Source: Roseomonas sp. OT10 (lineage in GTDB: Bacteria; Pseudomonadota; Alphaproteobacteria; Acetobacterales; Acetobacteraceae). From it: a stretch of 64,000 nucleotides of DNA. Positions 1 through 64,000 of the stretch are shown here, one piece after another. The DNA is taken from positions 1,632,001-1,696,000 of the forward strand of contig NZ_CP087719.1 in assembly GCF_020991085.1 (NCBI RefSeq). The letters are read 5' to 3'. Below the pieces are notes generated by a model, which did no database searches, was not told where the DNA came from, and was given only the letters and a program-made list of their open reading frames with translations. The translations under genes and the position numbers were made by a program. Numbering within the stretch: position 1 is the first letter of the stretch; each line of letters starts with the position of its first letter.

Positions 1-22
1 GCGACGGCGGCGCGGCGATGCC

Positions 23-1072
23 TCAGCGCATCGCCACGCCGCTTTCACCGGCGGCCATGCGCTGGCGGATCAGCTCCTGCTCCGCCCGGGCGCCCTCCGC
101 GTCGGTGAAGAAGGTGAAGATAGCGAAGCGCCGGCCGCGCGTGACGGGCATCGCCTCGTGCAGCATGTCGCAGCCGAAGACCGCGCCGCCGCCGACGGGG
201 GGCGCGTAGAAATCCGGCTCGAACTCCGGGAAGCGCAGCGTCCCGCCCTCGTAGTCCACGCCATGGGCGTTGAGGTTCAGGCTGAGCGCGAAGCGGCGCT
301 GCTGGGTGAAGGGGGTGCGGTTGTCGCGGTGCGCGCCGAAGGCCCCGGCATCGGCGGCGTCGTAGCAGCCGATGCGCGGCGGCTCGAAGCTCGCCGCCCG
401 GAAGCGGAAGGCGCGGGCCATCTCCGGCAGGACGCGGCGTTGCAGCCGCTGCTGGAAGGTGGCGTAGAGGCCCTGGTCGTCCAGCGGCACGTCGATCCGG
501 CGCTTGATGTTCGCGGCCGCGCTCGCCGCCCCGGCCGCGCTGGCGACACGGTTGCGGCTCTTCTCGCCCTTCTCCCAATGCGCAAGCAGGGCGGCGACCA
601 GCGCGGGCTCCAGGATGCCGGGGATGATCAGCACCGGCGCGCCGGGGGTGCGCAGCACGCCCTCGCGCGGTTCCGGCAGGCTGTCGAGCGCCTGCCGCAG
701 CGCCTCCGGCCCCTGGCCCAGGAAGCCCAGGCCGCCACGCGGCGCCAGCACCGCCACCCCGCCCCGGGGGAAGCCCAGCGCCCGGGCCAGGGCGCCCTGC
801 GGGTCGAACAGCCGCGTCACCCCGCCGGCCTGCGCCGCGCCGCCGGGCGGGCCGGCCTCCACCACCAGCAGCACGCCGCCGCGGCGCCGCGCCTCCGCCT
901 CCGCCGCCGCCAGCGCCTCCGGGGCGGGGCGGTCCTGCGGCCCGGCCAGCAGGACCAGCACCCGGTGCAGGTGGGCGATGGACTGTTGCAGCACGTCCCA
1001 CGCCTCGCCCCGCGCATCGGCCAGGGAAAGGGAGGAGATGATGTCGCCGGGCAGGAGGGCAGCATGGCTCAT
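23..1072 (-). CDS. 2OG-Fe(II) oxygenase with N-terminal thioredoxin-fold-like domain
   Basis: A 349-residue protein. The C-terminal half carries the prolyl-4-hydroxylase type Fe(II)/2-oxoglutarate site: HRDN at about residues 248-251 gives the His-x-Asp pair, LHEAMP at about 305 the distal His, and TRGRRFA the Arg that would bind 2-oxoglutarate. The N-terminal 150 residues resemble a peroxiredoxin/AhpC fold but contain no cysteine, so peroxidase activity is unlikely there. I chose ATG 1072 because AAGGCGG lies just upstream; the frame is open further back but is low-complexity. The substrate cannot be told. It lies divergent from the EamA transporter. Family assignment is firm; role unknown. 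Confidence 0.8.
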   Translation of the reverse strand: MSHAALLPGDIISSLSLADARGEAWDVLQQSIAHLHRVLVLLAGPQDRPAPEALAAAEAEARRRGGVLLVVEAGPPGGAAQAGGVTRLFDPQGALARALGFPRGGVAVLAPRGGLGFLGQGPEALRQALDSLPEPREGVLRTPGAPVLIIPGILEPALVAALLAHWEKGEKSRNRVASAAGAASAAANIKRRIDVPLDDQGLYATFQQRLQRRVLPEMARAFRFRAASFEPPRIGCYDAADAGAFGAHRDNRTPFTQQRRFALSLNLNAHGVDYEGGTLRFPEFEPDFYAPPVGGGAVFGCDMLHEAMPVTRGRRFAIFTFFTDAEGARAEQELIRQRMAAGESGVAMR

Positions 1073-1190
1073 GGCCGCCTTCATCGTCGGGGCGCGGCCC
1101 GGCTGCAAGCGCCACAATCCCCCGGGGGCGCGGGCGAGGGGTGCGGCGCCGGGCATGGACGCCGCCCGGCCGGCCCCCCAGGCTGGCCGC

Positions 1191-2096
1191 ATGCCCGACC
1201 CCGCCCGCCCCGCGCCGAGCCCCGCCGAGAGACGGGAGTGGCGGATCGGCCTGCTCTGCGCGCTGGGCTCGCTGCTGGTCTGGGCGGGCTTTCCCCTCGC
1301 CGCGCGCCTGGCCGGGCACCAGCCCTTCACCGCCTGGGACGTGGCGGCGCTGCGCTACACCGGCGCCTTCCTGGCCGCGTTGCCGCTGCTGGCGCTGCGC
1401 GGGGTCCCCCGCATCCGCTTCGGCCGGGCGGCCGCGCTCGCCGCGACGGCGGGGCTCGGCTATCCGCTGCTGGCCTATCTCGGCTTCCTCTTCGCGCCGG
1501 CGGCGCATGCGGGGGTGCTGCTGGCGGGCTCGCTGCCCTTCCTCGGCGCCGCCTTCGGCGCGCTGGTGCTGGGCGAGCGCTGGACGGGGCGGCAGGTCGC
1601 GGCGCTGGCCCTGGCCGGGCTGGGCATGGGGCTGCTGGCACGCGACACCTTCGGGGCCCATCCCGGCGCCTGGAAGGGCGACCTGCTCTTCCTCGGCGCC
1701 GCCCTGTCCTGGCTGGCCTACATGCGGCTGGTGCGGCGCTGGCAGGTCCCGGCGCTCTCGGCCACGCTGTGCATCGCCCTGCTCTGCGCCCCCGCCTACC
1801 TGCCCGTCTGGTGGCTGGCCCTGCCCAGCCGGATGGCCGAGGCGGGCTGGGGGACGATCCTGTTCCAGTTCTTCTACCACGGCGTCCTGGCCGTGGTGCT
1901 GGCGGGCTTCCTGTTCACCCGGGCGGTGAACGCGCTGGGGGCGACCACGGCCACCGCCATCACCGCGCTGGTCCCGGCGCTGACCGCGCTCGGCGCCTGG
2001 CCGCTGCTGGGCGAGGCGCTGGGCTGGATGGGGCTGGCGGGGGTGGCGCTGGTCTCCGTGGGAATGCTGACCCTGGTCTGGCGGCGGGGCGGCTGA
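1191..2096 (+). CDS. EamA/DMT-family transporter
   Basis: A 301-residue inner-membrane protein with about ten hydrophobic segments in two tandem EamA halves. The first half ends in a VLGERWTGRQ-type loop and the second in PLLGEALGWMG, the repeated Gly-Glu signature of the drug/metabolite transporter superfamily. Members export amino acids, metabolites or drugs; the substrate cannot be told here. ATG 1155 in the same frame is an alternative start that adds 12 residues. The next gene (chrA) converges with it, separated by 34 bp. Confidence 0.85.
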   Translation: MPDPARPAPSPAERREWRIGLLCALGSLLVWAGFPLAARLAGHQPFTAWDVAALRYTGAFLAALPLLALRGVPRIRFGRAAALAATAGLGYPLLAYLGFLFAPAAHAGVLLAGSLPFLGAAFGALVLGERWTGRQVAALALAGLGMGLLARDTFGAHPGAWKGDLLFLGAALSWLAYMRLVRRWQVPALSATLCIALLCAPAYLPVWWLALPSRMAEAGWGTILFQFFYHGVLAVVLAGFLFTRAVNALGATTATAITALVPALTALGAWPLLGEALGWMGLAGVALVSVGMLTLVWRRGG

Positions 2097-2130
2097 CGGT
2101 GGCCGGGTAGGGTCACGGGGCCGGGGCGGG

Positions 2131-3414
2131 TCAGGGCGCGAGGGCGGAGGCCAGCCCGGCCAGGGCGCAAAGCCCCACCACCGGCAGGGCCGGTGCGCGC
2201 CAGACCGCCAGGGCCAGGAAGCCCGCCGCGGCCACCGCCGCATCCGCCGGCCGCAGCACGGCCCCCGTCCAGACCGGATCGTACAGCGCCGCGCCCAGCA
2301 GGCCGACCACGGCGGCATTCACCCCGCGCAGCGCCGCCTGGGCGGCGGGGCGCCGGCGCAGCCCGCTCCAGAAGGGCAGGATGCCCAGCAGCAGCAGGAA
2401 TCCCGGCAGGAAGATCGCCGTCAGCGCCAGCACGGCGCCCGCCAGGCCGCCGGGGCCGGGATGTGCCACGGCACCCAGATAGGCCGCGACGGTGAAGAGC
2501 GGCCCCGGCACCGCCTGGGCGGCGCCGTAGCCGGCGAGGAAGGCATCCCCGGCCACCAGCCCCGGCAGCACCAACGTGTCCCGGAGCAGCGGCAGCACCA
2601 CGTGGCCGCCGCCGAAGACCAGGGCGCCGGCGCGGTAGAAGGCGTCGAAGAGGCGGCCGGCGGCACCGAGCGCGGGCAGCAGCGGCCCCGCCAGGAGGAG
2701 CGCCGCGAAGAGCAGCAGCCAGGCCAGGCCGGCCCGGCGCGACAGCGGCACGGGCAGCGCGCCGGCCGGGGCGGCGCCGGCCTCGCCGCGGCAGAGCCCG
2801 AGCCCCGCCAGCCCGCCGAGGAGAATCGCGGCCAGCTGTCCGGACGGGCCGGTCCAGGCGGCCGCCATGGCCAGGGCGGCGAGGGCGATCCCCGCCCGCG
2901 CCCGGTCCGGACAGAGGCTGCGCGCCATGCCCCAGACCGCCTGGGCCACGATGGCCACGGCGGCGAGCTTCAGCCCGTGCAGCAGGCCGGCGCCCGCCTG
3001 GGATTGCGCCAGTGGGCCTGCCCAGGCCGCGAACAGCACCAGGATCGTGGCGGAGGGCAGGGTGAAGCCCGCCCAGGCGGCCAGCGCGCCCGGCATCCCC
3101 GCGCGCAGCAGGCCGAGGGCGAAGCCGACCTGGCTGGAGGCGGGGCCGGGAAGGAACTGGCAGAGGGCCACCAGCTCGGCATAGGCCGCCTCGCTCAGCC
3201 AGCGCCGGCGCTCCACGAAGGCGGCGTGGAAGTATCCCAGATGCGCGACCGGCCCACCGAAGGAGGTCAGGCCGAGCAGCAGGAAGACGCGGAAGACCTC
3301 CCGGACCGTGCCCTCCGGCGAGCGGCCGCCCGCCGGGAGGTGGCTGGCCCAGAGATCGTCCGCCGGGGGATCGCCTGGCGAGGAGGGCGGGGTGGCGGGG
3401 CGCGGGGGCGGCAT
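2131..3414 (-). CDS. chrA: Chromate transporter ChrA, two-domain form
   Basis: A 427-residue membrane protein with two homologous CHR domains. The first has GLTSFGGPVAHLGYF and QFLPGPASSQ near the N-terminus. The second has FGGGHVVLPLL followed by the equivalent QAVPGP motif. This is the full-length ChrA architecture, an efflux pump for chromate (and possibly sulfate). The start is set at ATG 3414; the frame stays open upstream but there antisense to the NadE-like gene. The first 30 residues are Pro-rich and cytoplasmic. No ChrB-type regulator is adjacent. Confidence 0.88.
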   Translation of the reverse strand: MPPPRPATPPSSPGDPPADDLWASHLPAGGRSPEGTVREVFRVFLLLGLTSFGGPVAHLGYFHAAFVERRRWLSEAAYAELVALCQFLPGPASSQVGFALGLLRAGMPGALAAWAGFTLPSATILVLFAAWAGPLAQSQAGAGLLHGLKLAAVAIVAQAVWGMARSLCPDRARAGIALAALAMAAAWTGPSGQLAAILLGGLAGLGLCRGEAGAAPAGALPVPLSRRAGLAWLLLFAALLLAGPLLPALGAAGRLFDAFYRAGALVFGGGHVVLPLLRDTLVLPGLVAGDAFLAGYGAAQAVPGPLFTVAAYLGAVAHPGPGGLAGAVLALTAIFLPGFLLLLGILPFWSGLRRRPAAQAALRGVNAAVVGLLGAALYDPVWTGAVLRPADAAVAAAGFLALAVWRAPALPVVGLCALAGLASALAP

Positions 3415-3535
3415 GCCCGTCGCCGCATACCAGGGTCCGGCCGCGATTCGGATGGCACCTTGCGGACATCGCTCCCCGGCGGGCAGGCCGGCTTCGTTGA
3501 CCCCCGGGGGGCGCCTTCCTAGGTTCGGCCGGATC

Positions 3536-5236
3536 ATGGCCCCGCCCGACACGCTCCGGATCGCGCTCGCCCAGTGCAACCCGCATCCGGGCGCGATGGA
3601 GCGGAACGCCGACCGCCTCCTGGCGCTTCGGGCCGAGGCGGCGGCGCAGGGGGCCGACCTGCTGCTGACCCCGGAGCTGGGCATCGCCGGCCATGCGCCC
3701 CAGGATCTTCCGCGCCTCCCGGACGTCCAGGCCGCCTGCGACGCGGCGCTGGCGCGGCTGGCGGCGGCCACGGCGGATGGCGGGCCGGGGATGGTGGTCG
3801 GCGGCCCCTGGGCGGAGGGCGGCCGGCGCTTCGACGCCGTCACCCTGCTCGATGGCGGCCGGGTCGTGGCGCGGCGGGCCAGGCACGCGCCGTCCGGGGA
3901 GGACGGCTTCGACCCCGGCCCCGCGCCCGGCCCGGTGGCCTTCCGCGGCATCCGGCTGGGCCTGCTGCCCGGCGAGGACGCCTGGACCCCCGAGGTGGCG
4001 GAAACCCTGGCGGAAAGCGGGGCGGAGCTGCTTCTCTCGACCCACGCCAGCCCCTTCGTCCTGGGCCGCTCCGACCGCCGGGTGGAGCGGGCGGTGCCCC
4101 GGGTGGTGGAGACCGGCCTGCCCTTCGTCTTCCTCAACCGGATCGGCGGGCTGGGGGAGGGGGTCGCCGACGGCGCCTCCTTCGTGCTGAACGCCGACTG
4201 CTCCCTCGCCGCGACGCTGCCCGCCTTCGCCGAGGCGCTGGCCGTCACCGACTGGTCGCGCGACGGTCAGGGCGGCTGGCGCTGCGCCGCGCGGCCCCTG
4301 CTGCCCTGGCTGGGAGAGGAGGAGGCGACCTGGCGCGCCCTGGTGCTGGGCCTGCGCGACCATGTGGAGCGGAACGGCTGCCCCGGCGTGGTGCTGGATC
4401 TCGCCGGCGGCCCCGGCGCCGCCCTCGCCGCCGCCTGCGCCGTGGATGCGCTGGGCGCCGGCCGGGTCCGCGGCGTCCTGCTGCCCGGCCCCGATACCAC
4501 CGCGGAGCGGCTGGAGGAGGCCGAAGCCTGCGCCGGGCGGCTGGGGCTGCGCTGCGCGACCGTCCCGCTCGCCCCGGCCCTGGACGCCTTCGCCGCCCTG
4601 CTTGCGCCCGCGCTGGCTCCCCTGCCACCGGGGGATTCCAGGGAGGGGGCCGCCCGGGAGGCCATCCCGCCCCGCGCCCGCGCCGCCGCCCTGCTGGCGC
4701 TGTCCGACGCGACGGGCGACCTGCCGCTGGCCACCGTCGACAGGAGCGGGCTGGCCGTCGGGGAGGCCGCTCCCGGGGACGGCTTCGCGCTCCTGAAGGA
4801 CCTGTACCGGACGGACCTCCTCCGCCTCGCCCGCTGGCGCAACGCGAACCGCCCCGCCGGCCTGCTGGGCCCGGAGGGCCCGGTCGTGCCGGAGCGGGCG
4901 ATCGCGGCGCCCCCTGTCCGGGACGGCCTGCCGCCCCAGCCCGCGCTGGACGCCATCCTGCACGGGCTGGTGGAGCGGGAGGCGGGGGTGGAGGCGCTGG
5001 TCGCGGAGGGGCTGGACCGCGAGGCCGTGCGGCGGGTCTGGCGCCTGCTGGCCGAGGGCGCGTACAAGCGCCGCCAATCGCCGCCGGGCCTGACTCTCTT
5101 CGCCCGCCCCAACGGGCGGGACCGGCGCGCCCCGATCACCCACGGCTACACGGCCGCCGCCGCGACGGGCGGGGCCCCGCCGCCGGTCCCGCCCGAGGCG
5201 CGCGGCGACCGGCGCCAGCCCGAACCCGTCGCCTGA
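3536..5236 (+). CDS. Degenerate glutamine-dependent NAD+ synthetase homologue (probable pseudoenzyme)
   Basis: A 566-residue intact frame collinear with NadE: an N-terminal nitrilase-type glutaminase domain (about 1-245) and a C-terminal NAD-synthetase domain (about 265-550). The family scaffold is clear (TPELGIAGHAPQDL, TPEVAETLAESGAELLL, AVDALGAGRVRGV, LKDLYRTDLLRLARWRN, YKRRQSPPGL, GRDRRAPIT). The catalytic residues are not. The nucleophile Cys of the usual ICED motif is Gly146 (LPGED), the Lys region reads RRARHAPSG, the ATP PP-loop SGGIDS reads AGGPGA at 290-295, and TGNKSE reads TVDRSG. Only the nitrilase Glu (about residue 47) remains. The frame is unbroken, so it may have a non-catalytic role. 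It lies 16 bp upstream of the next gene. A functional nadE should exist elsewhere. Confidence 0.8.
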   Translation: MAPPDTLRIALAQCNPHPGAMERNADRLLALRAEAAAQGADLLLTPELGIAGHAPQDLPRLPDVQAACDAALARLAAATADGGPGMVVGGPWAEGGRRFDAVTLLDGGRVVARRARHAPSGEDGFDPGPAPGPVAFRGIRLGLLPGEDAWTPEVAETLAESGAELLLSTHASPFVLGRSDRRVERAVPRVVETGLPFVFLNRIGGLGEGVADGASFVLNADCSLAATLPAFAEALAVTDWSRDGQGGWRCAARPLLPWLGEEEATWRALVLGLRDHVERNGCPGVVLDLAGGPGAALAAACAVDALGAGRVRGVLLPGPDTTAERLEEAEACAGRLGLRCATVPLAPALDAFAALLAPALAPLPPGDSREGAAREAIPPRARAAALLALSDATGDLPLATVDRSGLAVGEAAPGDGFALLKDLYRTDLLRLARWRNANRPAGLLGPEGPVVPERAIAAPPVRDGLPPQPALDAILHGLVEREAGVEALVAEGLDREAVRRVWRLLAEGAYKRRQSPPGLTLFARPNGRDRRAPITHGYTAAAATGGAPPPVPPEARGDRRQPEPVA

Positions 5237-5252
5237 GGATTGCGAGCCTGCC

Positions 5253-5639
5253 ATGAGCGACGACCTACCCCCCGTCCCCGAGGAGGCGGGCTTCGCCGTC
5301 CGCATCCGCGACCTGTCCGGCGGCAACGGATCGGAGCCGGTGGAGACCATCCGCGGCTTCGTCTCCGCCGAGCACGCCAACGCCTTCGCCCGCCGCTACG
5401 TGCGCGACAGCGTCGAGCTGTGCCGGGCGCGCGGGATGGATGCCAAGGAGGTGCTCGCCGCCTGGTTCGCCTTCGGCGAGGACGCCGACGTGCTGGGCGC
5501 GGGCGACGAGGCGTGGTCCAGCGCGACGGAGCTGGCGGGCTTCGCCGCCTATCCGCCGGAGGACGAGGAGGAGCGCGACTGGCGCGTCCTCGACCCCCGC
5601 CGCGACGGCGAGGATGAGGGGGAGGAGGACGAGGCGTGA
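5253..5639 (+). CDS. Small acidic conserved-type hypothetical protein
   Basis: A 128-residue soluble protein with no signal peptide or membrane segment and no motif I recognise. Residues 10-60 look globular (VRIRDLSGG, HANAFARRYVRDSVELCRARG). The tail from about residue 100 is strongly acidic (PPEDEEERDW, then GEDEGEEDEA). The TGA stop overlaps the GTG start of gltX, so the two are probably translationally coupled. It is intact in frame and has codon use like its neighbours, which supports a real gene. Confidence 0.7.
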   Translation: MSDDLPPVPEEAGFAVRIRDLSGGNGSEPVETIRGFVSAEHANAFARRYVRDSVELCRARGMDAKEVLAAWFAFGEDADVLGAGDEAWSSATELAGFAAYPPEDEEERDWRVLDPRRDGEDEGEEDEA

Positions 5640-6964
5640 AGGTCCGCTTCGCCCCCAGCCCCACCGGTTACCTGCATGTCGGCAACGCCCGCGCCGCGCT
5701 GGCCAACTGGCTGCACGCGCGCCGGCATGGCGGCCGCTTCCTCCTCCGCCTGGACGACACGGATGCGGAGCGGTCCAAGCCGGAATTCGCCCGCGCCATC
5801 GAGGAGGACCTGCGCTGGCTCGGCCTCGACTGGGACGAGTTCCTGCGCCAGTCGGACCGCACCGCGCTCTACGCCGCGGCGGCCGAGAAGCTGAAGGCGC
5901 AGGGCCGGCTCTACCCCTGCCTGGAGAGCGAGGAGGAGCTGGAGTTCAAGCGCGAACAGCGCCGCCGCCAGGGCAAGCCGCCCGTCTACGACCGCGCCGC
6001 GCTGAAGATGACGGCGGAGCAACTCGCCAAGGCCGAGGCGAACGGCAAGACGCCCTACTGGCGCTTCAAGCTCTCGGGCGGCGAGGCGACGTGGCGCGAC
6101 GAGGTGCTGGGCGAGCGGCGGGTGAAGCTGCCCAGCCTCTCCGACCCGGTGCTGGTGCGGGCGGACGGGACCTTCCTCTACACCTTCACCTCCGTGGTGG
6201 ACGACCTGGAGACGGGGATCACGGACATCATCCGCGGCGAGGACCACGTCACCAACACGGGCATCCAGCTCGACATCATGGGCGCGCTGGGCATGGGGCG
6301 GCCGATCCGCTTCGCCCACCTGCCGCTGCTGACCGATGCGGAGGGCGGGCCGCTGTCCAAACGCCTCGCCTCCGTCTCGCTGCGCCAGTTCCGCCGCGAC
6401 GGGATTGAGCCGGCGGCGATCGCGGGATACCTCGCGGCCCTGGGCTCGCGCCGCGACCCCGAGCCCGCCATGCCGGCGGAGATGGTGCAGGGCTGGTCGC
6501 TCGACGGGCTGTCGAAGAGCGCGGCCCGGTTCGACGCGAAGCAGATGCTGGCGCTGAACCGGAAGTACCTGCACGCCCTGCCCTACGCGGCCGTGCGCGG
6601 CCGCCTGCCCGAGGGGGCGGGGGAGGCGTTCTGGCTCGCGGTGCGCGGCAACCTCGACACCGTCGGGGAAGCGCAGGACTGGCTGGACGTCGCGGAAGGG
6701 AATATCCTTCCCCCCGTGCAGGAAGAGGAGGCGGATTTCCTCCGCGCCGCCCTCGACACCCTGCCGCCGGAGCCCTGGAACGGTGACACCTGGCCGCACT
6801 GGACCGCAGAGCTGGCGCAACGCACGGGCCGCAAGGGCCGCGCGCTGTACTGGCCGCTGCGCCGGGCGCTGACCGGCGAGGAGCACGGGCCGGACCTCAA
6901 GGCCCTCCTGCCGCTGATCGGCCGCGACCGCGCGGTGCGGCGGCTGACGCATTCCATGGGCTGA
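5636..6964 (+). CDS. gltX: Glutamate--tRNA ligase
   Basis: A 442-residue class I aminoacyl-tRNA synthetase that charges tRNA-Glu (in many alphaproteobacteria one of two GluRS paralogues, the other acting on tRNA-Gln). The HIGH-type motif is PSPTGYLHVGNARAAL at the extreme N-terminus, and the KMSKS-type motif is PLSKRLAS at about residue 240. FKLSGG and RGEDHVTNTG are also typical. The start is GTG 5636, overlapping the upstream stop (GTGA), and the protein begins directly with the conserved MKVRFAPSPTG. cysS follows after 6 bp. Which paralogue it represents cannot be decided here. Confidence 0.95.
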   Translation: MKVRFAPSPTGYLHVGNARAALANWLHARRHGGRFLLRLDDTDAERSKPEFARAIEEDLRWLGLDWDEFLRQSDRTALYAAAAEKLKAQGRLYPCLESEEELEFKREQRRRQGKPPVYDRAALKMTAEQLAKAEANGKTPYWRFKLSGGEATWRDEVLGERRVKLPSLSDPVLVRADGTFLYTFTSVVDDLETGITDIIRGEDHVTNTGIQLDIMGALGMGRPIRFAHLPLLTDAEGGPLSKRLASVSLRQFRRDGIEPAAIAGYLAALGSRRDPEPAMPAEMVQGWSLDGLSKSAARFDAKQMLALNRKYLHALPYAAVRGRLPEGAGEAFWLAVRGNLDTVGEAQDWLDVAEGNILPPVQEEEADFLRAALDTLPPEPWNGDTWPHWTAELAQRTGRKGRALYWPLRRALTGEEHGPDLKALLPLIGRDRAVRRLTHSMG

Positions 6965-6970
6965 CCCGCC

Positions 6971-8413
6971 ATGCAGCTTCGCTTCCACGACAGCGCCAGC
7001 CGGCGCAAGGTCGGGTTCACCCCGATCGACCCGCAGAACGTGCGGATCTATGTCTGCGGCCCGACCGTCTACGACCTCGCCCATCTCGGCAACGCGCGCC
7101 CGGTCGTCGTCTTCGACGTGCTGGCGCGGCTGCTGCGGCGGCTGTTCCCGCGCGTTACCTATGTCCGCAACATCACGGACGTGGACGACAAGATCAACGC
7201 GCGGAGCCGCGAGAGCGGCGAGCCGATCGGCGCGATCACCGCGCGCACCACGACCGATTTCCACGCGGACATGGCCGCCCTCGGCGCCCTGCCGCCCGAC
7301 CGGGAGCCGCGCGCGACCGAGACCATCGCCGAGATGGTCACGCTGATCGAGCGGCTGATCGCCTCCGGCCATGCCTATGCCGCCGAGGGGCACGTGCTGT
7401 TCAGCGTTCCCTCCTTCCCCGACTACGGGAAGCTCTCGGGCCGCGATCCGGAGGAGATGCTGGCCGGCGCCCGCGTCGAGGTCGCGCCCTACAAGCGCGA
7501 CCCCGGCGACTTCGTGCTGTGGAAGCCCTCCGAGCCCGACCTGCCCGGCTGGGACAGCCCCTGGGGCCGCGGCCGGCCGGGCTGGCACATCGAGTGCTCC
7601 GCCATGTCGTGGAAGTTCCTGGGCGAGAGCTTCGACATCCATGGCGGCGGGCACGATCTGCTCTTCCCGCACCACGAGAACGAGCTGGCCCAGAGCCTCT
7701 GCGCCTTCCCCGGCAGCCGCTTCGCGGCGCTGTGGATGCACAACGGCATGCTGCGCGTGGACGGCGAGAAGATGTCGAAGTCGCTCGGCAACTTCCGCAC
7801 CGTGCGCGACATCCTGGCGCACGGGGCCTGGGCGGGGGAGGCGTTCCGCCTGCTGCTGCTGCGCACGCACTACCGCTCCGAGCTCGACTACACGGAGGAG
7901 CGGCTGCACGACGCCAAGGCGGAGCTGGACGACCACTACGCCCTGCTCGCCCGGCTGCCGGAGGCCCCCGCGCCGGAGCCGGAACTGGCCGCGCGCCTCG
8001 CCGACTGGGCGCTGGAGCCGCTGGGCGACGACCTCAACACGCCGCTGGCCCTGGCCCGGCTGCGCGACCTGCGGGCGCTGGGCAATCTTGGCGCCGTCGG
8101 CGGCTCGGCCAGCGTGGTGCTGGGGCGGGTGGGGCTCGACGCCCTGCCGCAGCCGGCGACGGCCGCGGCGGCGCTGCGCGAGGCGGCCGGGGTGCTGGGG
8201 CTGCTGGGCAGCGATCCGGTGGCCTGGCGCCAAGGCGGGGCCGGCGGCGACGCGGCGGACGAGGCGGCGGAGATCGAGGCGGCCATCGCCGCGCGCCTCG
8301 CCGCCCGCAAGGCGCGGGACTGGGCGGAGGCCGACCGAATCCGCGACGGCCTCGCCGCGCGGGGCGTGGTGCTGGAGGACGGGCCGCAGGGCACCACCTG
8401 GCGCCGGGGGTGA
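6971..8413 (+). CDS. cysS: Cysteine--tRNA ligase
   Basis: A 480-residue class I synthetase. It shows the N-terminal zinc Cys and HIGH region ([17 protein letters not shown]), the second zinc-site segment [15 protein letters not shown] with [14 protein letters not shown], and KMSKSLGNF at about residue 260. Length and order match bacterial CysRS. It is separated from gltX by 6 bp, so cotranscription is likely; gltX-cysS pairing is seen in several bacteria. Confidence 0.97.
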
Positions 8414-8459
8414 ACCCGGCGCCGGTCTCGCCGTTCATCGCGCGGCGATGGAGGGTGGC

Positions 8460-9158
8460 ATGACGAAGGTGGCGCTGGTGACGGGGGCCGCGCATGGCAT
8501 CGGGCTGGGCATCGCCCGACGGCTGACCCGCGACGGCTGGCGGGTGGTGATCGCGGACCGCAAGGCACCGCCGGCCGATCTGGAGGCGCGGGCGGTGCCG
8601 GCGGACGTGGCCGACCCGCAGCAGGTCGCGGCCCTGGTCAGGGCCGTCGCGGAGACCGAGGGGCGGCTGGACGCGCTGGTCTGCAACGCCGGCTTCATGA
8701 TCCGCAAGCCGATCCGGGAGCTGACGCTCGCCGAGTGGAACGCGGTGCTGGCCACCAACCTGACCAGCACCTTCCTGCTGGCCCAGGCGGCGGAGCGGAT
8801 GCTGCGGGCGGCGCGGGGTGCCATCGTCACCATCGCCTCCACCCGCGCGCACCAGTCGGAGCCGGATACGGAGAGCTATGCCGCCAGCAAGGGCGGCCTC
8901 CTCGCGCTCACCCACGCGCTGGCGGTCAGCCTGGGGCCGGAGGTGCGGGCCAACGTGGTCAGCCCCGGCTGGATCGACGTGGCGGGGGAGGCGCTTCGCC
9001 CCGGGGACCATGCGCAGCACCCGGCGGGCCGGGTGGGGCGGGTGGAGGACATCGCCGCCCTGGTCGCCTGGCTGGTCGGTCCGGAGAGCGGCTTCGTCAC
9101 CGGCGCCGAATTCGTCAGCGACGGCGGCATGACCCGGAAGATGATCTACGCGGAATAG
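8460..9158 (+). CDS. Short-chain dehydrogenase/reductase
   Basis: A 232-residue classical [11 protein letters not shown] at the N-terminus for NAD(P) binding, VCNAGF for the NNAG-type motif, and SYAASKGG for the catalytic Tyr-x-x-x-Lys. ATG 8460 is chosen because GGAGGGTGG sits five bases upstream; an in-frame ATG at 8448 overlaps that Shine-Dalgarno. The gene begins 46 bp after cysS. The substrate is unknown. Confidence 0.85.
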
Positions 9159-9173
9159 GCCGGCCGGCCCCCG

Positions 9174-10946
9174 TCAGGCCTCCCCGGTGGCAGGCTGCCG
9201 CAGCCCGGCGAGCAGGCGGTCGAGTTGCGCCGCATGGCGCTCCTCCGCGGGGCCATTCTCCGCCTCCGTGGGCGCCTCCGTGGGCGCCTCCGTGGGCCTC
9301 GGCTCGCCCGGGCCGCGCATGGCCGCCAGCAGCAGGTCGGCCCGGACACGGCGGCGGGCCTCCCGGCGCAGGGAGGTCTCCAGCGCCTCGATCGTGGTGC
9401 GCCGCTCCTCCGGGCGCAGGTCGCCGGCGGCGCGCCGGGCCGCCTGGGCCGCGCGCCAGCGGGCGAAGACCGCGTCCACCAGCACCTCGGGCACCGGAAA
9501 AGGCGCTGCCGCGAGCAAGGCATCCAGCCATGCGGTTCGCCGCATGGCCTGGGCCTCCGCGGTCGCCTCCGCCACCAGCCGCCGGGCGACCTCCGCACGC
9601 AGGGCGGCGAGGTCCGGCCATCCCAGCAGCCGGGCGAGGTCCGGCCCGGGTGGCATGGGCTGGCGGACCTGCCGCAGCTGCAGGGTCAGCCGGGCCTCCC
9701 GTCGGCCGGGCTCGCCGGCCCCGGATGGCAGGATCAGGTCATGGGTCAGGCGCTCGCCCGCACGCCGCCCGACCAGCCGCTCCGACAGGCCCGCCGGGAT
9801 GCCCGCCGGGATGTCTGCCGCTGCCGTGGGTCCCACCGGCACCAGCAACCCGTCAGGCCAGGGGGAGGGCAGGCTGTCGCCCTCTCGCGCACCGCGCGAC
9901 AGCCGCATGCCCCCGAGCCGCAGCGTATAGGCGGCGTCGACCTCCCCCGGCGGCCGCAGGCGCAGGAAGACTCGGACCCCCGTCGTGCCCGGGTGCCGCA
10001 CGACCAGTTCGGCGGCGAATCGTTGCGCCGCCAGCCGCCCCGGCCCAGGGAGAGGCAGGGGCGCGTCGTGCCGCTCCACCAGGGTCCCGGCCGCGTCCTG
10101 TTCTTCCAGAAGCGCGCTGGCGGAGGTCCCGGGGTGGATCTCGCCCGCCAGGAGGCGCCAGGCGCCCTCAAGAAGAAGGGTCTCGCCGGGAACCACGGCG
10201 ACGGCCCCGGGCCGGTCCAGCGCCAGTTGCGGCGTCTGCTTCGGGGTGACGCGGCCTTCGATGCGCAGGTCCAGGCAGGGAAGGCCGTCCTCCTCCCCGG
10301 TCCCCTCCACCCGGGCCAGCCGCTCCTTCTGCCAGACCAGGCTCCAGCGCGGCGGCATGCGGTTGAGGCCCGGGACGGCGCCGACGCCATCCGGATTCCC
10401 CAGGAGATTGGCGGAATCGAGGGCTCGCACCGACTCCACGGACAGCACGACGCGGTCCCCGGCGGCGGCAGGCACCGGAGGCGCGGCCACCTGCCAGGGG
10501 CCATGCCGCCCCGCGAGACGCCGCAGCTCCGCATCCAGCCGGACGGCGTCCACGCTGATGGGGGGAAGGTCCGGTGGGCACAAGCCGGACGGGTCGGGGA
10601 CGGCGATGTCAGGCAGGGCCTCGAAGGCGATGTGCATCCGGCGCCCCCCATCGGGGCCGGGGGGCAGGGGGTTGAGCTTCGGCGACTCGGCCGGCCGGAG
10701 GCGGCGGGCGCCGATCAACTGGCGCGCGGCCTCCAGCGCCAGGCTGCGGACCGCCGCATCCGTCACGCCGCGGCCGAAGCGCGGCCGCAGGCTCTCGGGG
10801 TCGGCGCCGGGCGCCAGCCGGTCGCGCAACTCGGCCAGACGTGTCCGGACGGCACCATCCAGCACCGTCCCGGGGATCTCGACGATCGCGGCGTGGCGCA
10901 GGCCACGCACGGGTAGGGGTTGGACCAGGACGGAGGCAGCCTGCAT
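9174..10946 (-). CDS. Trigger-factor-like protein with an inserted ~200-residue domain
   Basis: A 590-residue protein that follows trigger factor end to end. The N-terminal domain (about 1-110) has AAIVEIPGTVLDG and LRPAESPKL. Next comes the linker FEALPDIAVPDPSGL at about 130. A PPIase-like domain opens with GDRVVLSVES (about 190) and closes with LSERLVGRRAGERL and LTLQLRQVRQP (about 400-440). A helical C-terminal arm runs from DLARLLGWPDLAALRAEVARR to ARRRVRADLLLAAM. The PPIase domain is split by roughly 200 beta-rich residues with no motif I know. The ribosome-docking motif (GFRxGK type) is missing: the region reads ESLRPRFGRGV. It stands beside EPS genes, so it may be a dedicated chaperone for the EPS machinery rather than a ribosomal one (inference). 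The start codon is uncertain because no strong Shine-Dalgarno is seen. Confidence 0.62.
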   Translation of the reverse strand: MQAASVLVQPLPVRGLRHAAIVEIPGTVLDGAVRTRLAELRDRLAPGADPESLRPRFGRGVTDAAVRSLALEAARQLIGARRLRPAESPKLNPLPPGPDGGRRMHIAFEALPDIAVPDPSGLCPPDLPPISVDAVRLDAELRRLAGRHGPWQVAAPPVPAAAGDRVVLSVESVRALDSANLLGNPDGVGAVPGLNRMPPRWSLVWQKERLARVEGTGEEDGLPCLDLRIEGRVTPKQTPQLALDRPGAVAVVPGETLLLEGAWRLLAGEIHPGTSASALLEEQDAAGTLVERHDAPLPLPGPGRLAAQRFAAELVVRHPGTTGVRVFLRLRPPGEVDAAYTLRLGGMRLSRGAREGDSLPSPWPDGLLVPVGPTAAADIPAGIPAGLSERLVGRRAGERLTHDLILPSGAGEPGRREARLTLQLRQVRQPMPPGPDLARLLGWPDLAALRAEVARRLVAEATAEAQAMRRTAWLDALLAAAPFPVPEVLVDAVFARWRAAQAARRAAGDLRPEERRTTIEALETSLRREARRRVRADLLLAAMRGPGEPRPTEAPTEAPTEAENGPAEERHAAQLDRLLAGLRQPATGEA

Positions 10947-11714
10947 CAGGAATGTCTGCCTCACGGCGGCAAGGAGGCCAACGGGGATCGACGGCTGGCC
11001 CGGCGCGGAGGGGCGCCGCTGCCCCGGATGCCAGGGCGAGCCTGGGGTGGCGGGATGGCTGCCAGTGCCGAGGCAGGCCCGCCGGTCAGCGGTCGCGGAT
11101 ATCCCGCTGCGCCGTCCCCTCGCACCCTCATCGGCGCGTGGGGTGAGGGAACGGTCCAGGCCAGCGCCCACCAGAACGTTCCGCCCGGAAGATCAATTGG
11201 CCTGCCTGCGACCGGGAGAGGATGGCGGGCCACGGCGATTCTCCCGCAAGGATGCAGAATCTGTCGCAGGCCTACTACGGCGCGAGTAAATCCACCGTGA
11301 GCGCTTCGATACAGATGGTCTGCCCTTGAAATAGGCTTGCGCTGCATTGCAACATACTGGCGTACGGCATGGCTCGCAGCCCGCCCGTGACGTCCTCCGA
11401 CACCCTTCAAGGCGGTTAGACGAAACGGAATCAAAACAGTATCCAAACGCGGGACTTGTATCAGATCAACGATAGCAGTTTAAAAAATGATATGGTGCTG
11501 ACATCGTTTTCGGACGTCGGGTGCCAAATGAGGCGGTTTTGTGACAAAAATCTGGGTTCCGGACCTGACGAACTCGCGTGGTACGCGAACTGACCGAAAT
11601 TTCCATCTGGACAATGTGCAGTGCGGCAGTTACCAGACCGTTAAGACCTCAGACCAAGAAGGGGGAGGGCCACTGTCCGGGAATCCCAATGGGACGCTTC
11701 GCGGAGGCAATCCT
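10947..11714. other. 768-bp non-coding region upstream of EPS locus 1
   Basis: The intergenic region between the trigger-factor-like gene and the divergent sugar transferase. No convincing gene is seen; short open frames here have no Shine-Dalgarno or family resemblance. The part from about 11280 to 11540 is clearly more AT-rich than the surrounding DNA (for example a TTTAAAAAATGATAT tract at 11479-11493), as expected for a promoter or regulator-binding region. A long 5' leader for the sugar transferase is possible. Confidence 0.6.
11456..11484 (+). promoter_or_regulatory. Candidate sigma-70-like promoter for the EPS sugar transferase
   Basis: TTGTAT at 11456-11461 is followed, after 17 bases, by TTTAAA at 11479-11484, inside the AT-rich part of the intergenic region. 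It matches the usual -35/-10 arrangement only partly. If used, it would give a leader of more than 220 bases before ATG 11715. Weak prediction. Confidence 0.3.
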
Positions 11715-12449
11715 ATGCTCGACGCCCTGAACGATCTTGGCCGGCGTGCTTCCACGCCGACCCTCATGGAGCAGTCGGCAGGCTACGGCCTGCCAGCCGT
11801 CGCTCTCGATGCTGCGTCAAGCCCCGCGCACAGCGAATGGACGCAGGGCGTGAAGCGCGGCTTCGACGTGTCGCTGGCGATCGTGCTGCTCGTGATCCTG
11901 GCGCCCCTGATGCTGATCCTGGCCCTCGCCGTCCGCAAGGATGGCGGACCGGCCTTCTACGGCCACCGCCGGGTCGGGCGGGGGGGCGTCGAGTTCCCCT
12001 GCCTCAAGTTCCGCAGCATGGTCATCAACTCCGACCAGGTGTTGCAGGAGCTGCTGGCGCGCGACCCGGTGGCCGCCAAGGACTGGGCCACGAACCGCAA
12101 GCTGCGCCACGACCCCCGGGTGACCCGGATCGGCCGCTTCCTGCGGGCGACGAGCCTCGACGAGCTGCCGCAGATCATCAACGTGCTGCGCGGCGAGATG
12201 AGCTTCGTCGGTCCCCGGCCGGTCGTCACGGACGAGTTGCGCCGCCACTACGGCGCCGCCACGGCCCACTACATCGCCGTCCGCCCGGGCATCACGGGCC
12301 TCTGGCAGATCAGCGGCCGCAGCGACACCACCTATGTCGAGCGGGTGGAGTTGGACCAGCGCTACGTCCAGGAGTTCTCCATCCTCCAGGACCTGCGCAT
12401 CCTGCTGCGCACCGTCCCGGCCGTCCTGGCCCGGCGCGGCGCCTATTGA
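11715..12449 (+). CDS. Undecaprenyl-phosphate sugar-1-phosphate transferase (short GumD/AceA-like)
   Basis: A 244-residue bacterial sugar transferase predicted to start an EPS repeat unit by moving a hexose-1-phosphate from its UDP-sugar onto undecaprenyl phosphate. One membrane helix (about 38-60) precedes the catalytic core. The core carries LKFRSM, the signature DELPQIINVLRGEMSFVGPR, and PGITGLWQISGRS. It lacks the multi-helix N-terminal half of full GumD/WbaP proteins and is the catalytic-core-only form. ATG 11715 has GGAGG seven bases upstream. It leads EPS locus 1 and is followed after 61 bp by a glycosyltransferase. Confidence 0.9.
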   Translation: MLDALNDLGRRASTPTLMEQSAGYGLPAVALDAASSPAHSEWTQGVKRGFDVSLAIVLLVILAPLMLILALAVRKDGGPAFYGHRRVGRGGVEFPCLKFRSMVINSDQVLQELLARDPVAAKDWATNRKLRHDPRVTRIGRFLRATSLDELPQIINVLRGEMSFVGPRPVVTDELRRHYGAATAHYIAVRPGITGLWQISGRSDTTYVERVELDQRYVQEFSILQDLRILLRTVPAVLARRGAY

Positions 12450-12510
12450 TCCAGCCGCCCCGGGCTGATCCGCGCCGCGGTCCCCGCCAGGGGCGCGGCG
12501 CCTCACCGTC

Positions 12511-14022
12511 ATGAATGTCCCACTGCACAACGGGGCTCCCGCCCCGGGGGCGGGCCTCCTGTCCGCCGGCGACACGGAACGCCTGCCGGTGCCGCTGGTC
12601 AGCGTGATCGTCGCCAACTGGAACGGCGAACGGTTCCTGGCCGGAACGCTCCACGCCATCCTCTCGCAGAGCGTGACGGCGATCGAGGTCATCGTCGCGG
12701 ACGACGCCTCCACCGATGGCAGCTGCGCCCTGGTCGAAGCCATCGCCGCCACCGATCCGCGCGTGCGGCTGTTGCGCGCCCCGGCCAATGGCGGCCCCGC
12801 GGCGGCGCGGAACCGGGCGCTGGACGCGGCGCGCGGGCGCTGGGCCGCCGTGGTGGACAGCGACGACCTGCTGCATCCCGAGCGGCTCCGCCGCCTGGTC
12901 GCGGCGGCGGAGGCGGCGGGCTCCGACATCGCGGCCGACGACCTGCTGATCTTCGACGATGGCGGAGTCGTCCCGCCCTCCCGCATGCTGCCGCCTGGCA
13001 GCCGCCAGACCTTCACCGTGGATGCAGCAGGCTGGATTCGCGCGAACACGCTGTTCGCCGGCGGGCCCATGCTGGGCTACCTCAAGCCCATCTTCCGGCG
13101 TGAGGCGCTGCAGCGCCATGGCGTGCGCTACGACGAGCGCCTGCGCATCGCCGAGGATTACGACTTCATCCTGCAGCTGCTGCTCGCCGGGGCGCGGTTC
13201 AGCGTCCATCCGGACCTGACCTATTTCTATCGCAAGCATGCGGCCTCGATCTCCCACCGCCTGTCCCTTCGCACCCTCTCGGCCATGGCCGCCGCGAATG
13301 ACGTGCCGCTGGCGGAAGGGGCGCCCGAGGTGGTGCGGGCCGCCCTGCGCCGGCGCGCCGGGAGCCTGTCCGATGCCCTGGCCTTCGAGCACCTCGTCGC
13401 CGCGCTGAAGGCGCGCCGGCCGCTGGAGGCGATGCGGCAGCTGCTGCACCGGCCCGGCGCGGCACGCCCCCTGGCCGGGGCAATGGGCGACCGGCTGCGT
13501 CGCCTGTCCCGCCGGCGCGGCGGACCCCAGGCCGCGACGGGGGAGGGGCAGGTGGCCCTGATCACCCGCCAGCCGCTGGAGGGCTGGGAGACGGAGTCCG
13601 GCCGACGGCTGCTGCGTCTCGTCAGCGCCCTGGCCGGGGCGGGCCTGGCGGTGGACCTGCTCTGCCCCGCCCCCGGCGCCCCGGCGACGCCGCAGGCCCC
13701 GCCCCCGGGCGTCCGCCGGCTGCTGCTGCGTGGGAACGGGATGCGGGACGCCGGGGCGGCGACGGACGCCGTGCCGGCGGATGACGCGGCAGCGCTCTTC
13801 GTCGCGCAGCACGCCCATGGCGCCGCCATCGTGCTGGCGGATGGGGAGGAGATGGCGGCGTTGCTGCCGTACTCTCTCCGTCCGGAGAAGGGGTGGGCGG
13901 TGCTGCGTGGCGCCGGGTTGCCCGGCGCGGCGTTGCCGGACTGGGCCGGTATGGTCTTCGACCTGCAAGACGGATCGGCGGCAGGCAGCCTGGTCGACTG
14001 GGCCGTCCGGCACGGCCGCTGA
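12511..14022 (+). CDS. Family 2 glycosyltransferase with C-terminal extension
   Basis: A 503-residue protein. Residues 25-250 form a GT-A/GT2 domain: VSVIVANWNGERFLAGTL, IVADDASTDGS, and VVDSDDL as the metal-binding DxD. It probably adds one sugar to the EPS lipid-linked repeat on the cytoplasmic face. Residues from about 340 onward (LITRQPLEGWETESGRRLLR to the end) form a second region of unknown function that resembles the start of a GT-B nucleotide fold but looks incomplete. It is in the same orientation as the sugar transferase and probably in its operon. Confidence 0.85.
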   Translation: MNVPLHNGAPAPGAGLLSAGDTERLPVPLVSVIVANWNGERFLAGTLHAILSQSVTAIEVIVADDASTDGSCALVEAIAATDPRVRLLRAPANGGPAAARNRALDAARGRWAAVVDSDDLLHPERLRRLVAAAEAAGSDIAADDLLIFDDGGVVPPSRMLPPGSRQTFTVDAAGWIRANTLFAGGPMLGYLKPIFRREALQRHGVRYDERLRIAEDYDFILQLLLAGARFSVHPDLTYFYRKHAASISHRLSLRTLSAMAAANDVPLAEGAPEVVRAALRRRAGSLSDALAFEHLVAALKARRPLEAMRQLLHRPGAARPLAGAMGDRLRRLSRRRGGPQAATGEGQVALITRQPLEGWETESGRRLLRLVSALAGAGLAVDLLCPAPGAPATPQAPPPGVRRLLLRGNGMRDAGAATDAVPADDAAALFVAQHAHGAAIVLADGEEMAALLPYSLRPEKGWAVLRGAGLPGAALPDWAGMVFDLQDGSAAGSLVDWAVRHGR

Positions 14023-14094
14023 CCGGCTGGCGAGGGGCCCGGGCCGGGCCGTTGCCAGCCCCCGGACCGACCCCCGGACGCCGGCCCGGTGGGA

Positions 14095-15396
14095 TCAGCG
14101 CGCCGTCTTGTCGGACTCGCCCGGGCCCGTGGGGAACCCTTCCGTGGCATCCGGCCGGGACACGTCCTGCGGTGCGCCGGCCGGACCTGCCGCCGCGGCC
14201 GGTGGCCGGCGGCCGCGCGCCAGCAGCATGAACAGGCGCTCCACGGTGACGTAGTAGAGGAAGCCGAGCAGCAGCGAGACGAGGATCAGCAGCACCGGCA
14301 GGCCGATCATCGTGGCCCAGCTGTCCGGCAACGGCACGATGCGGGACACCACCACGGCGGTGACGTGCATCGCCGGCACATGGACGAGGTAGACCGAGTA
14401 GCACATCGTCCCGATCAGGGCGATCGCCGGCACCGCCAGCAGCCGCCGCGCGATGCGCCCGCGCATCCCGCCATAATACACGGCCACGGCGCAGAGCATG
14501 GAGGCCACGATGCGCAGCGGATCATCCGGCAGGGTGGTGGCGCCGTGCCGCTCGAACACGCCGGTGAAGGCAAGCCCGGCCAGCCCCGCGACGAAGAGCG
14601 CGTCGAAGCGTAGGCCCGGCGTCGCCTGCAGCGGATCGTTCCGGCTGGTGGCATCGGCCACCAGGATGCCTGCCCAGAACAGGTGGAAGAACTTCAGCAG
14701 GGTCCAGCGGTAGCGCCCCCATTCGCCGAACACATGCGCTGCGGTGATCGCGGCCAGCATGGACAGGATCAGGACCGCGACGCCGAGGATGGCCCGGTCG
14801 CGCGGCTGCCGGATACGCAGGTACAACCAGACCAGCAGCGGGCTGATCAGGTAGAACTGCATCTCGATCTCGAGCGACCAGGTCGGCGGGTTGAGCCGCG
14901 GCGGTGCGTTGAACAGGATCCCGTGGATGTAGAGCACGCTGGCCGCGAAGCTCTGACCCAGCGACGCATCCTGCCCCTGGAAGCTGGGCGCGTTGGGCAC
15001 CTGGCCGGCCGAGGACAGCAGGACGAAGCAACCGGCCATGACGATCAGGTAGGGCGGCACGATCCGGATCAGGCGGCGCTGGTAGAAATCGGGGGTGGAC
15101 GGCCAGGCGCCGCGCTGCGCGCCCTTGATGAAGGGCTGGGCGATGATGAAGCCGCTGATGAAGAAGAACAGCGCGACCCCGACCTCGCCATGGGGTACCC
15201 AGCCGAGGATGCTTTCGCCCAGGCTGCCGGTGCTGCCGTCGGAGAACCGCGTGGCGCGCAGGGTGCTGTGCCAGACCAGCACGGAGGCGATGGCGAGGAA
15301 GCGGAGGCCGTCGATCTGCGCGATGTAGCGGGTGCTGGCCACCGGGCGGCCGAACCGCGCCGGGATGGCAGCAAGGCTTCGCAGCAGGCTTGTCAT
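14095..15396 (-). CDS. Acyltransferase family 3 membrane protein
   Basis: A 433-residue integral membrane protein of the OafA/ExoZ type with about ten hydrophobic segments. It starts with IAQIDGLRFLAIASVLVWHS, carries the conserved His of the first helix, and has FYQRRLIRIVPPYL, the family's Arg-rich R-x-x-R-I-x-P motif. Such proteins move acetyl or succinyl groups onto EPS or O-antigen sugars across the membrane. ATG 15396 has AGGAG upstream. The Pro/Gly-rich C-terminus (about the last 40 residues) is cytoplasmic. It converges with the preceding GT2 gene. Confidence 0.9.
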   Translation of the reverse strand: MTSLLRSLAAIPARFGRPVASTRYIAQIDGLRFLAIASVLVWHSTLRATRFSDGSTGSLGESILGWVPHGEVGVALFFFISGFIIAQPFIKGAQRGAWPSTPDFYQRRLIRIVPPYLIVMAGCFVLLSSAGQVPNAPSFQGQDASLGQSFAASVLYIHGILFNAPPRLNPPTWSLEIEMQFYLISPLLVWLYLRIRQPRDRAILGVAVLILSMLAAITAAHVFGEWGRYRWTLLKFFHLFWAGILVADATSRNDPLQATPGLRFDALFVAGLAGLAFTGVFERHGATTLPDDPLRIVASMLCAVAVYYGGMRGRIARRLLAVPAIALIGTMCYSVYLVHVPAMHVTAVVVSRIVPLPDSWATMIGLPVLLILVSLLLGFLYYVTVERLFMLLARGRRPPAAAAGPAGAPQDVSRPDATEGFPTGPGESDKTAR

Positions 15397-15753
15397 GATC
15401 GGCTCCTGCCTTGGTTCTGCGATCCCGCGAGGGCCGCGGCCGCTTCCGTCACGGCACGCGGCATTCCGCTGGAAGACCGCAAGCTTGCGCCTCTCATCGG
15501 CATCGGCTCCGGGGGGACGTCGCTGCGTCCGGATCGACTGTCGTCCCGTTCGCCGTGGCGCCGGGCTTGCCCTGGCCTGTCTCGGTCCCGGAGACGGGAA
15601 CCGGCTCTGCCGGGAATTCCTGACCCTGTCGCGAAGATTGCCGCATCCGTCCGGCGAAGGACAGGGAAATATCGCTGACCCATCCGTTGGCAGCCATGCC
15701 GGAAGCCAGGATCGCGTTGCCCCGGCGCGACGCCCCCTGCCATGCCGGGCGCG
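15397..15753. other. 357-bp intergenic region
   Basis: Lies between the SGNH-like gene and the acyltransferase on the same strand. It holds the AGGAG Shine-Dalgarno of the acyltransferase near 15404-15408. I see no other gene, terminator with a U-tract, or clear promoter in it. The frames that cross it are low-complexity and have no start signals. Confidence 0.5.
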
Positions 15754-16806
15754 TCATCCCAGGCGGGGGCGGCAGCTTCCCTGCGCCACCATGGCGCCCG
15801 GCGTCGCGCGCGCGTCGCCGAGGCTGTGGCCGACACGCTCGGACATCTTCGCGGCACCCATCATGTTCATGTGGTGGAAGTCGCTCCAATTCTGCGGATC
15901 GGCAAGGATGTCCTGCGCGCTGATGAGCGGGCCGAGCCCCTGGTACCAGCTCATGTCGTAGGGTTCGGCATTCTGTCCGTAGGAAGGCAGGTAGAGCAGC
16001 CGCACGGGCACGCCCTTCTCCTTCGCCAGCGTCAGGATCTCCGTCAGGTAGCGTCGCGGCATCGCGAACTCGAAGTCGCGCAGCGCAGGGCCCAGCATCG
16101 AGAGGTTCTTGTTGGCGCGCACGATGGCCGCCTCGCGCTCCAGCGCGTCGCGGTCGGCGATGCGGTCGCGCAGGGGGGTGAAGGCGACGCCGCCGACGGC
16201 GACCTGGCGCGTGTTGTCCGGGTTGGGGCCGTCGTAGTGCTTCGGATCGAACTCGCGCCGCAATCCGTACTGCTCCGGGAAGAGCGTCTTCCAGGCCAGC
16301 ATGATCTGGCGCAGCGGCAGCTTCGAGAGGTCGGAGAAGTACTTCAGGTTGATGAGCATCGGTGCCTCGAGCACGTCGCTCACCTCTGCGATGTAGGCGA
16401 AGGCGGGGTGGGGCAGGCGGGTCTCGTTCTCGAACACCTCCAGCACCAGCGTGCCGACCCGCCGGTTCTCCAGCAGCTCCCGCACGATGAGCCAGTGCAG
16501 GTTGCGGCCATAGGACGGGATGGCGAGGTTCGTCACGTTCAGGCATCGCCCGCTGCCATCGGCGATGCTGCGCTCCACCGCCTGCGGGTCGATGCCGTTC
16601 AGCGTCCGCGAGGTGCCCACGAAGGCCACGTCGATCGGCGTGTCGTCGAAGTGGATCCGCTCGTAGAGCCAGCCCAGCCGGGCGAAGGATTCCACCCGGA
16701 CGTCCTGGAAGCGGATGTAGCGGTCGTGCGGCAGGAACAGGCTTCCCACCAGGACGGCCAGGGCGCAGGCCAGGCCGATCCCGATCAGGCGCAGGGCGGA
16801 TCGCAT
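15754..16806 (-). CDS. SGNH/AlgX-like membrane-anchored partner of the MBOAT acyltransferase
   Basis: A 350-residue protein with one N-terminal membrane helix (about residues 5-24) and an extracytoplasmic domain. FVGTSRTLNG near residue 65 fits the SGNH Gly-x-Ser nucleophile block, and WSDFHHMN near residue 320 fits the late Asp-x-x-His block. It starts 16 bp after the MBOAT stop, with GAGG before ATG 16806. The MBOAT plus SGNH-protein pairing is the AlgI/AlgJ-AlgX logic of polysaccharide O-acetylation: the MBOAT brings the acyl group across the membrane and the SGNH protein places it on the polymer. The exact family is not certain, since sequence similarity to AlgX is only seen at motif level. 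Confidence 0.65.
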   Translation of the reverse strand: MRSALRLIGIGLACALAVLVGSLFLPHDRYIRFQDVRVESFARLGWLYERIHFDDTPIDVAFVGTSRTLNGIDPQAVERSIADGSGRCLNVTNLAIPSYGRNLHWLIVRELLENRRVGTLVLEVFENETRLPHPAFAYIAEVSDVLEAPMLINLKYFSDLSKLPLRQIMLAWKTLFPEQYGLRREFDPKHYDGPNPDNTRQVAVGGVAFTPLRDRIADRDALEREAAIVRANKNLSMLGPALRDFEFAMPRRYLTEILTLAKEKGVPVRLLYLPSYGQNAEPYDMSWYQGLGPLISAQDILADPQNWSDFHHMNMMGAAKMSERVGHSLGDARATPGAMVAQGSCRPRLG

Positions 16807-16822
16807 CGCCTCGTTTCCCCGC

Positions 16823-18346
16823 TCAGAAGTTGAAGTACAGGAAGATGCCCGGGTCGGGCAGGCGGGCGAAGCAGATCCCGGCCAGCACACCCAGCGCGGC
16901 CGCGGCCAGGGCGGCGTTGCGGGCGAAGACCGGCCGCGCCTCGACGGGCCGGTGGGCCGTGGTGTGCGGGCCGACCGGGCGGCTGTCCGTGGCCTCGCCG
17001 GGATGGGACGGGCCGGCCGCGCCCTCGAAGGCCTCGGGGTAGCGGACCATCTGCAGCACGTTCGGCAGCAGGAAGGCGATGGCGGCGGCGCCGGCCACCA
17101 CGATCCAGCCGAAGGCGGGGCCGGGGATACCGGTCACGGCCGTCCCGGGGACCAGCCCGACCATGGCCGCCAGCATGCCGAGCGCCGAGCCGACCGAGGG
17201 GGCGCGGAAGAAGACCCAGCCGACCACGACGGCGAGGAAGGTGAGGGCCCAGGCGAAGAGGGCGAAGGCGGGGGAGCGGATCTCGCCGACCGTGGCGCGC
17301 CAGAGGTGGTTCACGATCAGGTAGAGCCCATGCAGCACGCCCCAGATGACGAAGGTCCAGGCGGCGCCATGCCAGAGGCCGCCGATCGCCATGGTCGCCA
17401 GCAGGTTCACGTAGCGCCGGTGCTTGCCCTTCCGGTTGCCGCCCAGCGGAACGTAGACGTAGTTGCGCAGGAAGGCGGAGAGGGTGATGTGCCAGCGCCG
17501 CCAGAACTCGATGATGCTGCCGGAGCGGTAGGGCGAGAAGAAGTTCACCGGGAAGCGGATGCCGAAGAGCAGGCCCAGCCCCACGGCCATGTCCGAGTAG
17601 CCGGAGAAGTCGAAATAGAGCTGGAACGTATAGGCCAGCGCGCCCAGCCAGGCATCGGCGACGGTGGGCGCATGGCCGGCCAGCGCCGCGGTGAAGACGG
17701 GGTCGGCGTAGGTGGCCAGGGTGTCCGCCACCAGCACCTTCTTGGTCAGCCCCAGGATCAGCACCGCGAGCCCTGCCAGCACCCAGGAATGCGGCAGCGG
17801 GCCGCGGCCGGCGGCGGCGAACTGCGGCAGCATCTCCTTGTGGTGGGTGATGGGGCCCGCGATCAGGTGCGGGAAGAACAGGATGAAGAGCATGTAGTCC
17901 AGCAGGGTGCCGGCCGGGTGGTCGCCCTTCCGGATCTCCACGATGTAGGCGATCTGCTGGAAGGTGAAGAAGCTGATGGCCAGCGGCAGGATCACCGCGC
18001 GGAAGCCGAATTCCCAGCCGAACACCGCCTCGAGGTTGCCCAGGAAGAAGCCGGCGTACTTGTAGTAGCCGAGCAGGCCCAGGTTGAAGATCAGCCCGAC
18101 CAGCAGCACCGGTCCACGCCGCGGAACGGGCAGGCGGTGCATGAACGCGCCGATGGCGTAGTTGGCCAGGATCGAGCCGAGGACGAGGAAGACGTACTTC
18201 CAGTCCCACCAGCCGTAGAAGAACAGCGAGGCGCAGACGAGGAAGACCTTCGCCGGCAGCTGCCAGCCACGCACGCGGCAGGTGTGATAGACGAGCAGGC
18301 AGACCGGCAGGAACGCCAGGAGGAACTCGAAGGAGCCGAACAGCAT
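16823..18346 (-). CDS. MBOAT-family O-acyltransferase (AlgI-like)
   Basis: A 507-residue membrane protein of the AlgI/DltB type. Typical segments are ASLFFYGWWDWKYVFL, LPLAISFFTFQQIAYIVE, FFPHLIAGPI, FSGYSDMAVGLGLLFG and FWRRWHITLSAFLRNYVYVP. The catalytic His is in GGLWHGAAWTF. The length fits AlgI. About 90 C-terminal residues (Pro/His-rich, then a last helix) extend beyond the core. ATG 18346 is the first Met of the conserved N-terminus. It is probably cotranscribed with the downstream SGNH-like gene and supplies acyl groups for EPS decoration. Confidence 0.92.
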   Translation of the reverse strand: MLFGSFEFLLAFLPVCLLVYHTCRVRGWQLPAKVFLVCASLFFYGWWDWKYVFLVLGSILANYAIGAFMHRLPVPRRGPVLLVGLIFNLGLLGYYKYAGFFLGNLEAVFGWEFGFRAVILPLAISFFTFQQIAYIVEIRKGDHPAGTLLDYMLFILFFPHLIAGPITHHKEMLPQFAAAGRGPLPHSWVLAGLAVLILGLTKKVLVADTLATYADPVFTAALAGHAPTVADAWLGALAYTFQLYFDFSGYSDMAVGLGLLFGIRFPVNFFSPYRSGSIIEFWRRWHITLSAFLRNYVYVPLGGNRKGKHRRYVNLLATMAIGGLWHGAAWTFVIWGVLHGLYLIVNHLWRATVGEIRSPAFALFAWALTFLAVVVGWVFFRAPSVGSALGMLAAMVGLVPGTAVTGIPGPAFGWIVVAGAAAIAFLLPNVLQMVRYPEAFEGAAGPSHPGEATDSRPVGPHTTAHRPVEARPVFARNAALAAAALGVLAGICFARLPDPGIFLYFNF

Positions 18347-18410
18347 TCGGGAACCGGTCTCCCAGCAGGGACGGACGCCTCTTCCCCGGGGTCTGATTTT
18401 GCTGGCACGA

Positions 18411-18428
18411 GGCATCCGTGCGGATGCC
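18411..18428. other. Perfect 7-bp hairpin between glycanase and MBOAT genes
   Basis: GGCATCC and GGATGCC flank a 4-base loop, within the 214-bp gap between the GH16 gene end and the MBOAT start. No T-run follows on either strand, so it is not a standard intrinsic terminator. It could be an attenuator or an mRNA end-protecting stem. Confidence 0.35.
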
Positions 18429-18560
18429 TGCCCAGGTCGTGCTGCGCCGCCCTTCTTCTAGCCAGCCGCCCGGTCCCTGCCAACCCTCATTGTGCTTTGC
18501 AGCATAAGGCGTCGCAGGCCGGATCGGGGCGCCCGGAGGGGGCGCCCCGCGGCCGGGCGG

Positions 18561-21500
18561 TCAGGCGAAGTCCATGAGCCACTTGCCCGAGCCGGAGGCG
18601 GCGACCCCGTCCAGCACCACGCTCCCCCCGGACCAGGAGAGCAGCGCGCCGGTGGCGGTGTCGCTGATGTGCAGCCCGGCCTTGGTGATCCCCTCGAAGC
18701 GCAGCCGGTCGACCCCCGCCACGAAATCGGTGATGTGGTCCTGCCCCGCCTCGCCGCTGCGGAAGACGAAGGTGTCCGACCCTGCGCCGCCGGTCAGCAC
18801 GTCGTTCCCCGCGCCGCCGGCCAGCCTGTCCGCCCCGGCGCCGCCGATGACGGTGTCCGCCCCCGATCCGGCCTCCACCAGCAGCTTTTGGGTCCCGGTG
18901 GCGGCGCCTTCGATCCGGTCGTTGCCCGCCCCGGTGGAGAGGGTGAAGACCGTCGTGTCGCCGGCGCGCCAGACCTTCGGATCGGTGATGGTGATGGTGT
19001 CGTTGCCCCCGCCGGTCTGGACGGTGCCGCCCTGGGTGCGGGTGAGGGCGACCTGGCTGGCGGAGGAGCCGCCCAGCACCACGTCCACCTGGGTCAGGTC
19101 GATCAGGTCGTAGCGGCCGCCATCGGCATCCCGGACGCGGATGTTGAGGCCCGTCCAGGCATTGCTGACATCGGCCGAGTAGCTGTCCCCGGCGCGGTCG
19201 TTGACGACCTTCAGCTCGACGAAGCTCTTGAGGCTGGCGAAGCCCAGGTCGCTGCCCTTGAAGGTCATCGTCCCGCCGGCCTCCGCCACGTAGTGGAAGC
19301 TGTCGGCCGCGGCGGCGCTGCCATCGGCGGCCAGCTTGCCCATGCTGAAGGTGACGTCCGGCGCGGCCTTCGCGGTGGCCTCCCTCGCGGCGGCCACGTC
19401 GGCAAGCTGATAGGCGCGGACATAGTCCACCTGCATGTCGCCCAGCAGGTCCCCCGACTTCTCCGGCACCTGGGTGACGCCGCCGGCCCAGTTGCCGCCC
19501 ATCGCCACGTTCAGGATCATGTACATCGGCGTGTGCTGGTTATGGTCGTAGACGACATGGGTCATCTTGCCGTCGACGAACCAGGCCAGCCGCTCCGCCG
19601 TCCATTCCAGGCCGTAGGTGTGCCACTCCGTGGTGTCGAGATGGACCTGGTTGCCCATCTGCCAGACCTCGCCCGGGGCGCGTCCGAGCTGCTCCATCAC
19701 GTCGATCTCGGGCGGCCAGGTGTTGTCGCTGGGCAGCAGCCAGAAGGCGGGGAAGAGGCCGTCCCCCGCGCTCATCTTGATGCGGGCCTCGAAATACCCG
19801 TACTGCTGGGAGAAGCTGCCCGCGGTGGTCAGCACCCCGGAGGTGTATTCCCGGCCCTCCATCTGGGACTTCAGCTCCGGATGGTATTCCGCCCGCAGGC
19901 TGACCGCCCCGTCCGCCACGGTGATGGGCTGGACCCCGAAGGTGCCGGGATCGACGTAGTACTGGAGGTCGCTGTAGGCGTTGTAGTTGCCCGAGCCGGG
20001 GTTCATCCGCGTCCGCCAGGTGCCGCCGTCGTCGTGCTTGCCGTCGAAGCGAGAGAAGGTGTCGAACTCGTCCCCGAAGACGAGCCGGTACTTGGAGGCA
20101 TCCAGGCTGAGCTCGAAGTCCCGCGCGCCGAGCTCGGCCACCTTGCGGCCGGTGAGGGTCAGCGTGTCGTCCCCGAAGGAGAGCTGCGCGCCCTGGGCCG
20201 TGTCGCGCAGCAGCGGCCGCAGTGCCTCCCATGTCAGCGCGCCGTCCAGGATCCGGATGCGGTCCACGCCCGGCGCGAAATCCGTCACCGTGTCATGGCC
20301 ATAGCCCTTGCCGAAGACGAAGGTGTCGCTGCCGGCGCCGCCGGTCAGCAGGTCGTTGTTGCCCATGCCGTCGAGGCGGTTGTCCCCCTCGCTGCCGATC
20401 AGCACGTTCGCCAGCTCGTTGCCCTGGGCCGAGGTGCCGCCGATCGAGCCCAGCCGCTTCAGGTGGTCGCCGTAGATCGGCCGGTTGCCGCCGGTCAGCT
20501 GGATGTTCTCGACATTGTCCACGGCCAGGGCGGTGCCGCTGCCGTAGTAGGTGATGGTGTCGATGCCCTCGCCGGGCTTCTCCACCACCTTCGAGCCGTC
20601 CCCGGCATAGTAGTTGTCGTCGCCCTTGCCGCCGGCCAGCGTGTCGTTCCCCTTCGGCGCCAGCACGTCGTGCCCGTCCGTGCCGGTCACGAGGTTCGCC
20701 CTCGGGTCCTGGTCCGTGATCCACTTGCCGGCCTTGACGCCCAGCGTGGGGGTGCCGGGATCGGCCGAGGCGGGCAGGGTCAGCGGGGCGGCGTTGATGA
20801 CGCCGGGAAGGGTGGTCCCGGCCGGCACGGGCTCCGCCGGCTTCACCGCCGGGGGGAAGAGCTGCTCCAGGCTGCGCAGCGTGCCGTCGCCGAAGCGCAG
20901 GTACTCCACCCCGGTCATGGCGATGCCGATATCGCGCCGCCCGGCGATCTCGATCGTCACCACGCCCTCCGCCGAGCGCGAGAGCGTCAGAGCGGACTGG
21001 ACGAAGGCGAGCTGCAGCGTGTCGGTGCCCGCCCCGCCCTCGATGGCATAGAAGCCGTCCAGCGCGACGGACAGGGTGTCGTCGCCCGCCCCCGCGTCGA
21101 TCATGGCGGCGCGGGCACCGCCGATGGTGAGGCGGTCGTTGCCCGCGCCGAGGCTGATCGCGGCCTCGGTCCAGCGCAGGGTGCCGGCGAAGAAGACGGT
21201 GTCGTTGCCTGCGCCGGCATCGATCACGAAGCCATTCCCCGCCCCGCCGGCATTGGAGAGGGCGCGGACCGTGATGACGTCGTCGCCCGCGCCGCTCTGC
21301 ACGATGCCGCGCTTGGCGCCCTCGACGGTGAAGGTGTCGGCACCGGCGCCGCCCAGCAGATCCACCTGCACCACGTCCCGCACCGTCAGCGGAGCGCCGG
21401 ATTCGCTGTGCACCGCCACGTTGCGCCAGGCCCAGGCCGTGGGCGCCTGGATCACCTGGCCAGCCGCGCCCAGGCCCTTGGCGGTCGGGGAGGTCAGCGC

Positions 21501-21638
21501 CAAGCTGCGGCCCGGTACGGCGGCGATGGGGGCAACCGGTTCCGCGGTCGGATCGCCCCAGGCCCCGTAGGCGGCCACGCCGTCCTTCAACCCGCGCGCC
21601 AACGAGACCGGGAGTGCTCCGAGGGTGACGTTCTGCAT
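18561..21638 (-). CDS. Secreted RTX-repeat GH16 glycanase
   Basis: A 1025-residue protein without a Sec signal. It is built from RTX calcium-binding repeats (several GGAGADTF, GAGNDR and GGAGNDVLTGGAGSDTF blocks) at about 70-480 and again at the C-terminus (about 900-985), which suggests type I secretion. Between them, from about 510 to 760, is a glycoside hydrolase family 16 domain with the catalytic EIDVME motif near residue 642 (two Glu and the helper Asp). A further beta-rich, probably carbohydrate-binding region lies at about 770-870. The closest functional analogue is rhizobial ExsH, which shortens succinoglycan. ATG 21638 is chosen because MQNVTLGALPVSLARG opens the non-repetitive N-terminus. 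No type I secretion genes are visible in the window. Confidence 0.9.
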   Translation of the reverse strand: MQNVTLGALPVSLARGLKDGVAAYGAWGDPTAEPVAPIAAVPGRSLALTSPTAKGLGAAGQVIQAPTAWAWRNVAVHSESGAPLTVRDVVQVDLLGGAGADTFTVEGAKRGIVQSGAGDDVITVRALSNAGGAGNGFVIDAGAGNDTVFFAGTLRWTEAAISLGAGNDRLTIGGARAAMIDAGAGDDTLSVALDGFYAIEGGAGTDTLQLAFVQSALTLSRSAEGVVTIEIAGRRDIGIAMTGVEYLRFGDGTLRSLEQLFPPAVKPAEPVPAGTTLPGVINAAPLTLPASADPGTPTLGVKAGKWITDQDPRANLVTGTDGHDVLAPKGNDTLAGGKGDDNYYAGDGSKVVEKPGEGIDTITYYGSGTALAVDNVENIQLTGGNRPIYGDHLKRLGSIGGTSAQGNELANVLIGSEGDNRLDGMGNNDLLTGGAGSDTFVFGKGYGHDTVTDFAPGVDRIRILDGALTWEALRPLLRDTAQGAQLSFGDDTLTLTGRKVAELGARDFELSLDASKYRLVFGDEFDTFSRFDGKHDDGGTWRTRMNPGSGNYNAYSDLQYYVDPGTFGVQPITVADGAVSLRAEYHPELKSQMEGREYTSGVLTTAGSFSQQYGYFEARIKMSAGDGLFPAFWLLPSDNTWPPEIDVMEQLGRAPGEVWQMGNQVHLDTTEWHTYGLEWTAERLAWFVDGKMTHVVYDHNQHTPMYMILNVAMGGNWAGGVTQVPEKSGDLLGDMQVDYVRAYQLADVAAAREATAKAAPDVTFSMGKLAADGSAAAADSFHYVAEAGGTMTFKGSDLGFASLKSFVELKVVNDRAGDSYSADVSNAWTGLNIRVRDADGGRYDLIDLTQVDVVLGGSSASQVALTRTQGGTVQTGGGNDTITITDPKVWRAGDTTVFTLSTGAGNDRIEGAATGTQKLLVEAGSGADTVIGGAGADRLAGGAGNDVLTGGAGSDTFVFRSGEAGQDHITDFVAGVDRLRFEGITKAGLHISDTATGALLSWSGGSVVLDGVAASGSGKWLMDFA

Positions 21639-21766
21639 GAGCCGTGTTCCGTTTCGTGGGATGACGTACAAATAATGCGACGAACTGATGAAGAGGTTCT
21701 TGACGGCGCGGCAGCGGGCCGGCCGGCGGAACGGCGGTGGCAGCGAGCAAGCGGGGAGCGGTCGCG

Positions 21767-22918
21767 ATGAGGGTCGCCTACCTCGTGCATGACCTCGGCG
21801 ACGCGGCGGTGGAGCGGCGGCTACGCCAGCTGCGGTCCGCGGGCTTCGATCTGGCCCTGGCCGGATTCCACCGCGCGGAAACGCCGCCGTCCGAGGTGGC
21901 CGGGGTTCCGGCCGTGCCGATGGGAAGGACCGAGAACGCCCGGCTGGTCCGGCGGATCGGCAGCGTGCTGGGCGCGGCGGCACGGCCCGGCGCCTGGGTC
22001 GAGGCGGTGCGCGGCGCCGACATCATCCTGGCGCGGCAGCTCGAGATGCTGGCGCTGGGCGCGCGCGGTCGCGCCGTGGCGGCGCGCTCGGCGTCGCTGG
22101 TCTACGAATGCCTGGATATCCATCGGCTGATGCTGTCCCAGGGCCCGCCTGGGCGGGCCCTGCGCGCGCTGGAAGGGGCGTTGCTGCGCCGGACGGACCT
22201 GCTGCTCGTCAGCTCCCCGGCCTTCGTCGAGAACCACTTCGCCCGCGCCTATCCCCGGCTGCCCCCGACGGAGCTGGTCGAGAACCGCGTGCTGGAGGAG
22301 GAGCTGTCACCCGAGGTCCTGGCCGGGCCGCCGCCCCCACCCGTGGCCGGCCCGCCCTGGCGAATCGGCTGGTTCGGCATGCTGCGCTGCCGACGGAGCC
22401 TGGAGCTCCTGGCGGGGTTGACCCGGGCCCTGCCGGGGCAGGTGGAGGTGGTCCTGCGGGGCCGCCCGGCCCTGGATGCGCTCGGCGACCTGGAGGGGGT
22501 GCTGGCCTCCGCCCCGGGGATGCGGTTCGACGGGCCCTACGACCGCCGGCGCGACCTAGCCGGCATGTATGCGGGGGTGCATTTCACCTGGGCGATCGAC
22601 TTCTACGAGGCTGGGGCGAATTCCGACTGGCTGCTGCCCAACCGCCTCTATGAGGGCGGGGCGCACGGTGCGGTGCCGCTGGCGATGCGGAACGTGGAGA
22701 CGGGGCGCTGGCTGGCGCGCCACGGCGCCGGCATCCGGCTGGAGGAGCCGCTGGGCGAGGCGCTGCGCGACCTCTTCGCCGGGATGACGGCGGAGCAATG
22801 GGGCGAGGCAAGACGGGCCGCGGCAGCGGTGCCGCGAGCCGCCTATGTGGACGGCCCCGAGGCTGCCGCGAGGCTGGCCGAGGCGCTGTCCGCCTCGGTA
22901 TCGCGTGACTCGTTCTGA
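21767..22918 (+). CDS. ExoL-like GT-B glycosyltransferase
   Basis: A 383-residue protein starting MRVAYLVHDLGDAAVERRLR, the type of N-terminus seen in succinoglycan glycosyltransferase ExoL. The C-terminal half has WRIGWFGMLRCRRSLELL and a late NRLYEGGAHGAVPLA segment equivalent to the donor-binding EGxxxG region of GT-B enzymes. It probably adds one sugar of the EPS repeat in the cytoplasm. ATG 21767 is preceded by GGGGAG. It lies divergent from the GH16 glycanase, with 128 bp between the start codons. Confidence 0.82.
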   Translation: MRVAYLVHDLGDAAVERRLRQLRSAGFDLALAGFHRAETPPSEVAGVPAVPMGRTENARLVRRIGSVLGAAARPGAWVEAVRGADIILARQLEMLALGARGRAVAARSASLVYECLDIHRLMLSQGPPGRALRALEGALLRRTDLLLVSSPAFVENHFARAYPRLPPTELVENRVLEEELSPEVLAGPPPPPVAGPPWRIGWFGMLRCRRSLELLAGLTRALPGQVEVVLRGRPALDALGDLEGVLASAPGMRFDGPYDRRRDLAGMYAGVHFTWAIDFYEAGANSDWLLPNRLYEGGAHGAVPLAMRNVETGRWLARHGAGIRLEEPLGEALRDLFAGMTAEQWGEARRAAAAVPRAAYVDGPEAAARLAEALSASVSRDSF

Positions 22919-22975
22919 CAAATGAAATACTTTTGAGCGCCGGAGGGGTTACGTCTGGCGAGAACCCTCATGCTA

Positions 22976-23004
22976 GCATTACGTTAAGGGAATTGTCGTA
23001 ATGC
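22976..23004. promoter_or_regulatory. Perfect 8-bp inverted repeat upstream of the small membrane protein
   Basis: GCATTACG (22976-22983) and CGTAATGC (22997-23004) are separated by 13 bases in an AT-rich patch, 55 bases before ATG 23060. This could be a dimeric regulator's operator or an mRNA hairpin. No known consensus is recognised. Confidence 0.4.
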
Positions 23005-23059
23005 AACCAGGGAGCCAGCCGTTCCGCTGAAGGCTCCCGGCAGGGGTAGGAGGCTAGAC

Positions 23060-23278
23060 ATGGTCCCGCAGCATGCATCCGCCCATGGCGCAGCCGCGAA
23101 CCCGCACCCGATGCGCGTGACCTTCGGCCTTCCGGCGAGAGGAGCGGGGCAGATCCTTACCGAGGAGGGACAGCCTTCCTCCCGGATGCCAGTCCCCTTC
23201 CGTGGCATCCTCGTCGGGCTGCTCCTGTCGTCCATCCTGTGGATCGCGATTGTTTTCGGAATATATTCCTATATCTGA
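23060..23278 (+). CDS. Small single-pass membrane protein of the EPS locus
   Basis: 72 residues. The first 47 are soluble and low in motifs. Residues 49-72 form a hydrophobic helix (GILVGLLLSSILWIAIVFG) ending in YSYI, so the protein is tail-anchored. ATG 23060 has a good Shine-Dalgarno (TAGGAGG, about eight bases upstream) and sits after an AT-rich leader with an inverted repeat, which supports real expression. No family recognised. Its place between two EPS glycosyltransferases suggests an accessory role in EPS assembly (inference). Confidence 0.6.
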   Translation: MVPQHASAHGAAANPHPMRVTFGLPARGAGQILTEEGQPSSRMPVPFRGILVGLLLSSILWIAIVFGIYSYI

Positions 23279-23444
23279 AGCGCTGAACCCATTGCCGAGC
23301 ATCGGTGCCGGGATGCCCCGGGCCGGATCATTGCTGCGCCGCCGTAACCGCATTTGACGCTGACCCGGTAGCCTCGGCATACCCCCTAGCGCGCCGCGAT
23401 GGTTGTCGTGACCCTGACCGCGGCTGCCGCAGCGGAGCCGCCTC

Positions 23445-24476
23445 ATGCCCGACGCCGCCGTTCAAGCCTCCAGCGCGGAGGGGGAGGTCCCCTTCGTCTC
23501 CGTCGCCGTCCCTGTGCTGAACGAGTCCCACTACATCCAGCCCTGCCTCGAATCCCTGCGCGGCCAGTGGCCGGAGGGGCGGTTCGAGGTGCTCGTGCTG
23601 GATGGCGGCAGCCGCGACGACACGCGGGAGAAGGTGGAGGCCATGATGCCGGGCTTTCCCGGCCTGCGCCTGCTCGACAACCCGCGGCGCCTGCAGTCGG
23701 CGGCCGTCAACCTCGCTGCCCGCCTGGCCACGCCCGAAGCGGGCATCCTGGTCCGGGCGGACGCGCACGCCGTCTATCCGCCCGACTTCCTGGTGAAGGT
23801 GGTGGGCGCCCTGCGCAGCCAGCGCGGTGCGACCTCCGTGGTGGTGCCCATGGTCACGGAAGGCCGAATCGGCTTGCAGCGGGCGATCGCCGCCGCCCAG
23901 AACAGCCGCTTCGGCAATGGCGGCTCGGCGCACCGGCGGCTCGGCCAATCGCGGTGGGTGGATCACGGCCACCATGCCGCCTTCGACCGGGCGTTCTTCC
24001 TGTCCATCGGCGGCTACGACGAGACCTTCACCCATAACGAGGATGCCGAGCTCGACCAGCGCGCCACGGCGGCGGGGGGCAAGGTCTGGATGTGCGCCGA
24101 AGCGGCGGTGACCTATTTCCCGCGCCGGGACCTCGTCAGCCTGGGGCGGCAATACAGCCGGCACGGTGCCGGCCGGGCCCGGACCATCCTCAAGCACCGG
24201 CTGAAGCCGAAGCCCCGCCAGATGGCGCCGGTTGTGGCGCTTCTGGGAAATTCCGCCGCCTTGGTTGCGGCGCCGGTCGTGCCCGCAACCCTTCTGGTGC
24301 CGGCGGTCTATGCGCTGCTGTGCCTGGGATGGGGGGCCCGTTCCGCCCTGCGCGAGCGCGATGCCTGGCTCCTGGCGGCAGGGCCGGCGGCGATGACGAT
24401 GCACCATGCCTGGGCCGTGGGCTTCCTGCGTTCCCTGATGCGGCGGCGGAACCGACAGGTTGCCACCAGCCCCTGA
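23445..24476 (+). CDS. ExoA-like family 2 glycosyltransferase
   Basis: A 343-residue GT2 enzyme resembling succinoglycan beta-glucosyltransferase ExoA. It opens with VSVAVPVLNESHYIQPCLES and has LDGGSRDDT, the VRADAH metal-binding motif, and WVDHGHHAAFDR, with the HNEDAELDQR catalytic block near residue 200. Two C-terminal hydrophobic helices (about 265-305) anchor it to the inner membrane, as in ExoA. ATG 23445 follows a GGAG eight bases upstream. It works with the ExoL-like enzyme on the same lipid-linked repeat (inference from context). Confidence 0.88.
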   Translation: MPDAAVQASSAEGEVPFVSVAVPVLNESHYIQPCLESLRGQWPEGRFEVLVLDGGSRDDTREKVEAMMPGFPGLRLLDNPRRLQSAAVNLAARLATPEAGILVRADAHAVYPPDFLVKVVGALRSQRGATSVVVPMVTEGRIGLQRAIAAAQNSRFGNGGSAHRRLGQSRWVDHGHHAAFDRAFFLSIGGYDETFTHNEDAELDQRATAAGGKVWMCAEAAVTYFPRRDLVSLGRQYSRHGAGRARTILKHRLKPKPRQMAPVVALLGNSAALVAAPVVPATLLVPAVYALLCLGWGARSALRERDAWLLAAGPAAMTMHHAWAVGFLRSLMRRRNRQVATSP

Positions 24477-24519
24477 CCGGGCGATCACCAGCCCGTGTAT
24501 GCTGCACTGCAAAATCACT

Positions 24520-24547
24520 TTGATTCTGCCCTGGAACACGATAAGAC
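24520..24547 (+). promoter_or_regulatory. Candidate promoter for the Wzz/BY-kinase gene
   Basis: TTGATT (24520-24525) and TAAGAC (24542-24547) are 16 bases apart in a short AT-richer stretch after the ExoA-like gene. The -10 match is weak. Confidence 0.28.
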
Positions 24548-24581
24548 CGCGTGAACTGGCCGCGCGGCCTGTGTCCAAAAT

Positions 24582-24598
24582 GCGGGAAATAATCCCGC
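24582..24598 (+). promoter_or_regulatory. Hairpin in the leader of the Wzz/BY-kinase gene
   Basis: GCGGGA and TCCCGC form a perfect 6-bp stem with loop AATAA, ending three bases before an in-frame ATG at 24602. It would hinder initiation at 24602, which is one reason to prefer ATG 24644. It may also tune expression. Confidence 0.4.
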
Positions 24599-24643
24599 TA
24601 CATGCAACGGCGCCTCGATGCGGCTGACGACAGGATCGGACCC

Positions 24644-26950
24644 ATGCTGAACATCGCCAAGCCGATCGATCAGACCCAGTTCGTGGCACCCTTGCCCGAG
24701 CCGGCCTTCCAATGGCTTCCGGCCGTGCTGCGCTTCGCGCGCCGGCGCTGGCCCTGGATGGCGGCGGTCCTGGCCCTCTTCCTGGCGCTGGCCGGCGCCT
24801 ACCTCGCGGTGGCGACGCCCCAGTTCACCGCGACGGTCGACCTGTCCATCGATACCCGGCGCGCCCACCCCTTCCGGCAGCAGCCGCTCGTCGTCGACAG
24901 CCTCTACGACAACACCTACGTCGAGAGCCAGGTCGAGGTGATGCGCTCCGCCGGCACGGCGCGCGCCCTCGTCGAGTCCCAGAACCTGGTGAACGACCCG
25001 CGCTTCATGCGCGGCCCGGGCATCCTGGGGCAGGCCAGGCAGCAGGTGATGGCGCTCGTCGCCCGTGTCGCCGGGGGCTTTGGCATCCAGGCCGACAGCG
25101 CGCCCAGCGCCAACGAGGCCGCCGAGCAGCTGACGCGCGCCACGGACCAGATGCAGGGCATGATGAAGGTCCGCCGGATCGGGCAGACCTCCGTCGTCCA
25201 GCTCAGCGTCACCTCGCCCGATGCGGAGCTGGCGGCGACGCTCGCGAACGCCGCGGCACATGTCTACATCTCCGGCCAGCTCGACACGATCGCCGCGAAC
25301 ACCCGCCAGGCCGGCGGCTGGCTCGAGGAGCGGCTGCGCTCCCTGCGCGAGCAGGCGATCACCGCCGACGAGGCGGTGCAGCGCTACAAGGCCGAGAACA
25401 ACATCGTCGATACCGACAAGGGCCTGCTCTACGAGCGTGAAATCGGCGAGCTGAACACGCAGATCATCGCCGCCGCCAGCCGCACCGCGGAGACCCAGTC
25501 GCGCCTCGCCCGGGTGGAGGCGATCCTGGGCAACGGCACGCCCGTGCCGGACGCGACGGTGGCGGACACGCTGCAGAACCAGGTCATCGTCCGGCTGCGC
25601 CAGCAGTACCTGGACGCGTCGCGGCGCGAGGCGGAGTGGTCGCAGCGCTACGGCGCCAGCCACGCCGCCGCCGTGAACATGCGCAACGAGATGGCCCAGA
25701 TCCGCCGGGCCATCCAGGACGAGCTGGGCCGGATCGCCCAGACCTACCGCAGCGACGCGGAGGTCGCGGTGGCGAACCAGAAGGCGCTGGAGGCCCGCAT
25801 GGCCGAGCTGGTCGAGCAGGCCGGCCGGCTGAACACGGACCGCATCCTGCTGCGCTCGCTGCAGTCCTCGGCCGATACCTACCGCTCGATCTACGAGAAC
25901 TTCCTGCAGCGCTACACCCAGGCGATGCAGGACCAGTCCTACCCGATCTCCGACGCGCGGGTGGTGAGCGAGGCGACGGTGCCGCTCAGCAAGAGCTCGC
26001 CCAAGGCCGTGCTGGTCCTTGCGGGCGCCCTGGTGCTCGGCCTGGGCCTGGGCGGCTTCCTGGCCTTCGTCCGGGAGATGATGGACCGCGGCCTCCGCAC
26101 GCCGGAGCAGCTTCGGGCGGTGACGGGCGCCGATTGCCTGGGCGCGCTCAGCAGCCTGTCGCGGCGGGAGATCCGCCGCGCCGGCAACCGTGCCCGCGAG
26201 GCCCGGCCGACCGTCGCGGTCGCCAGCGGCCGCGCCCTGCCGGTCGACAACACGATCCTGCGCTACGCCGTCAGCGCGCCGATGTCGCCCTTCGCCGAGG
26301 TGGTGCGCAGCGTGCTGGTTCGGGTCCTGCAGCTCCGTCAGCGCGGCCGCGCCGTGAAGGTGATCGGCTGCGTCTCCGCCCTGCCGGGCGAGGGCGCCAC
26401 CACCACGGCGGCGAACCTGGCCCAGATGCTGGCCGAGTCCGGGCAGTCCACCCTGCTGCTGGATTGGGACATGCGCCACATGGACCTGACCTACGGCATG
26501 GGCGCGGAGCGCACCCCGGGCTTCCTGCAGGTCCTTGCCGGCGAGGTCGCGCTGGAAGACGCGCTGTGGCAGGATCCGGTGACGGGCCTGTACTTCCTGC
26601 CTGCCGCGGCGCAGGGGCCCGTGCCGCACGCGGCCGCGCTCTTCGCCTCGGAAAAGGTGCGGCAGCTGATGCTCTCGCTGCGGGACCGCTTCGACTGCAT
26701 CGTGGTGGACCTGCGGCCGCTGACGGTGGCCATGGATGCCCACGCCGCGGACGAGCTGGTCGACGGCTTCGTGCTGACGACGGAGTGGGGCCGGAGCGAG
26801 GCCGACGTGCTGAACGAGGCGCTGAACCGCTTCCTGGTGAACGATGCCCATCTGCTGGGCGTGGTGTTCAACAAGGTCGACCGCCGCGCCCTGGGCCGGT
26901 ACGTCAACACGGCCCTGCCGATCTGGGGCGCTTCGCCGCGCGCGGCGTAA
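24644..26950 (+). CDS. Wzz/GumC-type chain-length regulator fused to a degenerate BY-kinase domain
   Basis: A 768-residue inner-membrane protein. Residues 15-45 include the first helix, followed by a Wzz domain (TATVDLSID). Next is a long coiled-coil periplasmic region (about 200-430), then a second helix near 460. The C-terminal cytoplasmic domain (about 560-768) has the BY-kinase layout: CVSALPGEGATTTAANLAQ, LLLDWDMRHMDLTYG and CIVVDLRPL. The Walker A Lys of GEGKST is replaced by Ala (GEGATTT), and the C-terminus has only one Tyr in place of the usual Tyr cluster. It probably sets polymer length without autophosphorylating. ATG 24644 is preferred over ATG 24602 because AGGATCGGA precedes it and a hairpin blocks the other. 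A strong terminator follows. Confidence 0.82.
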   Translation: MLNIAKPIDQTQFVAPLPEPAFQWLPAVLRFARRRWPWMAAVLALFLALAGAYLAVATPQFTATVDLSIDTRRAHPFRQQPLVVDSLYDNTYVESQVEVMRSAGTARALVESQNLVNDPRFMRGPGILGQARQQVMALVARVAGGFGIQADSAPSANEAAEQLTRATDQMQGMMKVRRIGQTSVVQLSVTSPDAELAATLANAAAHVYISGQLDTIAANTRQAGGWLEERLRSLREQAITADEAVQRYKAENNIVDTDKGLLYEREIGELNTQIIAAASRTAETQSRLARVEAILGNGTPVPDATVADTLQNQVIVRLRQQYLDASRREAEWSQRYGASHAAAVNMRNEMAQIRRAIQDELGRIAQTYRSDAEVAVANQKALEARMAELVEQAGRLNTDRILLRSLQSSADTYRSIYENFLQRYTQAMQDQSYPISDARVVSEATVPLSKSSPKAVLVLAGALVLGLGLGGFLAFVREMMDRGLRTPEQLRAVTGADCLGALSSLSRREIRRAGNRAREARPTVAVASGRALPVDNTILRYAVSAPMSPFAEVVRSVLVRVLQLRQRGRAVKVIGCVSALPGEGATTTAANLAQMLAESGQSTLLLDWDMRHMDLTYGMGAERTPGFLQVLAGEVALEDALWQDPVTGLYFLPAAAQGPVPHAAALFASEKVRQLMLSLRDRFDCIVVDLRPLTVAMDAHAADELVDGFVLTTEWGRSEADVLNEALNRFLVNDAHLLGVVFNKVDRRALGRYVNTALPIWGASPRAA

Positions 26951-26975
26951 CCTCCGGACGGGGTTGCCGAGGCAC

Positions 26976-27013
26976 AACACCCCGCTCGACGCAGGTCGGG
27001 CGGGGTGTTTTGC
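26976..27013 (+). terminator. Rho-independent terminator after the Wzz/BY-kinase gene
   Basis: AACACCCCGC (26976-26985) pairs perfectly with GCGGGGTGTT (27000-27009) across a 14-base loop, and a T-rich run follows. It lies 26 bases after the stop codon. This is the clearest intrinsic terminator in the window and ends the rightward EPS transcript. Confidence 0.8.
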
Positions 27014-27140
27014 GTTTGGCGTAGGGCGCGACCCTATCCTGGCGGCCCGCGATGTCCTGAGGGCGGCATGGCACAGAGCGTGGCCGGGGTGGGTGGGCGC
27101 CCGTCCGGCCCGGTAGCGCGGGGCGGCCACTGAACGGTCT

Positions 27141-27545
27141 CATATGGACGGTAGGATGACCTGACCGGTCGTGCTGTGGTGTTCGGGCGTGGGACCGGGA
27201 GGGGACACCGGCCTGCGGCATCGACGCCGTGCGTCGATCCCCGTCCCGGACCTTCCCCTGCCGGGGCCACAAGCGGGCCCCGGTCCACGCTGGGAGTCTG
27301 GTGCTTTCGGGGGGTGTCAGCTTCCAGGCTCAACCCTGACGGAACGCGGACAGACGGGACTCCGAAAGAACTCAGAAGGCGTCAGCAAGCGTGGAGGACG
27401 GTCCCGCCGAGGAGCATGGCTCCTCGGCGCCGCGACCCCGTGTCCGGCTGTCCCGCGGCAGCGCTGATCGGGTCCAGGGCCCGCAGGGTCCTGGCGGAGT
27501 GGGGGTACGGGGGCGAGGCAGAGCCTTGCCCCCGGGCCATAGGCG
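27141..27545 (+). repeat. Hairpin-rich dispersed repeat, copy A
   Basis: About 400 bp that match, in inverted orientation, copy B at 60521-60900. Long identical blocks alternate with diverged ones. Three stem-loops are kept in both copies: CCGGGGCC/GGCCCCGG (27261-27283), the 10-bp stem GCCGAGGAGC/GCTCCTCGGC with loop ATG (27406-27428), and GGGGGCGAGGC/GCCTTGCCCCC (27509-27533). No terminal inverted repeats, target duplication or transposase is visible. Reading frames are not conserved between the copies. It may be a non-coding repeat family or a structured RNA. Confidence 0.8.
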
Positions 27546-27662
27546 CCATCCTGGCCGAAGGTCGCAGGATGCAACGGGCTGGCTTTGGCGCAGACGTCCG
27601 GGCCATGGCGGCCTCGTGACGGCCGCGTCCGCCCCTCTCGTCCTCAACTCTTGCCGGCGGTC

Positions 27663-27692
27663 CGGGCCACCTGATCTTCGGGCGGTGGCCCG
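27663..27692 (-). terminator. Hairpin at the end of the OPX gene
   Basis: CGGGCCACC (27663-27671) and GGTGGCCCG (27684-27692) form a perfect 9-bp stem with a 12-base loop, directly after the stop of the leftward OPX gene. No T-run follows on the minus strand, so this is a hairpin-only candidate. Confidence 0.45.
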
Positions 27693-27697
27693 CCGCG

Positions 27698-28888
27698 TCA
27701 GTTCACGGCGGAGCGGATCGACGAGCTGCTGGTGGCGCCCGGCAGGATCAGGTTGAGGAACTTCGAGAGCTGCGTCGCCGGGGCATTGGAGGTGAACATC
27801 ACGTCCCCGTGGCGCATCGGGAAGCGGTTCGCCATGAAGAACGCCCCCGGATTCAGGAAGTCCGCCTGGTAGACGGTGGGCACGGGCTCCGTGACCTCGG
27901 GCGGCAGGCTCAGCCCCGCGTTGCGCAGCATCTGCGGCGTCTCGTAGCGGAACAGGAACACGGCCTGCGGGTCGGCCCGGTCATCCGTCAGCCCGCCCGC
28001 GCGCCCCACCGCATCGGCCATGCTTAGCCGCGTGTCGTCGAAGGAGAAGCGGCGGTTGATCTGGCTGACCGAGTTGGTCTGGCCCATCGCGCCCAGCGCC
28101 GTGAAGTAGCGCGGCTCGCGCGTCACCACGATGACGTCGCCCGGACGCAGGGCGATGTTCTGCTCCGGGTCGACACCGATCTCGCCCAGCAGGGCGCGCT
28201 CGATCCGGCCGCCGCGCTGCAGCGTCACCATCGTCTCATAGGCGGGGAACTTCGGGCCGCCGGCGCGGGCGATGGCGCTCAGCAGCCGGTCGCCCTGCGG
28301 GTCCAGCGGGAAGCGCTGGGAATTCATGACCTCGCCGAGCACGCTGATGTTGTTCGACCGCCGCTCGGTCAGCGTGACCACCGCCTGCGGCTCCAGCGCG
28401 CGGCGGGAGAGGCGACCCTCGATGGAACGCTGCAGCTGTACCGGCGTCAGGCCGGCGGCGCGGATCGAGCCGCCGAAGGGAACTGTGATGGTGCCGGAGG
28501 CATCCACCTGCTGCGCCGGCAGCTGCACGAAGTTCCCCGACCGCGCGCCGGCATCCGATGGGATGAAGAGCCCGCCCGACTGGCTCTCGAAGATGGTGAC
28601 GGCCACGACGTCGCCGATGCCGATGACCAGGTCCGTCGGCGTGGCGCTGAGCGTGCTGCCGGTGAAGAGCGGCCGCCGCTCCTCCGCTTCCAGGCGCGTG
28701 ATCAGGCGGGGCGTCAGCGGCATCAGCGCATAGGGCACGGAGCTCGCGCCCGGCTCCTCGTAGAGCCGGTACTCCGCGCCGTTCACCATGGTCATCTGCG
28801 TCGGCCCGCTCCGGGGCAGGAAGACGGTGTTGCAACCCGCGGTAGCCAGAGCGCCGAGCAGGGTGGTGATTCGGATCGCCTGGTTCAC
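27698..28888 (-). CDS. Polysaccharide export lipoprotein (OPX, Wza/GumB-like)
   Basis: A 396-residue outer-membrane export protein. A lipoprotein signal ends in a lipobox-like ATAGC (Cys at about residue 19). A poly-saccharide-export domain (IGIGDVVAVTIFESQSGG, ASGTITVPFGGSIRAAGLTP) is followed by SLBB-type repeats (ISVLGEVMNSQRFPL, LRPGDVIVV, and a late MRHGDVMFTSN). It would form the outer-membrane channel for the EPS of locus 1, opposite the Wzz/BY-kinase protein. It is transcribed leftward, toward repeat copy A, and divergently from the SDR at 29129. Confidence 0.92.
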   Translation of the reverse strand: MNQAIRITTLLGALATAGCNTVFLPRSGPTQMTMVNGAEYRLYEEPGASSVPYALMPLTPRLITRLEAEERRPLFTGSTLSATPTDLVIGIGDVVAVTIFESQSGGLFIPSDAGARSGNFVQLPAQQVDASGTITVPFGGSIRAAGLTPVQLQRSIEGRLSRRALEPQAVVTLTERRSNNISVLGEVMNSQRFPLDPQGDRLLSAIARAGGPKFPAYETMVTLQRGGRIERALLGEIGVDPEQNIALRPGDVIVVTREPRYFTALGAMGQTNSVSQINRRFSFDDTRLSMADAVGRAGGLTDDRADPQAVFLFRYETPQMLRNAGLSLPPEVTEPVPTVYQADFLNPGAFFMANRFPMRHGDVMFTSNAPATQLSKFLNLILPGATSSSSIRSAVN

Positions 28889-29128
28889 GGTCTACGCTCT
28901 CCATTTCAAGCCGTTCACGCGGGCCAGACAGCCCGGTGCCGGCCGTAAGGTTACACTGTCGCTCCAGCGGCTGGGAGGGCGTGCCGTATTTGCGACGCCT
29001 CCGGGCAGGGCGGCTGCGCCCCGGCGTGTCCCCCGCGCCACACCTGCATGCGCGGCCGGCGCAACAGCCTCTGCACTGGCCGGCGCGCCGGCGCGGGCGT
29101 AGGTATCCGGCGGAGCAAGGGGGCCAGG

Positions 29129-29869
29129 ATGGGCGCGCCGCGCAGGATCATGCTGCTGACCGGGGCGAGCCGCGGGATCGGCCACGCCACGGTCAAACGC
29201 TTCCAGGCGGAGGGGTGGCGGATCATGACCGTCTCCCGCCAGCCCTTTTCCGAGGAGTGCCGCTGGCCGGAGGCGCGGGAGAACCACCTTCAGGCCGATC
29301 TCTCCGATCCGGTGGCGGTGGGCGAGCTGATCGCCCTGGTGCGGCAGCGCCTGCCGGACGGGCAGTTGCATGCGCTGGTCAACAATGCCGGCATCTCGCC
29401 GAAGGGGCCGGGCGGCTCCCGCCTCGGCGTGCTGGCCACCGACTACGCCGCCTGGAACGCCGTCTTCAACGTCAACCTCTTCTCCATCGCCCTGCTGGCG
29501 CGGGGGCTGTTCGAGGAGCTGAAGGCGGCGCGCGGCAACATCGTCAACGTCACCTCCATCGTCGGCTCGCGCGTGCATCCCTTCGCCGGCGCCGCCTATG
29601 CCTGTTCCAAGGCCGCGCTGAACGCGCTGACGCGGGAGATGGCGCATGAGTTCGGCGGCCACGGCATCCGGGTCAACGCCATCGCCCCGGGCGAGATCCG
29701 CACGGCGATCCTCTCGCCCGGCACGGAGGAGATCGTGGACCGGCAGATCCCGATGCACCGGCTGGGCGAGCCGGCGGAGGTGGCGGAGACGATCCTGTTC
29801 CTCTGCTCCGGCGCCTCCTCCTACATCAACGGTGCCGAGATCCACATCAACGGCGGCCAGCACGTCTGA
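29129..29869 (+). CDS. Short-chain dehydrogenase/reductase
   Basis: A 246-residue classical SDR with TGASRGIGH (cofactor loop), VNNAGIS, the catalytic YACSK near residue 160, and NAIAPGEIRT with a C-terminal SSYINGAEIHINGG. ATG 29129 is preceded by AAGGGGG. It probably forms a pair with the next gene 105 bp downstream. The role in EPS or small-molecule metabolism cannot be decided. Confidence 0.87.
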   Translation: MGAPRRIMLLTGASRGIGHATVKRFQAEGWRIMTVSRQPFSEECRWPEARENHLQADLSDPVAVGELIALVRQRLPDGQLHALVNNAGISPKGPGGSRLGVLATDYAAWNAVFNVNLFSIALLARGLFEELKAARGNIVNVTSIVGSRVHPFAGAAYACSKAALNALTREMAHEFGGHGIRVNAIAPGEIRTAILSPGTEEIVDRQIPMHRLGEPAEVAETILFLCSGASSYINGAEIHINGGQHV

Positions 29870-29974
29870 CCGGGGCCTGGGGGCGGGGCTGGCCCGCCCT
29901 GGCACGATCGGTGCAGGAAGGCGCGCAGCCCCCGCTCCGCCGCGCGCGGAGTCGCTTCATCCGGAGAGAGGCCC

Positions 29975-30940
29975 ATGACCCAGGCGCACCGCGTCGCCGC
30001 CACGCCCCAGACGGTGCGCTTCGGCGCCTTCGACGCCGCCTTCCCGCCGGTGGCGAGCATCGCGCCGGGCGAGCTGGTGGTGCTGGAATGCGTCTCCGGC
30101 GCCCCGGAGATCATGCCGAAGCCGGAGAGCGGGATGGTGGTGCCGCCGCCGCTGGCGGCGATCCACGCCGCCGACCCGCCCCGGATGGGGCCGCACATCA
30201 TCACCGGCCCCGTCGAGGTGAAGGGCGCCGAGCCCGGCGACATGCTGCGCGTGGACATCGAGCGGATCGAGCTTGGCGCGGACTGGGGCTTCTGCGGCTT
30301 CCGCCCGCTCTTCGGCACGCTGCCGGAGGACTTCCCCTATGCGCGCATGCTGCACATCCCCGTGGACCGCGAGGCGCGCACCTGCCGCCTGCCGATGGGG
30401 GAGGGGATCACCCTGCCGCTCTCACCCTTCTTCGGAGTGATGGGCGTGGCGCCGCCCCCCGAGTGGGGCCGCATCAGCACGAAGGAGCCGCGCGCGCATG
30501 GCGGCAACCTGGACAACAAGGAGATCGGCGAGGGTGCGACGCTGTTCCTGCCGGTGCATGTGCCGGGCGCGATGTTCAGCGCGGGCGACGGGCACGGCGT
30601 GCAGGGCGACGGCGAGGTCTGCATCAACGCGCTGGAGATGTGCCTGACCGGGCACTTCCGACTCGGGCTGGAGAAGGGCGGCGGCAAGGCCGACCCGATC
30701 CTGCGCTTCCCGCGTGCGGAGACGGCGACGCACTTCATCACCATGGGGCTGAACGAGGATCTGGACCTCGCGATGAAGCAGGCGCTGCGCGAGATGATCG
30801 CCTTCATCAGCGCGCGCGCGAACCTGTCCGCCGCCGATGCCTATCAGTTCTGCTCGCTCGCGGTGGATTTCCACGTGACGCAGACCGTGAACGGCGAGAA
30901 GGGCGTGCACGGCATGCTGCGCAAGGGCCTGCTGTTCTGA
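29975..30940 (+). CDS. Acetamidase/formamidase family protein
   Basis: A 321-residue FmdA/AmdA-type protein. VEVKGAEPGDMLRVDI is the typical early motif, followed by GGNLDNKEIGEGATLFLPVH and FSAGDGHGVQGDGEVC, the latter holding the His/Asp residues expected at the metal-dependent amidase site. It would hydrolyse a short-chain amide to acid plus ammonia in the cytoplasm. GGAGAGAGG lies just before ATG 29975. It is shorter than fungal formamidases but close to bacterial 310-320 residue forms. Confidence 0.9.
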   Translation: MTQAHRVAATPQTVRFGAFDAAFPPVASIAPGELVVLECVSGAPEIMPKPESGMVVPPPLAAIHAADPPRMGPHIITGPVEVKGAEPGDMLRVDIERIELGADWGFCGFRPLFGTLPEDFPYARMLHIPVDREARTCRLPMGEGITLPLSPFFGVMGVAPPPEWGRISTKEPRAHGGNLDNKEIGEGATLFLPVHVPGAMFSAGDGHGVQGDGEVCINALEMCLTGHFRLGLEKGGGKADPILRFPRAETATHFITMGLNEDLDLAMKQALREMIAFISARANLSAADAYQFCSLAVDFHVTQTVNGEKGVHGMLRKGLLF

Positions 30941-30957
30941 GGCGTCCCACCGTTCGG

Positions 30958-30962
30958 GAGTC
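30958..30962. promoter_or_regulatory. GANTC methylation site upstream of gcrA
   Basis: GAGTC, a CcrM target sequence, about 130 bases before the gcrA start. In alphaproteobacteria such sites in promoters can tie transcription to chromosome replication. One site alone is weak evidence. Confidence 0.35.
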
Positions 30963-30986
30963 GGTCTTCTCCCCAGGTTCCACAAC

Positions 30987-30995
30987 CTGTCCACA
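30987..30995. promoter_or_regulatory. DnaA-box-like site upstream of gcrA
   Basis: CTGTCCACA matches 7 of 9 positions of TTATCCACA. A poorer second match (GGTTCCACA, 30976-30984) lies next to it. In Caulobacter, DnaA is known to promote gcrA transcription, so the position, about 100 bases before the start, makes sense. Confidence 0.4.
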
Positions 30996-31091
30996 GTTTT
31001 TGCGGGTGCCGAACGGCGCCCGCATCTTGTGGGAAGCTGGCGTGTTCACCTACCGTATCTAGTGGCTGCTGGATACGGAGGAGCCCCCGAC

Positions 31092-31598
31092 ATGGAGTGG
31101 ACCGCCGAAGCGATCGAGACCCTTCAGGCCCTGTGGGCGGAAGGACATTCCACGGCAGAGATCGGCCGCCGCATGGGAATCTCGAAGAACGCGGTGGTGG
31201 GGAAGGCGCATCGCCTGAACCTCGCCGCGCGCCCAAGCCCGATCCGACGTGAAGGCGAGCAGGCGGGCACCGAGTCGCCACGTCGCGTGGCAACACCGGC
31301 GCCGGCTCCCGCCGCGGAAGCACCGGTTCGTGCGCCGGCCGCTCCACGCCCGGCCGCGTCGCCGCGTCCTCAGCCCGCCGCGCCGCCCGCGCCGCGTGCC
31401 CCGGTCGCGCCCCCTGCGCCGGTGGTGCGGCCGTTCCAGCGCGTGGGCGCGCGCACCTGCTGCTGGCCGATCGGCGAGCCCGGCACGCCGGAGTTCCGCT
31501 TCTGCACGGCGGAGGCCGCGGGGGGGCGTCCCTACTGCGCGGAGCACGCGGCCATCGCTTATGTGAAGGCGCGCGACCGTCGCGAGGACGCGGCCTGA
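31092..31598 (+). CDS. gcrA: Cell-cycle regulator GcrA
   Basis: A 168-residue GcrA homologue. The N-terminal helix-turn-helix domain starts MEWTAEAIETLQALWAEGHS and continues with IGRRMGISKNAVVGKAHRL. A Pro/Ala-rich linker (about 70-120) leads to the C-terminal Cys/His block RTCCWPIGEPGTPEFRFC with YCAEHAAIAY. GcrA binds sigma-70 and GANTC-methylated promoters and controls cell-cycle genes in alphaproteobacteria. It is a good lineage marker. The upstream region holds a GANTC site and DnaA-like boxes. It converges with phnE, 42 bp downstream. Confidence 0.95.
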   Translation: MEWTAEAIETLQALWAEGHSTAEIGRRMGISKNAVVGKAHRLNLAARPSPIRREGEQAGTESPRRVATPAPAPAAEAPVRAPAAPRPAASPRPQPAAPPAPRAPVAPPAPVVRPFQRVGARTCCWPIGEPGTPEFRFCTAEAAGGRPYCAEHAAIAYVKARDRREDAA

Positions 31599-31640
31599 AC
31601 GGACTCCGGCGCGGCGCTCCGTAGGCGGCGCACCGGCCCT

Positions 31641-32489
31641 TTACGTGACCGCGGCGTCGCGCTGCCCGATCAGGCGGCGGCGGATGCGGCCGGAGATGGC
31701 GTCGATCACCGCCACGGTGACGACCATCAGCAGGATGATGAAGGCCACCTCGTCCCAGTGGCGCACGCGGATGCGCTCGGCGATCTGCAAGCCGATGCCG
31801 CCCGCGCCGACCACGCCGAGCACGGCCGCCGAGCGGGTGTTGCTCTCGAAGAAGTAGAGCGCCTGGGCCAGCATCACCGGCAGCACCTGCGGCCAGAGGC
31901 CCCAGCGGATCGCGGCCAGCCGCGAGCCGCCCGCCGCCACGACGCCTTCCGCCTGCCGCGACTCGGCGTTCTCGATCGCCTCGGCGAAGAGCTTGGCCAG
32001 CACGGCGGTGTCGGAGGTGACGATCGCCAGCACCCCGGCCAGCGGCCCGAGTCCCACCGCGCGCACATAGGCCAGCGCCCAGATGAGCTGGTCCACCCCG
32101 CGCACCCCGTCGAAGACCCGGCGCAGCGAGAAGCGCAGCAGCGTCACCGTCACCACGTTGCGCGCGCCGAGGAAGCCCAGCGGCACGGCCAGCACCGCCG
32201 CGATGACGCTGCCCAGGAAGGCCATGGCGATGCTCTCCGCCAGGCCCTTGAGGATGTCGCCCCACAGCTCGCCGGGCGAGGGCGGGATCATCAGCCGCAC
32301 GATCACCCACAGGCCGGAGAGCCCGTTCCAGATCCGTGTGGGCGAGACGTCGAACCACCACAGTGCCCAGCCCAGCCAGGCGAGGAAGCCCAGCGCGCCC
32401 AGCCTTCGCAGCAGGCGCGTGCGCCCCGTGGCGCCGAAGGCCGCCGGCAGCGCCGCGCGCCAGCGGGCGACGTCGCTTGCCCCGCTCAT
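31641..32489 (-). CDS. phnE: Phosphonate ABC transporter permease PhnE (second)
   Basis: A 282-residue inner-membrane permease of the PhnE family. AVPLGFLGARN follows the second helix, and the binding-protein-dependent loop is EGVVAAGGSRLAAIRWGLWPQVLPV, carrying the EAA-type coupling segment. ESNTRSAAVLGVVGAGGIG near the end is the family hallmark. It overlaps the upstream permease gene by four bases (ATGA). The two permeases would form the membrane channel with PhnC. It is the last gene of a leftward operon. Confidence 0.9.
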   Translation of the reverse strand: MSGASDVARWRAALPAAFGATGRTRLLRRLGALGFLAWLGWALWWFDVSPTRIWNGLSGLWVIVRLMIPPSPGELWGDILKGLAESIAMAFLGSVIAAVLAVPLGFLGARNVVTVTLLRFSLRRVFDGVRGVDQLIWALAYVRAVGLGPLAGVLAIVTSDTAVLAKLFAEAIENAESRQAEGVVAAGGSRLAAIRWGLWPQVLPVMLAQALYFFESNTRSAAVLGVVGAGGIGLQIAERIRVRHWDEVAFIILLMVVTVAVIDAISGRIRRRLIGQRDAAVT

Positions 32490-33388
32490 GCGCGCCGCCC
32501 GATCAGGACGTGGCGCAGGCGTTCGCTGGTCAGGTCGATCAGCATCACCGCTAGCACGATCAGGAGGACGATGGCGCTGATCTCCTCGTAGTAGTTGGAG
32601 GAGATCACCGTATACAGCTCCTCCCCGATGCCGCCCGCGCCGACGAAGCCGATCACGCTCGCGCCGCGCACGTTGATCTCGAAGCGCAGCAGCACGTAGC
32701 TGACGACGTTGGGCGCGACCTGCGGCAGGATGGCCCAGCGGCAGGCCTGGGCCCAGGTGCCGCCCGCCGCGCGCACGCCCTCCCAGGGCCCCATCTCCGC
32801 ATTCTCGATCGCCTCGGCGAAGAGCTTGCCCAGCGCGCCGGCCGTGTGCAGGGCGATGGCCAGGATGCCGGCCAGCGCGCCGACGCCGAAGGCCCAGACC
32901 AGGATCAGCGCGTAGACCAGCTCCGGCACCGTCCGCACCGCCTCCAGCCCGCGCCGCGCGAGCTGGTAGGAGAGGGGGCCCGGCGAGAGGTTGCGCGCGG
33001 CGAGGAAGGCGAGCGGCAGCGCCGCCACCGTGCCGGCCAGCGTGGCCAGCGCCGCCATGTTCGCCGTCTCGAACAGCAGCCACAGCCACTTGTCGAGGCG
33101 GTAGAACCAGAAGGCGAGGCTGCCCTCCGTCTTGGGCCCCGAGAGCAGCGAATCCCAGCGCAGCTCGGGCGCGATGCGGGCGAAGTACTCGCCCACGCGC
33201 GGCAGCCCGGCGGCGAGCGCGTGCCAGTGGAACTCGCTGACCTGCGCCGCGAGGTAGAGGGCGGGCAGCAGCACGGCGAGGGAGGCCAGCCAGGCGAGGC
33301 GGTGCCGGCGGCGGGCGGCGCGGAAGGCCGCCTCGCCGCGCCGGACCGCCTCGGCCGCAGCCGGGGCGGTCGCGCTCAACGCCGGCAT
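32486..33388 (-). CDS. phnE: Phosphonate ABC transporter permease PhnE (first)
   Basis: A 300-residue permease homologous to the following one. It has LPLAFLAARNLSPGPLSY, EGVRAAGGTWAQACRWAILPQ (coupling loop) and VRGASVIGFVGAGGIGEEL. An N-terminal cytoplasmic segment of about 35 residues precedes the first helix. ATG 33388 opens the segment that continues into the conserved core; the longer frame upstream is Pro-rich and unlikely. Two phnE genes in tandem are common in phn-type operons. Confidence 0.9.
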   Translation of the reverse strand: MPALSATAPAAAEAVRRGEAAFRAARRRHRLAWLASLAVLLPALYLAAQVSEFHWHALAAGLPRVGEYFARIAPELRWDSLLSGPKTEGSLAFWFYRLDKWLWLLFETANMAALATLAGTVAALPLAFLAARNLSPGPLSYQLARRGLEAVRTVPELVYALILVWAFGVGALAGILAIALHTAGALGKLFAEAIENAEMGPWEGVRAAGGTWAQACRWAILPQVAPNVVSYVLLRFEINVRGASVIGFVGAGGIGEELYTVISSNYYEEISAIVLLIVLAVMLIDLTSERLRHVLIGRRA

Positions 33389-33510
33389 GCGGCGGGGCGG
33401 CGAGGGATATCCGTGGGGTTCAGCGCCGTCTCCTCGGCTGGCCGGGCCGGGGCAGGATGGCATGGGCACCGGGAAGCGTCACCGCGCGGACGGGCCGCGA
33501 CCCCCGCCGG

Positions 33511-34521
33511 TCAGCCACGCCGCCGCGCGGCCGCTTCCTCGCGGCGGAGGTCGATCATGAGCTGGTACTGCGCGTGCCGCACCTCGCGGTAGCCCGCGCC
33601 GGCGCCGCGCTCGATCTGGCGGTAGATGTCGGGATGCGCCGCCGGCAGGGCCAGGTGGAACAGCCGGAGGTCCTCCTTGCAGGCATCGGGCAACGCGCTG
33701 CGCGCCATCAGCGGGCCGTAGGGGACCGGTTCGCTCTGCCAGACCACGCGCAGGTCGCGCATGTCCAGCATGCCCTTCTCCACCATCGCCCGCAGGTTGC
33801 CGCGGGTATAGCCGGTCGCGGGGTCGCCCTGGCCGCTGGCCCAGGTGACGGTGGCGTCGTACTGCCGGCCCAGCACGGCGACCACCGCCTGCTCGTGCCC
33901 GCCCGCGAAGCCCGTGCGGCCGAAATACCGCCCCGGCTCCGGGTCGATCCCCTGCCGCCGCAGCGCGAAGCGCGGGACGAGATAGCCGGAGGCGGAGTTC
34001 GGGTCGGGCCAGGCGAGGGACTTCCCCCGCATCCCGGCGAGGTCGGCGATGCCGGAATCCGCCCGCACGACCATGACGCCAACATAGCCGATGGAGCCGT
34101 CCGCCTCCTCCGTCACCACCAGCGGCTCGACCCCGCCCTCCGTGTCGATCCAGGCGGCGGCGTAGACGGCGGGGCTGACGGTGGCGATGTCGAGCTGCCC
34201 GGCCGAGAAGGCCTGGACGATGCCGGCGTAGTCGGCGGCCGGGTAGAGGCGCACGGGGATGCGGAAGGTCTCGGCCAGCAGCGCGCGGTACGCCTCGTAG
34301 CGGCCGAGCCGGTCCGCCTCGTTCTCGCCGCCCAGCAGGCCGAGGCGCAGTACCGGCACCTCGCGCGCCCAGTCGCGCGGGCCGGCGGCGGGGAAGGCGA
34401 GGCCGGGATCGGCCGAGCGGCGCTGCGCCAGGGCCGGCAGGGCGGGGGCGGCCAGGCTGGGGGCAACCAGCGTGGGCGCGGCCAGCGCGGCGGCGAGCAG
34501 GGCGCGGCGGGGGAGGGCCAT
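33511..34521 (-). CDS. phnD: PhnD-like periplasmic binding protein, second copy
   Basis: A 336-residue binding protein with an Ala-rich signal peptide (about residues 1-32, MALPRRALLAAALAAP) and the PhnD fold. It shares most of its length with the adjacent upstream copy (GGENEADRLGRYEAYR, RLYPAADYAGIVQAFS, FAGGHEQAVVAVLGRQYDA, RGNLRAMVEKGMLDMRDLR). Pocket segments differ: VSPAVYAAAW here against MGAAAFAGVW there, and DPNSASGY against DPNSTSGY. It begins 5 bp after the first copy stops. The ligand may differ from that of the first copy. Confidence 0.88.
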   Translation of the reverse strand: MALPRRALLAAALAAPTLVAPSLAAPALPALAQRRSADPGLAFPAAGPRDWAREVPVLRLGLLGGENEADRLGRYEAYRALLAETFRIPVRLYPAADYAGIVQAFSAGQLDIATVSPAVYAAAWIDTEGGVEPLVVTEEADGSIGYVGVMVVRADSGIADLAGMRGKSLAWPDPNSASGYLVPRFALRRQGIDPEPGRYFGRTGFAGGHEQAVVAVLGRQYDATVTWASGQGDPATGYTRGNLRAMVEKGMLDMRDLRVVWQSEPVPYGPLMARSALPDACKEDLRLFHLALPAAHPDIYRQIERGAGAGYREVRHAQYQLMIDLRREEAAARRRG

Positions 34522-34526
34522 CCCGC

Positions 34527-35546
34527 TCAGTTCCGCCGCCGCCGCTCCGCCGCCTCCTCCCGTCGCAGCGCGATCGGCAGGGCGTAGTCCTCCACCGTCA
34601 CGGTGCGGAAGCCCGCGCCGCCGCCGCGCTCGATCTGGCGGTAGATGTCGGGATGCGCGGCGGGCAGGGCGAGGAGGAAGTCCGTCATGTCCGCCTTGAA
34701 CGCCGCCGGCAGGTCGGCGCGGGCGGCGACCGGCCCGGTGGGGATGATGCCGGAGCGCCAGATCACGCGCAGGTCGCGCATGTCCAGCATCCCCTTGTCC
34801 ACCATGGCGCGCAGGTTGCCGCGGTTGAAGCCCTTCTCCGGGTCGCCCTGGGCCGAGGCCCAGGTGCAGGCCGCGTCGTACTGGCGCTGCAGCACGGCGA
34901 CCACCGCCTGCTCGTGCCCGCCGCCGAAGCCCGTGCGGCTGAAGAACTGGCCGCCCTCGGTCGGGATACCCTGGGCGCGCAGCGCGGCGCGGGGCGCGAA
35001 ATAGCCGGAGGTGGAGTTGGGGTCGGCCCAGGCCAGCGACTTCCCCTTCATGCCGGCGAGGTCGGTGATGCCGGAATCGGCGCGCACCACCATCACCGCG
35101 ACATAGCCGATCGAGCCGTCCTCCTCCTCGGCCGCGACCAGCGGCACCACCGCGCCGTCCGTGTCCATCCACACCCCGGCGAAGGCGGCCGCGCCCATCT
35201 GCGCCACGTCGATCTGCTTCGCCGAGAAGGCCTGGCCGATGCCGGCGAAGTCGGCCGCGGGGTAGAGCCGGACGGGCACCTTGAAGGTCTCCTCCAGCAG
35301 CCGGCGATAGCCGTCGTAGCGGCCCAGCCGGTCCGCCTCGTTCTCGCCGCCCGAGATGCCGATGCGCAGGGTGGGGATCTGCGCCGCCCAGTCGCGCCGC
35401 CCGGCGGCGGGGAAGGGGATGCCGTCGGCCGTGCGCCGCGCCGCGGGCTGGGCGAGGGCGCTCCCGGTCAGGTCGCGTCCGGCGAGCGCCAGGGCCGCGC
35501 CGGCAACGAGCAGCCGACGGCGGGTGGGGGCGAAGGGCAGGGGCAT
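34527..35546 (-). CDS. phnD: PhnD-like periplasmic phosphonate-binding protein, first copy
   Basis: A 339-residue protein. The N-terminus TRRRLLVAGAALALAG looks like a Tat or Sec signal with twin Arg. PhnD features follow: LRIGISGGENEADRLGRY, IGQAFSAKQIDVAQMG, DPNSTSGYFAPRAAL (the Ser/Thr block that holds the phosphonate in this family) and HPDIYRQIERGGGAGF. AAGGAGG precedes ATG 35546. It delivers ligand to PhnE/PhnC. No C-P lyase (phnG-M) or phosphonatase gene is in the window, so the imported compound might also be phosphite or another phosphonate-like anion. Confidence 0.9.
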   Translation of the reverse strand: MPLPFAPTRRRLLVAGAALALAGRDLTGSALAQPAARRTADGIPFPAAGRRDWAAQIPTLRIGISGGENEADRLGRYDGYRRLLEETFKVPVRLYPAADFAGIGQAFSAKQIDVAQMGAAAFAGVWMDTDGAVVPLVAAEEEDGSIGYVAVMVVRADSGITDLAGMKGKSLAWADPNSTSGYFAPRAALRAQGIPTEGGQFFSRTGFGGGHEQAVVAVLQRQYDAACTWASAQGDPEKGFNRGNLRAMVDKGMLDMRDLRVIWRSGIIPTGPVAARADLPAAFKADMTDFLLALPAAHPDIYRQIERGGGAGFRTVTVEDYALPIALRREEAAERRRRN

Positions 35547-35657
35547 GGCGGGCCTCCTTGAGCCGGCAGGACGGGGCGCCGGCGGGACGGACAGGCCGGG
35601 AAGATAGGCACGGCGGCGGCGGCCGGTCAGCCGGCCCCGTCGCGGGGCAGCGCCGCT

Positions 35658-36713
35658 TCAGGCGCCGTGCCCGGCCGCCCGCTTCCGGCCGGGGAGGAGG
35701 CGCAGCGCGGGGGAGAGCCCGTGCTCCACCACGGGGATCAGCAGGCCGCCCGCCGCGAGGCCGACCAGCGCCGAGCCGGCGGCGCCCACCAGCCACTCCA
35801 CCGCCCCGCCCGCGGCGGGGAGCAGGCGCCCCGCGGCCACGGCTAGGCCATGCAGCCAGTGGGCGGGCGCGGCCAGGCCGAGGCTCTCCGCCCCGTGCAG
35901 CAGGATGCCGCCGCCGACCCAGAGCATGGCCGCCGTGCCGACCATGGCGAGGAGGCGCAGGAAGGGCGGCATCCCCTTCACCAGCCCCCGCCCCAGCGCC
36001 TGGGTCAGCGGGCGCAGCGCGCGGTCGCCCCCCGTCTCCTCCCCCGTGGCGCGGCGCAGCCCGAGCAGGCTGGAGGCCGGGCGCGGATTGGCCGCCAGCG
36101 CCACGCCGGCATCGTCCGCCTTCACGATCAGCGCCACGCCGCCATAGACCAGCCCGGTGATGGCGGTGCCGACGACGGCCAGGATGACCGCCTGGGCCCA
36201 GAGGGAGGGCGTCTCCAGCGAGGAAAGGGTCAGCGCCATGATCTCGGCGGAGAGGATGAAGTCCGTCTTGATCGCGCCGGCGACGCGCTGCTCCTCCAGC
36301 CGGGCGGCATCGACCGGGGCGGCGCCGGTGGCCGCCTCGTGCGCCTCGGCCGCGTGCCGGCGCAGGGCGTGGAACACCTTCTCCGCCCCCTCGTAGCAGA
36401 GATAGGCGCCGCCCAGCATCAGCAGCGGCGTGATCGCCCAGGGTGCGAAGGCGCTGAGCAGCAGCGCCGCCGGCAGCAGGAAGAGCAGCTTGTTCTTCAG
36501 CGAGCCGAGCGCGATCCGCCCGACGATCGGCAGCTCCCGCGCCGCGGCCAGGCCGGTGACGTAGCGCGGCGTCACCGCCGCGTCGTCGATCACCACGCCC
36601 ACCGCCTTGGAGCCAGCCCGCCCCGCCTGCGCCACCACGTCGTCCAGCGAGGCGGCGGACAGCTTGGTCAGCGCCACCACGTCATCCAGCAGCGCCAGCA
36701 GCCCCGTGCTCAC
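35658..36713 (-). CDS. DUF808/YedI-family membrane protein
   Basis: A 351-residue multi-pass membrane protein of the DUF808 (YedI) family. It opens STGLLALLDDVVALTKLSAA, followed by ELPIVGRIALGSLKNK, FAPWAITPLLMLGGAYLCYEG and IKTDFILSAEIMALTL. GTG 36713 is chosen because the conserved N-terminus begins there and GGGA precedes it. It sits between phnC and phnD on the same strand, which is not a usual place for it. Function in any species is unknown to me. Confidence 0.85.
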   Translation of the reverse strand: MSTGLLALLDDVVALTKLSAASLDDVVAQAGRAGSKAVGVVIDDAAVTPRYVTGLAAARELPIVGRIALGSLKNKLLFLLPAALLLSAFAPWAITPLLMLGGAYLCYEGAEKVFHALRRHAAEAHEAATGAAPVDAARLEEQRVAGAIKTDFILSAEIMALTLSSLETPSLWAQAVILAVVGTAITGLVYGGVALIVKADDAGVALAANPRPASSLLGLRRATGEETGGDRALRPLTQALGRGLVKGMPPFLRLLAMVGTAAMLWVGGGILLHGAESLGLAAPAHWLHGLAVAAGRLLPAAGGAVEWLVGAAGSALVGLAAGGLLIPVVEHGLSPALRLLPGRKRAAGHGA

Positions 36714-36794
36714 GATCCCGTCTTCCCGGCCTGTCGCGCAGGGTAATGCCGGACGGGCCACGCGGAATGCAACGGGCGTGCGGGACGCAGCGGG

Positions 36795-37595
36795 TCAGGC
36801 CGCGCCGGCATGCTCGCGCCCAATCTCGCGCCCGGCGGCGAACTCCTCCTCCGACACGCCGTAGATCTCGCGCACCCGCAGCGGGGTCAGTTCCTCCGGC
36901 GTGCCGTCGAACACCACCTTGCCCCGCTGCATGGCGACGATCCGGCCGCAGTATTCGCGCGCGGTGTCGAGGTGGTGCAGGTTCACCAGCACGGTCAGCC
37001 CCTCGCGCCGGTTCACGTCGCGCAGCGCGCCCATCACCACCTCCGCGTTGCGCGGGTCGAGCGAGGCGATGGGCTCGTCCGCCAGGATCAGCCTCGGCTC
37101 CTGCATCAGGGCGCGGGCGATGGCGACGCGCTGCTGCTGCCCGCCCGAGAGCGTGTCCGCCCGTTGCAGCGCCACCTCCACCAGGTCGAAGCGGTCGAGG
37201 GTGGTGAGCGCCAGCGCCCGCTCGGCGGGGGTGAAGAGGCCGAGCAGGGAGGTGACGGCGCCCCAGGCGCCGGGCCGCCGGTTCAGCCGGCCGATCAGCA
37301 CGTTGGTCAGCACGTCCAGCCGCTGCACCAGGTTGAACTGCTGGAAGATCATGGCGCAGTCGCTGCGCCAGTCGCGCAGGCCCTGGCCGCGCAGGGCGGT
37401 GACATCGCGCCCGTCGTGCAGGATGCGGCCGGCGCTGGGCTCGGTCAGCCGGTTGATCATGCGCAGCAGGGTGGACTTGCCCGCGCCGGAGCGGCCGATG
37501 ATGCCCACCATCTGCCCGTCGGGGACGGCGAGCGTCACCCCGTCCACCGCCGCCCGGTCGCCGAAGCGGCGGGTCAGGTCCTGAAGCTCCAGCAT
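36795..37595 (-). CDS. phnC: Phosphonate ABC transporter ATP-binding protein PhnC
   Basis: A 266-residue ABC ATPase with Walker [11 protein letters not shown]-loop [13 protein letters not shown], signature LSGGQQQR, Walker B LILADEP and switch His in [10 protein letters not shown]. The [17 protein letters not shown] start and [13 protein letters not shown] are typical for PhnC. AAGGGAT lies before ATG 37595. It heads the leftward phn operon and energises uptake through the two PhnE permeases. Confidence 0.93.
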
Positions 37596-37677
37596 GCACG
37601 ATCCCTTCCGGCCTGCGGCAAGCCTCACCGCCGATCCTCCGGCACGCAACGCCGGGCGGGAGCGGCCGCGCCCGCCC

Positions 37678-38376
37678 TCAGGCGCCCCAGTGGCCCGTCT
37701 GGACGATGCGCAGGTAGCTTGCCACCGAATCCCGCGTCGCCTCGGTGTTGCCCACCGTCTGCGGGTAGACCTGCGACAGCTCCCGCGTGAGGTTGGCCGC
37801 CTGGGCCCGCAGGTCGGCGCCCTGGGCGATGCTGGGGGGCGCCAGCCCGCCCATCTTGATCAGCGTGGTCCAGTCCGCGCGGTAGACCTTGGCCTCGCGC
37901 TTCTCCTGGCCGGTCATGCGCCGCTCGATCCCGCCGCCATGCGCGCTGTTCACCCCGCGCGCGCAGGGCAGCAGCAGGACGAAGCCGATGCCGTCGCGCT
38001 TCGCCTGCTCGCGCGGGAAGACATGGTCCACCGCCTGGCCGGACAGGACAGCGCCATGCTCGGCCGCCGGCAGCACCGTGGCCAGGATCTCGCGCCGGAA
38101 GGCGGGATCGTAGCCGTTCACCAGCGGGTCGATGTAGAGGTAGGGGATCGGCCAGCCCGGATAGCGCACCCGCGCGGCGGGGCCCGGCAGCATCTCCACC
38201 GCGATCTGGCCGAGGTCGCGATACTTGCCGAGCCCGTTGCGCCCGTCCAGCGCCGGGAAGGCGACCATCAGGTCGAGCGGCCAGACCTTCGGATCGGGCG
38301 GAGCGAGGTTCTGTACATGCGCCGCGACCTGCTGCCGCAGTGCCGTGGTGAACGATGCGGCCGTGCCGAACATCAT
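37678..38376 (-). CDS. Hypothetical protein
   Basis: A 232-residue soluble-looking protein without signal peptide or membrane helix. I do not recognise the family. Visible features are an early Ala/Gln-rich helix ([19 protein letters not shown]), a [14 protein letters not shown] segment and a late [15 protein letters not shown] stretch. It lies between the sugar aminotransferase and phnC, same strand as both, 48 bp after the former, so it could be the last gene of the polysaccharide operon. Confidence 0.65.
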
Positions 38377-38424
38377 GATCCGCCTCGAGATCCGTGGCGG
38401 CGCTCCCCGCCCGCCCCGGGGGCG

Positions 38425-39570
38425 TCAGAGCGCCGAACGCACAGCCTGGCAGACGCGATCCGCCTGCGCCTCATCCATATAGGCGTGGATCGGCAGGTGC
38501 AGGATTCGCGTCGCCAGGTCCTCGCTGACCGGCAGCGGCGCGGCGCCGGCGTGGTGGTCGCGATAGGCGGGCTGGTGGTGCAGCGGCAGCGGGTAGTAGA
38601 TCGCCGTCGGCACGCCGGCGGCCTTGCACGCCTCCTGCACGCGCGGCCGCGCCCCGGCGTCCGGCAGCACGATGGGGAAGTAGCCGAAGGCATGCACCGC
38701 GCCGGGAATCTCGGCGGTGAGCTGCACGGCGTTGGACAGCCGCTGGCCGTACCAGCCGGCGACCTCCGTGCGGGCACGCAGCTCCTCCTCCATCAGCGGC
38801 AGCTTGCACAGCAGGATCGCCGCCTGGAGCGTGTCCAGCCGCCCGTTCATCCCCGTGCGCAGCACCTGGTAGCGGGTCGTGCCCTCGCCGTGCGAGCGCA
38901 GAGAGCGGTACAGCTCCGCCGTCTCCGCGTCGTCGGTCAGCAGCGCGCCGCCGTCGCCATACCCGCCCAGCGTCTTGGTCGGGTAGAAGGACAGCGCCGT
39001 GGCATGCGCCCAGGTGCCGAGCTTCTTCCCGTGCAGCGAGGCGCCGAAGGCCTGGGCCGCGTCGTCGAGGGCGAACATCCCCTCCGCCGCGCAGAGGTCG
39101 AGCAGGGCGGGCCAGTCCGCCGGCAGGCCGAACAGGTCCACCCCCACCACGGCGCGCGGGCGCAGCTTCCCGTCCGCCTTCACCGCGGCGATGCGGCGCC
39201 GCAGGTCGGCGAGGTCGATGTTGAAGGTGCGTGGGTCGACATCGACGAAGACGGGCGTGGCGCCGAGCACCAGCGGCACCTCGGCCGTCGCGGTGTAGGT
39301 GAAGGCGGGCAGGAAGACCGCGTCGCCGCGCCCGATCCCCGCGCCCATCATCGCGATCTGCAGCGCGTCGGTGCCGGAGGAGACGCCGACCGCGTGCTTC
39401 GCGCCGGCATACTCGCACAGCTTCGCCTCCAGCTCCGTCACCTCCGGGCCCAGGACGAAGCGGCCGCTGTCCAGCACGGCGGCGATGCGCCGGTTCAGCT
39501 CGGCGCGGATGGGGGCCTGCTGCGCCTGCATGTCGAAGAAGGCGATGGGTCGGTCGGTCGCGGCGGTCAT
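38425..39570 (-). CDS. DegT/DnrJ/EryC1 sugar aminotransferase (WbpE-like)
   Basis: A 381-residue PLP enzyme. It has FVLGPEVTELEAKLCEYAG, VGVSSGTDALQIAMM, FALDDAAQAFGA (PLP Asp), and the Schiff-base Lys in SFYPTKTLGGYGDGG. It transaminates a keto nucleotide-sugar. With the neighbouring UDP-GlcNAc 6-dehydrogenase-like gene it would fit a WbpE-type step on a 3-keto uronate, but WbpB and WbpD homologues are not in the window, so the product is uncertain. ATG 39570 opens the conserved protein (RPIAFFDMQAQ). Confidence 0.9.
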   Translation of the reverse strand: MTAATDRPIAFFDMQAQQAPIRAELNRRIAAVLDSGRFVLGPEVTELEAKLCEYAGAKHAVGVSSGTDALQIAMMGAGIGRGDAVFLPAFTYTATAEVPLVLGATPVFVDVDPRTFNIDLADLRRRIAAVKADGKLRPRAVVGVDLFGLPADWPALLDLCAAEGMFALDDAAQAFGASLHGKKLGTWAHATALSFYPTKTLGGYGDGGALLTDDAETAELYRSLRSHGEGTTRYQVLRTGMNGRLDTLQAAILLCKLPLMEEELRARTEVAGWYGQRLSNAVQLTAEIPGAVHAFGYFPIVLPDAGARPRVQEACKAAGVPTAIYYPLPLHHQPAYRDHHAGAAPLPVSEDLATRILHLPIHAYMDEAQADRVCQAVRSAL

Positions 39571-39683
39571 GCGGTATCCGGTCACTGGCACGCCAAGCCC
39601 GCCGGTGCCGCCGATGGCGGCGCCGCAGGACGGCACGGTTTCGCGGGGCGGGCGGTGCGGCCGGCCGGCCGCGCCACCTGTCC

Positions 39684-41153
39684 TCAGGCCTGGACGATGT
39701 AGGCCCCACCCGGCCACCCGGCCAAGTCACCCTTCGTATCGCCCGGCAATGTGACGGCCGCCGCGTTCGCCGCCTCCTCCGGGTCGGACCAGCCGGCCTG
39801 GGCCTCGGCCATGCCCGCCACCCGTTCCGCCGGCGCGGCGCCGGCCTGCGGGAGCGGGCGGCGCAGCGCCCCGCGCGTGTCCACCACCAGCCGCGCGTGG
39901 CGGCCGACCAGGGCCAGGTCCATGCAGCGGTGCGGCGTGACCACCACCACCGCGTCCTGGGCGGCGAGCGTCGCGGCGTCCAGCGGCAGGCTGGCGAGGT
40001 CCGGCGCCTCGCCCGACAGGCGGCGGGTGACGGGGAAGCGCGGCACCAGCGGGTCGTGGTAGCCGACCGCCGCGCCGTGCGAGGCCAGGATGCGGAAGAT
40101 CTCCACCGCCGGGCTCTCCCGCGTGTCGGGCACGTCCGGCTTGTAGGCGAGGCCGAGCAGCAGCACCTTCGCCCCGCGCAGCGTCACTCCGCGCGCGTCC
40201 AGCGCGTCGCGCAGCCGGTCCACCACGTAGCGCGGCTGGGCATCGTTCACCCGGCCCGCCAGCTCGATGAAGTCGCTCGGCACGCCCAGCTCGCGCGACT
40301 TCCAGGCCAGGTAGTAGGGATCGACGGGGATGCAGTGTCCGCCCAGCCCGGGGCCGGGGCGGAAGGGCATGAAGCCGAAGGGCTTGGTGGCGGCGGCGTC
40401 GATGACCTCGTGCACGTCGAGGTTCATCGCATGGGACAGGCGCTTCAGCTCGTTCACCAGCCCGATGTTCACGGCGCGGAACACGTTCTCGTAGCACTTG
40501 GCCAGCTCGGCCGCGGCGAGGGAGGAGACGGGCACCAGCGATTCCGCCACCGGCCCGTACAGTGCCTTGCCGACGGAAAGGCAGGCCCGCGTCGCCCCCG
40601 CCAGCAGCTTGGGCATGCGCGAGACGGTGCCGAGGGGGTTGCCCGGGTCCTCTCGCTCGGGGCTGTAGAGGCAGAAGGCGTCCTCGCCCACCAGCAGCCC
40701 GGCGGCGCGGAAGGCGGGCAGGACGTATTCCTCCGTCGTGCCGGGATAGGTCGTGCTCTCCAGCGAGACGGCCTGGCCCGGGCGCAGGTACGGGCCGAGC
40801 GCCGCCAGCGTCTCGCGCACCGCGGTCAGGTCCGGTTCCTTGTGCGGCCCGATGGGCGTGGGGACGCAGATCACCACCGCGTCGCAGTCCCGCGCCGCCG
40901 CCATGTCGCCATGCGCCACCATGCCCGAACGCGCCACGCGCGCATCGGCGATGCCGTGGACAGGGCTGCGGCCGGCGTTGATGGCGTCCACCTTGGCCGG
41001 GTCGGTGTCGAAGCCGGCGACGGGGAAGCCCAGCTCCGCGAAGCGCAGCGCCAGCGGCAGGCCGGCATAGCCCAGCCCCACCACGCCGATGCGCGCCTGC
41101 CGTTCGTCGAGGCGCCGGATCAGCATCCGCGCGGCGTCGGGCAGGGGCTTCAT
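39684..41153 (-). CDS. Nucleotide-sugar dehydrogenase (UDP-GlcNAc 6-dehydrogenase, WbpA-like)
   Basis: A 489-residue NAD-dependent dehydrogenase that oxidises C6 of a UDP-sugar to the uronate. It has an N-terminal Rossmann fold (GVVGLGYAGLPLALRFAELG), VICVPTPIG, SLESTTYPGTTEEYV, KCYENVFRAVNIGLVNELK, and the catalytic Cys in GPGLGGHCIPVDPYYL. The sequence style is that of the WbpA branch rather than UDP-glucose dehydrogenase. A C-terminal extension of about 40 residues is not part of the core. The gene lies 82 bp after the WbpM-like gene. Confidence 0.9.
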   Translation of the reverse strand: MKPLPDAARMLIRRLDERQARIGVVGLGYAGLPLALRFAELGFPVAGFDTDPAKVDAINAGRSPVHGIADARVARSGMVAHGDMAAARDCDAVVICVPTPIGPHKEPDLTAVRETLAALGPYLRPGQAVSLESTTYPGTTEEYVLPAFRAAGLLVGEDAFCLYSPEREDPGNPLGTVSRMPKLLAGATRACLSVGKALYGPVAESLVPVSSLAAAELAKCYENVFRAVNIGLVNELKRLSHAMNLDVHEVIDAAATKPFGFMPFRPGPGLGGHCIPVDPYYLAWKSRELGVPSDFIELAGRVNDAQPRYVVDRLRDALDARGVTLRGAKVLLLGLAYKPDVPDTRESPAVEIFRILASHGAAVGYHDPLVPRFPVTRRLSGEAPDLASLPLDAATLAAQDAVVVVTPHRCMDLALVGRHARLVVDTRGALRRPLPQAGAAPAERVAGMAEAQAGWSDPEEAANAAAVTLPGDTKGDLAGWPGGAYIVQA

Positions 41154-41235
41154 GGCTCGGGCCTCGCGGCGAAGGGATGGCCGCCCCGCGCCCCGGCGGG
41201 CGCCCGCGACGGATCGGTCGTCGCGGGCGCGCCGC

Positions 41236-43218
41236 TCAAGCCCGGCCCGCCGCCGCGTGGTGCGGGTCGTGGTCGAACTCGGGCACGAGGCGCGCGAGCT
41301 GCGCCAGCGCGGCGCGCGGCTGGCCGGTGCGGCAGGCGGCCGCGATCTCGTCGATGGCGCGGCCGACCAGCGCCGCGTCGGCGGTGCGGGGGGTGGCGAC
41401 CAGCAGGCCGGGGAACTGCGTCGGGCGCGGCGGCTCCTGCCCGTGGAACAGCTCCTCGTAGAGCTTCTCCCCGGGGCGCAGGCCGGTGAAGCGGATCTCC
41501 ACATCCTCGTCCGGGCGCAGCCCGGCGAGCCGGATCATGCGGCGGGCGAGGTCCACGATCTTCACCGGCTCGCCCATGTCGAGCACGAAGATCCCGCCCT
41601 CGCGCAGCTCCGGCGGCTGGCCGGCGCGGTCCCCGGCCCCGGCCGCGCCGCCGGCCCGGAACTCCTCCGCATCGGCCACGCCGACGACGCTCGCCTGGAG
41701 GACGAGCCCCACCGCCTCGCGCACCGTCATGAAGTAGCGGCGCATGTCGGGATGCGTCACGGTCAGCGGCCCGCCGCGCTCCAGCTGCCGGCGGAACAGC
41801 GGCACGACGGAGCCGGTGGAGCCCAGCACGTTGCCGAAGCGCACGGTGACGCAGCGCATCCCGCCGCTCTGCCGCGCCTGCACGTCCAGCGCCTGGCAGT
41901 ACATCTCCGCCAGGCGCTTGGAGGCGCCCATCACGCTGGTCGGGTTCACCGCCTTGTCGGTGGAGATGAAGACCATCGCCGTCGCGCCGGCCGCGCGGGC
42001 GGCGTCCGCCACGATGCGCGTGCCCTGGGCGTTGGTCAGCAGCCCCTCGGCCGGGTCGTTCTCCACCATCGGCACGTGCTTCAGCGCGGCGGCGTGGAAG
42101 ACCAGCTCCGGCCGCGTCTCCTCGACCAGCCGCTTCAGCCGCGCCTCGTCGCGCACGTCCGCCAGCACGGCGCGGCGCGGCACGGTGGGGTGCCGCTCGC
42201 CCAGCTCCAGGTCGATCGAGTAGAGCGCGAACTCGCCATGGTCGAGCAGGGTCAGCATGGCCGGCCCCAGCGCCGCCACCTGCCGCGCCAGCTCGCCGCC
42301 GATGGTTCCGCCCGCGCCCGTCACCAGTACGCGCCGCCCCTGCACCAGCCGTGCCATGCCCTCGCGGTCCAGCGGCACCTGCGGCCGGTCCAGCAGCTCC
42401 TCGATGCCGACGGGGCGCAGGACCAGCCGCCTGGCCGGGGCGCCGTTGCGCTCGCCATGGGAGTCCAGCGCGGCCGGGTCGAGCGTGGTGGGGCGCGGTG
42501 CGCGGCGGACCGCGATGCCGTGCCGGTCGGCCGCGTCCAGCAGCGCCTCCAGCGGCTTGCCGGACAGGTCCGGCCCGACGACCACCAGCAGGGCGGGCAG
42601 GCGGCCGTCGGCACGCAGCCGCTCCAGCACCTCCGCGGCGTCGTCCAGCGCGCCCAGGATCGGCACCCCCTGGATGCGGCGCCCGGCCTGCCGCGCGCGC
42701 GGCGCCAGCAGGCCCAGAACCTGGAAGCCGGGCGAGCGCTGTGCCGCCAGGGCCCGCAGGAACAGGTCCGCCGCCTCGCCCGAGCCGGCGAGCAGCGCGC
42801 TGCGCGGCGGTGCGTCGGAGACGGGCCCGGCCCGGTGCGAGTGCCGCAGCCGGCCGATCGCCCGCGCCCCGCCGAGCAGGGTGACGAGGGCCGCGGCATG
42901 CACCGCCGGGAAGGCCAGGTTCGGAGGCCGCCAGCCGCCGAAGGCGTGCAGCCCCGCCCAGAACAGCGCGGCGGTGCCCAGGCTGGCGCCGACCACCGCC
43001 ACCTGGTCCGGCAGGCCGGCGAAGCGCCAGTACTGCCGCGGCAGGCCAAGCGGCACGGCGACGGCCAGGAAGGCCGCCACCAGCCCGGACAGGGCGGGCG
43101 GCCACCAGCCGCCGGGGGGCCAGGCGCCGGGCGCCGCGACCCAGAGGGCCAGCGGCAGGGCCAGCAGCGTCAGCGCCAGGTCGAGGGAGAGGTTCAGCAG
43201 AATGCGTCGGGGCGCCAT
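41236..43218 (-). CDS. Membrane-bound nucleotide-sugar 4,6-dehydratase (WbpM/PglF-like)
   Basis: A 660-residue protein: four N-terminal helices (about 1-125), a CoA-binding-like Rossmann region (about 140-260), then the short-chain dehydratase domain with VLVTGAGGTIGGELARQ, FHAAALKHVPMVE and FISTDKAVNPTSVMGASKR. The catalytic Tyr of SDR enzymes is Met here (Met-x-x-x-Lys), as is known for WbpM. RFGNVLGSTGSVVPLF and FTGLRPGEKLYEELF follow. It makes UDP-4-keto-6-deoxy-GlcNAc, the entry point to N-acetyl-fucosamine, quinovosamine or bacillosamine. ATG 43218 is the start of the first helix. Confidence 0.92.
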   Translation of the reverse strand: MAPRRILLNLSLDLALTLLALPLALWVAAPGAWPPGGWWPPALSGLVAAFLAVAVPLGLPRQYWRFAGLPDQVAVVGASLGTAALFWAGLHAFGGWRPPNLAFPAVHAAALVTLLGGARAIGRLRHSHRAGPVSDAPPRSALLAGSGEAADLFLRALAAQRSPGFQVLGLLAPRARQAGRRIQGVPILGALDDAAEVLERLRADGRLPALLVVVGPDLSGKPLEALLDAADRHGIAVRRAPRPTTLDPAALDSHGERNGAPARRLVLRPVGIEELLDRPQVPLDREGMARLVQGRRVLVTGAGGTIGGELARQVAALGPAMLTLLDHGEFALYSIDLELGERHPTVPRRAVLADVRDEARLKRLVEETRPELVFHAAALKHVPMVENDPAEGLLTNAQGTRIVADAARAAGATAMVFISTDKAVNPTSVMGASKRLAEMYCQALDVQARQSGGMRCVTVRFGNVLGSTGSVVPLFRRQLERGGPLTVTHPDMRRYFMTVREAVGLVLQASVVGVADAEEFRAGGAAGAGDRAGQPPELREGGIFVLDMGEPVKIVDLARRMIRLAGLRPDEDVEIRFTGLRPGEKLYEELFHGQEPPRPTQFPGLLVATPRTADAALVGRAIDEIAAACRTGQPRAALAQLARLVPEFDHDPHHAAAGRA

Positions 43219-43414
43219 CCTGCGTCCTCTAGAGCGGATCGGCGCAGGCTGGAAATCGCCTTCGCCGCGGGGCTGGGGCGCCAGGAGGGTCGGGACGGCG
43301 CCGGCCACGGCGGCGGGCAGGGCGAGGGCGACGGGGCGCGAGGCCCCGTTCCGCCCTGCCAGCCGCATCACGCCCCGGGGCAGCATGCCGTCCCGACCCT
43401 CTCCCCCGCGTTCC

Positions 43415-44599
43415 TCAGTGTCCCCCGGCGCGGCCCGGCACGGGGCCGGGCAGGGGCGCCAGCTCCTGGTACAGGCCGACCAGCCGCTCCGCCTCGCTCG
43501 CCCAGCCGAAGCGGCCCAGCGCCGCCGCCCGGCCATTGGCGCCCAGCAGGGCGCGGTGGGCGGGGTCGGACAGCTCCGCCACGGCGGCGGCGATGTCCGA
43601 GGGGCTGGTGGCATCGACCAGCAGGCCGCAGCGCGCCTCGCGCACCACCTCCGCCACCTCGGTCGCGAAGGCGGGGGCGATCACCGGCAGCCCGGCCAGC
43701 ATGCAGTCGAACAGCTTGTGCGGCAGCGCGAGGCGGTGGTTCTCGATTCCCGGCTGGAACAGCACCAGCCCGATATCCGCCTCCGCCGCCAGGGCCAGCG
43801 CGTCGGCCCGGGCGCGCCAGCCGTGCCGCTCGACCCGTTCGCCCAGCGCCAGGGCCTCCATCCGCTCCAGGAAGGCGGCCTCGCTGCCATCGGTGAAACG
43901 GCCGACCAGGGAGAGGCGCGTCCCCTCGGGGCAGAGCGCCAGGGCATCCAGCATCTCGTGGCTACCGCGCGAGCGGGTCAGCGCCCCCAGATGCACCAGC
44001 GTCACGGGCCCGGGGGCATGGATGCGCGGCAGCAGCGGCAGGGCCTCGGCGTAGTTGCGGACCGGCAGCAGCCGGGCGGCGGGGCCGAAATCCTGATCCA
44101 GCCCGTCCTTCGCCACCACCACGGCATCGGCCCGCGCCGCCATCCCGCGGCAGGCGAGTCGGATCGCCGCGCGGGCCACCGGCCGCAGCGGGCGCGGCAG
44201 GCGGTGGTCGAGGCGGGAGGGGTAGTGCTCGTGCACGTCCAGCACCACCCGCGCGCCGCTGCCCCGGGCGGCCAGCAGCGCGGCCAGCCAGGCATCCGGT
44301 TCCGAGGCGTGCAGCACCGCCGCGCCGCTGCGCCGGGCACGCCGCACCAGGGCCGGCAGGCCCAGCATCCGGCCGCGCCAGCCGCGCCGGCGGGCATAGG
44401 GCGAGAGTGCCACGCCCGCGGATTCGGCGGGGGCGGATTCGCCCGGGCAGATGTGCAGCACCTGCCAGCCGGCGGCGGCGAGGGCGGCGCCCTCCTTGCC
44501 CACGACCCGGACATCCTCCGGCGGATGGGCGGCGGAGAGCATGGCCACCACGGGGCCGCGCGCCATCGCGGCGGAGGCGGGATGCGGTGCGGTCGTCAT
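43415..44599 (-). CDS. GT4-type glycosyltransferase
   Basis: A 394-residue GT-B enzyme. The N-terminal acceptor domain starts near PVVAMLSAAHPPEDVRVV and includes LDVHEHYPSR. The C-terminal donor domain carries LVHLGALTRSRGSHEML and the PHKLFDCMLAGLPVIAP region, equivalent to the E-x7-E sugar-nucleotide motif. Predicted to add a sugar to the lipid-linked repeat. Its start overlaps the end of the WecB-like gene by four bases, which means tight coupling. Confidence 0.87.
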   Translation of the reverse strand: MTTAPHPASAAMARGPVVAMLSAAHPPEDVRVVGKEGAALAAAGWQVLHICPGESAPAESAGVALSPYARRRGWRGRMLGLPALVRRARRSGAAVLHASEPDAWLAALLAARGSGARVVLDVHEHYPSRLDHRLPRPLRPVARAAIRLACRGMAARADAVVVAKDGLDQDFGPAARLLPVRNYAEALPLLPRIHAPGPVTLVHLGALTRSRGSHEMLDALALCPEGTRLSLVGRFTDGSEAAFLERMEALALGERVERHGWRARADALALAAEADIGLVLFQPGIENHRLALPHKLFDCMLAGLPVIAPAFATEVAEVVREARCGLLVDATSPSDIAAAVAELSDPAHRALLGANGRAAALGRFGWASEAERLVGLYQELAPLPGPVPGRAGGH

Positions 44600-45735
44600 G
44601 CGGCCTCGGGGACGGCGTGGAGCGGATGCGGGCTGGCGGCCGCCAGGAACTCGGCGAGGTGCCGGGCCATCCGGGCCCCGGCCTGCCCGTCCCAGAGCGG
44701 GATCGGACGCGCCGGGGGCCAATGGCCGGCCACCACCTCCGCCACCCCGGCGGCCAGCCCCTCCGGCCGGACTAGGCGGTTCGCGCCGGATTCCAGCGTG
44801 GCCGGCCGTTCGGTGGAGGGGCGCAGCGTCAGGCAGGGCAGGTCCAGCACCGCCGCCTCCTCCTGGATCCCGCCGCTGTCGGTGGCGACCAGCCGGGCAT
44901 GGGCGAGCAGGCCGAGGAAAGCCGCATAGCCGAGCGGCGGCAGGACGCGCACGCCGGGGGGCGGGGCCAGCCCGGACTCCGCCAGTCGCCGGGCGGTGCG
45001 CGGATGCAGCGGCCAGGCCAGCGGCAGCCGCTCCGCCGCCGCGGCCACGCCGCGCAGCACCGCCGCCAGGGCCGTGGGGTCGTCCACATTGGACGGCCGG
45101 TGCAGGGTGAGCACGCCGTAGCCGCCGGGCTGCAGCCCGTCCGGCAGTGGCCGGGCGCGGGCGCCGGGAAGGGCGCGGAGCAGGCTGTCGATCATCGCGT
45201 TGCCGACGGCGCGGACCGCGTGGGCGGGGTGGCCCTCCGCCAGCAGCCGGGCCGCGGTGGCCTCGTCCGGGGCCCAGAGCAGGTTGCTCACGGCGTCCAT
45301 GGCACGGCGGTTGATCTCCTCCGGCATGTCCTGCTCGCCGCAGCGCAGCCCGGCCTCCAGATGCGCCACCGGGATGGCCAGCTTGCGCGCGGCCAGCGTC
45401 GCGGCCAGCCCGCCATCCACGTCGCCCGGCACCACCGCCAGCACGGGGCGCCGTTCCGCCCAGAGCGCGCCGCAGGCCATCAGGGTGCGGCCCGTCAGCT
45501 CCGCATGGGAGCCGCCGGCGATGCCCAGGGAGATGCCCGGCGCCGGCAGGCCGAGATCGGCGAGGTGGTCCGCGAACATCGCCGCGTCGTGATGCTGGCC
45601 GGTGTGGAGCAGCACGGGCGTGGCGCCCACCGGGTGCTCGCGCAGGGCATGCCAGAGCGCGGCGATCTTGGGCAGGTTCGGGCGTGCGGCGACGACCAGG
45701 TGCAGCTCGGGCGCGGGAGGGGCGGCGGGGCGCAT
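44596..45735 (-). CDS. wecB: UDP-N-acetylglucosamine 2-epimerase (WecB-like)
   Basis: A 379-residue enzyme of the WecB fold. Landmarks are LLHTGQHHDAAMF, VPGDVDGGLAATLAARK, VAHLEAGLRCGEQDMPEEINR, LTLHRPSNVDD and TDSGGIQEEAAVLDLPCLTLR. Catalytic Asp/Glu/His blocks are present. It interconverts a UDP-HexNAc with its 2-epimer (GlcNAc/ManNAc or a derived sugar, as with WbpI). It overlaps both neighbours by 1-4 bases. The family is firm; the precise sugar is unknown. Confidence 0.9.
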   Translation of the reverse strand: MRPAAPPAPELHLVVAARPNLPKIAALWHALREHPVGATPVLLHTGQHHDAAMFADHLADLGLPAPGISLGIAGGSHAELTGRTLMACGALWAERRPVLAVVPGDVDGGLAATLAARKLAIPVAHLEAGLRCGEQDMPEEINRRAMDAVSNLLWAPDEATAARLLAEGHPAHAVRAVGNAMIDSLLRALPGARARPLPDGLQPGGYGVLTLHRPSNVDDPTALAAVLRGVAAAAERLPLAWPLHPRTARRLAESGLAPPPGVRVLPPLGYAAFLGLLAHARLVATDSGGIQEEAAVLDLPCLTLRPSTERPATLESGANRLVRPEGLAAGVAEVVAGHWPPARPIPLWDGQAGARMARHLAEFLAAASPHPLHAVPEAA

Positions 45736-46991
45736 CACGCGATCGCCAGCCCGGGCACGGGCGCCGCCTGCGCCGCCGCCTCCACCACCTCGCAGAAGTG
45801 ACGCGCCTGCAGGCGCCGGTCCCAGCGGCGCACGGCCTGGAGGCGGCCGGCCTCGCCCATCGCCTCGCGCAGCGGGCGGTCCTCCGCCAGCCTGGACAGG
45901 GCATCCGCCAGCGCCGGGGCGTCGCCCGGCGGCACGGCGATGCCCGAGGGCCCGTCCTGCAGGATGCGGGCGGCGCGGCCGGGCACGTTGCTGACCACCG
46001 GCCGCCCGGCGGCCAGCCCGTCCATCAGCTTGTTCGGCGCCGTCCATTCGGCGAAGGCCGGCACGTCCGCCAGGCAGTGCAGCACGATCTGGCTGCCCGC
46101 CAGCAGCCCGGCCAGGCGGCGCTTGGGCAGCGGGTCGAGGAAGGTGACGTTGAGCAGCCCGCGCCCCGCCGCCTCGGCGACCAGGCGCGTCTTCTCGCTG
46201 CCCTCCCCCACCAGCAGCAGGCGGATGTCGTGGCGGCCGCGCCGCTGCAACTCCGCCGCGGCATCCAGCAGCGCCTCCAGCCCGTTGGCCAGGCCATGGG
46301 CCCCGGCATAGACCGCCAGCCGCTCCCAGGGCGCGGCCTCGGGCGGCCGCCAGGGGGCAAGCTGGGGGCCGAACAGGTCCAGGTCGCAGCCGTTCGGCAC
46401 GACCCGCACCCGCGCCGGGTGGGCGCCGCGGGACAGGGCGGTCCCGGCCATCCCCTCCGTCAGCGCCACCACGGCGGCGGCGGAGCGGCAGGCGGCGTCG
46501 GCCAGCCGCTCCATCCCCGCCAGGGCCCAGCGCGGCCCGGCGCCCATGGCGCGCGGCAGCTCCGGCCAGGGGTCGCGGATCTCGAAGACGAAGGGAGTGC
46601 CGCGCAGCCGGTGCGCGGCCAGGGCCGGCAGCGCCACGGTCAGCGGGGTGGAGGAGGCGATCACCACGTCCCACCCGCCGCGCAGCGCCAGGCCGGTGGC
46701 GCGCCCGGCATAGCGCAGGAAGGCGGCGGACCGGCGGCGCAGCGGCTGGGCATTGGCGCAGGGGATGTCGAACTCCACCACGCGGAAGGGGCCGGTGCCC
46801 CGCCCTTCGCGCCGTCCGCCGCGGAAAGGGGCGGAGAGCCCCGTCCGGGCGCCGCCGTAGCGGCCGCAGGCGAGCGTCACCTCGTGGCCCCGCGCGCCCA
46901 GGGCACTGGCCATCGCGTGGGAGCGCGTGGCGGTGGCGCCATCCGGGGCGGAGTAGTGCTGGTGCAGATAGAGGATCCGCAGCCCGCTCAT
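45735..46991 (-). CDS. GT4-type glycosyltransferase (WbuB-like)
   Basis: A 418-residue GT-B enzyme with ILYLHQHYSAPDGATATRS at the N-terminus, VIASSTPLTVALPALAAHR, FEIRDPWPE, a VVPNGCDLDLF hinge, and the donor motif NKLMDGLAAGRPVV. The pattern is that of WbuB/colanic-type GT4 enzymes that often transfer amino or deoxy sugars such as L-FucNAc. Start ATG 46991 overlaps the stop of the upstream aminotransferase by four bases. Confidence 0.88.
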   Translation of the reverse strand: MSGLRILYLHQHYSAPDGATATRSHAMASALGARGHEVTLACGRYGGARTGLSAPFRGGRREGRGTGPFRVVEFDIPCANAQPLRRRSAAFLRYAGRATGLALRGGWDVVIASSTPLTVALPALAAHRLRGTPFVFEIRDPWPELPRAMGAGPRWALAGMERLADAACRSAAAVVALTEGMAGTALSRGAHPARVRVVPNGCDLDLFGPQLAPWRPPEAAPWERLAVYAGAHGLANGLEALLDAAAELQRRGRHDIRLLLVGEGSEKTRLVAEAAGRGLLNVTFLDPLPKRRLAGLLAGSQIVLHCLADVPAFAEWTAPNKLMDGLAAGRPVVSNVPGRAARILQDGPSGIAVPPGDAPALADALSRLAEDRPLREAMGEAGRLQAVRRWDRRLQARHFCEVVEAAAQAAPVPGLAIA

Positions 46992-48226
46992 CGGCCGGCC
47001 CCGGAGCGTCGCCCGCCCGGGCACAGGCAGCGGCGGATCGCCTGGATCACCCGGTCCTGCTCGCCCGGCGGCATGGCGCCGGAAGGCAGGCAGAGGCCGC
47101 GCTCGAACAGGCCGGCGGCCACGCCGCCCCCGACGAAGACGCTGCCGCGGAAGGCGGGCTGCAGGTGCAGCGGCTTCCAGACCGGCCGGCTCTCGATGCC
47201 CTCGGCGTCCAGGGCCCGCCGCACCGTCTCGCGGTCGGCGCCGCACAGAGCCGCGTCGAACAGGGCGACGCTCAGCCAGCGCGAGGACTGGCCCCAGCAC
47301 GGCTCGGGCATGAAGGACACGCCGGGCAGGTCGGACAGCGCCTCGACATAGCGGGCGAAGGTGGCGCGGCGCTGCGCGACCCGCTCCTCCAGCCGGGAGA
47401 GCTGGGCCATGCCGATCGCGGCCAGGACCGAGGAGAGGGCATAGGAATAGCCCGTCGTCTCGTGCTGGTAGTGCGGCGAGGCCTCCTTCGCCTGCCCCGC
47501 CAGGTGCCGTGCCCGCTCGATCAGCCGCGCGTCGTCCGAGGCGAGGGCACCGCCGCCGCCGGCGGTGACGATCTTGTTGCCGTTGAAGGAGAAGGCGGCG
47601 AGGCGCGCGCCGTAGCCGGCGGGCTGGCCGCGTTGCGAGGCGCCGAGCGCCTCGGCGCTGTCGCACAGCACCGGCACGCCCCAGCGGTCGCAGACGGCCT
47701 GGATCGCCTCGAGGTCGCTGCACTGGCCATAGAGATCCACCGGCACGACGACGCGTGGCAGCCGGCCGCGCCGGGCGGCGCGTCCCAGCGCCTCGCGCAG
47801 CAGCTCCGGATCGAGCGTCCAGCTCTCCGGGGAGACGTCCAGGAAGGTGACCGCCGCCCCCATCTGCACCGCGGGTGCCACGGTGGCGACGAAGGTCAGG
47901 GTGCTGGTCCAGACGGCGTCGCCGGGCGCCAGGTCGAGCACCCGGTAGCCCAGGTGCAGCGCGGCGGTGCCGGAGGACACCCCGAGCACATGGCCGAAGC
48001 CCGTGGCCGCGGCCAGAGCCGCCTCGAAGGCGCGCGGAACGGGTCCCGCGGGCGCGATCCAGCCGCTTTCGAGCGTTTGCCGCAGCGCCTCGAATTCGCC
48101 ACCCCCGAGCTGCGGCGGCGAGAGGTACAGGCGGGACAGTTGCGGCGCCGCAGGCGGGCACGCCGGGGCGCCGGCCGGAAACGCCACCACCGTGGAATCG
48201 GCAGAACCCTGTGGGATGCCCCTCAT
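46988..48226 (-). CDS. DegT-family sugar aminotransferase (PglE/EpsN-like)
   Basis: A 412-residue PLP enzyme. LSPPQLGGGEFEAL and VLGVSSGTAALHLGYRVL are followed by VLCDSAEALGA and the PLP Lys in FSFNGNKIVTAGGGG, the GNKIxT form seen in PglE/EpsN-like 4-aminotransferases. It probably makes UDP-4-amino-4,6-dideoxy-GlcNAc from the product of the WbpM-like enzyme. ATG 48226 has no good Shine-Dalgarno; a TTG at 48307 could give a longer form. It is the first gene after an AT-rich promoter region. Confidence 0.85.
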   Translation of the reverse strand: MRGIPQGSADSTVVAFPAGAPACPPAAPQLSRLYLSPPQLGGGEFEALRQTLESGWIAPAGPVPRAFEAALAAATGFGHVLGVSSGTAALHLGYRVLDLAPGDAVWTSTLTFVATVAPAVQMGAAVTFLDVSPESWTLDPELLREALGRAARRGRLPRVVVPVDLYGQCSDLEAIQAVCDRWGVPVLCDSAEALGASQRGQPAGYGARLAAFSFNGNKIVTAGGGGALASDDARLIERARHLAGQAKEASPHYQHETTGYSYALSSVLAAIGMAQLSRLEERVAQRRATFARYVEALSDLPGVSFMPEPCWGQSSRWLSVALFDAALCGADRETVRRALDAEGIESRPVWKPLHLQPAFRGSVFVGGGVAAGLFERGLCLPSGAMPPGEQDRVIQAIRRCLCPGGRRSGAGR

Positions 48227-48337
48227 GGCGTGTCTCGCTGCATGGCCCGTCCTGGGCGTGCATGGAGCAGAACGCCCATTTGGATTGGTCGCAATGCTCT
48301 TGCACAACTTATGGTTATTGTTGCTGGAGTTTACTCA

Positions 48338-48355
48338 AACATTACGAAGAATGTT
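48338..48355. promoter_or_regulatory. Inverted repeat in AT-rich promoter region
   Basis: AACATT (48338-48343) and AATGTT (48350-48355) with a 6-base spacer, inside the AT-rich 48280-48410 stretch upstream of the leftward aminotransferase operon. A second small palindrome, GAGTTTACTC (48327-48336), sits next to it. This looks like an operator or promoter region; the regulator is not known. Confidence 0.4.
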
Positions 48356-48430
48356 GCATCTTTGTCGCAAAACAATCGGATCGTAAATCGATTGGAAGCA
48401 ACCAGAGACGGGCGGCGACGCCGGGACGTG

Positions 48431-49093
48431 TCAAGGCATCCCGGCCGGCGGCGAAGAATCGGTTGCCCCGGCCGATAACGGGGCGCTCGTGGCGTGTCCC
48501 GGCGAGCGAGTGCCGCGGCCACGGAGGAGGACGGCCAGGCTGCCGGCGGCGGCCGCGACATCGCCCAGGAAGGTGACGCGGACGGCGTAGCGCGCGTCCC
48601 ATTCCAGGCGTTCCGTCCAACCCAGCGCGTTGCGTCCCCTGGCCTGGGCCAGGCCCAGCAGGCCCGGCCGCACCCGCAGCCGTATCCGCTGCCGGGGGCT
48701 GTAGAGAGGCAGGTAGTCGGGCGGCAGCGGCCGTGGCCCGACCAGGCTCATCTCGCCACGCAGGATGTTCCACAGCTGCGGCAACTCATCCAGGGCGCTG
48801 GCCCGCAGCCAACGGCCGAAGCGCGTGAGGCGAACCGCATCGGTGGCCGGGTCGAAGGCCGCGCCGGCGGGGGAGGGCCGCATGCTGCGCAGCTTCAGCA
48901 GGGTGAAGGGCACGCCGTCCCGCCCGCTGCGGCACTGCCGGAACAGCACGGGCCGGCCCAGGGTCAGCCAGACCCCCAGCGCCGCCAGGGCGAGCAGTGG
49001 CAGCGCCGGCAGCAGCAGCAGCGCCGCCCCCAGGATGTCCAGCGGCCGCTTCAGGTGGCGCGCGTAGACGCCCTCGCGCACCGGCTCAGCCAC
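48431..49093 (-). CDS. PglC-like phosphosugar transferase
   Basis: A 220-residue monotopic sugar-1-phosphate transferase. A single membrane-associated helix (about 17-40) precedes FRQCRSGRDGVPFTLLKLRSM, and the catalytic motif is DELPQLWNILRGEMSLVGPR, with VRPGLLGLAQARGRN. It is shorter than WbaP types and similar to PglC, which loads a di-N-acetyl-bacillosamine-type sugar on undecaprenyl phosphate. With the WbpM/PglF-like and PglE-like genes it makes a consistent set. The start is GTG 49093, overlapping the wzy stop by eight bases. Confidence 0.88.
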   Translation of the reverse strand: MAEPVREGVYARHLKRPLDILGAALLLLPALPLLALAALGVWLTLGRPVLFRQCRSGRDGVPFTLLKLRSMRPSPAGAAFDPATDAVRLTRFGRWLRASALDELPQLWNILRGEMSLVGPRPLPPDYLPLYSPRQRIRLRVRPGLLGLAQARGRNALGWTERLEWDARYAVRVTFLGDVAAAAGSLAVLLRGRGTRSPGHATSAPLSAGATDSSPPAGMP

Positions 49094-50306
49094 GCTGCGC
49101 CTCCACCGCGCGCGACAGCGCCAGGCCGAGCGCGAACCACGCCATGCGGTTGCCCAGGTCGGTGGAGACCATCGCCCCGATGGCGACCGGCACGACCAGC
49201 GCCACCATCCGGCCCGCCCGGCCGGGATCGGCCCCGCGCAGCCCGGTCAGCAGCACCGCGAGGCCGCCGCCGAAGGCCCCGAGCCAGAGCAGCAGGCCGG
49301 GCAGCCCGCCCTCGGCCAATGCCTCCAGCGCATGGTTGTGCGGGTAGAGGCCGCGCCTCTCGCCGCTGCCGGTCGCGATGGTGAATCCCCCCGTTCCCAG
49401 CCCGAGCGGCGCCGCCGCGCCGGCCCAGTCCAGCGCCGCCGCCCAGAGCACTGGCCGGGCCGAGGCGGCGATGCCCTCGCCGGTGAAGCGCTCCAGCGTC
49501 CGCAGCCCCTGGCTGCGCGCCGGATCGGCCAGCAGCAGCGCCAGCGCGGCGGCCCCGGCCAGGGCCACGGCGCCGATCCAGCCCAGCGCCGCGCGGTGCC
49601 GTCCCAGGGCCAGCAGCCGCGCCGCGGGCGCCAGCGTCACCGCCGCGCCCAGCGAGAGCAGCGCCGCCCGCCCGCCCGGCAGCAGCGACCCCGCCGCCAG
49701 GCCCGAGGTCAGCCCCCACCAGCCCCAGCGGCGCCAGCCGCCGGCCTCGGCGCCGCGGAGCGCCGACAGGGCGGCGGCGCAGGCCATGGCCAGGCCGGCA
49801 AGCTGGTACTGCACCCGCACCGTCTCGCTGGCGCCGGCCAGCCCGCCGGACACCGCCGCGCCCGTCGCCAGCCCCCAGGCGACGCTGGCCGCGACGAAGG
49901 GGCCGATCAGCAGCGTGGCCCCGACCAGCCAGCGCCGCGCCGCGGCATCCGCGCCGACCAGCAGCCCGGCCACCAGCATCGCCGGGCCGAGCAGCACGGC
50001 CTCCGGCAGCTTCTGGACCAGGATCTCGCGGGAGGGACTCCAGCTTCCCGCCACGGTCATCCACAGCCAGAGCCCACCGCAGGCGGCGAGCGGCATGGCG
50101 AGCGCCGGCCGCAGCCGCCAGCGGCGGGAGGCCAGCAGCCACAGCAGGCAGGGCGCCAGGGCCGCTGCCGCAGCCAGGGTCAAGTCGAAGGGCAGGGCGG
50201 CGAGGGGCGGCGCCGATTTCAGCGCCCCTGCCAAGTGCAGCATCGCCGCGAACAGCCCGGCCAGGGCGGCGGGCGAGCCGGCGTCGGGGCGCGGCAGCAG
50301 GATCAC
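49086..50306 (-). CDS. O-antigen ligase/polymerase-type membrane protein (Wzy-like)
   Basis: A 406-residue protein with about ten to twelve hydrophobic helices. The periplasmic loop motif YPHNHALEALAEGGLPG, a Wzy_C/WaaL signature with the key His, is at about residue 320, and SLLPGGRAALLSLG carries the conserved RxA/G block. It polymerises lipid-linked repeats or ligates chains to lipid A; its placement next to a Wzz gene favours polymerase. The next upstream gene on the strand (Wzz) ends 30 bp before it. Confidence 0.82.
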   Translation of the reverse strand: MILLPRPDAGSPAALAGLFAAMLHLAGALKSAPPLAALPFDLTLAAAAALAPCLLWLLASRRWRLRPALAMPLAACGGLWLWMTVAGSWSPSREILVQKLPEAVLLGPAMLVAGLLVGADAAARRWLVGATLLIGPFVAASVAWGLATGAAVSGGLAGASETVRVQYQLAGLAMACAAALSALRGAEAGGWRRWGWWGLTSGLAAGSLLPGGRAALLSLGAAVTLAPAARLLALGRHRAALGWIGAVALAGAAALALLLADPARSQGLRTLERFTGEGIAASARPVLWAAALDWAGAAAPLGLGTGGFTIATGSGERRGLYPHNHALEALAEGGLPGLLLWLGAFGGGLAVLLTGLRGADPGRAGRMVALVVPVAIGAMVSTDLGNRMAWFALGLALSRAVEAQRG

Positions 50307-50336
50307 GGACGGCGGGGCCCCGGCTTCACCCGCCGC

Positions 50337-51251
50337 TCACCGCTCCGGGCTGCGCCAGGCCTCGCCGTAGCCGGGCATTCCCCCGGCCAGCCCGGCGGTG
50401 CGCCAGGGGGACGGCTCCTGCACGGGCTGGCGCAGCAGGATCAGGCAGGCGGCGCCCAGCAGGCTGGCCAGCGGCGCCAGCAGCAGCACGAGGCCGAGCA
50501 GCAGCGGCCGGTTCGGCAGCGAGGGCGACAGCTCCACGCTGGGCGCGGAGACGACGCGGGCCGCGACGGCCGTGTCGGAGAGCATGACCAGCGCCGCCCG
50601 CTGGTGCTGCGCCAGCAGCTCGTAGAGTGGCGTGCGCAGGTAGAGGTCGCGTTCCGCAGCCAGCCTTTCCTGCAACGCGGCGGTGCGGCGGGCGGTCAGC
50701 GCGGCGAGGTCGTCCCGCACCTTGCCTTCGGCGAAGGCGTGCAGCCGGCGCAGCGTGTCCAGCGCCACCTCGCGGTCCGGGTGCGGCAGATCGAGCGAGA
50801 CGGTGACGGTGGCGAGCGATTGCGTCACCGCGAGGTTGCGGTCCAGCCAGCGCTCCAGGTCGTCCCGATCCGCCTCCGTCCGCAGCCCGAGCAGGGACCG
50901 CAGCCCACCGAGGACCCCTGCGGCACGCTGGTCCCCGAGCCAGCGGAGGAGGCCCGTGTCGCGCGCCAGCATCGCCGCCGCCTCCGGCCCCCGCAAGGAG
51001 GTCAGGTAGACCGCGAAGTTACCGCTGGGCCGGTTGTCGAGCAGGCCGCCGGCCTGGAGCACGACATTGGCCTGGATCAGCGTGGAGGCGGCAAGGCCCG
51101 TGGTTTCCGCGGGCGCGACCACCGCGCTCGCCACGTATTGCCGCGTGGCGAGCAGGACGGGGGCGGCGCCGGCCGCCAGCAGCAGGGCGGCGGCGACGGC
51201 GACCGGGAGGCGGATCAGCCAGATCTCCCGCAGCAGACGTCCCAGCGGCAT
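50337..51251 (-). CDS. Wzz-type chain-length determinant (no kinase domain)
   Basis: A 304-residue protein with helices near both ends (about 10-32 and about 240-262) and a periplasmic coiled-coil rich middle (DLPHPDREVALDTLRRLHAF). No nucleotide-binding domain is fused, unlike the Wzz of locus 1. ATG 51251 is preferred; GTG 51278 in the same frame lacks a Shine-Dalgarno. The C-terminal 35 residues after the last helix are short and Pro-rich. Confidence 0.75.
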   Translation of the reverse strand: MPLGRLLREIWLIRLPVAVAAALLLAAGAAPVLLATRQYVASAVVAPAETTGLAASTLIQANVVLQAGGLLDNRPSGNFAVYLTSLRGPEAAAMLARDTGLLRWLGDQRAAGVLGGLRSLLGLRTEADRDDLERWLDRNLAVTQSLATVTVSLDLPHPDREVALDTLRRLHAFAEGKVRDDLAALTARRTAALQERLAAERDLYLRTPLYELLAQHQRAALVMLSDTAVAARVVSAPSVELSPSLPNRPLLLGLVLLLAPLASLLGAACLILLRQPVQEPSPWRTAGLAGGMPGYGEAWRSPER

Positions 51252-51299
51252 GCCATTCCGAGCCCGGTACAGGCGCACAGCATCGGACAGGGTTCCGGA

Positions 51300-53051
51300 C
51301 TACGCAACCACGGGTGGCGGCGTCCGGCGAGGCAGGTCGATGCTGGTGACGATGCGGCCGGCAGGACCCGCGACGCGCGCGTGCAGGGCCGGGACCATCC
51401 GCCACTGGCCGTAGCGATCCGCCTCGGGCGCCTCGCCCAGGGTCACCTCCAGCGCAGCATCCGAGGCGAGGGTGATGCGTGCCAGGGGCGAGACCACGCC
51501 GCCCGGCACCGTGTCCCAGGCCGCGGGCGCGAGGCGCCAGCACAGGCTGGCCTGGCGGAAGCGGCCCGAGAGGCGGTCCGTGACGACCCAGCGCCGGCCC
51601 TCGGCACCGATCTCGCGCTCGTGCCGGTTGCCGGCCCGGTCCCGGCGCCAGCCGCCCGCCGGCAGCGGGCCGGATGGCGACCAGCGGGCACGCAGGAAGC
51701 GGCCGATGCGGGCCATCGGTTCGGCCCCGTCGAACAGCACGGCATTGTGCCCGGCCGCATCCTCCATCCACGCGGCCAGGGCGCGCGAAGCCGGTGCCGG
51801 GTTGTAGGACAGGGTGCCCCCATCCCGGATCAGGTTCACCGGCCCGTCCCAGAGGTCGAGATGCAGCAGGTCCGAATGCCCCGGCCGGAAGCGCAGCGGG
51901 CCGGTGCGCAGCAGGGCGCGCGCGTCTTCCAGGGACCAGCCGGTGCTGCCGGCGGCCGTCCAGCGGGCCTCCCTGGCCAGCGGCGGCCCCGGCGGGAGGC
52001 CCAGCCAGTCGCAGCCCGGATCCTCCGGCCAGCCCGCCGAGGCGCCAAGGAAGAGCCGCGCCGCCCGTTCCAGGCTGCCGCGCGCCGAAGCTTCCCCGGC
52101 GAGGGACAGGTCGGCGAGGCGTGACCCGTCCTGGTGCCCCAGCCGCGGCAGCGCGCCGCTGCCCGGGGCGGCCAGCCGGGCGAGCCAGCGCGTGGCGGCC
52201 GCGGCACGGTCGGCGAAAGGGGCGGGGAAGGGCGCCGCGCCGGTCTCGCGGCGGAGCCATTCCACGACGGAGAGCACGTCCAGCAGCAACCGGTGATAGC
52301 CGGTGGAGAGCTGGGCGAACCCGCCATCCGGGGCGACCAGCCGCCTGAGCGCCGCCGCCACCTCGCCCGCGGCCGGGGCGGGGTCCTCGCCCAGCAGCAG
52401 CGCGCCCGCCAGCAGCCCGGCCGGCTCGCTGACCGCATGGTTGTTGTCCTGGGCCGCGGCATAGGCCCGGGTCGCGGCGATGCGGCGGCGGTGCAGCGCG
52501 ACCAGGGCGCGCAGGCCGGAGGAGGGGGGCGCGCCGCCCAGCAGCCGCCAGGCCAGGGCCAGGTGCAGCAGGCGCAACGCGGCCTCCTGCCCGCAGGCCC
52601 AGTTCGGGCCGCGGAACGGGGGGTTGGCCTGGCACCAGCGCCGCAGCCAAGCCTCCGCCCTGGCGAGATGGCCGCCCTCCGGCTCCAGCCGGTGCGCCTG
52701 GGCCAGCAGCGGCAGCTCCGCCCAGCGGTTGGCTTCCCAGACCGGGCGGACGTCGCCGGCGGCGAAGAGGTCCAGCGAGAGGGCGGGCGCGGCGGGATCG
52801 AAGCCGCCATGGCAGTCCGGGGCGGCAAGCCCGGCCGCGACGACGCCCAGCGGACCCGGATCGGCGGGGGCCCTGCCCGGATGGTGCGCGGCGAGGAAGG
52901 AGCCGGCGGGAATGGCGGCATCGGCCAGCGACCGCGCGGCCCATCCGAGGCGCAGGGAGGCACGGTGGCGTGCCAGCCGGAAGACGGGTGAAGGGCCCAG
53001 GCGGCACACGGTCTCGGTGAGGAGCAGGAGGCGATGGGCTTGGGGCAACAT
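51300..53051 (-). CDS. Heparinase II/III-like protein
   Basis: A 583-residue protein. The N-terminal two thirds form an alpha-barrel-type domain with NNHAVSEPAGLLAGALLL, matching the NNH block of heparinase II/III lyases. The C-terminal part is beta-rich (heparinase II/III superfamily domain) with PGHSDLLHLDLW and GHNAVLFDGAEP. No clear signal peptide is seen, though MLPQAHRLLLLTETVCRL is mildly hydrophobic. Such proteins often accompany uronic-acid-containing polysaccharide loci, fitting the nearby UDP-sugar 6-dehydrogenase. It is the first gene of the leftward transcript, divergent from the OPX gene. Confidence 0.85.
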   Translation of the reverse strand: MLPQAHRLLLLTETVCRLGPSPVFRLARHRASLRLGWAARSLADAAIPAGSFLAAHHPGRAPADPGPLGVVAAGLAAPDCHGGFDPAAPALSLDLFAAGDVRPVWEANRWAELPLLAQAHRLEPEGGHLARAEAWLRRWCQANPPFRGPNWACGQEAALRLLHLALAWRLLGGAPPSSGLRALVALHRRRIAATRAYAAAQDNNHAVSEPAGLLAGALLLGEDPAPAAGEVAAALRRLVAPDGGFAQLSTGYHRLLLDVLSVVEWLRRETGAAPFPAPFADRAAAATRWLARLAAPGSGALPRLGHQDGSRLADLSLAGEASARGSLERAARLFLGASAGWPEDPGCDWLGLPPGPPLAREARWTAAGSTGWSLEDARALLRTGPLRFRPGHSDLLHLDLWDGPVNLIRDGGTLSYNPAPASRALAAWMEDAAGHNAVLFDGAEPMARIGRFLRARWSPSGPLPAGGWRRDRAGNRHEREIGAEGRRWVVTDRLSGRFRQASLCWRLAPAAWDTVPGGVVSPLARITLASDAALEVTLGEAPEADRYGQWRMVPALHARVAGPAGRIVTSIDLPRRTPPPVVA

Positions 53052-53080
53052 TCGAGACTGTGTTAAGACAACTGAAACAC

Positions 53081-53110
53081 CCTGTCAGGCGGCGATATCG
53101 CTACGACAGG
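53081..53110. promoter_or_regulatory. Composite palindrome in the divergent heparinase/OPX promoter region
   Basis: CCTGTC (53081-53086) and GACAGG (53105-53110) flank a perfect 10-bp palindrome GCGATATCGC (53092-53101), within the 97-bp gap between the two divergent start codons. The arrangement suits a regulator that controls both transcripts. Confidence 0.45.
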
Positions 53111-53114
53111 TTGT

Positions 53115-53132
53115 GGCAGGCGGGGGCCTGCC
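53115..53132 (+). promoter_or_regulatory. Leader hairpin before the OPX/SLBB gene
   Basis: GGCAGGC and GCCTGCC form a 7-bp stem with loop GGGG, 17 bases before the GTG start at 53149. A possible translation-control stem. Confidence 0.35.
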
Positions 53133-53148
53133 GGCTGGGGGATGCGGG

Positions 53149-55935
53149 GTGGGTCAAGCGGTCGCAGCGCTGCGTCGTGTCCTGTCGGCGGTCCTCGCCG
53201 GAAGCCTCCTCCTGTCGTCGCCGGCACAGGCCCAGGCGCCGGGCGTCGCGCCGTCGCCGCTGCTGTCGCCCCCCTCGCTGCCCTCGGTGCTGCCCGGCGG
53301 CGCGCCCCTGCCCAACCTCCCGGCCCAGACGCAGCAGGAGATCCTGCAACGCATCCTCGATGCCGCGGCGGGCCGCATGCCGCCGCCGCCGCTGGCCGCT
53401 CCCGTGCCGGCGGTGCCCCTGGCTCTGCCCGGCGCGCCTGCCGCCGGCATCTCCGCCCCGGTCCCGGCGGCGGTGGAGCCCCTGTCCAATACGGAGACCT
53501 TCTTCGCGAACCGCCTGCCCGAACAGCAGCCGCCGCTGCGCCAGTTCGGCTACGACCTGTTCCAGTTCCATGCCGCCGTCGCACCCGGCGCCGCGCCGCT
53601 GACCGCCGGGGCGCTGCCCGACGACTACGTGCTGGGGCGCGACGACGAGGTGCTGATCGCCCTGCGTGGCCGTGCCCGGCAATCCTACACCCTGAAGGTC
53701 GGGCGGGACGGGCTGCTGCTGCTGCCCGACCTGCAGCCCTTCGTGGCCGCCGGCCGCACCCTGCGCGAGCTGCGCGCGGAGGTCGAGGCGCGGGTGGCGC
53801 GGGAGCTGGGGGGGTCGGAGGCCTTCGTCTCCATTGCGCAGACGCGGCAGGTCGGCATCGTCGTCGCGGGCGAGGTGACCCGGCCCGGGCTGGTCGCGCT
53901 GCCGGCGCTGTCCAGCCTGCTCGACGCGCTGAACGCGGCGGGCGGGGTGCGGCGCACGGGCTCGCTCCGCGCCATCCGGGTCGAGGGGCCGCGCGGCGGC
54001 CGGGTGGTCGACCTCTATCCGCTGATCGCGGGGATCGGGCCGGCGCCCGACCTGTCGCTGCGCGAGGGCGACCGCGTGCTGGTGCCGGCGCTGGGCGGGG
54101 TCGTCGCGGTGGCGGGGGACGTGACGCGGCCCGCCATCTACGAGCTTCCGGCCGGCGCCGCGGTGGCGCCGCTGGCCCATGCGCTGCGCCTGGCCGGGGA
54201 GACGTTGCGCCCCGCCGGGAACCGCTTCCTGCTGCAGGGCACGGATGCCGGCGGCCGCCGCGCCTTCGCCGAGATCGCCCCGGCGGCGCCGCTGCGCCGG
54301 GGCGACGCCGTGCTGGTGCAGCCGGGCGCCGACGTGGCGGCGAATGCGCTGCGGCTGGCGGGGCACGTGGCCGCGCCGGTCCTGCGCTCCGCCGGTGGCG
54401 GCCGGGGGCGGGCCGGCTTCTCGCTGCGGCAGCTCCTGTCGGATTCCCGGCTGGTGCGGCCCGACCCCTATGTCCGGCTCGGGGTCGTATGGCGGATCGA
54501 CCCGGCGACGCGCGTGCGCCGCTTCCTGGGCTTCGACCTCGGCCGCGTGTTGCAGGGGCAGTCCGACATGCCGCTGCGCGAGTCGGACGAGGTCCTGATC
54601 CTCTCCCAGGCGGATGTGCAGTGGCTCGCTTCGCCGCCGGTGCAGCGGGCCTTGCGTGGCGAGGTCCCGGCCCCCGCCGTCCTGCCCGTGGCCGCGCCGC
54701 CCGGCCCCGCCGGCGTGGCGCCCGCCGTGCTGGCGGTCCCGCCCCCCACGGACTGCCCGGCCCTGCAGGGGCTGGCGGTGGCGGCGCGCGCCAGCCCGCT
54801 GCGCTTCGCCCATGCCCGGGGGGCGGGCTTTCCCGACCTGGGCAACCCGCCCTGCCCGCAGATCTTCCTCGACCAGCCGGCGCTGCTGCCCTTCCTGGTG
54901 GGGCAGGCCGTGCTGCTGACCGGCGAGGTCGGCATGCCGGGCCTCTATCCGATCCTCGAGGATACCGGGCTGGACCAGGTGATGGCCGCGGCCGGCGGCG
55001 CGGGCGACACGGCCGACCTCTCCGCGGTGGAGTTCGCGCGGGAGCCGCTGGAGCAGGCGGGGGCCATCCCGCTGACCCGCGTGCAGCTCGACCTGCGGTC
55101 GCGCAACTTCGCTGCCGTGCGCCTGTCGCCGCGCGACGCGGTGCGGGTGCCGCGCGGCTTCGGCGACCGCGACCTGGGGCCGGTGACGCTGATGGGCGAG
55201 TTCATCCGCCCCGGCACCTACGACATCCGGCGCGGCGAGAAGCTGTCGGAGCTGATCGCCCGCGCCGGCGGGCTGACGCCGCAGGCCTATCCCTACGGCG
55301 CCGTCTTCACCCGCGAGAGCGTGCGGCAGCGGCAGCAGGACGGCTTCGCCCGCACGGCGCGGGAGCTGGAGACCAGCCTGATCCAGGTCGCGGCCGGGCA
55401 GGCCGTGGCGGGCAGCCGGGCGAGCGGCGACCTGGGCGGCGCCATCACCGCCGGGCGCGAGCTGGCGGGCGCGTTGCGCGAGGCGCGCGCCGCCGGGCGG
55501 ATGGTGGTGGAGGCGAACCCGGTGATCCTGGCCGCCCGGCCGGAGCTGGACGTGCTGCTGGAGCCGGGGGACCTGATCGCTGTGCCGAAGCGGCCGAACG
55601 AGGTCACCGTCGTGGGCGCGGTGTTGAACCCCGGCAGCCTGCAGTTCATCACCGGCGGCAAGGCGGCGGATTACGTGCGGGCCGCCGGGGGGGAGCAGCG
55701 CTTCGCCGATTCCGGCCGTGGCTTCGTGGTGCTGCCCAACGGCCAGTCGGTGCCGGCTGGGCTCGGCGCCTGGCAGGCGGGCGGGCCGCCCGTGCCGCCG
55801 GGCTCCCTGGTGGTGATCCCGCAGGACCCGAGTCCCTTCGAGACCTGGGGCTTCATCCGCGACCTGACCCAGGTCCTCGGCCAGGTCAGCGTCAGCGCCG
55901 CCGCGCTCGCCGTCGTGTCGCGGCAGACGCGGTAG
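53149..55935 (+). CDS. Large OPX protein with multiple SLBB repeats
   Basis: A 928-residue secreted protein. A signal peptide (about 1-30, ending SSPAQAQA) is followed by a Pro-rich stretch, then a poly-saccharide-export domain starting at PDDYVLGRDDEVLIALRGRA (about residue 160). A chain of SLBB-type domains follows (VVAGEVTRPGLVALPALSS, VAVAGDVTRPAIYELPAG, LTGEVGMPGLYPI, LMGEFIRPGTYDIR and VVGAVLNPGSLQF). It is more than twice the length of Wza-type OPX proteins and has no lipobox. Predicted outer-membrane/periplasmic conduit for the locus 2 polymer. The start is GTG 53149, with GGGGGATG upstream. A two-OPX arrangement exists with 27698-28888. Confidence 0.88.
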   Translation: MGQAVAALRRVLSAVLAGSLLLSSPAQAQAPGVAPSPLLSPPSLPSVLPGGAPLPNLPAQTQQEILQRILDAAAGRMPPPPLAAPVPAVPLALPGAPAAGISAPVPAAVEPLSNTETFFANRLPEQQPPLRQFGYDLFQFHAAVAPGAAPLTAGALPDDYVLGRDDEVLIALRGRARQSYTLKVGRDGLLLLPDLQPFVAAGRTLRELRAEVEARVARELGGSEAFVSIAQTRQVGIVVAGEVTRPGLVALPALSSLLDALNAAGGVRRTGSLRAIRVEGPRGGRVVDLYPLIAGIGPAPDLSLREGDRVLVPALGGVVAVAGDVTRPAIYELPAGAAVAPLAHALRLAGETLRPAGNRFLLQGTDAGGRRAFAEIAPAAPLRRGDAVLVQPGADVAANALRLAGHVAAPVLRSAGGGRGRAGFSLRQLLSDSRLVRPDPYVRLGVVWRIDPATRVRRFLGFDLGRVLQGQSDMPLRESDEVLILSQADVQWLASPPVQRALRGEVPAPAVLPVAAPPGPAGVAPAVLAVPPPTDCPALQGLAVAARASPLRFAHARGAGFPDLGNPPCPQIFLDQPALLPFLVGQAVLLTGEVGMPGLYPILEDTGLDQVMAAAGGAGDTADLSAVEFAREPLEQAGAIPLTRVQLDLRSRNFAAVRLSPRDAVRVPRGFGDRDLGPVTLMGEFIRPGTYDIRRGEKLSELIARAGGLTPQAYPYGAVFTRESVRQRQQDGFARTARELETSLIQVAAGQAVAGSRASGDLGGAITAGRELAGALREARAAGRMVVEANPVILAARPELDVLLEPGDLIAVPKRPNEVTVVGAVLNPGSLQFITGGKAADYVRAAGGEQRFADSGRGFVVLPNGQSVPAGLGAWQAGGPPVPPGSLVVIPQDPSPFETWGFIRDLTQVLGQVSVSAAALAVVSRQTR

Positions 55936-56042
55936 CCTTGCCGGAGGGGCCAGTTGCGCCGCCGCGCCCTCGCGCCGCAGGACACGCCATGGTAGTATGG
56001 TCGCTTTCGCGAAGCCGCTCCCTCATAGCCGGACCGACGACC

Positions 56043-57155
56043 ATGGCCATCGCCCAGCCCGCGCGCGCCGCCTTCGGCCGGATCGGCGCGGCAGCCGGCC
56101 TCGGGTGCCTCGCCACGCTGCTGGCGGCGGGCCCCGTCCTTGCGGAACCGCTGCGCATCGCGCTGGTTGTCGGCAATGGCGCCTACGCCGCTGCGGGCGG
56201 CCCCATGCCCGTGCCGGCCTGCCCGGATTCGGCGCGGGCCGTCGGCGCGGCGCTGCGCGGGCAGGGCTTCGAGGTGACGGAGCGGCTGGACGCCACGCGC
56301 AGCGTGGCCGATGCGGCCATGGCCGGATTCGCGCGGAAGTTGCGCGACGAACCGGGCTCGATCGGCGTCGCCTATGTCTGCGGCCGGGCATCGGAGTTCA
56401 ACGGCCGTGCCTTCCTGCTGCCGGTCTCCGCCAACCCTGCCCGGGATTCCGACGTGCTGACGCAGGGGCTGCTCGCGCGGCTGCTGCCGGATGCGCTGTC
56501 GCGCGGGGCGGTGCGGTCCGGGTTCGTCGCCTTCGACGTCGTGCCCGCCGCCGGCCCGGCCGACCTGCCGGCCTTCGCCGCCCTGGCCGAAGCGGCGGCC
56601 GCCTCGGGCGTCGCGTTGGTCGTGGCCCGGCCGGCCGACGACACGGCGCCTGGCCCCACCCCGCTGGCCGCCGCGCTGCGGACCGGCCTCGCCGCGCCGG
56701 CGGTGACGCCGGCTGCGCTGGTTGAGGCGTTGCGCCGCGAGGTGCCCGGGGCGACGCTGCTGGCGGCGCGCCTGCCCGGATCGCCGCTCCCGCCGCTCGA
56801 CCTGCCGCCGCCGGACGCGCCCGCGCCCAGTGCCGCCGCCCCGCCCGTGCCGGAGCCCGCCGCGCCGGAGCCCGCCGTCGCGGCGGCCCCGGTGCCGCCA
56901 CCGGCCACCTTGCCGCCGGCTGCGGCCACGCCTCCCGCTGTCGCCATGCCGGAGGAGGGGCGGATGACCGAAGCCGACCGGCGCCGCGTCCAGGCGGCGC
57001 TGGCGCGCCTCGGCTACTACGCCGACCGGGTGGACGGACGCTTCGGCCCGGGCACCCGCGCCGCGATCCGGCGCTTCCAGTTCGAGCTCAAGGCGGAGAT
57101 GACCGGCGTGCTGACGGCGGAGCAGGCGACGCGCCTCGTCGACGAGGCGTCCTAG
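56043..57155 (+). CDS. Caspase-like (peptidase C14) pseudoenzyme with C-terminal peptidoglycan-binding domain
   Basis: A 370-residue exported protein. Signal peptide residues 1-34 (LATLLAAGPVLAEP). Residues 37-230 follow the caspase p20 layout (RIALVVGNGAYAAAGG, ALRGQGFEVTERLDATR, FNGRAFLLPVSANP). The catalytic His motif (YAGHG type) reads VCGRASE, and the Cys motif (DACR type) reads FDVVPAAG, so it should be inactive. A Pro/Ala linker (about 240-300) leads to a PG_binding_1 domain (VQAALARLGYYADRVDGRFG, FGPGTRAAIRRFQ). It lies 107 bp after the OPX gene. Its TAG stop was rebuilt by the IS insertion. An in-frame ATG at 55989 is a possible longer start. Confidence 0.75.
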   Translation: MAIAQPARAAFGRIGAAAGLGCLATLLAAGPVLAEPLRIALVVGNGAYAAAGGPMPVPACPDSARAVGAALRGQGFEVTERLDATRSVADAAMAGFARKLRDEPGSIGVAYVCGRASEFNGRAFLLPVSANPARDSDVLTQGLLARLLPDALSRGAVRSGFVAFDVVPAAGPADLPAFAALAEAAAASGVALVVARPADDTAPGPTPLAAALRTGLAAPAVTPAALVEALRREVPGATLLAARLPGSPLPPLDLPPPDAPAPSAAAPPVPEPAAPEPAVAAAPVPPPATLPPAAATPPAVAMPEEGRMTEADRRRVQAALARLGYYADRVDGRFGPGTRAAIRRFQFELKAEMTGVLTAEQATRLVDEAS

Positions 57156-57918
57156 GTCGTGGACTCATAAGATTTGAGCCACAGACGTGTTGAGGCGAGG
57201 AGAATGGCGGCGAGGAAGTTGCGCGCGAGCTTGTCGAAGCGGGTGGCGATGCGCCTGAAGTGCTTGAGCTTGCAGAAGAAGCGTTCGACCTGATTGCGTT
57301 GACGGTAGAGGGTCGGATCGACGGAGCGCTGTATCTTCCGGTCCCGCTGGGTCGGGATATGGGCGCAGCCTCCGCGATCCCGAACCAGATCGAGGATGGC
57401 CTGCGCGTCATAGCCCCGGTCAGCGACAAGGGCTTGGGCGGGCGGCAGGCCGTCGATCAGGGCCTCCACGGCGGCCTTGTCTGAGGCTTGTCCAGCCGAG
57501 AGCACGATCCGCAGCGGCAATCCATCCTGGTTCACCAGGACGTTGATCTTGGTGCTCAGTCCTCCACGAGAACGGCCGATGGCGTGATCCGGGCCCCCTT
57601 TTTTCCACCGGCGGCATGCTGGTGGGCCCGGATGATGGAACTGTCGATCAGGTGCAGGGATTGAGGCGATGTTGCCGCCAGAGCCTCAAAGACCCGCAGC
57701 CAGACCCCGGCCTTCGCCCACCGGTTGTAGCGATTGTAGATCGTGGTGGAGGGACCATAGCGGCTCGGCAGGTCCCGCCATGGCGAGCCTGTTCGCAGCA
57801 CATAGAAAATCCCGTTGATCACCCGACGATCGTCCACCCGGGCCACCCCGCGGGGCTTGTTCGGCAGCAACGCCTCAATCAACCGCCACTCCGCCTCGCT
57901 CAAATCGTACCTCGCCAT
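57152..57918 (-). CDS. IS5-family DDE transposase made by -1 frameshifting
   Basis: The first frame (57918 to 57556) begins MARYDLSEAEWRLIEALLP and includes INGIFYVLRTGSPWRDLP and HLIDSSIIRAHQHAAGGKK, with the first catalytic Asp in LIDSS. The second frame carries LVADRGYDAQAILDLV (second Asp) and RNQVERFFCKLKHFRR (catalytic Glu), ending at 57152. The two join across an A6G heptamer (about 57599-57605 on the minus strand): a -1 slip there yields KKGGPDHAIGRSRGGLSTK, the expected family sequence. This is the programmed-frameshift design of IS427-type elements. The final TAG codon lies outside the IS and is provided by the target TA and the preceding C. Confidence 0.85.
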
Positions 57919-57986
57919 CCAAGGCTCCTTCCCAGAGACTTGAATCAGCCTCCCGCTCAACCAGCAAGCTTTATGAGTTCAGAACC
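57155..57986 (-). mobile_element. IS5-family (IS427-group-like) insertion sequence, 832 bp
   Basis: Terminal inverted repeats: GGTCGTGGACTCATAA at 57155-57170 and, on the other strand, GGTTCTGAACTCATAA at 57986-57971, matching at 13 of 16 positions. A TA target duplication flanks it (57153-57154 and 57987-57988), as is known for this group. It encodes one transposase in two overlapping frames. The element looks complete and possibly active. Confidence 0.88.
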
Positions 57987-58091
57987 TAGCGCGGCCGCGC
58001 CCCGACCCGGGGCGGCGGGACGCGGGCGGGGCGGGGGTGAAGGTGTCGCAGGGCCCGCCCGCGGGCGGCCGCGGCGGGGAGGGGACGGTCC

Positions 58092-58967
58092 ATGGGGCTG
58101 AGGGTCAAGTTCAACCTGGTGATGGTCGGGGCGCTGCTGGTCGGGCTGCTCCTGGCCGCCTATTTCGCGCGCGGCATCGCCGAGGAGACGGCACGGCGCC
58201 AGGTGCAGCAGGAGGCGACGCTGCTGATGCTGCAGGCCACCGCCGTGCGCGGCTATACCGCCGGCGAGGTCGCGCCGCTGCTGAACGAGCAGTCGCAGCT
58301 GCGCTTCCTGCCGCACACCGTCCCGTCCTGGTCCGCGCAGACGGTCTTCCGCACGGTGCAGAAGAGCTTCCCGGACTACGACTACAAGGAAGCGGCGCTG
58401 AACCCGACCAACCCCGCGGACCGCGCCACGGACTGGGAGGCGGACATCATCAACCTGTTCCGGCGCGACCAGCAGCTCGCGCAGCATTTCGGCGAGCGGG
58501 AGACGCCGGCCGGCCCGGTGCTGACCTTCGCCCGGCCCTTCCGGCTGACGGACCGCAACTGCCTTGCCTGCCACTCCACCCCGTCCGCGGCGCCGGCGGC
58601 GATGATCGACCTGTACGGGCCGAACAACGGCTTCGGCTGGCAGCTGGGCGACGTGATCGGGGCGCAGATCGTGTCCGTGCCGATGCGCGTGGCGCTGGAC
58701 CGCGCCAACACCACCCTGATCGCCTTCCTCTCCAGCCTCGGCGCCGTGTTCCTGGCCGTGCTGCTGCTGCTGAACCTGCTGCTGCACGTCTTCATCATCA
58801 AGCCGGTGCAGCGCATGACCGGCATGGCCGAACGGGTGGCGGCGGGCGAGATGGACATGCCGGAATACCAGGTCACCGGGAAGGACGAGATCGCCTCGCT
58901 GGCGCGCAGCTTCAACCTGATGCGGCGCTCGCTGGCCAATGCGATGAAGATGCTCGAGGAAGGCTGA
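58092..58967 (+). CDS. DUF3365 (Tll0287-like) heme-binding membrane protein with HAMP domain
   Basis: A 291-residue membrane protein. The first helix is at about 10-28, followed by a periplasmic DUF3365 domain (QKSFPDYDYKEAALNPTNP) with one c-type heme site, CLACHS, at about residue 158. A second helix at about 215-240 leads to a HAMP domain (IIKPVQRMTGMAERVAAGEM, DEIASLARSFNLMRRSL) and the protein ends. The HAMP has no output domain. Such proteins are thought to sense redox or gas ligands. GGGGAGGGGA precedes ATG 58092. A Ser/Thr kinase gene follows 55 bp later, so the two may form a signalling pair. Confidence 0.85.
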   Translation: MGLRVKFNLVMVGALLVGLLLAAYFARGIAEETARRQVQQEATLLMLQATAVRGYTAGEVAPLLNEQSQLRFLPHTVPSWSAQTVFRTVQKSFPDYDYKEAALNPTNPADRATDWEADIINLFRRDQQLAQHFGERETPAGPVLTFARPFRLTDRNCLACHSTPSAAPAAMIDLYGPNNGFGWQLGDVIGAQIVSVPMRVALDRANTTLIAFLSSLGAVFLAVLLLLNLLLHVFIIKPVQRMTGMAERVAAGEMDMPEYQVTGKDEIASLARSFNLMRRSLANAMKMLEEG

Positions 58968-59022
58968 GCGCAGCGGTGCCGGACATCTTCCAGCAACGTG
59001 CGGGCCGCAGGATGGCGGCCCG

Positions 59023-60480
59023 ATGACACCGGACCAGCCGCGGCAGATCGGCCGCTACCTCGTGGAAGCCCTGGTCGGCCGCGGCGCCATGGGCGTGATC
59101 TACCGGGCGCACGACCCGGAGATCGACCGCACGCTGGCCATCAAGCTGGTCGCCGCCGCCCTGCTGGAAGGGGCGGACGCCGCAGAGTACCTGGACCGCT
59201 TCCGGCGGGAGGCCAGGGCCTCCGGCCGCTGTTCCCATCCCAACATCGTCGCGGTGCACGACTTCGGCCTGCACGAGGGCCGCCCCTTCCTGGCAATGGA
59301 GTTCGTGGAAGGGATGAGCCTGCAGGCCGCCGTGTCGGCCGGGCGGCGCTTCACCCTGGCCGAAGCGGCGCGGATCCTGGGGCAGGTGCTCGACGCGCTG
59401 GACTGCGCCCATGCCGCCGGCATCGTCCACCGGGACATCAAGCCGGCCAATATCCTCGTCCTCCCGGACCTGCGGGTGAAGGTCGCGGATTTCGGCATCG
59501 CCCGCTTCGGGGATTCCAGCCTGACGCAGCTCGGCAACATGGTCGGCACGCCCGCCTACATGTCGCCGGAGCAGTGCCGGGGAGAGGCGGTGGACGGGCG
59601 CACCGACCTCTTCTCCGCCGCGGCCGTGCTGCACGAGCTGCTGACCGGCGGCCGCGCCTTCGGCGGCGGCTCGGTGGTGGAGGTGATCCGCCGCGTGATG
59701 GAGGCCGAGCCGCCGCCCCTGCCGCCCCCCGTGGCCGCCCTGGCGCCGGGCCTGCCCTCCGTGCTGGCACGCGCGCTGGCGAAGCGGCCGGAGGAGCGCT
59801 TCGCCTCCGCCGCCGAGATGGCGGCGGCGCTGCGCGGCGCGGTGTCGGGCTCGCCCCTGGCGGCGGGCGACGATCATACCGTGCTGTGGAGCCCCGACCT
59901 GCCCCCGCCCGCGCCGGGCGGCGCGGCGGCGGAGCCCGCGGCCTCGGGCGCCGGCCTCACCGCGCTGCTGGGCTCGGGCCTGGTGGACCGGGCGGCGATC
60001 AGCGGGATCGAGCGCTCCCTCGCGAACTACGTTGGTCCGATCGCGCCGATGCTCGTCCGTTCCGCGATCCGCCGGGCCGACAGCCTGGAGGGGCTGTGCG
60101 AGGCGCTGGCGGAGAGCATCGTCCAGCCCGAGGAGCGCCGGCGCTTCCGCGCCGAGGCGACGCAGCGCCTGTCGGGCGGGATGGGCGCGGCATCGCTGGT
60201 GGGGCGGCAGACCGGCACGGGGCGGACGGGCGGTACGGCGGCCGGGCCGGCGGCCGCCGCCACCGCGGTGCCGGCGGTTCCCGGCGCCCCACCCGCCACT
60301 GAGGTGGAGCTGGAGGCAGTGCGGGCCGCCCTGGCCCCGCATATCGGCCCGATGGCGCGCATCCTGGTACGCCGTGCGGCGGAGGGCGGCACCCCGGCGG
60401 CCGCCGTCTGGGACCGGGTGGCGCGGCATATCGACCGGGAGTCGGAGCGGGCGCAGTTCCTGCGCAAGCGGACGGCCTGA
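59023..60480 (+). CDS. Serine/threonine protein kinase with duplicated C-terminal domain
   Basis: A 485-residue Hanks-type kinase. Glycine loop GRGAMGVIYRAHD, Lys in LAIKLV, catalytic loop HRDIKPANILV, DFGIARFG and GTPAYMSPEQCRGEAVDGR lie within residues 9-275, so it should be active. No transmembrane helix is seen, so it is cytoplasmic. After a Pro/Ala linker, residues about 329-380 (SLANYVGPIAPMLVRSAIRR) and about 425-480 (LAPHIGPMARILVRRAAEGG) are two copies of one small helical domain. AGGATGG lies before ATG 59023. Probably cotranscribed with the heme-HAMP gene. Confidence 0.9.
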   Translation: MTPDQPRQIGRYLVEALVGRGAMGVIYRAHDPEIDRTLAIKLVAAALLEGADAAEYLDRFRREARASGRCSHPNIVAVHDFGLHEGRPFLAMEFVEGMSLQAAVSAGRRFTLAEAARILGQVLDALDCAHAAGIVHRDIKPANILVLPDLRVKVADFGIARFGDSSLTQLGNMVGTPAYMSPEQCRGEAVDGRTDLFSAAAVLHELLTGGRAFGGGSVVEVIRRVMEAEPPPLPPPVAALAPGLPSVLARALAKRPEERFASAAEMAAALRGAVSGSPLAAGDDHTVLWSPDLPPPAPGGAAAEPAASGAGLTALLGSGLVDRAAISGIERSLANYVGPIAPMLVRSAIRRADSLEGLCEALAESIVQPEERRRFRAEATQRLSGGMGAASLVGRQTGTGRTGGTAAGPAAAATAVPAVPGAPPATEVELEAVRAALAPHIGPMARILVRRAAEGGTPAAAVWDRVARHIDRESERAQFLRKRTA

Positions 60481-60931
60481 TACGGACGGCGGGATGCCTT
60501 GATCCGTGCCGGTGCGGGGTGCGCCCGTGGCCCGGGGGCAAGGCTCTGCCTCGCCCCCGATACCCCCACTCCGCCAGGACCCTGCGGGCCCTGGACCCGA
60601 TCAGCGCTGCCGCGGGACAGCCTGACACGGGGTCGATGCGCCGAGGAGCCATGCTCCTCGGCGGGTACGGTGTCCGTTCTCGCTGACGCGCTCTGAACCT
60701 TTTTCGGAGTCCCGCCTGTCCGCGCGCTCCCTGGGTTCAGCCCGGAGGCTGAAGCCTACCGGAAGCACCAAACTCCCAGCGGGGACCGGGGCCCGCTTGT
60801 GGCCCCGGCAGGGGAGGGTCCGGGAGGGGACGGCGTCCCCTCCCGGTCTGCCGCCCGAACACGACGGCACGACCGGTCAGGTCATCCTGCCGTCGGTATG
60901 AGGACCCGGCCTAGTGGCAGCGGCCGTGCCG
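60481..60931. other. 451-bp gene-free region between kinase and MFS gene
   Basis: Filled almost completely by repeat copy B. No protein gene, promoter with a good consensus, or U-tract terminator is seen besides the hairpins of the repeat, which might end both convergent transcripts. Confidence 0.6.
60521..60900 (-). repeat. Hairpin-rich dispersed repeat, copy B
   Basis: Reverse-complement match to copy A (27141-27545). The same three stem-loops are present: an 11-bp stem CGCCGAGGAGC/GCTCCTCGGCG (60639-60663), CCGGGGCC/GGCCCCGG (60786-60808) and the GC-rich stem near 60533-60557. It occupies most of the 451 bp between the kinase and the MFS gene. Compared with copy A there are short insertions and deletions in the non-stem parts. 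Confidence 0.8.
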
Positions 60932-62179
60932 CTATTCCGCCGCCGGGGCGGCCACGATGCCGCGCTCCGGCACCGCCTGCCAGAGTTCGGGCCGCAGCTC
61001 TTCGGGCCGGTCGGGGAAGAGCAGCGCGCAGCCGAGCGTGACCAGCCCGGAGGCCGCCAGCACCATCATGGCCAGGGACAGGTTGCCGGTGGAATCGTGC
61101 AGCCAGCCGATCAGCGGCGAGGCGGCCGCGGCGCCGACGAAGCCCACGAAGAAGCGGATGGAGTACAGCTTGGCGCGGAGTGGCGGGGCGATGTAGCGCG
61201 CCGTCATCGTCTCGTTCACCGTGACCTGGCCGAAGATGGCGGCGGCCGCCAGCCCGGCCACGGGCAGCACGATCCAGCCCTGGAGGAAGGACAGCGCGAG
61301 CAGGGTCGGCACCAGCAGCAGCGCCAGCGGCAGGAAGGCGCGGCGCAGCGTGGTGCGGTCGATCATCCGGCCCACGCTGAACTGCGTCAGCCCGCCGCAG
61401 AGGGTGGCCAGGAAGGCCAGCATCCCCACCACCGGCAGCAGCGAAGGCGAGCTCGCCAGCCGCTCCTGCATCAGCTTCGGCAGCAGCAGCGTGAAGGCGT
61501 TGAAGACGAAGCCGGAGGCGGCGGCCACCAGCATCAGCGACAGCACGGCCTGCCGCACGATCCGGGGCGGGATGGTGGGGAAGGGGCGGGCGCGGCGGGC
61601 GGCGGCGCCGTGGTCGAAGGCGGGCTCGCGCGCATACATCACCCCCATCGCCAGGCAGGCGAGGCCGGGCAGGATGAAGGCCCAGCGCCAGCCGGCCTGC
61701 GTGACGATCAGGGCGGTGGCCACCGGCGCCAGGGCCACGCCGAGATTGCCGAAGACGCCGTTGTTGCCGACGGCGCGGCCGACGCGCTCGCCCGCCGCCT
61801 CGACCAGCATGGCCGTGCCGATCGGGTGGTAGATGGCGTTGAAGGCGCCCGCGCAGGCCAGGGCGAAGGCGAGGCTCCAGGGCCCGCCGGTCAGCCCGGC
61901 CGCCACCAGGCAGAGGCCCGTGCCGAAGAAGTAGGCCAGCATCAGCGCGTGCCGGCCGAAGCGGTCCTGCAGCCAGCCCATCGGCAGGGAGCCCGCGCCG
62001 TAGAGCACGAACATCGCCGTCCCCAGCGCCAGGACCGGCCCGTACTCCGCGCCGAACACCCCCGGTTGCTGCGCCACCATGCCCAGCACGGCCGTGGCCA
62101 GGATCAGCAGCATGTAGTGGCAGAGCAGGTGGGCGGCGTTGATGAACCACACCTGGCGGGTGGCGGGATCGGTGGGCAT
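60932..62179 (-). CDS. MFS transporter
   Basis: A 415-residue major facilitator with twelve hydrophobic segments. The loop 2-3 signature is GSLPMGWLQDRFGRHALM, and its counterpart in the second half is TQFSVGRMIDRTTLRR. It starts MPTDPATRQVWFINAAHLLC. The adjacent divergent AraC regulator suggests that it is induced by its substrate, which cannot be named. The long charged loop near the middle (HGAAARRARPFPTIPPR) is typical for the family. Confidence 0.88.
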   Translation of the reverse strand: MPTDPATRQVWFINAAHLLCHYMLLILATAVLGMVAQQPGVFGAEYGPVLALGTAMFVLYGAGSLPMGWLQDRFGRHALMLAYFFGTGLCLVAAGLTGGPWSLAFALACAGAFNAIYHPIGTAMLVEAAGERVGRAVGNNGVFGNLGVALAPVATALIVTQAGWRWAFILPGLACLAMGVMYAREPAFDHGAAARRARPFPTIPPRIVRQAVLSLMLVAAASGFVFNAFTLLLPKLMQERLASSPSLLPVVGMLAFLATLCGGLTQFSVGRMIDRTTLRRAFLPLALLLVPTLLALSFLQGWIVLPVAGLAAAAIFGQVTVNETMTARYIAPPLRAKLYSIRFFVGFVGAAAASPLIGWLHDSTGNLSLAMMVLAASGLVTLGCALLFPDRPEELRPELWQAVPERGIVAAPAAE

Positions 62180-62206
62180 GGCGTCTCCTCGGCCGTCAGG
62201 ATAGGA

Positions 62207-62232
62207 CTGGCCGTCCGTCGCTGTCCGGCCAG
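62207..62232. promoter_or_regulatory. Dyad in the MFS/AraC divergent promoter region
   Basis: CTGGCCG (62207-62213) and CGGCCAG (62226-62232) with a 12-base spacer lie in the 56-bp gap between the two divergent start codons. This is the most likely operator for the AraC protein. Confidence 0.35.
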
Positions 62233-62235
62233 ATC

Positions 62236-63057
62236 ATGTCGCCAACCGGCCAAGCCTTTCCCCCCGTGGCCGTCGCGCCCCTGCGCGAGGGCCTTCCCCA
62301 GGATGCCGTGGACCGGCCGCTGGCCGGCTTCGCCCGGGATTATCCGGACGGCGCGGAAACCGGCTGGCATCACCATGCCCGGGTGCAGCTGCTCTACGGG
62401 CTGCGCGGGGTGATGCGGATCGCGACGGCGGGGGCCAGCTTCGTCCTGCCGGCGGGGCTGGCGCTCTGGGTGCCGGGCGGGACGCCGCATGCGCTGCGGA
62501 TGCAGGGGGAGGTGGCGATGCGGGCCCTGTTCCTCCGCGCCGATGCCGCCGGGGCGGGGCCGCAGCGCCCCCAGGTCCTCGGCGTCTCGCCGCTGCTGCG
62601 CGAGCTGATCCTCGCGACCTGCGCCGAGCCGGTGGAATGGGCGGAGCGCGGGCGCGGCCCGCATCTGGCGGCGCTGATCCTGGACGAGATCCGGCACGCC
62701 CCGCGGCTGCCCTTCGGCCTGCCCGAGCCGCGCGACCCGCGGCTGCGGCGGCTGGCCGCCCTGCTGCGGGAGCGGCCGGGGCGGGAGGAGGGGCTGGAGG
62801 AGTGGTCGGCGCTGGTCGGGGCCAGCCCGCGTACCCTGTCGCGGCTGTTCCGTCGCGAGACGGGGCTGTCCTTCGCCGCCTGGCGCCAGGCGCTGCGGCT
62901 GACCGAGGCCGGCGCGCTGCTGGCCGGCGGCCTGCCCCCGGCGCGGGCGGCGGCCGCGGTGGGATACGCCTCCACCGCGGCGTTCGGCGCCGCCTTCCGG
63001 GCGGCCTTCGGCATGACGCCCGGTATGGCGGCCCGACCGCCGGCGCCAGGGCGCTGA
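62236..63057 (+). CDS. AraC-family transcriptional regulator with cupin sensor domain
   Basis: A 273-residue regulator. The N-terminal cupin-like domain (WHHHARVQLLYGLRGVMRI, LWVPGGTPHALRM) probably binds the effector. The C-terminal DNA-binding domain has the first helix-turn-helix at ALVGASPRTLSRLFRRETG and the second at AAAVGYASTAAFGAAFRAAF, followed by GMTPG. It likely controls the divergent MFS gene and itself. Confidence 0.9.
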   Translation: MSPTGQAFPPVAVAPLREGLPQDAVDRPLAGFARDYPDGAETGWHHHARVQLLYGLRGVMRIATAGASFVLPAGLALWVPGGTPHALRMQGEVAMRALFLRADAAGAGPQRPQVLGVSPLLRELILATCAEPVEWAERGRGPHLAALILDEIRHAPRLPFGLPEPRDPRLRRLAALLRERPGREEGLEEWSALVGASPRTLSRLFRRETGLSFAAWRQALRLTEAGALLAGGLPPARAAAAVGYASTAAFGAAFRAAFGMTPGMAARPPAPGR

Positions 63058-63078
63058 CCTGGCGTCAGGCGCGGCCGG

Positions 63079-63300
63079 TCAGGCGGTCCTCGCCTGGCCG
63101 CCGGGACGATCCACCGCCAGGACGAAGAGCCGGTGGGTGGCGATGTCGATGTTGCGCCGCGCCTTTTCGTTCCACACGCGCTCGGCGACCTGCGCATCGT
63201 GGAAGGGGCCGTAGCACTCCTCCGTCTGCGGCTCGAGCGTCGCCCAGTCGGGGGCGGTGAAGATGCCGCCCCAGACGAAGTAGATCTTGCGGTCGGACAT
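63079..63300 (-). CDS. DUF4170 family small protein
   Basis: A 73-residue protein. KIYFVWGGIFTAPDWATLEP, YGPFHDAQVAERVWNEKARR and NIDIATHRLFVL give the conserved Gly-Gly, YGPF and the C-terminal block of DUF4170, a small alphaproteobacterial family of unknown function. No signal peptide or helix. It is a stand-alone gene converging with araC, 21 bp away. Confidence 0.78.
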   Translation of the reverse strand: MSDRKIYFVWGGIFTAPDWATLEPQTEECYGPFHDAQVAERVWNEKARRNIDIATHRLFVLAVDRPGGQARTA

Positions 63301-63393
63301 GACTCGGGACTCCTGCCTGTCGTGCTGCGCCGCAATGTAGGATGGCCGGGCGCCCGCCGCACCCTGCCGCCCCCCTTCCGGTGCCTGCGGGAA

Positions 63394-64000
63394 TCAGGCG
63401 TAGGGCCAGCCGGCCTTCAGCACGTCGGCATAGTAGCGCTTCAGGGCGCCGGGGTCGGGCAGCAGGCGGTAGCCGCCGCCTTCGGCGAAGGCGACGAAGC
63501 GGCGGCGGCCCACCACGGCCCCCTGCCGGATCTCGCGGCAGGTCGCGTTCGCCGTCTTCCAGTCATCGTTGGCACCGTGCTCGACGGGGATGTTCAGGTC
63601 GCGGTTCAGCCGGTCGAACAGGCGCTCGGCGTCCAGGTTCGTCCAGCGCGCGGCATGGCCCGGGCCGTCGCGGGTGAATTCCAGCCGCTCGTAGCGACCG
63701 CCCTCGGCCAGCCAGACGGACATCAGGTCGTAGTCGCCGACGATCAACTGGCCGTTGCCGCGCCGGACGAGGTCGTTGCCGACCTTCAGCCCCTCCTTCT
63801 CCTCCTCCGGCTTGCCCGTGACGGGGATGCCCAGCGTCGCGAAGCGGCCGGTGGAGACGCCGGGGCAGCGGACCACGAAAAGCACCTGGCATTCCATCGC
63901 CACGGCCCGGAAGGTCGCCACGTCGCCCGGGTCCATGCCGGTGAGGCCGGCGATGTGGTGGTCGTGCGCGGAGACCTCGCGGTCGGCGGCGTCGCGGAAG
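63394..64000 (-). CDS. Possible anthrax-toxA/ExoY-like domain protein, N-terminus beyond the window
   Basis: The frame is open to the window edge (HDHHIAGLTG precedes Met at 63936), so only the C-terminal 200 or so residues are seen. The segment FRAVAMECQVLFVVRCP followed by a GLKVGND block, then LIVGDYDLMSVWLAEGG and NIPVEHGANDDW, resembles the order in ExoY/edema-factor/CyaA cyclases. There, a TADYDLF-like motif gives the metal-binding Asp pair and a later His/Asp block closes the site. The family is my inference from these motifs. No chaperone or secretion gene is next to it. If right, it would be a nucleotidyl cyclase toxin-like protein. Confidence 0.4.
   Translation of the reverse strand, partial: FRDAADREVSAHDHHIAGLTGMDPGDVATFRAVAMECQVLFVVRCPGVSTGRFATLGIPVTGKPEEEKEGLKVGNDLVRRGNGQLIVGDYDLMSVWLAEGGRYERLEFTRDGPGHAARWTNLDAERLFDRLNRDLNIPVEHGANDDWKTANATCREIRQGAVVGRRRFVAFAEGGGYRLLPDPGALKRYYADVLKAGWPYA

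What the first reader, a model, noticed from the sequence alone, without database searches (positions are those of the whole stretch)
9174..10946. Trigger-factor-like protein with its PPIase domain split by about 200 residues, at the edge of an EPS locus
The protein follows trigger factor at both ends and in the linker (FEALPDIAVPDPSGL, VGRRAGERL, DLARLLGWPDL). A beta-rich segment of about 200 residues interrupts the PPIase domain, and the ribosome-docking motif is absent. EPS loci in other bacteria are known to carry a dedicated PpiC-type isomerase (EpsD), so a trigger-factor-derived foldase for EPS export would be a new variant of that idea. I know of no described protein with this layout.
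Basis: partly seen in the sequence, partly recalled or inferred. Interest (0 to 1): 0.72.

Follow-up and report, generated by a model that had tools for sequence, protein, structure and literature searches.

The report
Trigger factor carrying a phage-tail-type module
A bacterial protein-folding helper, trigger factor, has a sugar-binding-type domain of the kind found in phage tails built into its middle; some related bacteria use this form as their only trigger factor, whereas the copy examined here is a diverged extra one beside genes for a sugar coat.

Summary
The 590-aa protein is trigger-factor (TF) related at both ends, and a beta-sandwich of about 170 residues splits its PPIase hairpin. 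The predicted fold of the insert is that of CBM4/22/16 carbohydrate-binding modules; by sequence it matches a module of a phage tail protein (Azospirillum phage Cd gp49, 90 bits). The layout is not private to this gene: in 15 of 20 same-family genomes with a full-length homologue it is the only TF, and 9 of 22 loci are tig-clpP-clpX-lon. Among 96 main TFs sampled (49 with insert) the insert changed state at least 11 times; two sister pairs differ by a clean in-frame gap. The window gene belongs to a fast-evolving set of paralogues (10 studied). It has lost the GFRxGxxP ribosome motif, the three aromatic PPIase positions and the C-terminal end; the genome has a normal tig at clpPX. Paralogue neighbours are Hint/RTX genes (3 of 10), sulfotransferase or glycosyltransferase genes (3 of 10), none of these (3 of 10) or, in the window, an accessory EPS region. 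Best reading: a TF duplicate freed from the ribosome, kept as a holding chaperone for surface or secreted products. The EPS-foldase idea is possible, not shown.

The parts
9174..10946 (-). Trigger-factor paralogue with inserted module, 590 aa (start codon uncertain: ATG 10946; most homologues align from residue 8)
10572..10946 (-). Diverged TF N-terminal domain (residues 1-125); GFRxGxxP ribosome motif missing
10407..10469 (-). First strand of the FKBP/PPIase domain (residues 160-180), before the insert
   Evidence: alignment; model strand 165-175
9891..10406 (-). Inserted CBM4/22-type beta-sandwich related to the phage-tail module (residues about 181-352)
9657..9890 (-). Rest of the PPIase domain (residues 353-430); the aromatic positions F/Y/F of the inserted sole TFs read L/A/L
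9312..9644 (-). TF C-terminal chaperone domain (residues about 435-545), last part missing
   Evidence: Trigger_C profile positions 2-103 of 162
8448..9158 (+). Short-chain dehydrogenase, convergent neighbour (15 bp between the genes)
11850..12449 (+). Bacterial sugar transferase (Bac_transf), first EPS gene, divergent from the TF paralogue
12511..28888 (.). EPS genes: glycosyltransferases, acyltransferases (Acyl_transf_3, MBOAT), Wzz/GNVR-AAA protein, Poly_export; some genes without a Pfam match
18561..21638 (-). GH16 + RTX repeat protein (likely secreted) inside the EPS locus
6971..8413 (+). cysS (named by eye), conserved edge: in three relatives read, other genes follow it, without SDR, paralogue or EPS genes

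Best explanation
The gene is a duplicated, diverged trigger factor of a lineage in which TF carries a CBM-fold module, known otherwise from tail-type phage proteins, in its PPIase beta-hairpin. Shown by sequence: the insert, its kinship with tail-type proteins, its presence in sole TFs of relatives, its repeated change of state, and the loss in this copy of the ribosome motif, the aromatic PPIase positions and the C-terminal end. Inferred: the copy no longer works on the ribosome or as a prolyl isomerase. It works in the cytosol as a holding chaperone; the C-terminal domain and the beta-sandwich form the client-binding surface, in the way the insert-in-flap domain serves SlyD. Its clients are probably products of neighbouring surface-layer genes: Hint/RTX proteins or EPS/glycan enzymes, and in the window perhaps the GH16-RTX protein or EPS enzymes. 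In the sole TFs the insert is an added domain on an otherwise normal ribosome-bound TF.
Against: No functional data. Neighbours differ between paralogues, so there is no single shared client; G095, G160 and G028 show by eye neither Hint/RTX nor glycan genes next door. In the window no neighbour is co-directional, so client linkage there is weakest. The insert tree does not bring the paralogues together: window, G756 and G127 group (88), the G152/G741/G095/G707 set stands beside the Siccirubricoccus inserts (99), G028 elsewhere, G160/G104/G743 among Neoroseomonas; so one origin of all ten is not certain. Very long branches (1.66 for the window) would also fit decay. The paralogue has no orthologue in the 14 other genomes of its genus, so selection on it could not be measured. 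Whole-model rmsd to TF structures is 11 A or more and pTM is 0.42, so the domain arrangement is not established.
Confidence: 0.5

Rival explanations
1. The window copy is a decaying duplicate with no function, kept open by high G+C content.
For: Docking motif, PPIase aromatics and C-terminal end lost; branch 1.66; found in only 1 of 15 genomes of the genus; coding score 166 for 579 codons, low among the window's genes.
Against: Ten paralogues in several genera keep an uninterrupted frame with the insert; the window and G756 copies share 37% identity over 359 core columns and group at 100/99; the insert of the window copy is modelled with high confidence; Hint/RTX linkage recurs.
Confidence: 0.25
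2. A foldase dedicated to EPS synthesis or export, the module touching the glycan or an EPS enzyme.
For: EPS locus next door; paralogue and EPS genes are both absent after cysS in three relatives, so they may have come together; insert has a carbohydrate-binding fold; a glycosyltransferase lies downstream on the same strand in G127.
Against: Only the window of 10 paralogue loci lies in an EPS locus; not in an operon with EPS genes; no export signal seen by eye; the layout is general in sole TFs.
Confidence: 0.15
3. For the family: the insert is a neutral passenger in TF, gained once and repeatedly deleted, with no role in folding.
For: Insert less identical than core in 19 of 19 pairs; insert dN/dS above 0.8 in 6 of 19 pairs; at least 11 state changes; short TFs inside the clade keep 7-19-residue loops where outgroup TFs have 5 (34 of 39 against 0 of 6 measured, one outgroup not measured).
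Against: Insert dN/dS 0.08-0.51 in the other 13 of 19 pairs; all six genomes of genus code g102 have it in their main TF, as do all rows of that clade in the tree, though the tree sample leans to inserted TFs because it was drawn by likeness to one.
Confidence: 0.3

Closest known systems
Trigger factor (Tig), E. coli 1w26 / Pfam Trigger_N, Trigger_C / TIGR00115
   Same: Order N domain - linker - PPIase - C domain; C domain over the Pfam cut-off; whole-model Foldseek top hit.
   Different: About 170-residue insert between E. coli residues 172 and 175 (mapped on the sole TF L111); in the window copy no GFRxGxxP, PPIase aromatics lost, C-terminal end lost, under the tig equivalog cut-off.
TF duplicates without ribosome motif (Myxococcus xanthus and others; PMC11559001)
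   Same: Extra copy has lost the ribosome motif; one complete TF remains in the genome.
   Different: Those are described as shorter, mostly through loss of the N domain; here the N domain fold stays, the motif is lost, and another domain splits the PPIase.
SlyD/SlpA insert-in-flap FKBPs and engineered FKBP12 chimeras (PMC11013033, abstract and outline; PMC5034536, search listing)
   Same: A second domain inserted in an FKBP domain; possible client-binding domain.
   Different: Other loop (SlyD loop position recalled), other fold (CBM-type beta-sandwich), inside a trigger factor.
CBM4/CBM22/CBM16 modules and phage tailspike modules (2y6j, 4xuo, 2zey, 8iqe, 5w6h)
   Different: 10-16% identity; no Pfam CBM match; cytosolic setting (inferred); sugar binding unknown.
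Azospirillum phage Cd gp49 (tail protein)
   Same: Residues 250-432 match the insert profile at 90 bits.
   Different: Part of a 915-aa tail protein; TF inserts lack several residues conserved in the 18 phage or other copies aligned.

Membership tests
Trigger factor (Tig) | Trigger_C domain over Pfam cut-off | tested here: met
   47.1 against 22.7 bits
Trigger factor (Tig) | Trigger_N domain over Pfam cut-off | tested here: not met
Trigger factor (Tig) | TIGR00115 equivalog cut-off | tested here: not met
   83.1 against 180.2 bits
Trigger factor (Tig) | GFRxGxxP ribosome-docking motif | tested here: not met
   absent in window; present in 3 of 10 paralogues and 94 of 96 main TFs, two cut by contig ends
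Trigger factor (Tig) | aromatic PPIase positions F/Y/F | tested here: not met
   L/A/L in window; none of 10 paralogues keeps all three; four of four inserted sole TFs do
Trigger factor (Tig) | binds ribosomes and nascent chains | not testable with these tools
   needs a bench assay
CBM4/CBM22-type carbohydrate-binding module (insert) | beta-sandwich fold | tested here: met
CBM4/CBM22-type carbohydrate-binding module (insert) | sequence match to a CBM family | tested here: inconclusive
   no CBM match in Pfam for 23 members at E up to 1 or among PDB sequences at E up to 10
CBM4/CBM22-type carbohydrate-binding module (insert) | binds sugar | not testable with these tools
   needs a binding assay
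Module of Azospirillum phage Cd gp49 (insert) | full-length profile match | tested here: met
   90.2 bits, profile positions 9-186 of 193; hhalign probability 98.7
EPS PpiC-type isomerase (EpsD) | rotamase/PpiC domain | tested here: not met
   no such Pfam match in P0001 at E up to 10
SlyD-type insert-in-flap FKBP | chaperone domain in the flap loop | tested here: not met
   the insert sits in the first hairpin, E. coli TF 172/175; SlyD loop position recalled

The most novel reading that the evidence does not exclude
The module still binds glycan, so that these bacteria have a glycan-responsive chaperone: in sole TFs a ribosome-bound folding helper whose PPIase domain carries a phage-type sugar receptor, and in the paralogues a free chaperone that couples folding of surface proteins to the cell's own sugar-coat synthesis.
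Probability: 0.1. Interest if true: 0.92.

Novelty: new variant of a known kind. Interest (0 to 1): 0.7.

Why it matters
Trigger factor is the main bacterial chaperone at the ribosome exit, and its three-domain plan is treated as fixed. Here a group of bacteria shows that plan broken open by a domain that otherwise was found in tail-type phage proteins and similar gene sets. Orthologous TFs at the same locus differ by the domain between sister species. This gives natural with/without pairs for asking what the PPIase domain of TF is for. The paralogues show how a TF duplicate may be turned to other clients after losing the ribosome.

Tried and rejected
Chance resemblance: rejected. Private oddity: rejected. 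Layout specific to EPS: rejected. Free swapping of insert alleles between TFs was considered because Roseomonas E05 and P. coralli have 95.5% identical cores and 31% identical inserts; the insert tree still groups them at 100 and broadly follows the host groups for main TFs, so fast change is preferred, exchange not excluded. Gain against loss could not be settled: 11 changes by parsimony, 18 losses if there was one gain. The insert tree is rooted at the midpoint only; its non-TF copies form one group (95) lying among TF inserts, so the direction of transfer, phage to TF or the reverse, is open. Paralogues could be misplaced by long branches; treekit warned of this, and in the first tree, without the G756 copy, the window grouped with G152. 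Phylum-wide search found the insert in 1 of 398 genomes (the window's own), but at most 8 candidates per genome were scored, so absence outside the family is weak. Plasmid search with P0001 found none; with the G127 insert it found four Azospirillum plasmid records at E 7e-3. Search of genome contigs with P0001 alone confirmed none. The family sample is 299 genomes and 397 (8 candidates per genome scored), drawn from a larger group. The conserved-residue check on the module was not mapped on a structure and says nothing firm on sugar binding. A shuffle control for the gp49 match was written but did not run; the E-value printed there is for a single target, and the independent evidence is tblastn E 2e-3 against 50,697 phage records and the hits. 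The first motif scan read only the first 90 residues; it was repeated on whole sequences. Gene names clpP, clpX, lon, nuo, cysS, the amino-acid transporter and the tail-type gene sets were read by eye from sequence, not by a family search. E. coli TF residue roles and the EpsD comparison are recalled; a paper search for EpsD listed one unrelated paper. PMC11731035 (abstract and outline) was seen and not used.

Full report
Observation. The window gene (10946-9174, minus) encodes 590 aa. Pfam finds Trigger_C at E 3.6e-12 and a sub-threshold Trigger_N; TIGR00115 matches at 83.1 bits, under its cut-off. The genome (5.69 Mb, 3 contigs) holds one Trigger_N match and two Trigger_C matches: a canonical tig at 1160098 and the window gene. 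The canonical tig, 450 aa, is followed by genes that read as clpP, clpX, lon and, after two more, nuo (names by eye).

Homologues. A search of 299 family genomes with the protein and gene calling on 22 fetched neighbourhoods from 20 genomes gave one homologue of 592-812 aa per locus, 22 of 22. Aligned to the canonical tig, they carry an extra stretch at one place, after the first PPIase strand; its length over the insert columns is 142-177 residues in the inserted TFs of the larger set. On the sole TF L111 the insert falls between E. coli residues 172 and 175.

Sole trigger factors. In the 20 genomes, 15 have only this Trigger_C protein (one of the 15, G268, is 89% complete). G104, G160 and G028 have two with the insert; G127 and G152 have one short and one inserted. 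Nine of 22 neighbourhoods are tig-clpP-clpX-lon, seven are beside a branched-chain amino acid transporter, six are neither (names by eye). Two more genomes of the window's genus, G697 and G691, have the inserted form at clpPX, where the window's own genome has the short form.

Evolution. A tree of 103 TFs built without insert columns scatters insert presence: G691 with, G696 without; G697 with, G693 without; P. aestuarii with, P. rhizosphaerae without; Belnapia MAG with, Paeniroseomonas without. Among 96 non-paralogue rows (49 with insert) at least 11 changes are needed; 500 label shuffles need 32 on average, minimum 25. A single gain needs 18 losses. Outgroup short TFs have a 5-residue turn (6 of 6 measured, one not measured); short TFs inside the clade have 7-19 residues in 34 of 39, which looks like scars or an enlarged landing loop. 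Two of six with/without pairs align with a clean in-frame gap and flanks 89-93% identical (435 and 531 nt); the other four aligned less cleanly. Insert identity is lower than core identity in 19 of 19 pairs. Insert dN/dS is 0.08-0.51 in 13 and 0.82-1.26 in 6; core 0.05-0.24 in all 19 (pairs are not independent, and dS also differs between insert and core).

The paralogues. Ten paralogues (window, G127, G028, G152, G160, G104, G743, G741, G095, G756) form one clade at 100/98 inside the Neoroseomonas TFs in the core tree; the window pairs with G756 at 100/99. An eleventh, G707, is cut by its contig end and was left out of that tree. Against this, the insert tree splits them into several groups, though it too pairs the window with G756 at 100. 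The longest branches carry warnings. Three (G160, G104, G743) keep GFRxGxxP; seven, the window among them, do not have it anywhere. The window has L/A/L at the aromatic PPIase positions where the four inserted sole TFs checked have F/Y/F, and Trigger_C ends at profile position 103 of 162.

Neighbours of paralogues. G756: Hint_2+RTX protein 37 bp upstream, the only Hint_2 match of that genome. G741: two Hint_2+RTX genes upstream, of three matches in the genome. G152: a Hint_2 gene upstream, one of four matches (counts). G104: a sulfotransferase gene 4 bp upstream; G743: its 97% identical counterpart, also 4 bp. G127: a glycosyltransferase downstream on the same strand, and a divergent gene with a sub-threshold sulfotransferase match. 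G095, G160 and G028: none of these, by eye. Window: convergent SDR, divergent Bac_transf and an EPS locus with a GH16-RTX protein 7.6 kb away. In three relatives cysS is followed by other genes, without SDR, paralogue or EPS genes (a fourth contig ended too soon). The EPS glycosyltransferase has no close relative in the other 14 genomes (best 50% over 103 of 503 residues). So the paralogue sits at the edge of an accessory region.

Mechanism. Shown: layout, kinship, losses, distribution. Inferred: a cytosolic holdase off the ribosome with a CBM-fold client-binding domain. Published work says that extra TF copies mostly lack the ribosome motif and ties this to a dosage constraint (PMC11559001; abstract, section 5 and passages read), and that a chaperone domain inserted into FKBP12 raises its folding activity (PMC11013033; abstract and outline read). 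These make the inference reasonable, not proven.

Novelty. Paper searches for trigger factor with inserted domains, CBM, Acetobacteraceae, Roseomonas or paralogues listed no such protein among the titles and abstract starts shown; the library holds open-licence papers only.

Noticed in passing
L191, L232, L233 (partial), L237, L238, L241, L242, L243, L244, L245: A recurring chromosomal gene set (215-219 aa, 740-819 aa, 379-425 aa with the CBM-type module, 123-131 aa), often beside ABC transporter genes that read as polyamine-type; the large protein of L237 has a pectate-lyase-like Pfam match. Looks like a stand-alone tail-spike or gene-transfer-agent set (by eye).
   Followed up: partly
G104, G743, G160 (L047, L230, L039): Neoroseomonas-group genomes whose extra TF also keeps GFRxGxxP; PMC11559001 reports several ribosome-motif TFs in one genome in 23 of 390 genomes with multiple TFs.
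   Followed up: partly
window 18561-21638 (-): GH16 glycoside hydrolase with RTX repeats inside the EPS locus.
   Followed up: no
L192 5099-6451 (own canonical tig): The canonical TF has Val where the four inserted sole TFs compared have Phe in the IPGF motif of the PPIase site.
   Followed up: no
window 39684-55935: Second polysaccharide gene block with UDP-sugar dehydrogenase, Polysacc_synt_2, Wzy_C and another Poly_export protein.
   Followed up: no
window 57152-57918 (-): Short ORFs that read like a broken IS5-type transposase (by eye).
   Followed up: no
L190 6523-8589 (G127): Tail-type protein with the same module in a genome that also has the TF paralogue.
   Followed up: partly
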